Shown one piece after another: positions 1-39,701 of a stretch of DNA of 39,701 nt. Source of the DNA: an uncultured Marinoscillum sp. (lineage in GTDB: Bacteria; Bacteroidota; Bacteroidia; Cytophagales; Cyclobacteriaceae); assembly GCA_902605755.1 (NCBI GenBank), contig CACLDR010000016.1, positions 1 through 39,701 of the forward strand. Direction: 5' to 3'. Numbering within the stretch: position 1 is the stretch's first letter; each line of letters opens with the position of its first letter. The translations under genes and the position numbers were made by a program. The notes below the pieces were generated by a model that was not told the origin of the DNA, ran no database searches, and was given only the letters and a program-made list of their open reading frames with translations.

Positions 1-406
1 TTCGAAAAAATAATCTCGAATGACATAAATGGCAAAAAACAATTATTAATGTCAGTTCTAAAATAAAAAAATTCAATTTTTGTATGGTAAAAATAAGATA
101 ACTGAAAATAGAAATCAATATTGGGATTAATCACTTTTAATCCCTCTCTTATGATATTACTGAAAAAATAAAATAATAAATATCAAGGCAAAAAAAGTAA
201 ACCTAACAGCCGACTTACTTTCATCTATCAGCAGAATCCCTGGTATCGGACCGTCTTCATCTCTAATAATCTCCCCACAAAATGGAAGAAATAAAATTGC
301 AAATATAGAATTGAAAAATAATGAAATTTTTTTTTAGAGGTCTAACCAATTCTTTAATATTAAGTAAGTCTTATAATTAATTACAAATCCATTACATTTA
401 AATTAA
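1..406. other. AT-rich spacer with one doubtful small reading frame
   Basis: No gene with a normal start is visible. On the minus strand a 56-codon open stretch (stop at 157-159, open to about 327) encodes two hydrophobic segments around a short polar loop containing DEDGPIPG, a pattern vaguely like the carboxypeptidase-regulatory-like turn of Bacteroidota surface proteins. It has no ATG, GTG or TTG start and runs into a TAA in a 9-base homopolymer at 327-335. It may be a decayed remnant or chance; open runs of this length are expected occasionally in DNA this AT-rich. Confidence 0.3.
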
Positions 407-1486
407 TCACTCAACAGAGAGCCTCAACTCTGGTGTCAATGCATGGCCAACACATAATAGTGCAAACCCTTCTGCAATTTCCTCCTGAGATAGACCATCT
501 GCTTCTTTTATAGATACTTTACCTGACAATACCTTACCACGACATGCCGTACAAAACCCACTTTTACACGAATAAGGCATATCAATACCTGCCAAAAGTG
601 CTTGATCTAAAATGGGCTGATCTCCATTTATATTCAAATCATAAGTTGTCCCATCCAAGTGAATAGTCGTATTAACTTTACTGGAGCCATGAAAATTTTC
701 GATGAGATGATTCCCTACAAATTTTTCTATCTGAATTTGTTCGGATAGTATTCCAAATTGCTCTAGTCCGGCCTTCATAATTTTCATCATCGCCTCCGGT
801 CCACAAATAAAATAATTGGTTTGGCCAATTATATTTAATTTCTTGAGAATAGAATGCAACATAGATTTTGTAGGTCTGCCCAGGTAATCTGCCGGTGTAA
901 TTTCATCGTCTTGCTCTAAAATATTAATCCAATTGAAATTTTTAAACTGTTTGCTTAATTTTATTAAGTCCTCTTTGAATATAATATCTGCAGATGATTT
1001 ATTGGCAAAAATCAATAAAACCTTTGTCTTAGGTTCTAAACTAAGGGTCGACTTTATGATAGAATATAGAGGTGTAATCCCAGAACCTCCTCCAATGAAT
1101 ACCAAATGTCTCATTTGATCCCTATCAAAACTAGTAGTAAAAGTACCCATCGCACCCATTACTTTAATTTTCTGCCCTACTTGGTAAGTATCATTTATAT
1201 GATTAGACATTAAGCCATTAGCTACTCTTTTTACCGTTACTGCTGGATATTTATCGATATTTGGTGCTGAGCATAAAGAATAGGCACGCCTGATTTTAAC
1301 TCCATTAACCTCATCAATCAGGGTAATAAATTGACCTGACTGGTAGGATAAATCTTGATCTAAAGTATCAAATACGAGATTGACTGCATCAGCTGTAATT
1401 TTTACAATTTCTTTTATTTTAAAATCCAAATACCTTTCGTCCTCTTTTTTATTTTTTTTATTATTATCGAATAATCTAAAACCCAT
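407..1486 (-). CDS. PaaE-like FAD/NAD(P)H ferredoxin reductase with C-terminal 2Fe-2S domain
   Basis: Predicted soluble electron-transfer protein that passes electrons from NAD(P)H through FAD to a plant-type 2Fe-2S cluster. The FAD-binding beta-barrel carries RRAYSLCSAP (RAYS at residues 67-70). The nucleotide-binding domain has GGGSGITPL at 132-140 and CGPEAMM near 228. The C-terminal ferredoxin domain has Cys307, Cys312, Cys315 and Cys345 in the CX4CX2C...C arrangement. At 359 residues it has the length and domain order of PaaE, the reductase of phenylacetyl-CoA epoxidase, and related oxygenase reductases. No paaABCD genes are nearby, so the partner is unknown; in Bacteroidota such stand-alone genes are common and may serve other oxygenases or desaturases. 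The ATG at 1486 is the natural start; the lysine-rich stretch after it is cytoplasmic in character. It is divergent from purB. Confidence 0.88.
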   Translation of the reverse strand: MGFRLFDNNKKNKKEDERYLDFKIKEIVKITADAVNLVFDTLDQDLSYQSGQFITLIDEVNGVKIRRAYSLCSAPNIDKYPAVTVKRVANGLMSNHINDTYQVGQKIKVMGAMGTFTTSFDRDQMRHLVFIGGGSGITPLYSIIKSTLSLEPKTKVLLIFANKSSADIIFKEDLIKLSKQFKNFNWINILEQDDEITPADYLGRPTKSMLHSILKKLNIIGQTNYFICGPEAMMKIMKAGLEQFGILSEQIQIEKFVGNHLIENFHGSSKVNTTIHLDGTTYDLNINGDQPILDQALLAGIDMPYSCKSGFCTACRGKVLSGKVSIKEADGLSQEEIAEGFALLCVGHALTPELRLSVE

Positions 1487-1557
1487 TTTTTATTAAGTCT
1501 ATATTTTTATGTAAAGGTAATTCAGTAGAATGGTGGTTACAAATCGTTGGGATTCCG

Positions 1558-1565
1558 TATTTTTG
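1558..1565 (+). promoter_or_regulatory. Candidate Bacteroidota -7 box upstream of purB
   Basis: TATTTTTG matches the TAnnTTTG -7 consensus of Bacteroidota sigma-A promoters and ends 19 bases before the purB ATG. A convincing -33 TTTG is not visible at the usual distance, so this is a match to half the promoter only. Confidence 0.35.
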
Positions 1566-1584
1566 TTGTAAATCGTATAACTAC

Positions 1585-2931
1585 ATGACAAAAAACTATT
1601 CGATTAATGCGATTTCGCCCGTAGATGGTCGCTATCGCAACATAGTACAAGTTCTCTCAAACTACTTTTCAGAATTTGCCCTAATCAAATATCGAGTGAA
1701 GGTTGAAGTAGAATATTTTATTAGGCTTTGTGAGTTGCCCTTACCCCAATTAAAGGGAATACATCATAATAAATTTAAAGCCCTGAGAAACATCCATGAA
1801 AATTTTACAGAAGAAGATGCTATTAAAATCAAAGGGATTGAAGCTGTAACTAATCACGATGTCAAAGCGGTTGAGTACTTCCTTAAAGAGCATTTTGATA
1901 GTCTAAATCTGATATCTTACAAAGAATTCATTCATTTTGGATTGACATCTCAAGATATTAATAATACCTCAATACCGTTGTTACTTAAAGAAGCCCTCTC
2001 TGAAATAATTTTCCCTTTAATGAATGAATTCATGAGTTTATTAAAACAGTCTGCTGAATTGTGGAAAGACATTCCCTTACTGGCCCAAACCCATGGACAA
2101 CCAGCATCGCCAACTAAATTGGGAAAAGAAATTGAGGTTTATATCACTAGACTCAATGAGCAAATAAAATCATTAAAAGAGGTACCTAACGCTGCTAAAT
2201 TTGGTGGAGCTAATGGAAATTTTAATGCTCACTGCGTGGCATACCCTAAAGTAAATTGGCATCGATTTGCACATCAATTTGTAAATGACGTTTTAGGGCT
2301 TAAACGAAGTCATCCCACAACCCAAATCGAACATTATGATCATTTTGCAGCAACTTTTGATGCCCTTAAGCGCATTAACACTATACTTATTGACTTAAGT
2401 AGAGACGTCTGGTCCTACATTTCCATGGGTTATTTTAAGCAAAAAATCGTGAAAAATGAGGTTGGTTCATCTGCCATGCCACACAAAGTGAATCCCATAG
2501 ATTTTGAAAATGCAGAAGGAAACCTAGGTATGGCCAATGCCATTTATGAACATATGGCCGCAAAGCTGCCCATATCTAGACTACAACGAGACTTAACAGA
2601 TTCTACCGTATTAAGAAATATAGGAGTTCCTATTGCACATTCGATGATTTCGCTGCACTCATTGAAAAAAGGTTGGAAAAAAATAGAATGTGATGAAGAA
2701 ATTATTAAAAAGGATCTAAATCAAAATTGGGCTGTAGTCGCGGAAGCTGTGCAGACTATTTTAAGAAGAGAAGGATATCCATCTCCCTATGAGACCTTGA
2801 AACGATTAACTCGTAAAAACGAAACCATTACTGAATCTACCATTCAAGCTTTCATTGAGTCGCTTGATATTCCTGAAGAAATCAAAAAAGAGTTAAGAAA
2901 TATTACACCCTTCAACTACACAGGACAGTAA
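1585..2931 (+). CDS. purB: Adenylosuccinate lyase
   Basis: Catalyses two fumarate-releasing steps of purine synthesis: SAICAR to AICAR and adenylosuccinate to AMP. It is cytoplasmic and homotetrameric in the family. The N-terminus has the SPVDGRY motif of the Escherichia coli-type enzyme. The superfamily signature GSSAMPHKVNP lies at residues 294-304 with the catalytic serine of the flexible loop near 295, and the general acid/base histidine is His170 in AQTHGQPASPT. At 448 residues it is full length (E. coli PurB is 456). Its end is only 5 bases from the convergent pyrB stop, with no clear terminator between them. It is transcribed alone and placed next to pyrimidine genes, a nucleotide-synthesis neighbourhood. 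Confidence 0.97.
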   Translation: MTKNYSINAISPVDGRYRNIVQVLSNYFSEFALIKYRVKVEVEYFIRLCELPLPQLKGIHHNKFKALRNIHENFTEEDAIKIKGIEAVTNHDVKAVEYFLKEHFDSLNLISYKEFIHFGLTSQDINNTSIPLLLKEALSEIIFPLMNEFMSLLKQSAELWKDIPLLAQTHGQPASPTKLGKEIEVYITRLNEQIKSLKEVPNAAKFGGANGNFNAHCVAYPKVNWHRFAHQFVNDVLGLKRSHPTTQIEHYDHFAATFDALKRINTILIDLSRDVWSYISMGYFKQKIVKNEVGSSAMPHKVNPIDFENAEGNLGMANAIYEHMAAKLPISRLQRDLTDSTVLRNIGVPIAHSMISLHSLKKGWKKIECDEEIIKKDLNQNWAVVAEAVQTILRREGYPSPYETLKRLTRKNETITESTIQAFIESLDIPEEIKKELRNITPFNYTGQ

Positions 2932-2936
2932 CTATT

Positions 2937-3857
2937 TTATTTACTAGCTAGTAAATATAAAACAGCCATCCTAATAGCCACACCATTTTCCACCTGATCT
3001 AAAATTAAAGCATTATCAGCATCTGCTACTCTTGAGGTAATCTCAATACCCCGATTAATGGGTCCTGGATGTAAAATAATGATCTCTTTATCGAGTTCTT
3101 TAACAATTTCTTCATTCACTCCGTAATACAAAGTATATTCTCGAAGCGATGGAAAGTAAGGCATCCTCTGACGCTCGAGTTGAATGCGTAAAATATTAGC
3201 GGCATCACACCAATTCAATGCTTTTTTTATATCTAACTCCACCTTAACACCTAAAGTTCTTATGTATTTTGGAATTAAAGTAGCTGGACCACATACCATT
3301 ACTTCAGCACCTAGTTTTTGTAACGCAAAAATATTTGATATAGCGACCCTTGAGTGCAGAATATCACCAATTATGACCACTTTTTTCCCTTCAATATAAC
3401 CCAAACGCTCTCGAATAGAATAAGCATCTAGTAAAGCTTGTGTAGGATGCTCATGTGTTCCATCTCCAGCATTCACGATCTTTGAGTCAATATGTTTAGC
3501 CAAGAAATGAGGAGCTCCAGGACTCGAATGACGAATAACAATCATATCAACCTTCATTGACAGTATATTATTGACCGTATCAATCAACGTCTCACCTTTT
3601 TTAACTGAACTACTTGATGAACTAAAATTGATCACATCGGCACTCAGTCTTTTTTCCGCCAACTCAAAAGACAGTTTGGTTCTAGTGGAATTTTCAAAAA
3701 AAATATTTGCAATAGTTATATCTCGAAGAGAAGGAACTCTCTTTATAGATCGATTGATAACATCCTTAAAATAATCGGCAGTTTCAAAAATTAAATCAAT
3801 TTCCTGGAGACTTAACTCCTTAATTCCTAGTAGATTGTTTTTTATCAATTGGTTCAT
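2937..3857 (-). CDS. pyrB: Aspartate carbamoyltransferase catalytic subunit
   Basis: Makes N-carbamoyl-aspartate from carbamoyl phosphate and aspartate, the committed step of pyrimidine synthesis. The carbamoyl-phosphate loop FFENSTRTKLSFE is present (STRT at 57-60), as are the aspartate-side HPGPINRG near 265 and an HPTQALLDAYS block. The chosen ATG at 3857 gives 306 residues, the usual PyrB length, and its ATG overlaps the pyrR stop as ATGA. An in-frame start 24 bases further up (3881) would add eight residues of no family likeness. No pyrI is adjacent. Coupling to pyrR means the two are translated together. Confidence 0.96.
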   Translation of the reverse strand: MNQLIKNNLLGIKELSLQEIDLIFETADYFKDVINRSIKRVPSLRDITIANIFFENSTRTKLSFELAEKRLSADVINFSSSSSSVKKGETLIDTVNNILSMKVDMIVIRHSSPGAPHFLAKHIDSKIVNAGDGTHEHPTQALLDAYSIRERLGYIEGKKVVIIGDILHSRVAISNIFALQKLGAEVMVCGPATLIPKYIRTLGVKVELDIKKALNWCDAANILRIQLERQRMPYFPSLREYTLYYGVNEEIVKELDKEIIILHPGPINRGIEITSRVADADNALILDQVENGVAIRMAVLYLLASK

Positions 3858-4399
3858 TCTACTTCGATATTCATTAACCAAATTGAATCATCACCGCTTT
3901 GTTCTTTAAGCCCTACCTCGACATATTGCGATGCTAAAGTGTTGACTTGCTTACCAACATAATTAGCTTCGATGGGTAACTGCCGCGTATATAGACGATC
4001 AATTAAGACCAACAATTCAACCTTTTTTGGCCGGCCAAATGAAATCATAGCATCCATGGCAGCCCTAACAGATCTACCTGTAAATAAGACATCATCGACC
4101 AAAATAACATCTTTGTCTTCGATCAAAAAAGGTACACGTGTTTCACTAGCTTTTTTGGGAACAACGCGTCTACGAAAATCATCTCTATGAAAAGTGGTAT
4201 CTAAATAACCTATGTCTACATGGCAACCTTCAAGTTCTTGAATAACTTTTTGAATCCTATTGGCCAGAAATACCCCTCTTGGTTGTAGGCCTAATATTAC
4301 CGTTGACGAAAAATCATTGTGGTTTTCAATAAGATGCTGACACAATCTTTGAATTGTAATTTGAAGAAGTTGGCCATCTAAGAGCAGTCGCTTTTGCAT
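3854..4399 (-). CDS. pyrR: PyrR: pyrimidine attenuation regulator / uracil phosphoribosyltransferase
   Basis: Type I phosphoribosyltransferase fold of the PyrR family, which binds UMP/UTP and, in Bacillus, pyr mRNA, and can also make UMP from uracil and PRPP. The PRPP loop VDDVLFTGRS is at residues 101-110, and the LGLQPRGVFLA block is at about 37-46. At 181 residues it is normal length. It overlaps pyrB by 4 bases (ATGA), so a regulator or salvage enzyme is cotranslated with the first committed biosynthetic enzyme. No obvious PyrR-binding leader is visible upstream; the 29-base gap to the preceding gene is too short for a classical attenuator, so enzymatic salvage may be its main role here. 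Confidence 0.93.
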   Translation of the reverse strand: MQKRLLLDGQLLQITIQRLCQHLIENHNDFSSTVILGLQPRGVFLANRIQKVIQELEGCHVDIGYLDTTFHRDDFRRRVVPKKASETRVPFLIEDKDVILVDDVLFTGRSVRAAMDAMISFGRPKKVELLVLIDRLYTRQLPIEANYVGKQVNTLASQYVEVGLKEQSGDDSIWLMNIEVE

Positions 4400-4409
4400 C
4401 TAGGTTATG

Positions 4410-4417
4410 CAAATATA
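4410..4417 (-). promoter_or_regulatory. Candidate -7 box for pyrR-pyrB
   Basis: Read on the minus strand this is TATATTTG, an exact TAnnTTTG match in the short gap before pyrR, ending 10 bases from the pyrR ATG. It would give a very short leader. No good -33 element is visible, so a promoter is plausible but unproven. Confidence 0.35.
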
Positions 4418-4428
4418 AGATAATATCA

Positions 4429-5970
4429 CTATTTCATATCCTCTTTACCCACATAGTGAATTTTATTTAAGTAAAAAACCTCTTCATATGAGCTGTTTAT
4501 ATTTGAAGAAGACGATATCTGCTGTCGTCCAAAAGCTAAAATGAACTGATCATACCATGATACAACAGATTCTATTTTTGGATTTTCCAACAACCATTTA
4601 TCAGAATCGACACCCAAAGATATAGGTATCTCAAGCTGATCCTCAATCACTTTTTGATCCAAAAATATTCTTGACCTAATCTTGTTTTTTTCAAGGCTAT
4701 ATACTTCAAGTCTATTTGCAAATAAATGGAATACAGCCTTTTTACCCAAAGTCAGAAAAAACATATCCTGCATCGGCCAACTGTGGTCCCAAAGTATATT
4801 GCCTTCTAAATCAAAACCTACCGCAAAGGCGTGTGTATGATTAAATCCCGAGTCGGTATATGGGATTTGTGCTATACCTGAACCAGGTGTTAATGTTCGA
4901 AAATTTGCACTTTTAGGAAAGTATACCTCTCCTGTCAAAATAAGTCTGTTCCCTCTTTGTAAAATCTCATGTATAATTACTCTATAATTTAAATTAATTT
5001 TTTTCCCCTCCTCAGCTTTTCTTTTGATCCGATCCTTTAATTTTTCCGCTTTATCTAAACCTAAGAATTCGAAAAAATTTTCAAAGTCTGCAAATTCAAA
5101 ATATTTCAAAAAATTCAATGTATCCTTTGTGAATTTAGAAATAAACAAACCTTTACTCAGCTTCTTTCCTATTTCGGAAAAGCTTCCAGCCAAGTAGCGT
5201 GAATTTTTATTGGAATTAGTTATGGTTCCGTTCAATAAATTCCTACCCAAAGGTGGTACTCCTTTATTTATAAATAATTTTTGATTCTCTCGTGTATATC
5301 CATAGACAGACAAGGTTGAATTTTTTGATTTATTCTTTTCTTCTACTATTACTGAAAAAATGCCTATCTGATCATTGATGATAACATTCACTATTTCGTT
5401 TTCATTACCATATATTCCTGGAACGACATGAGGAATATTATTTTTATTAAAGGTCACGACCACAGATTTATAGTTTGCAGTACCTGCCAGTAAAATAAAA
5501 TCATTTAACGCCTCAAAATGTGTTATAGCAATAGGGAATACGGTAGATATTTTTTGCTCTGTGAAAGAACCAGTATTCAGATCTATTTTAAAAACTGAAA
5601 AAAGCTCTTTTTTATACTGTTTCCTTGAAAAAAGAAGTTGTACCTGCTCATCAAAATGATCCCATCCCAATAATGTATATTCCAAAGGTACAGAAAATGG
5701 TATTTCCCAACGTACCTCGAAAGTAGTATCTAGATTCATCAGTATTCTTTCGGGCTTAATAGCACCAAATTTGCCAAACTTATTGATCAGTAAAACGACA
5801 CCATTTTTTTCAGCATTAATTACATGAACATCTTGAATCTCATTAGAAATTGATAGAATAAATTGTTTATTATTGACCAAATTACCAGTTGGAACTGCTT
5901 GAAAACCCAATTGTGCTTTCACATCCAAGGTAATAAAGTATAAACATATGTAAGCAACTATTCTTGGCAT
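4429..5970 (-). CDS. Exported protein of unknown function
   Basis: Not recognised. The ATG at 5970 is preferred over a TTG nine bases upstream because it directly begins a signal peptide (MPRIVAYICLYFITL, cleavage likely after VKAQ). The 513-residue product is mostly short beta-strand-like stretches with repeated aromatic-plus-glycine turns, and phrases such as ILLAGT and RLILTGEV recur, suggesting a beta-propeller-like periplasmic or surface protein. One helical, charged segment occurs around 290-320 (KAEKLKDRIKRKAEEGK). No lipobox or C-terminal sorting domain is seen. It is co-directional with pyrR, 29 bases upstream, but nothing ties it to pyrimidine metabolism. Codon use looks like that of its neighbours. 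Confidence 0.65.
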   Translation of the reverse strand: MPRIVAYICLYFITLDVKAQLGFQAVPTGNLVNNKQFILSISNEIQDVHVINAEKNGVVLLINKFGKFGAIKPERILMNLDTTFEVRWEIPFSVPLEYTLLGWDHFDEQVQLLFSRKQYKKELFSVFKIDLNTGSFTEQKISTVFPIAITHFEALNDFILLAGTANYKSVVVTFNKNNIPHVVPGIYGNENEIVNVIINDQIGIFSVIVEEKNKSKNSTLSVYGYTRENQKLFINKGVPPLGRNLLNGTITNSNKNSRYLAGSFSEIGKKLSKGLFISKFTKDTLNFLKYFEFADFENFFEFLGLDKAEKLKDRIKRKAEEGKKINLNYRVIIHEILQRGNRLILTGEVYFPKSANFRTLTPGSGIAQIPYTDSGFNHTHAFAVGFDLEGNILWDHSWPMQDMFFLTLGKKAVFHLFANRLEVYSLEKNKIRSRIFLDQKVIEDQLEIPISLGVDSDKWLLENPKIESVVSWYDQFILAFGRQQISSSSNINSSYEEVFYLNKIHYVGKEDMK

Positions 5971-6276
5971 AAAATACAACTAATAAAACTTCAAATACTT
6001 TCAGCCTGAAATTATGAGCAATGGTTTTAGGATAAGTCTAAGCATCTGCATTTGTAACAAGAATAAAGTCTAATTAATTTATAAATCTCTTCTTAATACT
6101 CTGTCTCAAGCCACTATCCAGTAACATTAAACGCTTACTTTTAAACTTCAATCAGGCATCATCTAAAGTGACAGATGACACAAAGTTAGCCTTACCTGAT
6201 TTTGAATATCCATTTTATCTTAAAAAAATAAAAAGGGTATTTCAAATAGCTATATTTACAGAACAAAAATAATTTT
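5971..6276. other. Divergent intergenic region
   Basis: About 306 bases separate two divergently transcribed genes, so promoters for both should lie here. A short perfect palindrome (TTTCAG-C-CTGAAA, 5999-6011) sits just upstream of the minus-strand gene and could be an operator. TATATTTA at 6250-6257 is a near match to the -7 consensus ahead of the plus-strand gene. No coding sequence is visible. Confidence 0.35.
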
Positions 6277-7290
6277 ATGAAAATATTGATTCTTAGGTTT
6301 TCATCAATCGGTGATATCATCCTCACGACTCCCGTTATAAGGACACTGAAAACTAAAATTGAAGATGCAAAAGTTCATTTTGCAACCAAAAAAAAATATT
6401 CTAATCTCCTTCAAGAAAATCCATATTTAGATGAAATTCATGAACTGAAATCTAAAGAAAGTGATCTAATAAACGAATTAAAATCAGAAAAATTTGATCT
6501 CATTATTGACTTGCACTGTAACTTAAGAACATGGATAATTCAAAAAAAATTGGGAACCAAAGCTTATAAGTTCAATAAACTTAATATCAAAAAATGGCTT
6601 TACACCAACTTTAAAATTGATCTATTACCCAACTTACATGTTGTAGACAGATATCTTGCCACACTAAATCCTTTAAAAATTAAGTCTGACACTTTAGGCT
6701 TAGATTTTTTTATTCCTGAGAAAGATGAAATTCAAATTAATTGGCTCCCTCTTACTCATCAAAATGGATACATTGCAGTCGTGATCGGAGCTACATACCA
6801 CACCAAAAGACTGCCGGCTAATCGTTTGATTGAATTATGTGATCGCATCAATCAACCTATTATTCTACTTGGTGATGAAGATGACAAATCTATTGGTGAT
6901 AAAATTTATAATTTTTTTAAAAATAACAGCTCTCAGTCAAACAATGAAGAAGACATCGCACTAAAACTTGGTAAAAAAGCTGTCATATTCAATGCTTGTG
7001 GGAAATTTAATTTAAATCAATCTGCTTCATTGATTAAAAATGCTGATTTCGTTTTTACTCATGACACTGGACTCATGCATATAGCAGCCGCATTTAAAAA
7101 GCATATTTTTACTATTTGGGGAAGCACCACACCGAAGTTTGGCATGTACCCCTACCGCACGACGTTTGTCGTATTTGAAAACACACATCTCAAATGCCGA
7201 CCTTGTTCTAAAATTGGTTTTGAAAAATGTCCAAAAAATCACTTTAAATGTATGAACGATCTGACCTTTGATTTCCATCTTTCCAATTAA
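6277..7290 (+). CDS. Glycosyltransferase family 9 (heptosyltransferase-like)
   Basis: GT9 enzymes transfer ADP-heptose or a related sugar to lipopolysaccharide core acceptors at the inner face of the cytoplasmic membrane. The N-terminus MKILILRFSSIGDIILTTPV is the family signature. The C-terminal donor half has TKRLPANRLIELC, the ILLGDEDD strand, and HDTGLMHIAAAFKKHIFTIWG, the conserved D-T/S-G-x-x-H block. At 337 residues it matches WaaF/WaaC length. Cys-rich CRPCSKIGFEKC near the end resembles the C-terminal CxxC region of many GT9 members. It is followed after 15 bases by the TIGR03032 gene and is probably cotranscribed with it. The acceptor and donor cannot be told from sequence. Confidence 0.9.
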   Translation: MKILILRFSSIGDIILTTPVIRTLKTKIEDAKVHFATKKKYSNLLQENPYLDEIHELKSKESDLINELKSEKFDLIIDLHCNLRTWIIQKKLGTKAYKFNKLNIKKWLYTNFKIDLLPNLHVVDRYLATLNPLKIKSDTLGLDFFIPEKDEIQINWLPLTHQNGYIAVVIGATYHTKRLPANRLIELCDRINQPIILLGDEDDKSIGDKIYNFFKNNSSQSNNEEDIALKLGKKAVIFNACGKFNLNQSASLIKNADFVFTHDTGLMHIAAAFKKHIFTIWGSTTPKFGMYPYRTTFVVFENTHLKCRPCSKIGFEKCPKNHFKCMNDLTFDFHLSN

Positions 7291-7305
7291 CCGATTTTAA
7301 AAAAC

Positions 7306-8376
7306 ATGTCCAATATTGATAACCCATTCTTCTTCTATTCTGAAAATTTTCCAAAAACGTTAAAAAAAATCAAAGCAACGTTAGTGTTTAGCACCTATCA
7401 AGCGGGAAAATTAATATTTATTAGTTCTTTAAACGGAAAAACTATTATCAAGTATGCCAAAGGATTCAAAAGACCTATGGGAATTGCCGTTGATACTAAA
7501 ATGAAACTGGCAGTGGCAAGTAGAACTTCAATAAATGTCTTTGCAAGTAACAAATTTTTAGCGCTTTCTTATCCCAAGAAAAAAAAAAGATATGATCAAC
7601 TTTTTATCCCACAAGTAAAATACCATACAGGGTATTTAGACACTCATGAAATTGAGTTTGGAAAAGAAAATGAGCTTTATTTCATAAATACCATGTTTTC
7701 CTGTATCAGTAAAGTCAGTGCTGAAAAACATTTTGAAATGTACTGGAAACCCAATTTTATCACTGAACTCTTACCTGAGGACAGATGTCATTTAAATGGT
7801 ATGGCAATGAAAAATAGTAAACCTGCCTACGTTACAATGTTTGATACTACAAACACCTCTTTTGGATGGAAAAATACCCCAAAAGAAACTGGTTTACTTA
7901 TGGAAGTTGATACCGGAAAAATATTACTAGATCAACTGGCCATGCCACATTCGCCGGTTTATTTTGATGATAAAATCTATTTCCTACTTTCCGGTACGGG
8001 AGAAATAAAATGCTACGACTTAAAAAGTGAACAGGTAATATTGATTGCCAAAATAGATAGTTTTCTGAGAGGACTGGTTGTTCATGATGATTTTTTAATT
8101 GTAGGTACTTCTAAATTGAGAGAAAAAACAACGACATTCAATGGTCTACCCTTTTCTTCAGAAGATAGCTACTGCGGTATTTATATCCTTAACCGAACGA
8201 CGGGTAAACCAATGGGAGGTATCTCTTACACAGATAAAATTAGAGAAATATTTTCCTTAAAGTTATTATTTGATGTTCAAGTCCCAGGTATTTTAATTGA
8301 GCACGACGAATATCATGATAAAAGCATCATGGCTGACCCCAATTTGAACTTTTGGATAAAGCAAAAAAAGAAGTAA
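7306..8376 (+). CDS. TIGR03032/DUF4915 family protein of unknown function
   Basis: Belongs, by its motifs, to the TIGR03032 (DUF4915) family: an early STYQAGKLI stretch, a HEIEFG segment, DRCHLNGMAM, a WKNTPKETGLLMEV block and MPHSPVYFDDKIYFLLSGTGE. These repeated strand-turn units suggest a beta-propeller. There is no signal peptide, so it is probably cytoplasmic. The family has no established activity to my knowledge. Here it follows a GT9 glycosyltransferase by 15 bases, which points to a role in cell-surface glycan synthesis or its control, but that is context only. At 356 residues it appears complete. Confidence 0.82.
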   Translation: MSNIDNPFFFYSENFPKTLKKIKATLVFSTYQAGKLIFISSLNGKTIIKYAKGFKRPMGIAVDTKMKLAVASRTSINVFASNKFLALSYPKKKKRYDQLFIPQVKYHTGYLDTHEIEFGKENELYFINTMFSCISKVSAEKHFEMYWKPNFITELLPEDRCHLNGMAMKNSKPAYVTMFDTTNTSFGWKNTPKETGLLMEVDTGKILLDQLAMPHSPVYFDDKIYFLLSGTGEIKCYDLKSEQVILIAKIDSFLRGLVVHDDFLIVGTSKLREKTTTFNGLPFSSEDSYCGIYILNRTTGKPMGGISYTDKIREIFSLKLLFDVQVPGILIEHDEYHDKSIMADPNLNFWIKQKKK

Positions 8377-8408
8377 ATTTGTTAATTGTAATATAAATTT
8401 TACCAATC

Positions 8409-8894
8409 ATGAAAGATAAACTTAAATACCTAGTACCCACAGCAGCGGTTACCTCTCTTTTTTTAGCAGGATGCGGCGACGATGACGGAGCAACAGTTGA
8501 CGCTTGTGCGGGAGTATCAGGAACTGAGGCACTTCTCGCTGGTAGTTGGACACTTACTAAAGAAGATGGTATATCGACACAAGGAACGATTTTTGAGGAT
8601 GACCTCGGGGACGAGTACACCTACACGTTGGTTTATAAATTTGAATGCGGAGGAGATTTCGACATTAGACAGGTTCTAGTATACACTGATGACGCCCAAA
8701 ATCCGCTGGTGTACTCTTATGAAGGAAGTTGGGATTTCAAATCTGCGGACGAAACTATAGACATCGAATGGACGAATGATGAGAATGATGTTTACGAATG
8801 GGATTTTGAAGTCGAAAGCATAAGTGAAAGCTCCTTAAAAGGGTCATTATTTGCTGATGGAGATACTGTCCTACAAGAATTTACAAAGCAGTAA
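8409..8894 (+). CDS. Small acidic lipoprotein, lipocalin-like
   Basis: A 161-residue predicted lipoprotein: the hydrophobic segment ends in the lipobox LAGC, followed at once by an acidic GDDDGA stretch, which in Bacteroidota resembles a lipoprotein export signal toward the cell surface. The mature part is beta-rich and strongly acidic, with LLAGSWTLTKEDG, typical of lipocalin-like small lipoproteins in this phylum, then SYEGSWDFKSADETIDIEW and a terminal LFADGDTVLQEFTKQ strand. Function unknown. It lies 32 bases after the TIGR03032 gene and is closed by a strong terminator, so it may end that transcript. Its base composition is noticeably more GC-rich than its neighbours. Confidence 0.75.
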   Translation: MKDKLKYLVPTAAVTSLFLAGCGDDDGATVDACAGVSGTEALLAGSWTLTKEDGISTQGTIFEDDLGDEYTYTLVYKFECGGDFDIRQVLVYTDDAQNPLVYSYEGSWDFKSADETIDIEWTNDENDVYEWDFEVESISESSLKGSLFADGDTVLQEFTKQ

Positions 8895-8910
8895 CAATAT
8901 CTATAAAATT

Positions 8911-8947
8911 AAAAGCCTAAAATGATCATCCATCTTAGGCTTTTTTT
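8911..8947 (+). terminator. Rho-independent terminator after the small lipoprotein gene
   Basis: A 10-bp perfect stem (AAAAGCCTAA at 8911-8920 with TTAGGCTTTT at 8935-8944), a 14-base loop and a run of T. It begins 16 bases after the lipoprotein stop. Confidence 0.88.
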
Positions 8948-9027
8948 GTTTAATAATAATATCTTCTAGTTATAATTGACAAACATGACGAACAATTTAT
9001 GATTAAGCTTTTCACGAACTATAACTC

Positions 9028-9525
9028 ATGAAAAAACTCTACATCATAAGACATGCAAAATCATCTTGGCATTTCAATATGTCCAAGGATCATGATAGGC
9101 CACTAAATAGCAAAGGAAGATTACAAGTTCTAAAGATGGGAAAATATCTGGCCAAGTATGTAAAACCACCTGATCAAATCATCACAAGTCCAGCCAGCAG
9201 GGCCTTTTATACAACTCTATTCATTGCAGACGCCTGGAAGGTCGAAGAAAATAAAATACTATTAAACGATTCATTTTATAATGCTGATACAGAAATATTG
9301 TTAGCCATCATTAGAAATACCAATCATTCTGATATCTTAGCAATTTGTGGTCATAATCCAGTATTCACTTCATTAATAAACAAATTTCATGCTAAAAGTA
9401 TAAACAATTTACCTACCTGTGGTATTATGGGATTTTCTTTCGATATTGACAATTGGAGAAACCTCAATTCAGCACATTTGCTCCCTGATTTCTACTACAC
9501 CCCCCGATCCATTAATGGGTCTTAG
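9028..9525 (+). CDS. SixA-type histidine phosphatase
   Basis: Small one-domain member of the histidine phosphatase superfamily. The phospho-accepting His9 is in IIRHAKSSW, the second catalytic histidine is His109 in ICGHNP, and TSPASRAFYTT near 53-63 supplies the phosphate-pocket arginine. At 165 residues it matches SixA, which in E. coli acts on phosphohistidine in histidine phosphotransfer proteins, although many SixA-like proteins in other phyla have unknown substrates. It is cytoplasmic, stands alone, and starts at ATG 9028, 80 bases after the preceding terminator. Confidence 0.9.
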   Translation: MKKLYIIRHAKSSWHFNMSKDHDRPLNSKGRLQVLKMGKYLAKYVKPPDQIITSPASRAFYTTLFIADAWKVEENKILLNDSFYNADTEILLAIIRNTNHSDILAICGHNPVFTSLINKFHAKSINNLPTCGIMGFSFDIDNWRNLNSAHLLPDFYYTPRSINGS

Positions 9526-9632
9526 GTTCAGCATTACTGTTCTTATCACAAATGCTAATCATCCCTAATGGTTACTTTTCCCGAATTTATTATCAATCAT
9601 AAACTGTCTTGTAGTTTCAATGTTCATCTTGT

Positions 9633-9660
9633 GGTAGCAGGCATCTTACCTGCATGTACC
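9633..9660. repeat. Short imperfect hairpin in the sixA-alkB gap
   Basis: GGTA-GCAGG and CCTGC-(ATG)-TACC can pair around a 7-base loop. It is a GC-rich island in an AT-rich gap between convergent genes and lacks a following T-run, so it is not a typical terminator. It resembles REP-like interspersed palindromes, but only one copy is visible in this window. Confidence 0.35.
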
Positions 9661-9725
9661 AGAGCATAAAATGATCCAACTCTTGATTATTTTGATTTAA
9701 TATTTGTTTGTACCAAAAAATCAAA

Positions 9726-10349
9726 TCATCTGTTCAATACAGGTGTATCTATTTTCATTTGCCGAAATGTCAAATTAATGCGAGGCATAATTACCCTTTT
9801 TGTAGGTGGTAATCGATGCTGCCAATGATCTTGTGTTTGATTCTCCATTGTCAGCAAACTCCCCGATTGAAGATAAATAGATACCGTTTCTTTAGTCCTA
9901 ACATGTTTGAACGCAAACTTACGCTCTGCACCAAAGCTCATTGATGCAATAACCCCATGTTTAACTAACTCTTTCTCTCCATCGCTGTGCCATCCCATTC
10001 CCTCTGATCCGCTATGATAAAGGTTAAGTAAACAAGAATTGAATTTAGCATTTGCTTTTTCTTCAATTAGAGCTTTGATCATCTTAAGGGGAGGTGTCCA
10101 AGGCAGTGCGTGCTTCGTTACTTTTGAGTATGTGTAAGAATAAGGTGAATCTCCATACCAAGCCACCTTTCGCTTGGTAATAATACGCTTGCCAAAAATA
10201 AAGGCCTCATCATTTTTCCAATTAATTTGAGACATCAGTATATTGAGATAATTATCTGCTTCTTGAGGAGTTATTATAGGCCCATAATAATGCGCACACC
10301 CATCATAGGGTAGCCTATTTTGTTGATTTTCGATAGTAAAAAGTCCCAC
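9726..10349 (-). CDS. AlkB-like 2-oxoglutarate/Fe(II) dioxygenase
   Basis: Predicted oxidative demethylase for alkylated nucleic acid (1-methyladenine or 3-methylcytosine in the family). The iron ligands His121 and Asp123 are in GWHSDGE and His178 in WQHRLP, and the 2-oxoglutarate clamp RxNxTxR is at 190-196 (RINLTFR). The nucleotide-recognition-lid region with YSYTY and LLNLYHSGSEGMGWH is as in the ALKBH2/3-like bacterial group. The start is GTG at 10347-10349: a TAA lies in frame just upstream and no ATG is available before the conserved core. It is transcribed alone and is divergent from the dehydratase gene. Confidence 0.93.
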   Translation of the reverse strand: MGLFTIENQQNRLPYDGCAHYYGPIITPQEADNYLNILMSQINWKNDEAFIFGKRIITKRKVAWYGDSPYSYTYSKVTKHALPWTPPLKMIKALIEEKANAKFNSCLLNLYHSGSEGMGWHSDGEKELVKHGVIASMSFGAERKFAFKHVRTKETVSIYLQSGSLLTMENQTQDHWQHRLPPTKRVIMPRINLTFRQMKIDTPVLNR

Positions 10350-10587
10350 AGAAATAAAATTTTATAAACAGTTTGTTGCTCTGATCATAAATTATAAACT
10401 CTCATCTAAGGAGTAAACTTAGTTACCAAACATAATTCTACAAAACCTTATGACCTTTCTTATCAAAATTTCCAAACTTAATGGTATAATAAAATAGTGT
10501 TTGTTTATTTATTTCCAATTTAAACTCCCGGCCTGATTAAATTAACTATTTATTTTTTTTGCCGATTTTTTTGAGCAATATTGGTTA

Positions 10588-11535
10588 ATGCAAATTGACG
10601 TCAAAAAAGCCGCCGCTCGAATATCGGATCAAGTACTCCAAACACCTCTTTTCTACTCCAAATATTTAAGTGCACTAAATAAGGGAAATGTTTATCTCAA
10701 ATTAGAAAATGAACAATACACGGGATCTTTCAAGGCAAGAGGTGCGTTAAATAAAATGTTGAGTCTTACTAAATCCGAAAAAGCAAAAGGTTTAATCACT
10801 GCTTCAACGGGAAATCATGCCCAAGGATTTGCACGTGCCCTTGAAATAACTAAGACTAAGGGTACTATTTTTTTACCTAAGAATGTCGAGGCATCCAAAG
10901 TTGAAGCGTTAAAAGCATATGAAGTTAAATTAGTATTTCATGGTTCCAATGCCCTATCAGCAGAATTGTATGCGATAAAATTTGCGAATACATCTGGGCA
11001 AATATGGATCTCTCCTTACAATGACCCCGAGGTTATTGCTGGGCAAGGGACTTTAGCCTTGGAAATGACTTCTCAATTAGATTCAATTGATGTTGTACTC
11101 GGTTGTATTGGAGGTGGAGGAATGATGTCTGGTGTAGCCACCTGGCTGAACCAAGCGAGTCCTAAAACTAAAATTATAGGTTGCCTTCCTGAAAACTCTC
11201 CTGAAATGTATCTAAGTATCAAAAAAGGTGAAATTGTTTTTTTAAAAACTCCTCTACCCACTCTGTCAGATGGCTCTGCTGGAGGTTTGGAGTCTGATGC
11301 CATAACATTTGATATCTGTAAAAAATTAATCCATGATTATGAACTTACTTCCGAAAGCGAAATCGGAGTTGCGATAAAATATATGGTAGATAAGCATCAC
11401 AAAATTATTGAAGGTGCCGCTGGAGTAGCCTTAGCTAGCTTCTTCAAAAGAGTGTCTGAACTTGAAAAAAAAACGGTAGTAATTATCATTTGTGGAGGTA
11501 ACATCACTACGCAGAAATTAAAATCCTTGCTGTAA
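10588..11535 (+). CDS. PLP-dependent threonine/serine dehydratase-like enzyme
   Basis: Fold-type II PLP enzyme of the threonine deaminase/serine racemase group; deaminates threonine to 2-oxobutanoate or serine to pyruvate, or racemises serine. The PLP lysine is Lys49 in YTGSFKARGA, the substrate loop is STGNHAQG, the phosphate-binding glycine loop is GCIGGGGMMSG, and the C-terminal IICGGN provides the pyridine-nitrogen contact. At 315 residues it lacks the regulatory ACT-like domain of biosynthetic IlvA, so it is the catabolic or racemase type. Its gene lies about 140 bases upstream of the purine permease. Exact substrate cannot be assigned. Confidence 0.9.
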   Translation: MQIDVKKAAARISDQVLQTPLFYSKYLSALNKGNVYLKLENEQYTGSFKARGALNKMLSLTKSEKAKGLITASTGNHAQGFARALEITKTKGTIFLPKNVEASKVEALKAYEVKLVFHGSNALSAELYAIKFANTSGQIWISPYNDPEVIAGQGTLALEMTSQLDSIDVVLGCIGGGGMMSGVATWLNQASPKTKIIGCLPENSPEMYLSIKKGEIVFLKTPLPTLSDGSAGGLESDAITFDICKKLIHDYELTSESEIGVAIKYMVDKHHKIIEGAAGVALASFFKRVSELEKKTVVIIICGGNITTQKLKSLL

Positions 11536-11677
11536 GTTAAAATTGGAAGTTATATTATACTCGATGTAGAAATTTCCAAATTAGGCGATAAAACAATTCA
11601 TCTGAAAACATTCAAAATTTAAAAAAGGGGGCTAGATTTAATTTCTAATAAATAATTAAAATATTGAATTTTATATT

Positions 11678-13000
11678 TTGAGAGATCAAAAACATACAAA
11701 GCTGCAAAAATATTTAACTCGTTATTTTTCACTAAAAGCAAACGAGACAACGATCCAACGTGAAGTTTTAGCAGGATTAACAACTTTTTTAACCATGGTT
11801 TATATCACCGTAGTCAATCCAAGCATTTTATCAGAAACAGGTATGGATTTCGGTGCGGTATTTGTTGCTACTTGCTTGGCTGCGGCCTTAGGATCTTTAA
11901 TTATGGGAGTTTACGCCAATTATCCTGTGGCTTTGGCCCCAGGAATGGGACAAAATACTTTCTTTACTTATGGAATTGTACTTGGAATGGGACATACTTG
12001 GCAATCAGCATTAGGTGCTGTTTTTATTTCTGGAATTATTTTTATAATTATCAGTATTTTTCCTTTGAGAGAAAAAATAATTAATACTATCCCAAAATCT
12101 TTAAAATCAGGTATCTCTGCAGGGATTGGTTTTTTCATCATCCTTATTGCCTTAAAGGGAAGTCATATCATTGTGGCACAAAGCTCAACTCTGCTAGCCT
12201 TGGGTGATCTTTACTCAATTCCTAGCCTTTTTACCCTATTAGGATTCGTCCTTATTGTTGGTTTAACTGCACGAGGAATCAAAGGTGCCTTAATTTTAGG
12301 AATTATATCATTAACTCTAATAGGCTGGATAAATGATTTAGTTGTCTTTGAAGGCATTATATCATTACCTCCCGACATTAGCCCTATTTTGTATAAAATG
12401 AATCTTTCTGCTGCTTTAAATGGTTCTATGATAACTATTATTTGTACCTTACTCTTAATAGATATTTTTGATACCGCCGGTACGTTAATAGGCATAGGAA
12501 CCCAGTCAAATTTGCTTAATTCAAACGGTAAGCTCCCTAGGCTAAAACAAGCATTATTAGCAGATTCTACAGCTACCATGGCGGGTGCCGTTTTGGGTAC
12601 GTCATCTACTACAAGTTTTATTGAAAGTACCGCTGGCGTTGAGGCAGGTGGAAGGACTGGCCTTACATCAGTAGTAACTTCCGGACTTTTTATCCTTTGC
12701 TTACTATTTGCTCCTCTAGCGCAGAGCATTCCGTCCTTTGCCACAAATGCTGCTTTATTATTTGTGGGCACCACCATGATAAAATCATTGACTGATCTAG
12801 ACTGGACAGATCTCACAGAATATATACCTGCCATCCTGACGACCATAATGATCCCATTGAGTTTTTCTATTGCTGATGGATTGGGCATTGGTTTTGTGAG
12901 TTTTACTGCCATTAAAATAGCATCAGGAAGAAGCGGTCAATGCTCTCTGGCACTGTACCTCATCGCCATCTTATTCATTGGTAAGTTTATTTTTTTATGA
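11678..13000 (+). CDS. AzgA-type purine (adenine/guanine/hypoxanthine) permease
   Basis: Inner-membrane proton symporter of the NCS2/AzgA family for purine bases. The N-terminal YFSLKANETTIQREVLAG and TFLTMVYITVVNPSIL are diagnostic, followed by YANYPVALAPGMGQNTFF and, near residue 270, DIFDTAGTLIGIGTQ and the substrate-site block GTSSTTSFIESTAGVEAGGRTG. At 440 residues with about 12-14 membrane segments it is full length. The start appears to be TTG at 11678: the conserved N-terminus begins directly behind it and the first in-frame ATG would remove it. The phosphoribosyltransferase gene follows after 33 bases, making a take-up-and-trap pair for purines. Confidence 0.93.
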   Translation: MRDQKHTKLQKYLTRYFSLKANETTIQREVLAGLTTFLTMVYITVVNPSILSETGMDFGAVFVATCLAAALGSLIMGVYANYPVALAPGMGQNTFFTYGIVLGMGHTWQSALGAVFISGIIFIIISIFPLREKIINTIPKSLKSGISAGIGFFIILIALKGSHIIVAQSSTLLALGDLYSIPSLFTLLGFVLIVGLTARGIKGALILGIISLTLIGWINDLVVFEGIISLPPDISPILYKMNLSAALNGSMITIICTLLLIDIFDTAGTLIGIGTQSNLLNSNGKLPRLKQALLADSTATMAGAVLGTSSTTSFIESTAGVEAGGRTGLTSVVTSGLFILCLLFAPLAQSIPSFATNAALLFVGTTMIKSLTDLDWTDLTEYIPAILTTIMIPLSFSIADGLGIGFVSFTAIKIASGRSGQCSLALYLIAILFIGKFIFL

Positions 13001-13033
13001 CATAAACCGCATCACTGCATTACTAATTAAATT

Positions 13034-13588
13034 ATGATGAAACATTATATTTCGGCTGAAGACCTAATGCAAGATTCCTTCCTCTTAGCTAAAAAAGTTT
13101 TTGATTTTGGCTATCACCCTGATCATATCATAGCCATATGGAGAGGAGGGAACGCTATCGCTATTATCATTCATGAATACCTTGATTATATGGGGATTGA
13201 GAGTCAACACCACCCTATAAAAATATCATCCTACAGCAATTTAGGTGAGCAAAAAAGTCATATTATTGTGAAAGGACTAACGCAGGTTTGTGAGGATATC
13301 AAACCTAATGAAAAAATACTCATTGTAGATGATGTATTAGAGACGGGACGCAGTTTAGATACTTTGTTTACTGAATTAATTAAAAAAAGAATCGATCTGA
13401 ACCCGAAAATTTGTAAAATAGCCTGCCCTTGGTACAAACCAACAAGAAATGTCACATCTATTCAACCTGATTTTTATTTAAGAACAACGAGTGACTGGTT
13501 AGTTTTCCCTCATGAATTAAAAGGGTTATCCACCGAGGAAATTGCATTAAATAAAAATTCTATCGCAAAAATTATATCAAAAAAATAA
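13034..13588 (+). CDS. Purine-type phosphoribosyltransferase
   Basis: Type I phosphoribosyltransferase of the hypoxanthine/xanthine-like group (COG2236-like). The PRPP loop ILIVDDVLETGRS has VDDVLETG at residues 98-105; the preceding IAIWRGGNAIA near 34-43 is the pyrophosphate loop. The C-terminal WLVFPHE resembles the base-contact hood of xanthine/guanine-type enzymes. At 184 residues it is complete. Position directly behind a purine permease supports conversion of imported hypoxanthine, guanine or xanthine to the nucleotide. Two ATG codons abut (13034 and 13037); either could be used. Confidence 0.85.
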   Translation: MMKHYISAEDLMQDSFLLAKKVFDFGYHPDHIIAIWRGGNAIAIIIHEYLDYMGIESQHHPIKISSYSNLGEQKSHIIVKGLTQVCEDIKPNEKILIVDDVLETGRSLDTLFTELIKKRIDLNPKICKIACPWYKPTRNVTSIQPDFYLRTTSDWLVFPHELKGLSTEEIALNKNSIAKIISKK

Positions 13589-15274
13589 ACTCTCATCCCT
13601 GATATGAAATTGAATGCCATCTTAGGTGTTTTATTGATAATTTTCCCTTAGAGATTAATTAATAATTACTCTATCATTATACGTTCAAGATTGCAATTTA
13701 AATTTTGATTTTGAGATGAAATTATCAAATTCGCCAAATAGTTATATTTATAGGACTACTCCCACTTTTTAAAATGAACGGACAGCCTTTTTATTAACTG
13801 AAATTCATAATATCATTGAAGGCATAAATGGGGGACTTTCGAATAAAGCAGTCTATAAATCTTTCAAAAAAGGGGCTCATAACTAGGGGCTTGTTCATGC
13901 TACTCAAACCCTGAAAAAAGCATAAAAAAAGGTTATTTATCCAACGCACAATATTTTTTGATGGGCCACTAGGCCAGTACCAAAAACGATAATTCACATA
14001 AAATAACTACCCAAAAAATTATTCCTTTTTAGGGAGCTCAGACCTTGACCCAGCACGCTGAGATCCTCCAAACATATTACATATTGTTACAGTCATCAAT
14101 ATTTTTTTTAGTAATCTACTCCCACATAAGTTCAAAGTTATTCGAAATAAAATTCAGATTTATCAATACAGATTACTAACTATTAAAACCAAATAAATTT
14201 TTCAAAAATATTTTTTAAAGAAAATCTTCAAATATTGAAAAAAATGAATTTTGTTAAGGCAATTAGTTTGTCAAGCAACAATAATATTATTTGTTATATT
14301 TAAAAAGGCACAAAACATTTTAAATGGGCTTCTGAATATATACCAAATTATCAAGGTACTAGAAAGAAATATACGTTTTAAAAAATTAGCTTTTAATAAA
14401 ATTAGTTTTAGCAAATGAAATCAGGAGGAAATTTTAGTCAAATGGGAAATCTCATTTTCAATAGTGTGTTAAAAAAAATTGCGACTAACCTAACCAATTT
14501 GAACTCATTGAGGTTTTAGATAGTATTTACATCAATCTTCTAATACTTGAACATGTGCTAAAGGAGAATGAAATTATGAAACAATCTTTTATCCCTAATT
14601 TTGGAAAGCTAGTAGGTGTGGGCGTTTTGTGTATCGAAAATGTAGATCGACAAATTACACAACCATATCCTGAAATATTCACAAAAAAGTAAATATTTGA
14701 AAATAACATTATGTTAACAAAAATAGAAAAGAACGGAAGCTTTATATAATAGATAATGTTTTTCCAACGGTCAAATCAAACCAAAAATTTTCTATTGCCA
14801 ATCTATTGGCAACCAATAAAATTTTTGATATCATCACAAGCATATTACTTGATACTAGGAGTGGTGAATGGTGATTATGAGCGGAACTATGTTTGAATAC
14901 GTACTTAAGGTAGATAAAAGAGCAATTTCTGATGATTTTGCCAATAAATGAAATCAGATTTCCTACCCAAAATCGGATGATGCGAACTACTTATGAATTT
15001 GCAGTTCAGGAGTTGTATAGTATAATCAGTAAATATGATTGTAAAGATTTTTAATGATTTATTACCCTCATAAATAAACAGTTTTCTCTGATATACTATC
15101 AAACCCTTTATGCTATCCTAAAGTTTTTTTATTATTCTTATTCAAGATAAAACTAATATAAACTATTCATCTACTCTATAATTCCTTGCTTATTAGTTAT
15201 TTAAAATGGACTAAAATTATATTTAATATAATATTTTTAAATCCATTTAAATTTAAGGTTCAAATAATATAATT
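13589..15274. other. 1.7 kb gene-poor spacer
   Basis: No credible full gene. Very AT-rich. It contains several short open stretches whose translations look faintly protein-like: a 34-codon plus-strand frame at 14415-14519, a 38-codon frame at 14576-14692, an open run ending at 14874, and a 15-codon hydrophobic start at 13604-13651. Stops and frame changes between them would fit the decay of one or more genes, but by stop-codon frequency such runs are expected by chance here. No RNA gene or insertion sequence ends are recognised. Confidence 0.4.
14795..14812. repeat. Perfect short inverted repeat
   Basis: TTGCCAA and TTGGCAA (7-bp arms) flank a 4-base loop TCTA, inside the gene-poor spacer. 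There is no T-run, so a terminator is unlikely; an operator-like or chance palindrome is possible. Confidence 0.4.
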
Positions 15275-16747
15275 ATGAAACATATACTCTTATCTGTATG
15301 CCTCTTATGGGGAGGATTCCTTAGTGGACAAGATAGATCCATTGAGATTGATAAAGTGGTTACCACACAACATCAAACAATTATAAAAAATCAAAAAATA
15401 GCTTTTAATGCTACCACGGGGACACAACCCGTATGGGATTCGGCAGGCCAAACTATTGCTGCCGTGCATTATACCTTTTATGAACGGACCGACATAGATC
15501 AAAAACCCATGCGGCCTTTGGTCATTTCCTTCAATGGCGGACCCGGATCAGGTTCTGTTTGGATGCACTTGGCGTATACTGGTCCATCCATTCTTAAAAT
15601 TGATGATGAAGGATTTCCAGTACAACCCTATGGAATCAAAACTAACCCATATTCCATTTTAGACGTTGCAGATATCGTTTTTGTAAACCCAATAAATACA
15701 GGATTTTCTAGAATCACTGATCCCGATGTCAAACGAGAAACTTTCTTTGGTGTAAATGCAGATATTGAGTATTTAGCCGAATGGCTAAATACCTTTGTTT
15801 CAAGAGCCAATAGATGGGAATCTCCAAAATATCTCATTGGTGAGAGTTACGGTACTACCCGTGTATCTGGCTTAGCTCTCCAGCTTCAAGAGGAACAATG
15901 GATGTACTTAAATGGAGTCATATTAGTTTCTCCTACCGAAATTGGCATTGATCGAAATGGTCCCGTCGGTGCAGCCAATGATTTACCTTATTTTACGGCA
16001 ACAGCCTGGTTTCATAGGAAACTGCCAAAAGATTTACAAGAAAAAGATTTAGACGAAATATTGCCAGAGGTAGAGGCTTACACCCTTGAAAAATTAATAC
16101 CCTCATTAGCAAAAGGAGGATTTATAAGTACAGAGGAAAAGCAAACTGTTGCCCAACAAGTTGCACACTATTCAGGCCTATCAAAACAAACCATTTTAGA
16201 TCATAATCTTGCTATTCCTACCTCTTTTTTTTGGAAAGAGTTGCTGCGCTCTGAAGGCCATACCGTGGGACGTTTAGATTCTCGATATAAAGGTATTGAC
16301 CGTAAAAATGCTGGTACTAGTCCAGATTATAATTCAGAATTGACTTCGTGGTTACATTCATTTACACCTGCTGTAAATTATTATTATAAAAATGTACTCA
16401 ATTATCAAACTGACATCAAGTACAATATGTTTGGTCCGGTGCACCCTTGGGATAGGTCCAATAATCAAACAGGAGAAAATCTGAGACGAGCTATGGCCGA
16501 AAACCCTTACTTAAATGTCATGATTCAATCAGGATTCTACGACGGAGCCACTCAGTATTTCGATGCTAAATATACCATGTGGCAAATAGATCCCAGTGGT
16601 CGATTGAAAGATCGATTCAGGTTCGAAGGATACCGTTCCGGTCACATGATGTACCTTCGCAAAGAAGATTTAATCAAAGCTAATGATGATATCAGGGATT
16701 TCATAAAACAGAGCACTCCCGCGGAAGGACAATCTGCTAAATATTAA
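15275..16747 (+). CDS. Exported S10 family serine carboxypeptidase
   Basis: Secreted or periplasmic serine carboxypeptidase-like enzyme (alpha/beta-hydrolase fold) that removes C-terminal residues from peptides. A signal peptide (MKHILLSVCLLWGGFLSG) is followed by the oxyanion block FNGGPGSGS (87-94), DVADIVFVNPINTGFS and the nucleophile Ser191 in LIGESYGTTR. The aspartate lies in the SGFYDGATQYFD region and the histidine in SGHMMYL close to the C-terminus. At 490 residues it is full length. It stands alone between two long spacers; the products of peptide trimming would feed amino acid uptake. Close Bacteroidota homologues are common, so nothing suggests recent transfer. Confidence 0.93.
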   Translation: MKHILLSVCLLWGGFLSGQDRSIEIDKVVTTQHQTIIKNQKIAFNATTGTQPVWDSAGQTIAAVHYTFYERTDIDQKPMRPLVISFNGGPGSGSVWMHLAYTGPSILKIDDEGFPVQPYGIKTNPYSILDVADIVFVNPINTGFSRITDPDVKRETFFGVNADIEYLAEWLNTFVSRANRWESPKYLIGESYGTTRVSGLALQLQEEQWMYLNGVILVSPTEIGIDRNGPVGAANDLPYFTATAWFHRKLPKDLQEKDLDEILPEVEAYTLEKLIPSLAKGGFISTEEKQTVAQQVAHYSGLSKQTILDHNLAIPTSFFWKELLRSEGHTVGRLDSRYKGIDRKNAGTSPDYNSELTSWLHSFTPAVNYYYKNVLNYQTDIKYNMFGPVHPWDRSNNQTGENLRRAMAENPYLNVMIQSGFYDGATQYFDAKYTMWQIDPSGRLKDRFRFEGYRSGHMMYLRKEDLIKANDDIRDFIKQSTPAEGQSAKY

Positions 16748-17616
16748 GCTTGGCATAGGAAAAATTTCAATATCATGCTTAATTGAACAATACCTGCTCT
16801 AATGAGCTTTATCGAGTAGAGGGATAGCCCTTTTTGTTTTATCTTGCAAAGAGATATATTTAATATAAAACTGAAATCAACTTTTCTTTTTAAAAAAAAT
16901 TAAATGTGAAAATTCAATTCTTTTCAATTAATTCTGTTAAGATATAATGAATATTTTTCCAATTCACTGATTGCTTAGTCAAAATGAAAAATCTTGTTTT
17001 CACATTCAGTTATTTTGCAATCCTCATGGCTAATTCTAAACTTGGTAGTCGATATCTCTCTATAGAAATTGTAATTTTTCTGCTCAAAAGTAAACTTTTA
17101 CCAAGATCATCTTGAGTGAGAATTTCTTATTCGTGGGCTCCATTAAATTATTTTTTAGATTTATTTTAGTAGGTTTTATACAAGTGTAACTGATATATAC
17201 TTGATTACAGACATTAATAAAAGAAGGGAACTGATAATAAAAATAATTGAGCCTATTTTTGGAAACATTGAATTTGTTAGGAACATTGCAATAAAAAAAA
17301 GCAATAATTAATAGAGTAGGTAATCCAATTTGTATAATTTGAATTTGATCATATCATCTCGTTCATCTACCATTATTTTCGTTTTAAAAATTAGTTCAAG
17401 CACCTTTTAAGCGATCGAAAATTAAGAACCTAAATTATAACTAACTTTTGTAAAATTGATAATCACACTTGGTTAAAGCTGGTAGATTTTTTTTAATTGA
17501 AAAACAAATGGTACTTTTCACTTATGATATAACAGGATCCCACTTCAATCAAAACCAACTCCATAATAATCACCCATGGAATGTAGAATTATAAAATAAA
17601 ATCTTAGTACAAATTA
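16748..17616. other. 0.87 kb gene-poor spacer
   Basis: No real gene recognised. A plus-strand frame at 16984-17115 (43 codons) starts with a signal-peptide-like MKNLVFTFSYFAILMANS but ends soon after, and an open run ending at 17311 encodes about 50 residues with lysine/isoleucine-rich helical character and no start codon. Both fit gene remnants or chance in DNA this AT-rich. A weak hairpin near 16822-16835 (AGGG/CCCT followed by T) could end transcripts from the upstream peptidase gene. Confidence 0.4.
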
Positions 17617-18333
17617 ATGAAAAGTATTAAAAAAAAAATTTGGATCAGCGCCATCTTCCTTTGGATACTTATTGGATGTGAAAAAACTAATCAGGCAGAA
17701 TGGGTTTATTTGTTTGACGGTAACAGTCTAAAAGGTTGGCGAGCATTTAATGGTACTCAATTACCTTCAGGATGGGGTATAAAAGACGGCTCACTTACCT
17801 TTAACACAGAGCTAAAAAATGAGGCAAATTATGAGGGAGGTAAACTAATTATTTATGCCTTGGATAAATTTGAAAATTTTGAACTTTTCCTTGAATGGAA
17901 AATTTCAGAGGGTGGTAATAGTGGTATTTTTTATCATCTCAATGAAGGATTTGAAGATATAATAGCACCTGAATATCAGCTTATTGATGATTTAAAATGG
18001 AGTGAATACAACAATGACAATAAACTAGAAGAGTGGCAAAAAACGGGGGCAGACTATGCCATGCATACCCCAGATACCACAAAAAAAATTACTAAACCCG
18101 CAGGTGAATGGAATACAACAAAAATTATTTTCACCTCCAAGCTCGTAGAACATTGGCTCAATGGTGTGAAGTTACTATCATTTGTACCTTGGAGTAAGGA
18201 TTGGTATGACAGAAAAAATAAGGGTAAATGGAAAACCACTCCTGATTATGGTAAATTTAAATCTGGATATATCGGCCTACAAGATCATGACAGCCCCGTG
18301 TGGTTTAGAAATATAAAAATAAGAAAACTTTAA
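17617..18333 (+). CDS. DUF1080 (3-keto-disaccharide hydrolase domain) lipoprotein
   Basis: Predicted lipoprotein: hydrophobic N-terminus ending in LIGC (Cys22), then a single DUF1080 concanavalin-like jelly roll. Family landmarks are LFDGNSLKGWRAFNG, WGIKDGSLTF, FELFLEWKISEGGNSGIFYH, APEYQLIDD, GEWNTTKIIF, VEHWLNGVKLL and the terminal GYIGLQDHDSPVWFRNIKIR. DUF1080 members from Bacteroides have been shown to hydrolyse 3-keto-glycosides made by Gfo/Idh/MocA oxidoreductases; the next gene here is such an oxidoreductase, 10 bases away, so the two are likely one operon with a matching role. At 238 residues it is a minimal one-domain form. Substrate unknown. Confidence 0.92.
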   Translation: MKSIKKKIWISAIFLWILIGCEKTNQAEWVYLFDGNSLKGWRAFNGTQLPSGWGIKDGSLTFNTELKNEANYEGGKLIIYALDKFENFELFLEWKISEGGNSGIFYHLNEGFEDIIAPEYQLIDDLKWSEYNNDNKLEEWQKTGADYAMHTPDTTKKITKPAGEWNTTKIIFTSKLVEHWLNGVKLLSFVPWSKDWYDRKNKGKWKTTPDYGKFKSGYIGLQDHDSPVWFRNIKIRKL

Positions 18334-18343
18334 TTCTTAAAAT

Positions 18344-19684
18344 ATGAAAATGAATAAACGCAAATTTTTAAAAAATATAGCGGCCCTATCTACCCTCACA
18401 GTATTTCCCGGATGTAATTTGGACCCTAATAATCAAAAGAAATTAAGGACCGCACACATTGGAGTTGGAAATATGGGAGCTGAAGATTTAAAAGCGATCT
18501 CTTCGCATGAAATGGTTGATGTCGTAGCATTATGCGACATTGATTCAGAAAATTTAAATACGGCTAGTAAACTGCATCCAAAAGCTAAAAAATTTAAAGA
18601 CTATCGAGAGTTATTCAAAAAAATGTCAAATAGTATTGATGCTGTTATTATTTCAACCCCTGATCATACTCATGCTCCAGCTTCTATGATGGCTATGAAC
18701 CATAATAAATCTGTATATTGCCAAAAACCGCTTACTCATCATGTGACGGAATCTCGAGCAATGAATCATTTAGCGACTGAAAAAAACCTCGTCAGTCAAA
18801 TGGGCATTCAAGTACATTCTTTCTATGACTACAAATTAGCCACCTTGCTCATTCAATCAGACATTATTGGAAAAGTGAGTACCGTTCGAGCATGGTCTAA
18901 TAAAAATTGGGGTTACGATGGACCAGAACCAGAGGGCAGTGACCCAATACCAGAACATTTAGATTGGAATTTATGGCTAGGAACTTCTAAGAAACGTAAT
19001 TACAAAAAAGACATTTACCATCCAGGAAATTGGCGCAAGTTATTAGATTATGGATGTGCTACCTTAGGTGATATGGGTGTCCATATTTTTGATACTCCGT
19101 ACAATGCATTAGACTTAGATATCCCATTCACCATCACAAATAATTGTCGCCCTCCTACCGGTTTTGGTTATCCAGAAGCCAATACCGTAACTTATGAATT
19201 CCCACAAACCCAGTATACAACTGAAACTCTAAAATGGGTATGGTATGATGGCACTAATTCTCCGAAAATGCACAATGACTTAGAACTGCCAGAAGGTGAT
19301 TTACTACCTGATCAAGGAGCCATGTTTATGGGAGAAAAAGGTAAATTATTACTACCCCACTTTATGGAGTTACCTCGACTTATTGTAGATGGAGCCTATA
19401 AAAAACTTGATCAAGATTTAGTTGATAGCTTTCAACTGGGAGATCCCATCAGAAATTACGACAAAGAAGGTAAAAAACATTATTACCAGTTTGTAGATGC
19501 TTGTTTAGGTAAAACAACGACTAGTACACCATTTTCTTACTCAGCGAAACTAACTGAAACAATACTACTAGGGGTTATTGCAGGAAGATTTCCAAATGAA
19601 ACTCTACATTGGGATAGCCAGAAGGCTAAATTTTCTGAATTGAAAGCCAACATTTATTTAGAGGGTTCGTATCGGACCTTTTAA
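18344..19684 (+). CDS. Exported Gfo/Idh/MocA family oxidoreductase
   Basis: NAD(P)-dependent sugar oxidoreductase predicted to act outside the cytoplasm. The N-terminal NKRKFLKNIAALSTL with a following FPGC resembles a Tat-type signal (KR in place of RR) and possible lipobox. The Rossmann domain has IGVGNMG at 39-45 and VVALCDID, and the catalytic-region motif is YCQKPLTHH (QKP at 127-129) in place of the common EKP, as seen in the exported subgroup paired with DUF1080 proteins. Later blocks WNLWLGTSKKRNY, HPGNWRKLLDYGCATLGDMG and HIFDTPYNALDL are typical of that subgroup. Together with the upstream DUF1080 gene it suggests oxidation of a glycoside at C3, followed by cleavage. 446 residues, complete. 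Confidence 0.92.
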   Translation: MKMNKRKFLKNIAALSTLTVFPGCNLDPNNQKKLRTAHIGVGNMGAEDLKAISSHEMVDVVALCDIDSENLNTASKLHPKAKKFKDYRELFKKMSNSIDAVIISTPDHTHAPASMMAMNHNKSVYCQKPLTHHVTESRAMNHLATEKNLVSQMGIQVHSFYDYKLATLLIQSDIIGKVSTVRAWSNKNWGYDGPEPEGSDPIPEHLDWNLWLGTSKKRNYKKDIYHPGNWRKLLDYGCATLGDMGVHIFDTPYNALDLDIPFTITNNCRPPTGFGYPEANTVTYEFPQTQYTTETLKWVWYDGTNSPKMHNDLELPEGDLLPDQGAMFMGEKGKLLLPHFMELPRLIVDGAYKKLDQDLVDSFQLGDPIRNYDKEGKKHYYQFVDACLGKTTTSTPFSYSAKLTETILLGVIAGRFPNETLHWDSQKAKFSELKANIYLEGSYRTF

Positions 19685-19710
19685 ATCGAATGAATTAGAA
19701 TAAAATAAAT

Positions 19711-19740
19711 AGCCCCTTTCCTTAATTTGAAAAAGGGGCT
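19711..19740. terminator. Bidirectional terminator between convergent genes
   Basis: AGCCCCTTT (19711-19719) pairs with AAAGGGGCT (19732-19740) in a perfect 9-bp stem with a 12-base loop. T-rich sequence follows on both strands (GTCTTGTTTT on plus, ATTTATTTTATT on minus). It lies 26 bases after the oxidoreductase stop and 16 bases past the stop of the opposing gene, so it can serve both. Confidence 0.85.
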
Positions 19741-19756
19741 GTCTTGTTTTCAAATA

Positions 19757-20689
19757 TTAATTGAGTAAACTACCATTATAGTAAGCCACTTGACTAGTGA
19801 TCTGGCCTGCCTCATTGAAGTCATGACTTAAATGTACAAAAATAACAATTTCATCTCCTGAAGTCTTATTTTTTAAGCGAAAGTTCCACCAAGATAAAAC
19901 CGTGGATCCATCTCCGTTGTAAGCCAAATAATCAGGATACCCGTATTCATCCAAACTCATAATTTCAAAAGTGGTCAATAAATTTTCTACTTGAGCACGT
20001 TCCTCTGATTTCACATGACTTTCTCCCCTCGGGGCATTAATATCGTAGAACTTTGCATCGTCAGCGAACTGATCGTAAGTTAAATCCAAATCTCCGAGCT
20101 CCATAGCCGAAATCATGGTCCTGACAGTATTTATATACGCATGATCCTTATAAATAGTACCATTCTCTATGGTGTTAAATGTATTTGAATATTTTTGAAA
20201 AATTGCCATGTTCACGCGTACGATCATACTCTTAATTTGAGTCCCATCTTTACTCAAAATAAATGATCTATCAATAGGAGTTTCGATTTTAAAGCCGGTC
20301 TCCTTGTCCACACCATAAAAAACATCCCATGTATCTATCCAAGTCCCTGACTCTTTGTACTCCAATGCATCAGGATAAGATTTTCCTCGCTTGGTAATCT
20401 TGAAGCCTTTTAGCTGACTGCTCCAATAAGTTGATTCGTCGATCAGTCCTTGCTTATCTTTACCTTTATAATCCTTATTGGTACTTAATCCATTATAACC
20501 TCTAAAGTCATCTGTTAGAATGGTATCAAGTGTAGCTTTATCTCCAGCCACATAGGCCTTGGTAAATTTATGCATCAGCTCAATTCCTGGATGCTCATCA
20601 AAGATTTTACCATTGTTACTTTTTTGAGCCGTGGCGACCATTGCAAACATTAATATAGCGGCAATCATTAAGTGAATTTTATTTTTCAT
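19757..20689 (-). CDS. Exported protein with two NTF2/SnoaL-like domains
   Basis: A signal peptide (MKNKIHLMIAAILMFAMVATAQ) is followed by two tandem NTF2-like cone folds. The first (about 35-165) has ELMHKFTKAYVAGDKATLDTILTDDFRGY, the typical nuclear-transport-factor-2-like opening helix and acidic strand. The second (about 185-305) has HAYINTVRTMISAMELGDLDLTYDQFADDAKFYD, matching the same pattern, so the gene looks like an internal duplication. NTF2-like domains are ligand pockets or small enzymes (isomerases, dehydratases) and also non-enzymatic binders, so no activity is assigned. The protein is periplasmic. It is convergent with the oxidoreductase, sharing its terminator, and divergent from aguA. 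Confidence 0.75.
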   Translation of the reverse strand: MKNKIHLMIAAILMFAMVATAQKSNNGKIFDEHPGIELMHKFTKAYVAGDKATLDTILTDDFRGYNGLSTNKDYKGKDKQGLIDESTYWSSQLKGFKITKRGKSYPDALEYKESGTWIDTWDVFYGVDKETGFKIETPIDRSFILSKDGTQIKSMIVRVNMAIFQKYSNTFNTIENGTIYKDHAYINTVRTMISAMELGDLDLTYDQFADDAKFYDINAPRGESHVKSEERAQVENLLTTFEIMSLDEYGYPDYLAYNGDGSTVLSWWNFRLKNKTSGDEIVIFVHLSHDFNEAGQITSQVAYYNGSLLN

Positions 20690-20869
20690 ATTCTATGTTT
20701 TAGTTAAAATAATATCACCAAAGATGGAGGAAAAAAATAAATCTATTAACCCAAACTAAAATAAAAAAATGCTCAATTAGGGTTTTTATTACATGAGGAT
20801 TTATTTTGTCCATTCTTAGTGTAGTTAATTCACTTTTGATAAAGAATTATTTGTGAGAAAAGGATAAAT

Positions 20870-21901
20870 ATGAAACAAAAAAGAAGATTGCCTGCAGAAT
20901 GGGAGCAACAAAGCTTTATACAATTCACCTTCCCCCATAAAAACGGTGACTGGACTAATCATTATGAAAATTTGGCCAGCTGCTTTGTCCATATTATTGA
21001 AAAGGTGGCTCAATTTGTGAAGGTGGTAGTCGGTTGTGAAAATGAATTAGATACCCAGAGTTTATTTAGTAATCATACCACATTCCCTATTCATTTTGAA
21101 AAAGTAATCTCTAATGACATTTGGACGAGAGATCATGGTGCCATTACTATATTGGAAGGCGATCAACCCAAATTATTAGACTTCACTTTCAATGGATGGG
21201 GACATAAATTTGAATCTGACTTGGATAATAAAATAACCTTTAATCTGGCTAATACATTATTTAAAGGGCTACCAATAGCATCTAAAACATTCGTCCTAGA
21301 AGGTGGATCCATAGAATCAGATGGCAGAGGCGTGCTTCTTACCACCGAAAAATGCTTGCTTTCTTCTAAGAGAAATTCAGATATGAACCAAAATCAAATT
21401 GAACGTTTTCTCACTAGAGAACTGGGATTAAAAAAAATACTTTGGTTAAAACACGGCTACCTCATTGGTGATGATACAGATGCCCATATTGATATGCTAG
21501 CTAGATTTTGTGACATTGATACGATTGCCTATGTTAAATGTGAAAATACAAAGGATATTCATTTTGACAGCTTAAAACTTATGGAGGAAGAGTTGATGAA
21601 TTTTAAAGACTTATCAGGCAAAAAATACAAGCTAGTCGCTCTCCCTATTCCTGATCCCTGCTATGATAAAAAAGGTAATAGATTACCCGCAACTTATGCT
21701 AATTTCATATTAGTGAATAATGGTGCCTTAGTACCCATCTATGGTGTGAAACAAGATCAAGAGGCTGTAAATAGCCTTAAAAAAATTTTTCCGGGGCGAA
21801 CGGTTATAGGGGTTGATTGTTTACCAATCATTCAGCAAAATGGATCCTTACATTGTATTACCATGCATTATCCCTACGCGGCAAAATTGATGATCAAATA
21901 A
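20870..21901 (+). CDS. aguA: Agmatine deiminase
   Basis: Hydrolyses agmatine to N-carbamoylputrescine and ammonia. The guanidine-modifying-fold landmarks are visible: NDIWTRDHG (82-90), FVLEGGSIESDG (EGG at 144-146), catalytic His206 in DDTDAHIDM and the nucleophile Cys329 in NGSLHCITMHYP. At 343 residues it matches bacterial agmatine deiminase/PAD-like proteins. It has no signal peptide, unlike the secreted Porphyromonas peptidylarginine deiminase, which supports the agmatine role. The next gene, after 35 bases, is the amidase for the product, so the pair makes putrescine from agmatine. No arginine decarboxylase is in the window. Confidence 0.94.
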   Translation: MKQKRRLPAEWEQQSFIQFTFPHKNGDWTNHYENLASCFVHIIEKVAQFVKVVVGCENELDTQSLFSNHTTFPIHFEKVISNDIWTRDHGAITILEGDQPKLLDFTFNGWGHKFESDLDNKITFNLANTLFKGLPIASKTFVLEGGSIESDGRGVLLTTEKCLLSSKRNSDMNQNQIERFLTRELGLKKILWLKHGYLIGDDTDAHIDMLARFCDIDTIAYVKCENTKDIHFDSLKLMEEELMNFKDLSGKKYKLVALPIPDPCYDKKGNRLPATYANFILVNNGALVPIYGVKQDQEAVNSLKKIFPGRTVIGVDCLPIIQQNGSLHCITMHYPYAAKLMIK

Positions 21902-21936
21902 AATAATTAAACTGCAAAATTTTTAATTTTACCGTT

Positions 21937-22821
21937 ATGAATAACACTAAAGTAGGAATTGTTCAGCAAAAATGTAGTACCTCGAAACAATCTAATGTTG
22001 AGCTAAGTATTAAAGGTATCCGAGAATGTGTTTTGAAAGGTGCCAAATTGGTGGTACTGCAAGAGTTACATGCCAGCACCTATTTTTGTCAGCGGGAAGC
22101 ACCCAATAACTTTGACCTAGCCGAATCTTTACCTGGAACTACGTATAACAAGTTCGCTGAAATCGCAAAATCATTGAATATTGTTTTAGTCACATCTCTA
22201 TTTGAGAAGCGAAGCGCAGGACTATTTCATAATACCTCTGTCGTTTTTGATAGAGATGGCCATGAGGCAGGTAGACATCGAAAAATGCATATTCCAGATG
22301 ATCCTGGCTATTATGAGAAATTTTATTTTACACCGGGAGATTTAGGTTTCAAGCCTATCACAACTACTTTAGGTAAGCTAGGTGTATTAATCTGCTGGGA
22401 TCAATGGTTTCCGGAAGCTGCTCGATTAATGGCCATAGCGGGAGCAGATCTCCTAATTTATCCCTCGGCCATTGGTTATAATCCTGAGGACTCTCTTTAT
22501 GAAAAGTCACGACAGCATGACGCTTGGATAACCTCTCAGCGTGCTCACGCCATAGCCAATGGTATCCCAGTAATTTCGGTTAATCGTGTGGGCTTTGAAG
22601 AGGATGTGAGTCAACAAACAAAAGGTATCGATTTTTGGGGATCTAGCTTCGTAGCAGGTCCTCAAGGTGAAATACTTTGGCAAGCAGATCAAAATGAAAT
22701 GTGTAATCAAGTTATAGAAATTGACATAAGTCGTACTGAAAAAGTGCGAAGAATTTGGCCATTCTTTAGGGATCGGCGAATTGACTCCTATGAGGAACTC
22801 ACCAAAAGATATATTGATTAA
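21937..22821 (+). CDS. aguB: N-carbamoylputrescine amidase
   Basis: Nitrilase-superfamily amidase that converts N-carbamoylputrescine to putrescine, CO2 and ammonia. The Glu-Lys-Cys triad is Glu43 (LQELHASTYF), Lys116 (GRHRKMHIPD) and Cys153 (LICWDQWFPEAARL). The DPGYYEKFYFTPGD stretch is typical of the AguB subgroup. At 294 residues it is full length. It follows aguA by 35 bases on the same strand and is probably cotranscribed. Its 3' end converges on the sulfatase gene, 26 bases away, with no clear terminator. Confidence 0.95.
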   Translation: MNNTKVGIVQQKCSTSKQSNVELSIKGIRECVLKGAKLVVLQELHASTYFCQREAPNNFDLAESLPGTTYNKFAEIAKSLNIVLVTSLFEKRSAGLFHNTSVVFDRDGHEAGRHRKMHIPDDPGYYEKFYFTPGDLGFKPITTTLGKLGVLICWDQWFPEAARLMAIAGADLLIYPSAIGYNPEDSLYEKSRQHDAWITSQRAHAIANGIPVISVNRVGFEEDVSQQTKGIDFWGSSFVAGPQGEILWQADQNEMCNQVIEIDISRTEKVRRIWPFFRDRRIDSYEELTKRYID

Positions 22822-22847
22822 TAGGGTTAGATAACAGACTTACTCTT

Positions 22848-24419
22848 TCACGGAATCGATTCGATCCACTTAATCGTTTCCCAAACTTGCTCTCCCATAT
22901 TAATTTGTTGGACACCAACTGTTGAACGACCATTAAGTATTTGATCCGAAAGTTTATGCATCATGGTATTCACTCTTTTTACTTCAGCACCAGCTATATT
23001 ATGGGCCTCAATCGGATCTTCACTAAGGTTATAAAGTTGGACATTTTGCCATTGTCCAGTAAGCGTATCTCGCGTGGCAAGAATTCCTTTTTGAGACCAC
23101 ATACCCCCTCCACCAGATGAGGTGATTAGCTTCCAATCGCCTTCTATCAAAGATAAAATTCCAGTGCCCGATTGGACAATCAAATCTTCACGGACATTTG
23201 AAGCTGAGCCGTTTAAAAGTGGCAAAATATCAAAGCTGTCGACACCTATTGAATCGTTTAAATCAAACCCAACAATCGAAGCCAAAGTAGAAAAAATATC
23301 AGTTAAAGAAATCAGTGCATCGGATTTCGATGTTTCAGGAATTACTCCTGGCCATCTTGCAATAAATGGTTCTCGATGTCCTGCCTCCCAAGAATCAGAT
23401 TTCAAACCTCTCAAAATACCAGCTGAATTATGACCATAGCTCAGTACTGAGCCTACCTCACCAGTATAATTTTTGCCATCCATATTAGTCGGACCATTAT
23501 CGCTTGTAAAAATGACCAAAGTATGATCTGAAATTCCTAATTGATCCAAAATATCGAGTAATTCTCCTAAATAATGATCTATCTCTACAACAAAATCTCC
23601 ATATTTACCTGCTCCAGAATTTCCCAAAAATGCCTCAGAAGGTGCAATGGGTGTATGCGGGGCAGAGAGCGAAAAAAACAAAAAAAAAGGTTCTCTTGGA
23701 TAGTTAATAGCACGATCTTTTACATAATCAATAGCTTTTTCAGAAATTGTTGGCAATAAATCTTCATATTTCCAGCCTGGCGCCATTGCTCCTGGCGCGC
23801 CGGCATTACCTTTTTCCCACCATTCTGTAGGTAATGTCGTTACCCTATCATTTTCGATAAAAGCATGAGGTGGAAAACTCGGCACATCATCCCCAAAATA
23901 ATAATTAAATCCAAGTTCAGTAGGCCCTCCAGTGATAGCTTTCGCGTAATCAATATTCCTTCCATCTAATTGGGGTGCATCCCCCTTTATGGTTGGCCAT
24001 TGCCATCCTAAATGCCATTTACCGATACACGCGGTATGATAGCCCTTACTTTGAAGCATATCTCCTAAAGTATAATGCTCTAACTTATCTATAATAGGTG
24101 GGTCCCACAACCACGCTACACCAGATTTTTTAGATGATCTCCAACTGTAATTGCCCGTTAATATACTATACCTGGTGGGTGTACACACGGCAGAGGGTGC
24201 ATGGGCGTGAGTGAATACCATTCCTTGTTGGGCTAACTTGTTGAGATAAGGAGTCGGTATTTTTGATTGCTCATTGAGAATTTCAACATCTCCATAGCCC
24301 AGGTCATCCGCTAAAATAAAAATGATATTAGGAGTCTTGCGTGATGGTATTTTTGCCTCAATGAATTTTAACTGACCAAATAAAAATACAATAATAAATG
24401 AGTGAATAAAATATTTCAT
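22848..24419 (-). CDS. Exported type I sulfatase (arylsulfatase A-like)
   Basis: Removes sulfate esters, here probably from a glycan. A signal peptide (MKYFIHSFIIVFLFG) leads to the N-terminal NIIFILADDLGYGD (metal-binding Asp38-Asp39). The formylglycine site is CTPTR (Cys79-Arg83), the C-x-P-x-R form needing a formylglycine-generating enzyme, which is not in this window. Further family blocks are GKWHLGWQWP, PFFLFFSLSAPHTPIAP and VIFTSDNGPTN. The ATG at 24419 is preferred over an in-frame TTG at 24434 because it starts the signal peptide; it lies 4 bases past the upstream stop. Last gene of the glycan operon. Sulfatase subfamily and sugar are not assignable by eye. Confidence 0.94.
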   Translation of the reverse strand: MKYFIHSFIIVFLFGQLKFIEAKIPSRKTPNIIFILADDLGYGDVEILNEQSKIPTPYLNKLAQQGMVFTHAHAPSAVCTPTRYSILTGNYSWRSSKKSGVAWLWDPPIIDKLEHYTLGDMLQSKGYHTACIGKWHLGWQWPTIKGDAPQLDGRNIDYAKAITGGPTELGFNYYFGDDVPSFPPHAFIENDRVTTLPTEWWEKGNAGAPGAMAPGWKYEDLLPTISEKAIDYVKDRAINYPREPFFLFFSLSAPHTPIAPSEAFLGNSGAGKYGDFVVEIDHYLGELLDILDQLGISDHTLVIFTSDNGPTNMDGKNYTGEVGSVLSYGHNSAGILRGLKSDSWEAGHREPFIARWPGVIPETSKSDALISLTDIFSTLASIVGFDLNDSIGVDSFDILPLLNGSASNVREDLIVQSGTGILSLIEGDWKLITSSGGGGMWSQKGILATRDTLTGQWQNVQLYNLSEDPIEAHNIAGAEVKRVNTMMHKLSDQILNGRSTVGVQQINMGEQVWETIKWIESIP

Positions 24420-24423
24420 TGTT

Positions 24424-25629
24424 TTAATGATCAAATTTTAATTTAATGAAGCGAGGTCTATAAATATGAGCATCTTCTTTAATGTCAATCCAAAAATTTG
24501 GTGTGATAGTATTATAACTGATTAAAAGCTCATCGGGTTGTGACAAATTAAAATGTGCTTTCGCGTTATAACACCATAGTCCACTTTCCATTTCAGGTGT
24601 TTGATAGATTTCGTGGATTTCGGAAAAAGGCCCCACTGGTGATGTCCCTATTCGCATACCAACTTTATCAGACAAACCTAACACCTGAAAAATGAGGACA
24701 AATCTACCGTCTGACAATGGTGTAACACTAAGTTCATTGGAAGCTCCATTCACAATTTCATTCAAATTCTCAGGCCTTAAATCCCATTTATTTCCATTCC
24801 AATAACGCCATTCCTTGAAATCTTCAAAATCTTTCGGTTTAACTCTGGCGACAACCAAACTTTTTGTTTGGCCTATACAACCATATACATAGATATGGCC
24901 ATCTGGATTTGGTGCCCCGGCCCAAGTTGTATTTACCAAAATACCGGCACCCAAATTCCCTTCACCAAGATCCTTAATTTTGACATGAAAAGGAGTTGTC
25001 AATTGCCGGTGATCAACATATGGAGGTATCGATCTGTTATTTATTGCAATGATTGAAACATTAGGCTCAACAAAATCAAATACATTTTCTCCAGTTCGTT
25101 CTACATGATAAGCGAAAGCATAAAGGGTATTTGACAATTCTTTATTAACAAAACCATCTCCTAACCAAAAAAAATCATTATCCGAAGCATTTTCATTATT
25201 TGGAATAAAAAGGCTACTTGGATCCCCTTTGGTATCTCGATGAATGTAAAATTCCAAACTATCTGCTATTGGATGATTTCCTTTCAAATAAGCAACTGAA
25301 TTATTAACCATTATAGAATTCTTATCTGGTTTATTTTCCATTACTCGACCAAAATATGTATCACTGAAAAATATTAATGTAGAATCATTTCCCAAATTTC
25401 CCTCCCGATCTACTCCTGTGAGGGGAATAGAAAAAATTCCATCTCCACCAAACCAGCCTTCATTTCTGTAAAATAATTGAGTCCATTCAGGTGCAGCCTT
25501 TACTGTGTAAGATATTTTAAGGTCCGTTTTGACCATTTCCTTTGACCTTGGTAAACAAGTACTTAACAAGCCTATGATAAATAATAGCCCTATTCTATTT
25601 TTGCGAATTGTATTAGTCCAAACCCTCAT
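24424..25629 (-). CDS. DUF4185/DUF5005-type lipoprotein, first paralogue
   Basis: Predicted lipoprotein (LLSTC, then a polar linker), 401 residues, with a beta-propeller-like body. Landmarks are EGWFGGDGIFSIPL, LIFFSDTYFGRV, NSIMVNNSVAY, DFFWLGDG, HIYVYGCIG and the terminal DELLISYN...YRPRFIKL. This matches the DUF4185/DUF5005 group of presumed glycosidases; mycobacterial DUF4185 enzymes have been described as endo-D-arabinanases (family GH183). The neighbouring gene upstream encodes a clear relative (shared GDT/SDT strand, RVGEG/RTGEN, DELIISYN and YRPKFIKV blocks). Located in the glycan operon, it is probably a surface or periplasmic hydrolase, but linkage and substrate are unknown. Confidence 0.72.
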   Translation of the reverse strand: MRVWTNTIRKNRIGLLFIIGLLSTCLPRSKEMVKTDLKISYTVKAAPEWTQLFYRNEGWFGGDGIFSIPLTGVDREGNLGNDSTLIFFSDTYFGRVMENKPDKNSIMVNNSVAYLKGNHPIADSLEFYIHRDTKGDPSSLFIPNNENASDNDFFWLGDGFVNKELSNTLYAFAYHVERTGENVFDFVEPNVSIIAINNRSIPPYVDHRQLTTPFHVKIKDLGEGNLGAGILVNTTWAGAPNPDGHIYVYGCIGQTKSLVVARVKPKDFEDFKEWRYWNGNKWDLRPENLNEIVNGASNELSVTPLSDGRFVLIFQVLGLSDKVGMRIGTSPVGPFSEIHEIYQTPEMESGLWCYNAKAHFNLSQPDELLISYNTITPNFWIDIKEDAHIYRPRFIKLKFDH

Positions 25630-25665
25630 GTTTTGAACAAAAAATTCCTAATAAGCAAAGTCCAC

Positions 25666-26901
25666 TTATTGCCAATTTTCAACTTTAATAAACTTTGGAC
25701 GATATAAATCTGCATTGTCAAAAAGTGACCAAAAATCAAAACTGTTAATGTTATATGAAATAATTAATTCATCATTCATTGAAAGCTCTGGATGTACAAA
25801 TGAATTATAAGTAAATACATCACCACCTGTCTCAGGTGTACAATAAACTGTTTTTTTACCATGCCAAGGTCCTATTGGAAAATCAGATTCGAACAACTGT
25901 ATTTCCTTTCCAAATATAATCTGATGAGTAAGTAAGTAATATTTACCGTTTTTTTTAAAAACACTAAACTGATCAGAAACCCCGTCATGTATTCGATAAT
26001 TCGAAGGTTCTAAAACCCATTCTGACCCGTTATAAAATTCCCAAACTGCCCTTAAATCACCACCAGAAGCGCGGGCAACATGTGCGTATTTGTTATATCC
26101 CACCGTTGTAATTCCGTAAATATAAGTGTAGTCTTTGTCTTCCATCAAAGTGGAGCCATAAGAGATTTCAGATGAAGGTATTTTCATAGTTAGCGATTTA
26201 AGTGTTAAATCAGGCAATGAAAAAATCGCTAAGTCAACTTGCTTGTAGGCAAATCCCCACATGCCCTCCCCCACACGTTGCATATGAGCCAGCAGCATCT
26301 GCAATTCACCATTATAAACTGTAGCATCAAAAGGCCAATACCAATCATCAGTTTCATTCGGCACCACTAAAGCCTTCGGATTAGTTCTCGTACCTCCGTA
26401 AAGGGTAACAAACTCATTTTCATCCGTTATAACAAAAGTATTATTAATCATTTTTGATTGATTCCTCGTACGGTCTTTATTAACAGTACCAATAAATGTA
26501 TCTCCAAACATCCAAAGCACACGTCCATCGGATAAAGGCACGGAATAGGTGGCATCAGCACCTGTCCAACCATTCTCATAACGCGTAAACATTTGATCCC
26601 ATTTACAATATTTAGAGGTTTTTACACCATCCCAACACGAACTTGATACCTCAACATCTGTACAGGATATATGTTCTAAAATTAATTCATCTCTAATTAA
26701 TGAAGACATAATTCCGACCTGTGGAAGAGCTGCATCATAAATATCATTTGTGATCTCTTGTTCATTAGCATTATTAACCGAGTCCGAATCATAAATACCC
26801 GTATCAAATAAACTTTTATCTCGTGAAACAGAAAATTTTGGTGAATCTTCTGAGCAGGCAGTCAATAAAAAAGAAATAATATAAAAATAAATCTTTTTCA
26901 A
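25666..26901 (-). CDS. DUF4185/DUF5005-type lipoprotein, second paralogue
   Basis: Predicted lipoprotein with lipobox LTAC (Cys16), 411 residues. After an acidic linker of about 60 residues the propeller-like domain has ENGWTGADATYSVPLSDGR, LWMFGDTFIGTVN, KMINNTF, WYWPFDA, YTYIYGI and ends in DELIISYN and LYRPKFIKV. It is a diverged paralogue of the downstream gene. The start is TTG: a signal peptide MKKIYFYIISFLLTAC begins precisely there, and the TTG overlaps the upstream TGA as TTGA. The overlap implies translational coupling with the SASA esterase gene. Conserved acidic residues near the GD and SD strands would be the candidate active site. Activity not established. Confidence 0.74.
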   Translation of the reverse strand: MKKIYFYIISFLLTACSEDSPKFSVSRDKSLFDTGIYDSDSVNNANEQEITNDIYDAALPQVGIMSSLIRDELILEHISCTDVEVSSSCWDGVKTSKYCKWDQMFTRYENGWTGADATYSVPLSDGRVLWMFGDTFIGTVNKDRTRNQSKMINNTFVITDENEFVTLYGGTRTNPKALVVPNETDDWYWPFDATVYNGELQMLLAHMQRVGEGMWGFAYKQVDLAIFSLPDLTLKSLTMKIPSSEISYGSTLMEDKDYTYIYGITTVGYNKYAHVARASGGDLRAVWEFYNGSEWVLEPSNYRIHDGVSDQFSVFKKNGKYYLLTHQIIFGKEIQLFESDFPIGPWHGKKTVYCTPETGGDVFTYNSFVHPELSMNDELIISYNINSFDFWSLFDNADLYRPKFIKVENWQ

Positions 26902-28874
26902 AATCGTGCATCTTTGGAATTATACTCATTTCCTTCAGTTATTCCTTGCCACTCATCCGTTCGAAAAGGAGCTAAGGGCCACCCTTCTTTGTTATGAAGA
27001 TCTAAAGGTCCAGGATTTGAAGACCATGCGTACCTGACAGCTATGGGTCTCTCTACTTTATCACAAGACAACTCTATCTCATCATTTAAAATCCTAGCCT
27101 TAGCCCAGTAAAATTTTTGATCTTCACCGGACATTGCAAATCCCCGGATATAACCATATTTATCTCTAACTACGAGATCTTTCAACGGTTGATCGATTTT
27201 CACATATACGTGATTACCCTCAATACGATGACTTTTATAATTGGGAGATAAATTATAACGTTCACCATAAGCTAGGTTTAATGCTGTTATTGCAGATCTT
27301 CTACCAACCTCTACTTTATTTTTGGGGTGAATATCGTAAGCATCTCCGATATCAATTGTTACAACTCTCCCGACATGCAATAATTTTAAGGCCTTATCTT
27401 GAGCCATGCGCATCTCAGACCATGATTGATCTATTGGATCGGAAACTTCTTGCAAATAATTGGGCAATTGTACATAAAGAAAGGGTAATTCAAAATCTCC
27501 AAAATGTGCTCTCCAATCAACAATCATTTGAGGGAAAAGAGATTGATATTCATGAGCCCGATTCACATTGCTTTCTCCTTGGTACCAAAATATCCCTTTA
27601 ACCTTAAGTTTAGTAATCGGAGCAATATTACCATTAAATAAAACCCCTGGTGAGGAAAAAGGGCTGATATTTAAGATCCTAGGAGCTTTAAAATTATCGG
27701 CATTAATAGCAGTACCCTTATGATACTTCCAGTCACCCCAAATTATTGGATTCCCCCAAAAAGCATGAGTTGTGAAACCTCCATTCCCCCCTATATCAAA
27801 TACTCTAACGGCGATTACATTATCCTTAGGATCTAATGCGTTAGTATCCACACTATAATTTCGAAAATTATGACGGCCGTACGTTTCTCCTATTTTTTTA
27901 CCATTAACCCAAACCATGTCATAATCATCTATCTGATTCAATTGGACCTTAAATTTTGGAAGATCATAACCTTCAGGAAGATCGAAGGTCTTTCGAAACC
28001 AGACAGCACCGTCATGATCTACTAAAGTGGTATCTAATTTTTCCCAAAATCCGGAAACTTTCATTTCCATCCAATCACTATCATCTAAACCTTTTTCAAA
28101 CCACTTCAAATCAAATCCTATTCCATTCAAATAATATTTTTTCTCCCAACCTTCTTTGATCTTTTCAAAATCAATCATGAGCTCATCAGATGATTTGTTG
28201 TGAGCTACTATTAAACTCACTTCCTCTTTAAATTGAGGAAAATTTAACAAAGCATCATTAGACATCCACGCCTCAATTGAACTTGATCCCAAACTGATAT
28301 TAATTAAGCCAATCGGCACACCTATCTCTCGAATTAATTTTTTCCCAAAATAATAACTTACAGCAGAAAAATTACGCATACTTTCCTCATCTAGCAACTG
28401 CCAAATACCTCCTTTTAAATCATCCTTGGGTAAATAATCAGTATCGATGTATGCTTTAAATAACCGTAGATCAGTATTCAAAAAGTTCGTGTCAGTCTCC
28501 TGATAATCAAACTGATAATTGGTCCATTCCATATTTGATTGGCCAGCACAGATCCATAAATCCCCAATCAAAATATTTTCAAAAATTAATTGATTTTCTG
28601 ATCCTTTTACATTTAAAATAAAAGGTCCACCAGCAGACATCGGAGGTAAATCAAGTATCCACTCTCCATTTTCATCTACCTTAACTTGATCAATCATAGT
28701 ACCGAATTGAATTGATATCAACTCCAATGGAGTACCCCAACCCCATAATGTGATAGGCCGATTTCTTTGCAATACCATATGATTATTAAAAATTTTAGGC
28801 ATTTTGACCTCACAAATACCAGGTATTAATATACTTACAAAAAAAAATGAAATAATCAATAATTGTTTTACCAT
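26898..28874 (-). CDS. SASA-type (sialate O-acetylesterase-like) carbohydrate esterase
   Basis: Exported esterase that removes O-acetyl groups from sugars; the SASA name reflects the sialate acetylesterases, but plant and algal glycan acetylesterases share it. A signal peptide (MVKQLLIISFFFVSILIPGI) leads to MPKIFNNHMVLQR, the GDLWICAGQSNMEW block with catalytic Ser113, and a later WYQGESN plus the DIHPKNK motif with the catalytic histidine. A jelly-roll insert (about 245-380, FRKTFDLP...VWVNGKKIGETYG) resembles the galactose-binding-like insert of these esterases. 658 residues. It overlaps the upstream FG-GAP gene by 7 bases and the downstream paralogue by 4, so it is tightly coupled to both. 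Confidence 0.92.
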   Translation of the reverse strand: MVKQLLIISFFFVSILIPGICEVKMPKIFNNHMVLQRNRPITLWGWGTPLELISIQFGTMIDQVKVDENGEWILDLPPMSAGGPFILNVKGSENQLIFENILIGDLWICAGQSNMEWTNYQFDYQETDTNFLNTDLRLFKAYIDTDYLPKDDLKGGIWQLLDEESMRNFSAVSYYFGKKLIREIGVPIGLINISLGSSSIEAWMSNDALLNFPQFKEEVSLIVAHNKSSDELMIDFEKIKEGWEKKYYLNGIGFDLKWFEKGLDDSDWMEMKVSGFWEKLDTTLVDHDGAVWFRKTFDLPEGYDLPKFKVQLNQIDDYDMVWVNGKKIGETYGRHNFRNYSVDTNALDPKDNVIAVRVFDIGGNGGFTTHAFWGNPIIWGDWKYHKGTAINADNFKAPRILNISPFSSPGVLFNGNIAPITKLKVKGIFWYQGESNVNRAHEYQSLFPQMIVDWRAHFGDFELPFLYVQLPNYLQEVSDPIDQSWSEMRMAQDKALKLLHVGRVVTIDIGDAYDIHPKNKVEVGRRSAITALNLAYGERYNLSPNYKSHRIEGNHVYVKIDQPLKDLVVRDKYGYIRGFAMSGEDQKFYWAKARILNDEIELSCDKVERPIAVRYAWSSNPGPLDLHNKEGWPLAPFRTDEWQGITEGNEYNSKDARF

Positions 28875-31800
28875 TCAAATAAAGGATTAATTTTAAAAAA
28901 ATTCAAATTCCCATTATTTGAGGCTACTGATAAATAAGGTACCTCCCCAACCATAACTTTTTTTATATTCCTAACTTCTCCTGAGAGAAAATTCCCAAGT
29001 AAATGCGTAGGCAAAACTTTGAAATCACCTTCTCCAGTTCCCAAAGCTAATATTCCTCTAGATGCATCAAGATTACCTATAGTCACATTAATTCCTGAGT
29101 TATTACCTGCCGCTATCAAGTCTAAATAGCCGTCATCATTAAAATCAGAAACAAGAAGTGCCTCAACACTTGACCACTGGAATACTTTAGGAAGTGGCTT
29201 AAATGTAAAATTGCCTGAACCTTGATTTTCAAAATAAGACGAATTTAAAGTTTGAATTTGATTTTCATAAAGAATTTTATCCCCTTGTTGTCTTATCAAA
29301 TCATTTGTTGTGAATTGTGCATACGCTTGATAAGAAGGAAAAATAGTCTGGAAATTTTTCGATGCCCTTAGCATAGTTGACCTACTGTATATAGGAAAAC
29401 TCGCATACTTTCCATCTATCAATGGGTAAAAAGTAGTAATGATACCGACACAATTAGTTTCACCTCTAGGACAATAGCCGAAAAGACGTATAGGAAACTC
29501 TTGCGAAACATTCAACCCTGAATTCAATCCCATGTTCCCTGCTACTAAATCAAGGTCTCCATCATTATCAAAATCGCCTGTCACCAAACTTCTCCAATTG
29601 CCGGCAGATCCAATCAAACTTCTTTTCTTAAATCCCTCTCCCAGACTATTAAACAAAATAGTGACCTCCATCCATTCACCTACCACTGCAATATCAGGCC
29701 ATTGATCATTATTAATATCTACTACTTTCGCATCAGTCACCATCCCCAAATCTTTCAAGTCATCAAAATTAGGACCTAAAACTGAACTAAATGAACCCTC
29801 CTCATTACTGAAAAGCCAACTATCAACGGGTTTCCCATAAGCTTGCAAATCAATCTGACCTGTTCTAAATAAATCAAGGTCTCCGTCTTGATCAAAGTCT
29901 ATAGTCAAAATTTTGGAACCTGGAATTTTGGTAGGTTCAATACGGTCTTGTGAAATTGTAAAAGTTCCATTATTATTGATTAATAGCTCATCTTGATAAG
30001 AACCTTTTTTAAATATATTCTCAGTTCCACCAGATAGGATATAAAGATCATCATCGCCGTCATTATCGCAATCAAAAAATATAGCATCCGTTTCCTCAAC
30101 AAAAGCTCTTCCAGTGACTCTTTCTTCATTCCTTCCTGAAAAATCAAAAAAAATCCCATTAAAGCCTTGCGAACCCGTCAAATAAAATAAAATTGAATCT
30201 TTACTTTCCTCACTGGAAATAGTCAAAACAGGTCCTGTATTTGAATATTTCCATGGGAGTAAGGGATATCGATCAAAATCATCATACTCTAATTCTTCAT
30301 GAATTAAATCGATCGCTTGAGCTTCTACAAATAAAAGAACATCTTCCTTTTGGAATCTTTTTCTAGGAATACTTAAATCATGTATAATATTATAAGTATT
30401 CCCGTTTTTGAGGTCATAGAGCCATGAACTATTTCCATCATACCAATCCACCCGTAAAGAATCGACAAACTCATACTCCCCCAATCCAATAATCATAACT
30501 TCTCCTACTGTTGACATATAACCTCTGCTGAGGTAATATTCAAACTTCTGAACTTGTGTATTTACGAATGCAGTGATTACGCTTCCTATCCCTCTACGAT
30601 TGAATTTGGAGCCTTTCAATTTTAGACCAATTGAATTTCCAAGTATGCCATTTTCCAAAATACTTGCTTCAGCATTGGAGTTGTTAGTTACCAAATCAAT
30701 ATCGCCATCCAAATCAATATCACCATAGGTAGCGCCAGAAGAAACTCCTACAAAAGTCTTTATCCCAGATTCCTGAAAAGTTGAATCGTTCTTATTCCAG
30801 AAAATTAAATTATTCGCATTAACTCTGTCCAAATCCTGAATTAATGCCAGATAAAGACTATCGATTTTTTTAATTGAACTAAAGGTGGATCGATTCTTTC
30901 TATAAGCTATAAAATCTTGATTGGTAATATCCTTAAGATAACCATTACTGATAAAGATATCTTTAAAGCCATCCAAATTCAAATCGACAAACAAAGGCGC
31001 CCAGCTCCAATCTGAGCTACTAATATTAGCATATTGCCCAATTTCACTGAACTTATTGATACCAAGAGTCACTCCTACGTTGAGCTGTAAAGTGTTTCTG
31101 GGATATTGAGGCTCATAACCCATGGAAGCTGCCGCCGACTGTAAATTAGTATTAAGATTATTTGCCATCATCACTCTAGATTGCCTTGCTCTAGGCAGCA
31201 TATCTACCACCAAAATATCGGGTAATTCGTCATTATTAAAATCTGCCAAATCATTACCCATACCGTTAAAAGATTGATGACTTAAGATCCTATTAATTTC
31301 ATTTGCAAAAGTACCATTGCCCTGATTGATATAAAGAATATCATTCGAAATAAAATCATTCGAAATATATAAATCTGGCCAGCCATCGATATTAAAATCC
31401 GCAACACCAATGCCTAATCCAAAGCCCTCAACCATGATTTTAGCTTGTTTTGAAACATCAACATATATTGGGTGGTCTAAAGAATCGAACCAATCACACC
31501 TTAACAATCGATCCATATTAACTGCACTCCCATCAAACTTTCTTGCAATGGGATCATTAACATTTTTAAATTGATTAGAATGATTTAATAAGTACATGTC
31601 TAAATCACCATCTAAATCATAATCTAAAACCGCTGCATGAGTAGAATAATCAGTGAAAGCAAGACCATAATCAGCAGCTGATTCGGTGAAAGTCATATCC
31701 TTATCATTTATGTAGAGAAGGTTCTTTCGCTTAACAGATTGTTTTTCACCCGCTACTGATACATACAAATCTAACCAGCCATCCTGATTAAAATCTTCAA

Positions 31801-32155
31801 CTAATACACCAGTGCACCAAACATTAGAACTTAGGCCTGCCTTTTCAGTAACATCTTGAAACTTCAAATTTCCCATATTTTGATAGAGCGTATTTGAAAC
31901 CTTATTACCGGCAAAGAATAAATCTTCTAGCCCATCATTATTAAAGTCACCCAAACCCGTGCCTGCTCCATTAAAAAAATACATGTAATCGATAATTGAA
32001 AAATTTGAGTCAATTTCGATTTTATTATTAAATGCCACACCAGTATAATCACTAGGAAGTGCATGTATAGATTGCTGCTTTTGTGAACAGTCATATAGCC
32101 AAAAACCACTCAGAAGAAGTATTATTTTATGCCAATCAACTTTTGATATATCCAT
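28868..32155 (-). CDS. FG-GAP/VCBS repeat lipoprotein with ASPIC/UnbV domain
   Basis: A 1095-residue surface protein typical of Bacteroidota PUL-type loci. A short hydrophobic segment ends in LYDC, a likely lipidated Cys. Then come about a dozen calcium-binding repeats of the type DxNxDGxxDL: examples are DFNNDGLEDL, DFNQDGWLDLYV, DYDLDGDLDMYL, DIDLDGDIDL, DFDQDGDLDLFR and DFNDDGYLDLIAAGN, forming two seven-bladed-propeller-like arrays. Between them lies an ASPIC/UnbV region (RRGIGSVITAF ... DSLRVDWYDGN). The role of such proteins is unproven; substrate or calcium binding at the cell surface is the usual inference. Its ATG lies 34 bases inside the CE7 gene and its end overlaps the SASA gene by 7 bases, so it is cotranscribed with catabolic enzymes. 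Confidence 0.9.
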   Translation of the reverse strand: MDISKVDWHKIILLLSGFWLYDCSQKQQSIHALPSDYTGVAFNNKIEIDSNFSIIDYMYFFNGAGTGLGDFNNDGLEDLFFAGNKVSNTLYQNMGNLKFQDVTEKAGLSSNVWCTGVLVEDFNQDGWLDLYVSVAGEKQSVKRKNLLYINDKDMTFTESAADYGLAFTDYSTHAAVLDYDLDGDLDMYLLNHSNQFKNVNDPIARKFDGSAVNMDRLLRCDWFDSLDHPIYVDVSKQAKIMVEGFGLGIGVADFNIDGWPDLYISNDFISNDILYINQGNGTFANEINRILSHQSFNGMGNDLADFNNDELPDILVVDMLPRARQSRVMMANNLNTNLQSAAASMGYEPQYPRNTLQLNVGVTLGINKFSEIGQYANISSSDWSWAPLFVDLNLDGFKDIFISNGYLKDITNQDFIAYRKNRSTFSSIKKIDSLYLALIQDLDRVNANNLIFWNKNDSTFQESGIKTFVGVSSGATYGDIDLDGDIDLVTNNSNAEASILENGILGNSIGLKLKGSKFNRRGIGSVITAFVNTQVQKFEYYLSRGYMSTVGEVMIIGLGEYEFVDSLRVDWYDGNSSWLYDLKNGNTYNIIHDLSIPRKRFQKEDVLLFVEAQAIDLIHEELEYDDFDRYPLLPWKYSNTGPVLTISSEESKDSILFYLTGSQGFNGIFFDFSGRNEERVTGRAFVEETDAIFFDCDNDGDDDLYILSGGTENIFKKGSYQDELLINNNGTFTISQDRIEPTKIPGSKILTIDFDQDGDLDLFRTGQIDLQAYGKPVDSWLFSNEEGSFSSVLGPNFDDLKDLGMVTDAKVVDINNDQWPDIAVVGEWMEVTILFNSLGEGFKKRSLIGSAGNWRSLVTGDFDNDGDLDLVAGNMGLNSGLNVSQEFPIRLFGYCPRGETNCVGIITTFYPLIDGKYASFPIYSRSTMLRASKNFQTIFPSYQAYAQFTTNDLIRQQGDKILYENQIQTLNSSYFENQGSGNFTFKPLPKVFQWSSVEALLVSDFNDDGYLDLIAAGNNSGINVTIGNLDASRGILALGTGEGDFKVLPTHLLGNFLSGEVRNIKKVMVGEVPYLSVASNNGNLNFFKINPLFEW

Positions 32156-33453
32156 TCGTCTGTCAACATTTTTTGCTCAGGGTAAGCGTAATGCCCTGCA
32201 TCATTCATAATACTCAATTCTTTGGGTGCGCTGATGACATTATACATACTTTGAATGGAAGTTGGAGGACAACTTTCATCATTATAACCCCAACAATAAT
32301 AACCCGGTACTTTTAATATCCTGGCAAAATTTACAACATCATAATACTTAGATGTCTCAATTTTGTCATTTTTAGCGTGAAATACGCCATTCTTTTTATC
32401 AAATAAGTGAGGCCATCCCCCTGCACGGCCGTTAAGATACCCTGTTAAATCGCAAAGTGCGGGGTAAGAAGAAACTAAATAATCAACTCTTTGATCCAAT
32501 GCCGCCATCACGATAGCCAATGCACCTCCTTGACTGCCTCCACTGACACCTAAATCTTCCTGATTAAATTGCGGCAAACTATGAATAAAATCAACAGCCT
32601 TTACACACCCCGAGTAGACCCTTCGATAATAATAAAGCTCTTTATTATCCAAATTAAAAGTCCAATAATCATTTAAAGCGGCATTCCACAATTCCCCATA
32701 TATTTCGTTGTAATCATCCATTACCACAGGAATTCCATGAATTCGAATGTCCAATACAATCATACCTTTAAGAGCATCAGTATCTTGAAACATAAAATGT
32801 GACCAAACACCTGCTCCCGGAACCTTGATTAATGCAGGGAACTTTGTCCCATTTTTAGGAACAGACAAAACACCATAAATATAGCTGCCCAACTTATAAT
32901 TTTGAAACTTCACATGGTAAACATCTAGTTTTTCATCACTCAATTCCTCAATTTTAGTTAATTTGGAATTAAGTGGTATGTCCTTATTTTGCATAAGGGT
33001 CTGTTTCCAAAAATCTTCAAAATCCTCAGGCATCGTAGTAGTTGGAATTATTTGATGACTTGCAAAAGCAACTGTAGCCATCCCCTCGTAAATTTTCCCC
33101 TCATTCGTGAGAGTAACTTTGCACCTAAGATAGCCTGGTACACTCATCCTCTGTGGCGCAAGGGTTGCTCTACCATTTTTGAGTTGAAGAATGCCGCTAT
33201 CAACAGGTTCCATCTTTTCTGGCATGATTTGATAATTTACCTTACCCTCAATTGGATTCCCATTTTTGTAGACCGAAACGCTAAATAAAACAGATTCACC
33301 TAGTTTGTAATTCCAATCGTTTTTATCTGCGGAAACAATGACCCTTACAGGTGTATAGCTCGGCCCCCACTGTCCATAAGTCAACGAGAAAGTAGAAAAA
33401 ATAAAACATACTAAAATAAACTTTACAAAACTTATCATTGAATTTGATCTCAT
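32122..33453 (-). CDS. CE7-type acetyl xylan esterase/cephalosporin C deacetylase-like enzyme
   Basis: Exported alpha/beta-hydrolase deacetylating small sugars or oligosaccharides. The signal peptide (MISFVKFILVCFIFSTFSL within the first 30 residues) precedes an N-terminal beta domain. The AXE1 domain has VSGGSQGGALAI (Ser307), WGYNDESCPP (Asp392) and NDAGHYAYPEQ (His421), the complete triad. Start: ATG at 33453 is used because it adds the basic n-region; a GTG at 33471 and an ATG at 33438 are alternatives. 443 residues, longer than cytoplasmic CE7 enzymes (about 320) because of the N-terminal domain. A second, unrelated esterase (SASA type) is three genes away, so acetylation is a major feature of the target glycan. 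Ends overlapping the FG-GAP gene by 34 bases. Confidence 0.9.
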   Translation of the reverse strand: MRSNSMISFVKFILVCFIFSTFSLTYGQWGPSYTPVRVIVSADKNDWNYKLGESVLFSVSVYKNGNPIEGKVNYQIMPEKMEPVDSGILQLKNGRATLAPQRMSVPGYLRCKVTLTNEGKIYEGMATVAFASHQIIPTTTMPEDFEDFWKQTLMQNKDIPLNSKLTKIEELSDEKLDVYHVKFQNYKLGSYIYGVLSVPKNGTKFPALIKVPGAGVWSHFMFQDTDALKGMIVLDIRIHGIPVVMDDYNEIYGELWNAALNDYWTFNLDNKELYYYRRVYSGCVKAVDFIHSLPQFNQEDLGVSGGSQGGALAIVMAALDQRVDYLVSSYPALCDLTGYLNGRAGGWPHLFDKKNGVFHAKNDKIETSKYYDVVNFARILKVPGYYCWGYNDESCPPTSIQSMYNVISAPKELSIMNDAGHYAYPEQKMLTDEWIYQKLIGIK

Positions 33454-33523
33454 TTCCAAACCTTTAAACACAAATTACTTGAGATTAAGTTAAATTATCA
33501 AATGATGTATATCTCTAAGATAC

Positions 33524-36325
33524 TCATTCAAACTTATTTGTAAATGGTGCATCGCTTGGAAGTATCCCCAAATTAACATTAGGCATACTTCCAAGTGTTA
33601 GGCGTAGCTCGCCTCCTTTTTCAAAATCACTATGATAAAACCATATTTTATTCAAAGGAATATCATTGAGATAAATAGATTGAATATATCTATTCTCAGT
33701 CCCATTATTTTCTGAGATGATTTTAAAAGTATCGCCAGAATAATAGTCCTTATTTAAATGAATAATTACCTCATCGAATACAGGACTGGTAATTTCATAA
33801 ATTGGTGCTGCAGAATTATTCCCCCTCAGACTAAAGAGTCCCATTGACATTAAAGCACTTATACCACCCATCTGTCCCTCATCTTCGTCGTGCCCTCCAT
33901 ACCCACTTTCGGGCGTAATATCACCATAAGCACGTTCATTAACTTCACGGACCCAGAACTGTGTCATCCATGGTTTTCCTACATAATTAAACACGTGCGC
34001 GCTTGAGCATCCCGGTTGATTGGCATAACTAACATATCCGTTTCCATATCCATAAACAAAATCGTCAACTACCGATTTTTCAAATGCGTAGTTAAGCTTA
34101 AATGCTAAACTATCATTACCATTCATAAGTCGAGATAGTGTTGGGATATCATGAGAAACTTGCCACGATCCTTGCCATGAATTAGATTCCACCCAACCCC
34201 TCATACTTAATGGATCGTCATGTAACCATTCTCCATTTTCGTCTTTTGGAAAAATTAATCCCTTTTCTGACCTATAAAGGTTGGTCCAATTATTTGCTCG
34301 ATTATTATAATAATTGTACTCTTTAAACTTTCCCATCTTTTTTGCCATTTGCGCTAAAGACCAATCTTGAAACGACCATTCCAGTGTTTTTCCAGCATTA
34401 CCAGGACAATATCCATTATCGATATAAAATTGTAGTTCCTCCGGTGTATCCCCCATCATTCCACCTGGTTTATGATTTTTATTCATAATGTCAAAGGCAA
34501 CCTTTGGCGATGTTTTATTCATAATACCCTTTTGATAAGCACTCACCAGAAGGCTAGTGGCAGGATTACCCGTCATAATATAAGAATATCCGCCAACATT
34601 AGGACCTCTCGGAAGTAGACCCCCATTCTTAGCATATTGAACTAAAGACGCAGAAAAATCATCTAGAATTTCAGGCCAAGCAAGACCCCAAAGGACATTA
34701 AGATTCCAGTGAGTCAACCAAAGGGCATCTGAATTGTACATGTTAAATAACGGTTTTCCTAATTTATTCATAGGAAGTTTTCTTACCTTCAAATCAGATT
34801 TTGTGAACTTCCAATTCCTCTCTCCCTGCGTGTAATCTGGATAGGTTCCTTTCACATCGTTTATAATCTTACGACCCAATAAAACATGCCATAAATCCGT
34901 GTAGAATTTAATCTGTTGCTGATCACTACCGCCGATTACCTCTACACGTTGTAACATTTCATTCCATTCGTACTCGGCATTTTCTTGCACCAAATCAAAA
35001 TCCCAATGATCCAATTCCGCATTTAGATTTTCCCAAGCATTTTCATTACTCGTATAAGAAATAGCGATTTTAACCAAAATTTGATCACCCGCTCCTACCT
35101 GGTAATTAGCCATAAGTCCAGCCGTTGGAGCATCCCAATAACTTTGTACTACTACTTCATAATCCATTGAGTCACGTCGAGTCATGTGATCTGAGCCATC
35201 GATTTGAGAAATATTTCCTTCAATCCCATGCTCGTTCCAACCACTTACAGATTCAAAAGATTTACTGAATTCCATAACAAAAAAGACTTTTATTTTTTCT
35301 GGACCACCCCAAAGTCTTCCTCCGGAATAGAAAGAACCCTCTATTTTGTATTCATTTACTACTTTCGATTTAGCTCCTGACATTGTCGTGTTTCCCAAAT
35401 AACCTCCCAAATTAATCAAAATGGAGGCTCGATCAGATTGAGTATAAGTCATTCTAAAAATACTAGCCCTAGTTGTTCCAGTATATTCTACCCACGTATT
35501 ATAGTCTTTTAAATATACTCTTTGGTAACCAGGGTGTGCCAATTCATCATCATGACTAAATCTTGATTTCCAATGAGTCTCTCCGAGAGTCGGATCTATG
35601 ATGCCCGTAGTTGGCATCATTTGAATACCAGACATCATCCAGCCATGTATTGGACTAAAGCCCAATATCTCCGTTGAATTATAATTATAGCCCCCACCAT
35701 ATTGATTTTTGTTACGTGTAATGGGTGAAGTCGCTACCATCCCAAAAGGTAATGCACCAGGAGTAAAATAAAAATATCTTCCTCGAGTTGTCTCTGTAAA
35801 TGGATTCACCCATGAAATCTGGTCTTGAAAACTTTTAGATGATGGAAATACTTCAATTTCCGATAATCCTAATTCTAGACCTACGCCATCGGTGACCTCA
35901 AAACGAACCCAATCAACCTGCTTGCTCTCAAAAGTTATTACCTTTGCATCACCATTATTAGACATGGCATTCACTGATATAACTGATCCGTCACTGAACT
36001 TTAAACGCCCTCCAGCAGTATGTGTTTCTAAAGATGCCCGATCATATAGAATGATTTTATTAATGTTTTGAGAGGTATCCCAATCAAGCTGAATCCAAGG
36101 GTACCTGATATATCCCCAAAAAGTACCACTACCTTCACAAGCCCATTCGCCTTTTTCCGCGATTCTTATGATTCCGTCAATCGCGTTTTTTGCATCATAA
36201 TGATTATTTAGATTACTCGAAGATGTAACCGTTGCAAACAATGCGATATTTTTAGGTCCGGAAAACGCTTTTTCTGAAAAAAAGAAAAAAAAGAAGATTA
36301 TTAATTTTAACTTCAACAGTTTCAT
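33524..36325 (-). CDS. GH92 family alpha-mannosidase with N-terminal discoidin-like domain
   Basis: Exo-acting calcium-dependent alpha-mannosidase, exported by a signal peptide (MKLLKLKLIIFFFFFFS). Residues about 25-165 form an F5/8 type C-like (galactose-binding) domain: NIALFATVTSSSN ... YPWIQLDWDTSQNINKIILYDR. The GH92 region runs from WVNPFTETTRGRYFYFTPGALPFGM to near the end. Catalytic-region landmarks are GWVESNSWQGSWQVSHD, with the likely acid glutamate, and GGHDEDEGQMGG (812-819), the equivalent of the usual GN(D/E)DxGQ. The following ISALMSMGLFSL differs from the common SAWYVFSALGFYP, so it is a divergent subfamily. Start at ATG 36325 overlaps the upstream stop as TAATG; 36337 is a possible alternative. 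Linkage (1,2, 1,3, 1,4 or 1,6) is not deducible. Confidence 0.93.
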   Translation of the reverse strand: MKLLKLKLIIFFFFFFSEKAFSGPKNIALFATVTSSSNLNNHYDAKNAIDGIIRIAEKGEWACEGSGTFWGYIRYPWIQLDWDTSQNINKIILYDRASLETHTAGGRLKFSDGSVISVNAMSNNGDAKVITFESKQVDWVRFEVTDGVGLELGLSEIEVFPSSKSFQDQISWVNPFTETTRGRYFYFTPGALPFGMVATSPITRNKNQYGGGYNYNSTEILGFSPIHGWMMSGIQMMPTTGIIDPTLGETHWKSRFSHDDELAHPGYQRVYLKDYNTWVEYTGTTRASIFRMTYTQSDRASILINLGGYLGNTTMSGAKSKVVNEYKIEGSFYSGGRLWGGPEKIKVFFVMEFSKSFESVSGWNEHGIEGNISQIDGSDHMTRRDSMDYEVVVQSYWDAPTAGLMANYQVGAGDQILVKIAISYTSNENAWENLNAELDHWDFDLVQENAEYEWNEMLQRVEVIGGSDQQQIKFYTDLWHVLLGRKIINDVKGTYPDYTQGERNWKFTKSDLKVRKLPMNKLGKPLFNMYNSDALWLTHWNLNVLWGLAWPEILDDFSASLVQYAKNGGLLPRGPNVGGYSYIMTGNPATSLLVSAYQKGIMNKTSPKVAFDIMNKNHKPGGMMGDTPEELQFYIDNGYCPGNAGKTLEWSFQDWSLAQMAKKMGKFKEYNYYNNRANNWTNLYRSEKGLIFPKDENGEWLHDDPLSMRGWVESNSWQGSWQVSHDIPTLSRLMNGNDSLAFKLNYAFEKSVVDDFVYGYGNGYVSYANQPGCSSAHVFNYVGKPWMTQFWVREVNERAYGDITPESGYGGHDEDEGQMGGISALMSMGLFSLRGNNSAAPIYEITSPVFDEVIIHLNKDYYSGDTFKIISENNGTENRYIQSIYLNDIPLNKIWFYHSDFEKGGELRLTLGSMPNVNLGILPSDAPFTNKFE

Positions 36326-37680
36326 TATGATTTCCATATTTCTTGAATTTCTTCCAATGTTTTTTGCTTTGTCTCTGGAATGATAATTAAAGTGAATACA
36401 AGCAAAATTAAAGCATTAATCATAAAAATCCAGAAGGTATAAGCCCCTCCAAATAAGTCAAGTAAAACAGGAAAAAATTGAGTAACTAATACAACCCCCA
36501 ACCATAAAATTACAATGCTAAACGACATTGCTGTTCCTCTTACTTTTGTAGGAAAAATTTCAGAAATCATAACCCATGGAATAGGACCCAAAGAGCTCGC
36601 AAAACTACCGATAAAACCTAAAATAAATAATAGCAATAATAGTCCACTTGAAATTTCAAAATAAAAAAACAACCCCATTGCAAAAAGACAAAAAATCATG
36701 CCAGATACACCCCAAATCAATAAAGTCCGACGACCCCAATAATCTATGAATCGTATTGCCACAACAGTAAAAAGCATATTGACGAAGCCAATGATCATAG
36801 TTTGAAAAAGTGCAGATTCAGATCCGAACCCCACTTGCTTGAAAATTTCAGGGGCGTAATATATTATGGCATTTATTCCTGTAATTTGTGAGAACAATGC
36901 CAATATTGATCCGATAAGCATAGCCATCCGAACGCCAGACTTAAATAAATCTATAAAACTACCTTTCTCCTCATTGACAGATTCTTTAATTTCTTTCAAA
37001 ATCCGATGGGCCTCATCGAGTGCATTGATTTTATTTAGTATTTTACGAGCATCCTCAGATCTATTTTCTTTTACCAACCAGCGTGGACTTTCTGGAACGA
37101 AAAAAAGAAGTAGAAAAAATAAAATTGCAGGAATTGCTTCAGAACCCAACATATATCGCCATCCAAATTGTACATTCCACTCCTGACCATGGACGTTCAC
37201 AATTAAATAGTTAACGATATATATAATATTGATACCAAATACAATTGCTAACTGGTACAGAGTAACCAACGTCCCTCTAATTTTAGCGGGTGCAATTTCA
37301 GAAATATATAACGGAGACAACATTGAGGCTGAGCCGACACCTAACCCTCCTATAAATCTTGCTATCACAAACTGTGTCAAATTATCGGGAATTGCCGAAC
37401 CAAGAGCCGATATGGTAAACAATAGTCCTGACAATAATAAAACTTTTTTACGACCATATTTATCACTTAGGTGGCCAGCAAATAAGGTACCAAATATGCA
37501 TCCCCAAATGGCACTCGATGCGGCCCATCCGGTTAGCATAGGACTTAGATCAAATTTTAATTTCAAATATCCGATAGCTCCAGATATTACAGCCGTGTCA
37601 TAACCAAATAATAACCCCCCGAAGGCAGCTACTATACACACAAGATAAGTGTATTTCACTTTAACTAACTCATTCCTCAT
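36325..37680 (-). CDS. MFS sugar porter (sugar:proton symporter)
   Basis: Inner-membrane importer of the XylE/GLUT-type sugar porter family, 451 residues with 12 membrane helices. Signature blocks: GGLLFGYDTAVISGAI (helix 1), GRKKVLLLSGLLF (loop 2-3), RFIGGLGVGSASMLSPLYISEIAPAKIRG, LYQLAIVFGI, PESPRWLV between the two halves, FSQITGINAIIYYAPEIF (helix 7) and IPWVMISEIFPTKVRGTAMS. PETKQKTLEEIQEIW closes it. Placed between a mannose-6-phosphate isomerase-like gene and a mannosidase, it is likely to import mannose or a related monosaccharide released in the periplasm. It starts 8 bases after the upstream stop. No sugar kinase is visible in the window; it may be encoded elsewhere or by the fused domain next door. 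Confidence 0.94.
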   Translation of the reverse strand: MRNELVKVKYTYLVCIVAAFGGLLFGYDTAVISGAIGYLKLKFDLSPMLTGWAASSAIWGCIFGTLFAGHLSDKYGRKKVLLLSGLLFTISALGSAIPDNLTQFVIARFIGGLGVGSASMLSPLYISEIAPAKIRGTLVTLYQLAIVFGINIIYIVNYLIVNVHGQEWNVQFGWRYMLGSEAIPAILFFLLLFFVPESPRWLVKENRSEDARKILNKINALDEAHRILKEIKESVNEEKGSFIDLFKSGVRMAMLIGSILALFSQITGINAIIYYAPEIFKQVGFGSESALFQTMIIGFVNMLFTVVAIRFIDYWGRRTLLIWGVSGMIFCLFAMGLFFYFEISSGLLLLLFILGFIGSFASSLGPIPWVMISEIFPTKVRGTAMSFSIVILWLGVVLVTQFFPVLLDLFGGAYTFWIFMINALILLVFTLIIIPETKQKTLEEIQEIWKS

Positions 37681-37688
37681 TTACATAT

Positions 37689-39428
37689 TTATCTAATATA
37701 TGCCTTAATTGTAGCACATTGTGTACCCATGGCATCCCCGCTGGGTGAAATCGTATAAGGCCCCACTGCGGATGGGATAATAAAAGTTTCTGCAAAATGA
37801 ACTTCAAAGGGTTCAAATGATTTTGTTGGACTTTCTATTAATGCACAGCTGCCTTCAATTAAATTTAATACATTTAAATTTCCCTCGGTGTGATGTAAAA
37901 CTCTCGTTGAAAACCAATGTCTACGGGTTTCGATAAATTCTAATTCATGTAAGCCCGTGCGCTCTTCTTTGATGCCATTAGACTCATTTATTGTTTTAAT
38001 ATTATTTATCAATTCATTCTCTGCAAAAGATGTCTTGCGCTCCCATTGAATAGCATTTTTGCCATGATCCAAGTGAATAGGCCGCGGCAAACCATCAAGC
38101 CCAAGTCTACCCCAATCCCACAACTTAAATGTGAAAATATAAGGGGTAGCACTAATCTCCAAAACCATTGAATTTTTACCCGAACAATGAATTGTTCCAG
38201 CTGGAATTAGAATATGGTCATGTTTTTTAACTCTGAACTTATTTACATATTTATCCGCCGGAAATACTATTTCTCCCCTTTGTGCCTTTTCCAAATCTGT
38301 CATCATTGCGGCAGGATCTATCTCCTCAAGCAAGCCCAAGTAAACATGAGCATCTTCACCAGTATCTAGAAAATAATAACTTTCATCTTGGGTATAATCC
38401 ATACCAAAATGTTTTCTTATATACGCTGTTAATGGGTGTACTTGCAGACTCAAATTACCACCATCCATTGTATCCAAAAAATCAAACCTTATGGGAAATT
38501 CTTTACCAAATTGACTTATAATTTGGGCTCCCAACAGTTTCTCTGATTGAAAAAAAACCAAATTAATAGCAGGTATTTCAATATGCTTAGTTCCATATTT
38601 AAGTGCTAGACTATTTTCCTCAGGAACGCAATCAAAACACCAAGCATAATTTCTTTGCGAACGATCCAAATCACAAACCTCTTTCATCCACTGCCCTCCC
38701 CAAGGACCGGGATCAAAAAATGGAACTAAACGAAAAGGCTGTTGGGCACATTTCTGTAATCCCATTATCAAATTATCAACAGTCAAAAATTTTGGATTTT
38801 CATGATGAGTAGTATCTAGAATAAAATCCCACTTAGTAAAAGTGGTTTGCTTCATCCTATCACAAGCTCTCCAATCGCAGAAATACGCTCTTTTATACAA
38901 AAGAAAAAAATCTTCTCCTGCATTGCCAGCCCCAATATTACCTAAAATTTTCTTTCTAAATTTTTTTTGAATCTCCCATCGGGGCATATCTGCATAAATG
39001 AATAAATCTGATTCCTTACATAATAGAGAGGCTCCTACTCCTATCGCTATTTTTACACCTCTAATCTTAAGCCACTCCCTTTTCATTTTATCAATTTCAC
39101 GATCTTTAAAATAAGCATCCAAAGTTAAATCACTCATTCGTCCGAAAATCCTATCATTTGTCAAAAATGGTCGTAAATATTGTTCCATTGAGGCCTCACC
39201 TCTAAATCCTCTCGTCATACTTAAAATCGTAGCATCAACAAAATGTAATTTTAATTTAGAGATAAGAAGTTTCACGGATACTCCGTGATAACATTCAATG
39301 ACTATCGTTTTAGGTTGTTCCTCTTTTATTTTTGAAATAATTTCTTCCCATCCGGAAATAATAGCCTCTTTTTCACTTATTTGAACGAGGGGAAATTTGT
39401 CATAATTTGATTTGTATTTATGCGTCAC
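37689..39428 (-). CDS. Long class I mannose-6-phosphate isomerase-like protein with N-terminal kinase-like domain
   Basis: The C-terminal half (from about residue 320) is a type I phosphomannose isomerase-like cupin: LSLQVHP supplies two zinc ligands (Gln329, His331), Glu349 in DESYYF follows and His414 in IPAGTIHCSG completes the set. It would interconvert mannose-6-P and fructose-6-P. The first about 260 residues, with YHGVSVKLLISKLKL and GVGASLL, resemble the nucleoside-kinase-like domain of the long Bacteroidota form, without a clear P-loop, so its activity is uncertain. The usual ATG is missing; a GTG at 39426-39428, 8 bases past the SusD stop, is preferred, while an in-frame TTG at 39461 would overlap susD by 25 bases. 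Cytoplasmic. Confidence 0.85.
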   Translation of the reverse strand: MTHKYKSNYDKFPLVQISEKEAIISGWEEIISKIKEEQPKTIVIECYHGVSVKLLISKLKLHFVDATILSMTRGFRGEASMEQYLRPFLTNDRIFGRMSDLTLDAYFKDREIDKMKREWLKIRGVKIAIGVGASLLCKESDLFIYADMPRWEIQKKFRKKILGNIGAGNAGEDFFLLYKRAYFCDWRACDRMKQTTFTKWDFILDTTHHENPKFLTVDNLIMGLQKCAQQPFRLVPFFDPGPWGGQWMKEVCDLDRSQRNYAWCFDCVPEENSLALKYGTKHIEIPAINLVFFQSEKLLGAQIISQFGKEFPIRFDFLDTMDGGNLSLQVHPLTAYIRKHFGMDYTQDESYYFLDTGEDAHVYLGLLEEIDPAAMMTDLEKAQRGEIVFPADKYVNKFRVKKHDHILIPAGTIHCSGKNSMVLEISATPYIFTFKLWDWGRLGLDGLPRPIHLDHGKNAIQWERKTSFAENELINNIKTINESNGIKEERTGLHELEFIETRRHWFSTRVLHHTEGNLNVLNLIEGSCALIESPTKSFEPFEVHFAETFIIPSAVGPYTISPSGDAMGTQCATIKAYIR

Positions 39429-39436
39429 GGAGTAAA

Positions 39437-39701
39437 TTAATAGCCTGGATTTTGTGACCAATTTGGATTTAATTTCATCTCTATCAAAGGTATTGGGAAA
39501 TAATAATTTCGAATTGTAGGATCTGCTGTTGGCTTTACTTCAGAAATAGCATTAATAAGCTCCCCATTTTTTACCAAATCAGTCCATCTAAGTCCCTCCC
39601 ACAAAAATTCCAATTTACGCTCTTGACGAACGGCTTCTTGAAACTGTGCAAAATCCAATTCTGTCAAGTCAGGTAAGATGTCTCGAACCTCTAAGATATC
39701 A
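39437..39701 (-). CDS. SusD/RagB-type outer-membrane lipoprotein, C-terminal end only
   Basis: Only the last 87 codons are in the window; the rest continues past the right edge. The frame is open to the edge, and no start is within reach. The helix EAVRQERKLEFLWEGLRWTDLVKNG is the classical C-terminal SusD signature, followed by YYFPIPLIEMKLNPNWSQNPGY, the standard ending. SusD proteins are glycan-binding lids for TonB-dependent SusC channels, so the susC gene is expected just upstream, off the window. It is the first visible gene of the operon, followed within 8 bases by the isomerase-like gene. Confidence 0.93.
   Translation of the reverse strand, partial: DILEVRDILPDLTELDFAQFQEAVRQERKLEFLWEGLRWTDLVKNGELINAISEVKPTADPTIRNYYFPIPLIEMKLNPNWSQNPGY

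Follow-up and report, generated by a model that had tools for sequence, protein, structure and literature searches.

A conserved pair of GH183-like lipoproteins encoded beside a GH92 alpha-mannosidase-family gene in an uncultured Marinoscillum

Why should a locus with a gene of an alpha-mannosidase family encode, side by side, two diverged lipoproteins of a superfamily associated with the cleavage of D-arabinan? The DUF4185 enzymes tested so far in the literature we found have D-arabinanase activity (PMC10509167 and PMC10115798, as excerpted), and DUF5005 appears there as a name in a metagenome survey. Here we analyse such a pair, P2 and P1, in a contig of an uncultured, probably marine Marinoscillum sp.; the whole stretch of 39,701 nucleotides is referred to as the window.

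Positions 24424–26901 are filled exactly by the P2 and P1 open reading frames with a gap of 36 bases between them; the flanking genes overlap the pair, the upstream esterase gene sharing 4 bases with P2 and the downstream sulfatase gene sharing 11 with P1 (Table 1). A promoter scan gave 70 hits versus 69.0 in shuffled sequence, and a terminator scan 13 versus 10.1, numbers that are uninformative. The original prediction of tandem DUF4185/DUF5005-like lipoproteins describes a real pair: reading frames, Pfam scores, lipoboxes and the named shared blocks (SDT/GDT, DELLISYN/DELIISYN and IYRPRFIKL/LYRPKFIKV) were all found. The two proteins are 28% identical (110 of 394 columns; BLASTP E 3e-36), far above chance. 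P1 passes the curated cut-off of Pfam DUF4185 (51.7 bits; cut-off 39.5) and fails that of DUF5005 (24.3 bits; cut-off 29.6); P2 passes DUF5005 (PF16396; 94.1 bits) and fails DUF4185 narrowly (38.9 bits, 0.6 under the cut-off), a borderline score on which P2 itself would not be filed as GH183. All 8 scanned P2-clade relatives pass DUF5005, 6 of them pass DUF4185 as well (range of the 8, 28.7–56.6 bits), and neither of two scanned P1-clade relatives passes DUF5005. Across 295 genomes of the class, DUF5005 matches were confined to the window's genome and one other (G420), in a search that missed P2-clade proteins that pass when scanned as whole proteins.

Table 1 Features of the window around the P2–P1 pair and codons of the aligned active-site residues
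Feature	Position	Strand	Remark
Sulfatase, C-T-P-T-R stretch	22848..24434	-	Pfam Sulfatase 165 bits; overlaps P1
P1, DUF4185-type lipoprotein, GH183-like propeller	24424..25629	-	401 aa, complete ORF
P1 Glu299 codon	24733..24735	-	Aligned with EndoMA1 Glu243
P1 Asp90 codon	25360..25362	-	Aligned with EndoMA1 Asp51
P1 Asp63 codon	25441..25443	-	Aligned with EndoMA1 Asp33
P2, DUF5005-type lipoprotein, GH183-like propeller	25666..26901	-	411 aa, complete ORF
P2 Gln311 codon	25969..25971	-	Aligned with P1 Glu299, itself aligned with EndoMA1 Glu243
P2 Asp134 codon	26500..26502	-	Aligned with EndoMA1 acid/base Asp51
P2 Asp116 codon	26554..26556	-	Aligned with EndoMA1 nucleophile Asp33
SASA-type carbohydrate esterase	26898..28874	-	Overlaps P2
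FG-GAP / UnbV_ASPIC repeat protein	28868..32155	-	Pfam
AXE1-type acetyl esterase	32122..33471	-	Pfam
GH92 (alpha-mannosidase family), N-terminal DUF7402/F5_F8-type domain	33524..36337	-	
Sugar-porter MFS transporter	36325..37680	-	
Class I mannose-6-phosphate-isomerase-like protein	37689..39461	-	Weak manA match, 30 bits

Comparison of the structure models with GH183 and GH43-type propellers, proposed as a check with the original prediction, places both proteins among the GH183-like folds and, together with the Pfam scores, bears out their membership of the superfamily. Among the matches listed, the best for both models is 4hbs (P1, Z 34.8, 330 residues aligned, rmsd 2.7; P2, Z 36.9, 326 residues, rmsd 2.5), and the closest characterized enzyme is the endo-D-arabinanase EndoMA1 (P1, Z 27.9, 306 residues, rmsd 3.5; P2, Z 26.2, 298 residues, rmsd 3.5). 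The next family among those matches is GH159 (Z 20.2 for P1 and 20.1 for P2), and GH43, GH62 and GH117 chains score Z 17–20. The endo-D-arabinofuranase 8an0 of Mycobacterium tuberculosis reaches Z 19.3 (P1) and 17.7 (P2), not above the GH43-type chains; in these model comparisons another D-arabinan enzyme thus appears no closer than GH43-type propellers, which would count against the reading that we favour below.

The two catalytic acids are conserved, as the original prediction had proposed to check. In a profile alignment, D33 and D51 of EndoMA1 align with D63 and D90 of P1 and with D116 and D134 of P2, and the Asn of the EndoMA1 D51N chain falls in the same column as D51. Of 86 sequences gathered for the residue table and tree, 12 were dropped (10 that failed to match the A1 profile and 2 whose matches were short) and 74 kept, 72 of which differ; both Asp residues are present in 74/74 rows, including 21/21 of the P2 clade. 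A GH183-like Nocardia gene from a plasmid search entered the alignment and was one of the two short matches dropped before the table and tree. Assignment to a non-catalytic family, or loss of all acidic residues of the pocket, finds no support in these alignments. The third acid differs between the clades: the site is Glu in 47/47 P1-clade rows and, among the 21 P2-clade rows, Gln in 17, Ser in 3 and Glu in 1, with an Asp or Glu directly before it in 18 (as for all clade- and family-level counts here, rows are not phylogenetically independent). In EndoMA1, D33N, D51N and E243Q each nearly abolished activity (PMC10509167, as excerpted). Dysgonomonas DgGH4185b needs D170 and D188 and broadly kept its activity as E381A (PMC10115798, as excerpted). 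The Gln of P2 may therefore count against its activity, and the DgGH4185b variant speaks the other way. Neither P1 nor P2 has an Arg aligned with EndoMA1 Arg198, which holds the −2/−3 sugars and may be particular to that enzyme rather than general in the family; by alignment, P1 Gln254 occupies its position. D-arabinan itself may thus not be bound.

P1 and P2 belong to separate, well-supported clades of the tree (47 rows, support 99/94, and 21 rows, support 100/96, respectively; a third clade holds six rows). At DNA level a single repeat was found to connect the two genes, with a length of 24 nt and 75% identity, so the duplication is not recent; a recent local duplication was rejected, and the old duplication originally proposed holds up. 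The pair recurs in seven lineages, always in the order P2 then P1, and several other loci carry P1-clade copies only, some of them two. A search for a phage origin gave no phage match better than E 0.01.

The two proteins also differ in their export signals. The lipobox of P2 (LTAC, Cys16) is followed by SEDS, acids resembling a lipoprotein export signal (LES), whereas that of P1 (LSTC, Cys25) has no such acids. The LES consensus is a polar or basic residue and then two acids, close behind the lipobox Cys (PMC5080379, as excerpted); the C-SED of P2 agrees with it, although the consensus may not be that of this lineage. Under a looser rule, at least two acids in positions +2 to +5, the signal is present in 12/17 P2-clade and 0/32 P1-clade rows, counts that omit the 4/21 and 15/47 rows without a lipobox by the rule used and the six third-clade rows. 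Of six close relatives, five (L004, L006, L007, L009 and L090) have LSAC or LTAC in P1 and L003 does not. The P2 of one locus (L106) has no lipobox by this rule and no acids directly after the Cys, which counts against surface export. These signals make the cell surface the likeliest destination of P2 and a periplasm-facing position the likeliest for P1. Separate substrates, the explanation first offered for the divergence of the pair, are not supported as stated; separate compartments fit the sequence evidence at least as well.

The surroundings of the pair point to mannose. Pair loci carry alpha-mannosidases together with isomerase, kinase and transporter genes of mannose type. In a set of 148 family genomes, ManA-like relatives (at least 50% identity) occur in 14/21 with a P1 match (either clade, E≤1e-5) versus 6/127 without (Fisher p 2e-10), in a hand-picked set that omitted one 141-residue match at 58% (G074); with all ManA-like matches at E≤1e-40 the counts are 14/21 versus 17/127 (p 9e-7). 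The ManA-like relative lies 2.7–13.8 kb from the P1 match in all 14 family genomes with both, taking one hand-picked P1 match per genome. In 7/21 genomes with a P1 match no ManA-like relative was found, which counts against the mannose link. Five loci (L092–L096; families f77, f98 and f106) lack GH92 and carry neighbour cluster c13, two scanned members of which are GH38; each cluster label derives from the scanning of one or a few members. One scanned member of another cluster, c0, is a DUF4961 protein. In a Hymenobacter locus from the plasmid search the genes are ROK, ManA, sugar porter, DUF4185, SASA and DUF4185. A literature search found nothing on coccolith mannan as a substrate.

A second sugar is suggested by an oxidative aldose module that six of the seven pair lineages, all but the window's genus, encode in the same cluster. 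A UxuA-like dehydratase (at least 55% identity; query taken from a pair locus) is present in 5/5 pair genomes versus 1/26 other DUF4185 genomes (p 3.5e-5); including a 56-residue match of 64% identity in G087 raises the latter to 2/26 (p 1.2e-4). These numbers were entered by hand and leave out the four genomes of the window's genus. Route III-type aldonate pathways are described for pentoses and deoxyhexoses (PMC6336799, as excerpted). The genus is represented by the genome of the window (68% complete) and those of three congeners (94–99% complete); in these four genomes the UxuA-like dehydratase of other pair loci, DUF2961/GH172 and Fucose_iso_C were not found, and the FAH-type protein has a remote match only (34% identity, 3/4 genomes). 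On these gene searches, the missing UxuA-like, GH172 and Fucose_iso_C genes would count against use of a released second sugar in the genus. GH172 was rejected as a partner of the pair, as it is present in 12/35 DUF4185 genomes and in none of the genus. For the genes searched (GH172, Fucose_iso_C, UxuA-like and FAH-type), the earlier statement that there is no other pointer to arabinan here is borne out in the window's genus. Of the proposed mannan side-chain target, the mannan link fits GH92, the ManA-like protein and the sugar porter, and the side chain is less settled: the oxidative module of the relatives leaves one of D-arabinose or fucose type possible.

Because GH92, two esterases, a sulfatase, a sugar porter and a ManA-like protein are encoded with the pair, its target is most likely a glycan of alpha-mannan type that is acylated and sulfated and carries a second sugar. 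With modest confidence, we propose that both proteins are probably retaining glycosidases, acting at the surface (P2) and in the periplasm (P1), that remove a non-mannose, possibly D-arabinofuranose-like, substituent from this glycan. Of the two conserved Asp residues, the earlier would serve as nucleophile and the later, which lies in the GDT/SDT strand, as acid/base; P2 would trim or open the glycan at the cell surface and P1 would finish the imported oligosaccharides, by endo or exo action, releasing a sugar that is plausibly a furanose such as D-arabinofuranose. That the two share essentially one specificity and differ in location alone is a possible but rather doubtful alternative: the acidic signal of P2, lacking in P1, and the constant order of the pair across seven lineages would fit it, yet the third acid switches between the clades, loops differ, and several loci make do with P1-clade copies. 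It is unlikely that both are plain GH183 endo-D-arabinanases on mycobacterial-type lipoarabinomannan or a similar D-arabinan, in which case the two catabolic modules of the relatives would reflect its two sugars, mannose and D-arabinose, the aldonate module being of Route III type. The superfamily and Asp dyad shared with EndoMA1 argue for this, as do the P2-clade relatives that pass DUF4185 and Dysgonomonas gadei, whose two DUF4185 genes have consecutive locus numbers and are both active on arabinogalactan (PMC10115798, as excerpted); against it, Arg198 is missing in both proteins and Glu243 in P2, GH172 is absent from 23/35 DUF4185 genomes, including 4/4 of the window's genus, and the operon sulfatase does not suggest a mycobacterial target.

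We find it quite improbable that P2 descends from an enzyme but now binds glycan at the surface without catalysis, leaving cleavage to P1. Its Gln and its surface-type signal would suit such a role, but every P2-clade row keeps an Asp pair that binding would not need, and DgGH4185b stayed broadly active without its third acid. Least probable is that the two are inverting exo-glycosidases of the GH43/GH117 kind with L-arabinofuranose, xylose or anhydrogalactose of algal glycans as substrate; the general fold is shared with these families, but EndoMA1 and 4hbs lead all other rows listed by at least 6 Z units, the GDT/SDT Asp aligned with D51 is invariant, and the acid/base of EndoMA1 is placed differently from the GH43 acid (PMC10509167, as excerpted). 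Extending our proposal of two debranching glycosidases, we suggest, tentatively, that the P2 (DUF5005) clade could be an unrecognized GH family or a GH183 subfamily with the Asp dyad of GH183 retained and Glu replaced by Gln at the third site, and that, together with a periplasmic partner of P1 type, it could form a conserved system that removes a D-arabinofuranose-like branch from alpha-mannans in two steps. If so, GH183-type chemistry would serve Bacteroidota generally in the debranching of mannans, beyond the cutting of arabinan. A surface/periplasm pair conserved in alpha-mannan loci of several families offers a route to the superfamily's other substrates, may identify a new substituent of mannans and hints at a role for GH183-like enzymes outside mycobacteria, and its Glu/Gln switch is a natural test of the need for the third active-site Glu.

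Among known systems, the sulfated alpha-mannan loci of marine Bacteroidota (PMC13063451) have GH92 and sulfatase in common with the window; there, GH195, GH92 and two sulfatases were active and 18 other putative enzymes inactive on the mannan, and, unlike in the window, no DUF4185 or DUF5005 protein is named among the mannan-locus enzymes in the available text. The closest solved structure to both proteins among the matches listed is BACOVA_04882 of Bacteroides ovatus (4hbs), a putative hydrolase that is 30% identical to P2 in the structural alignment and has both Asp positions; it is given as a structural match of EndoMA1 in PMC10509167 and also occurs in PMC9671378. With the GH183 endo-D-arabinanases EndoMA1 (8hhv, 8ic1), DgGH4185a/b and Rv3707c, P1 and P2 share the propeller fold. 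The Asp nucleophile and acid/base of EndoMA1 align in both proteins, the third Glu is kept in P1, and the 18-residue Asp–Asp spacing of P2 is that of EndoMA1 D33–D51 and DgGH4185b D170–D188. Unlike EndoMA1, neither protein has the aligned Arg198, P2 has Gln in place of Glu243, and, at their lengths, both are too short for its CBM-like C-terminal domain. P1 and P2 lie in an alpha-mannosidase locus and not in an arabinan locus.

The two diverged DUF4185/DUF5005-like lipoprotein genes that the original prediction placed in tandem are real: both are complete, lie on the minus strand at 24424-26901 and encode a DUF5005-type (P2) and a DUF4185-type (P1) product. They belong to a nine-gene minus-strand run for a ManA-like protein, a sugar porter, GH92, an AXE1 esterase, an FG-GAP/ASPIC protein, a SASA esterase, P2, P1 and a sulfatase; the window is one entire 39,701-base contig of a 1.76-Mb source genome (68% complete). 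The nearest named relatives (loci L003-L009) are from Flammeovirgaceae/Cyclobacteriaceae metagenome genomes, which we take to be marine from their sample names; their P2 proteins are 82-93% identical, and their gene order matches the window over the extent of each locus, with some open reading frames (ORFs) broken. Ahead of this run, a congener (G041) has a ROK kinase and two sets of genes from neighbour-protein clusters c2 and c5; one of each was scanned and found to be TonB-plug/SusC-type and SusD. The manA match of the window's ManA-like protein is weak and confined to residues 397-576, with none over the N-terminal half.

Features of the window
Feature	Coordinates	Strand	Description
P2	25666-26901	minus	complete gene, 411 aa
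P1	24424-25629	minus	complete gene, 401 aa
ManA-like protein	37689-39461		590 aa; no Pfam match at E ≤ 0.01
Single gene	15275-16747		resembles serine carboxypeptidase (judged by eye)
Flanks of this gene	13589-15274; 16748-17616		long stretches without ORFs ≥100 aa

P1 and P2 share 28% identity (BLASTP, E = 3e-36). Pfam assigns P1 to DUF4185 (51.7 bits) and P2 to DUF5005 (94.1 bits), with the DUF4185 cut-off narrowly missed. All eight further P2-clade proteins scanned exceed the DUF5005 cut-off, six of them the DUF4185 cut-off too, and both P1-clade proteins scanned pass DUF4185 only; the Pfam border is not sharp. Against the PDB, P2 matched 4hbs (BACOVA_04882, Bacteroides ovatus) at 6.6e-31; P1 matched 4hbs at 2e-6 and EndoMA1, a GH183 endo-D-arabinanase, at 1.5e-5. 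P1 can be called a GH183-type (DUF4185) protein; P2 is a GH183-like DUF5005 member, just outside GH183 by the tests run, and its clade has members on both sides of the border. AlphaFold2 models built from 18-row alignments (mean pLDDT 85.7 for P1 and 75.9 for P2) had 4hbs as their top VIA-align match (34.8 and 36.9), then EndoMA1 (27.9 and 26.2), a five-bladed propeller (PMC10509167), and GH159 (20.2 and 20.1). The Mycobacterium tuberculosis endo-D-arabinofuranase 8an0 scored merely 19.3 and 17.7, amid GH43-like rows.

In EndoMA1, Asp33 is the nucleophile, Asp51 the acid/base and Arg198 grips the -2/-3 sugars; variants D33N, D51N, E243A and E243Q almost lose activity (PMC10509167). The retaining Dysgonomonas DUF4185 enzyme DgGH4185b requires two Asp, and its E381A variant largely retains activity (PMC10115798). 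In a 12-row profile (A3) that takes in residues 32-324 of EndoMA1, the bulk of its propeller, Asp33 aligns with P1 D63 and P2 D116, and Asp51 with P1 D90 and P2 D134; the Asn of the D51N chain sits in the same column as Asp51. Both Asp are invariant in 74 of 74 kept homologues, so the catalytic acids, whose conservation the original prediction had left to be checked, are conserved, and we predict that the pair is probably catalytic. The third-acid position is Glu throughout the P1 clade (47/47) and a third clade (6/6), whereas P2-clade rows have Gln (17/21), Ser (3/21) or Glu (1/21); an Asp or Glu directly before it in 18 of these 21 could partly substitute. Arg198 has no counterpart in P1 or P2 by alignment.

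Homologues fall into P2 (21 rows, 100/96), P1 (47 rows, 99/94) and third (6 rows, 100/98) clades. Seven lineages share the P2-to-P1 pair: the window's genus, L010, L074, L073, L098, L106 and L086. Their P1 members, L086 excepted, form one 11-row clade (100/99). The separate clades and this recurrence rule out a recent local duplication and bear out the proposed old one; sequence comparison indicates that the pair is old and has been kept together. Elsewhere in the P1 clade, a lone gene on a very long branch (L013:9635-10969) comes from a metagenome genome of the Thermoguttaceae (Planctomycetota) that bears the label goat colon, and two DUF4185 domains lie within 646- and 656-aa proteins (L094:15312-17252 and L096:4061-6031) that have additional N-terminal sequence and adjoin GH38-cluster genes.

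One Bacteroidota lipoprotein export signal is described as a polar or basic residue, then acids, right behind the lipid-bearing Cys (PMC5080379). The corresponding stretch is C-SEDS in P2 and C-EDE in most of its close relatives. By our own rule (at least two acids at +2 to +5; rows with a lipobox), the signal occurs in 12 of 17 P2-clade rows versus 0 of 32 P1-clade rows; because the rows of both clades share ancestry and are not independent, a p-value for this contrast is a rough guide at best. Within the seven pair lineages, P2 has it in six and P1 in none. We infer from these acids that P2 would lie outside and P1 inside.

Among 43 loci (42 fetched plus the window; a non-random set in which several loci are adjacent stretches of the same genome), 24 have the ROK/ManA cluster, 20 have GH92, 20 have SASA and 17 have the sugar porter; a GH38-type cluster replaces GH92 in L092-L096. 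A Hymenobacter plasmid has the order ROK, ManA, sugar porter, DUF4185, SASA, DUF4185. Across 148 family genomes a ManA-like protein accompanies a P1 match, being absent from 7 of the 21 genomes with such a match. From this context and co-occurrence, the locus very likely yields mannose among its products. In a single 894-aa ORF (L106:11779-14463), residues 4-183 align with ROK kinases and residues 320-886 with the window's ManA-like protein, and both mannose steps appear fused in it. A family of mostly 680-780 aa adjoins DUF4185 genes (15 members, 10 loci, including L012:11119-13434); two members scanned (L012:13448-15757 and L093:7827-9899) have no Pfam match at E ≤ 0.001, and the family is a candidate new enzyme of DUF4185 loci. 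In the congener locus L109, a prolipoprotein diacylglyceryl transferase (7883-9025) and a 734-aa protein without a Pfam match (8988-11192) sit between the ROK kinase and SusC/D-type genes; both clusters are also represented in L100 (G515).

Since mannosides are the substrates of GH92 and GH38, P1 and P2 are the natural candidates for releasing the second, non-mannose sugar to which the module described below points. D-arabinose fits, consistent with the GH183 precedent, and L-fucose, L-rhamnose or another aldose is possible. Most likely, we predict, P2 and P1 are retaining glycosidases that work as a pair, one at the surface and one in the periplasm, on a substituent carried by an alpha-mannan-type glycan that is both acylated and sulfated. 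A UxuA-like gene (at least 55% identity) is present in all five pair genomes outside the window's genus versus 1 of 26 others (2 of 26 counting one short match); speaking against this reading, it was not found in the window's own genus, where the released sugar may therefore have another use or none. In six of six pair lineages outside the genus, a UxuA-like dehydratase, a DUF4432 protein and an SDR of the aldose-dehydrogenase cluster share the pair's gene cluster, no more than about 20 kb away, and in several of them an SMP-30 lactonase is present together with an FAH-type hydrolase. In these components the module is like Route III, which is described for L-fucose, L-rhamnose and pentoses (PMC6336799).
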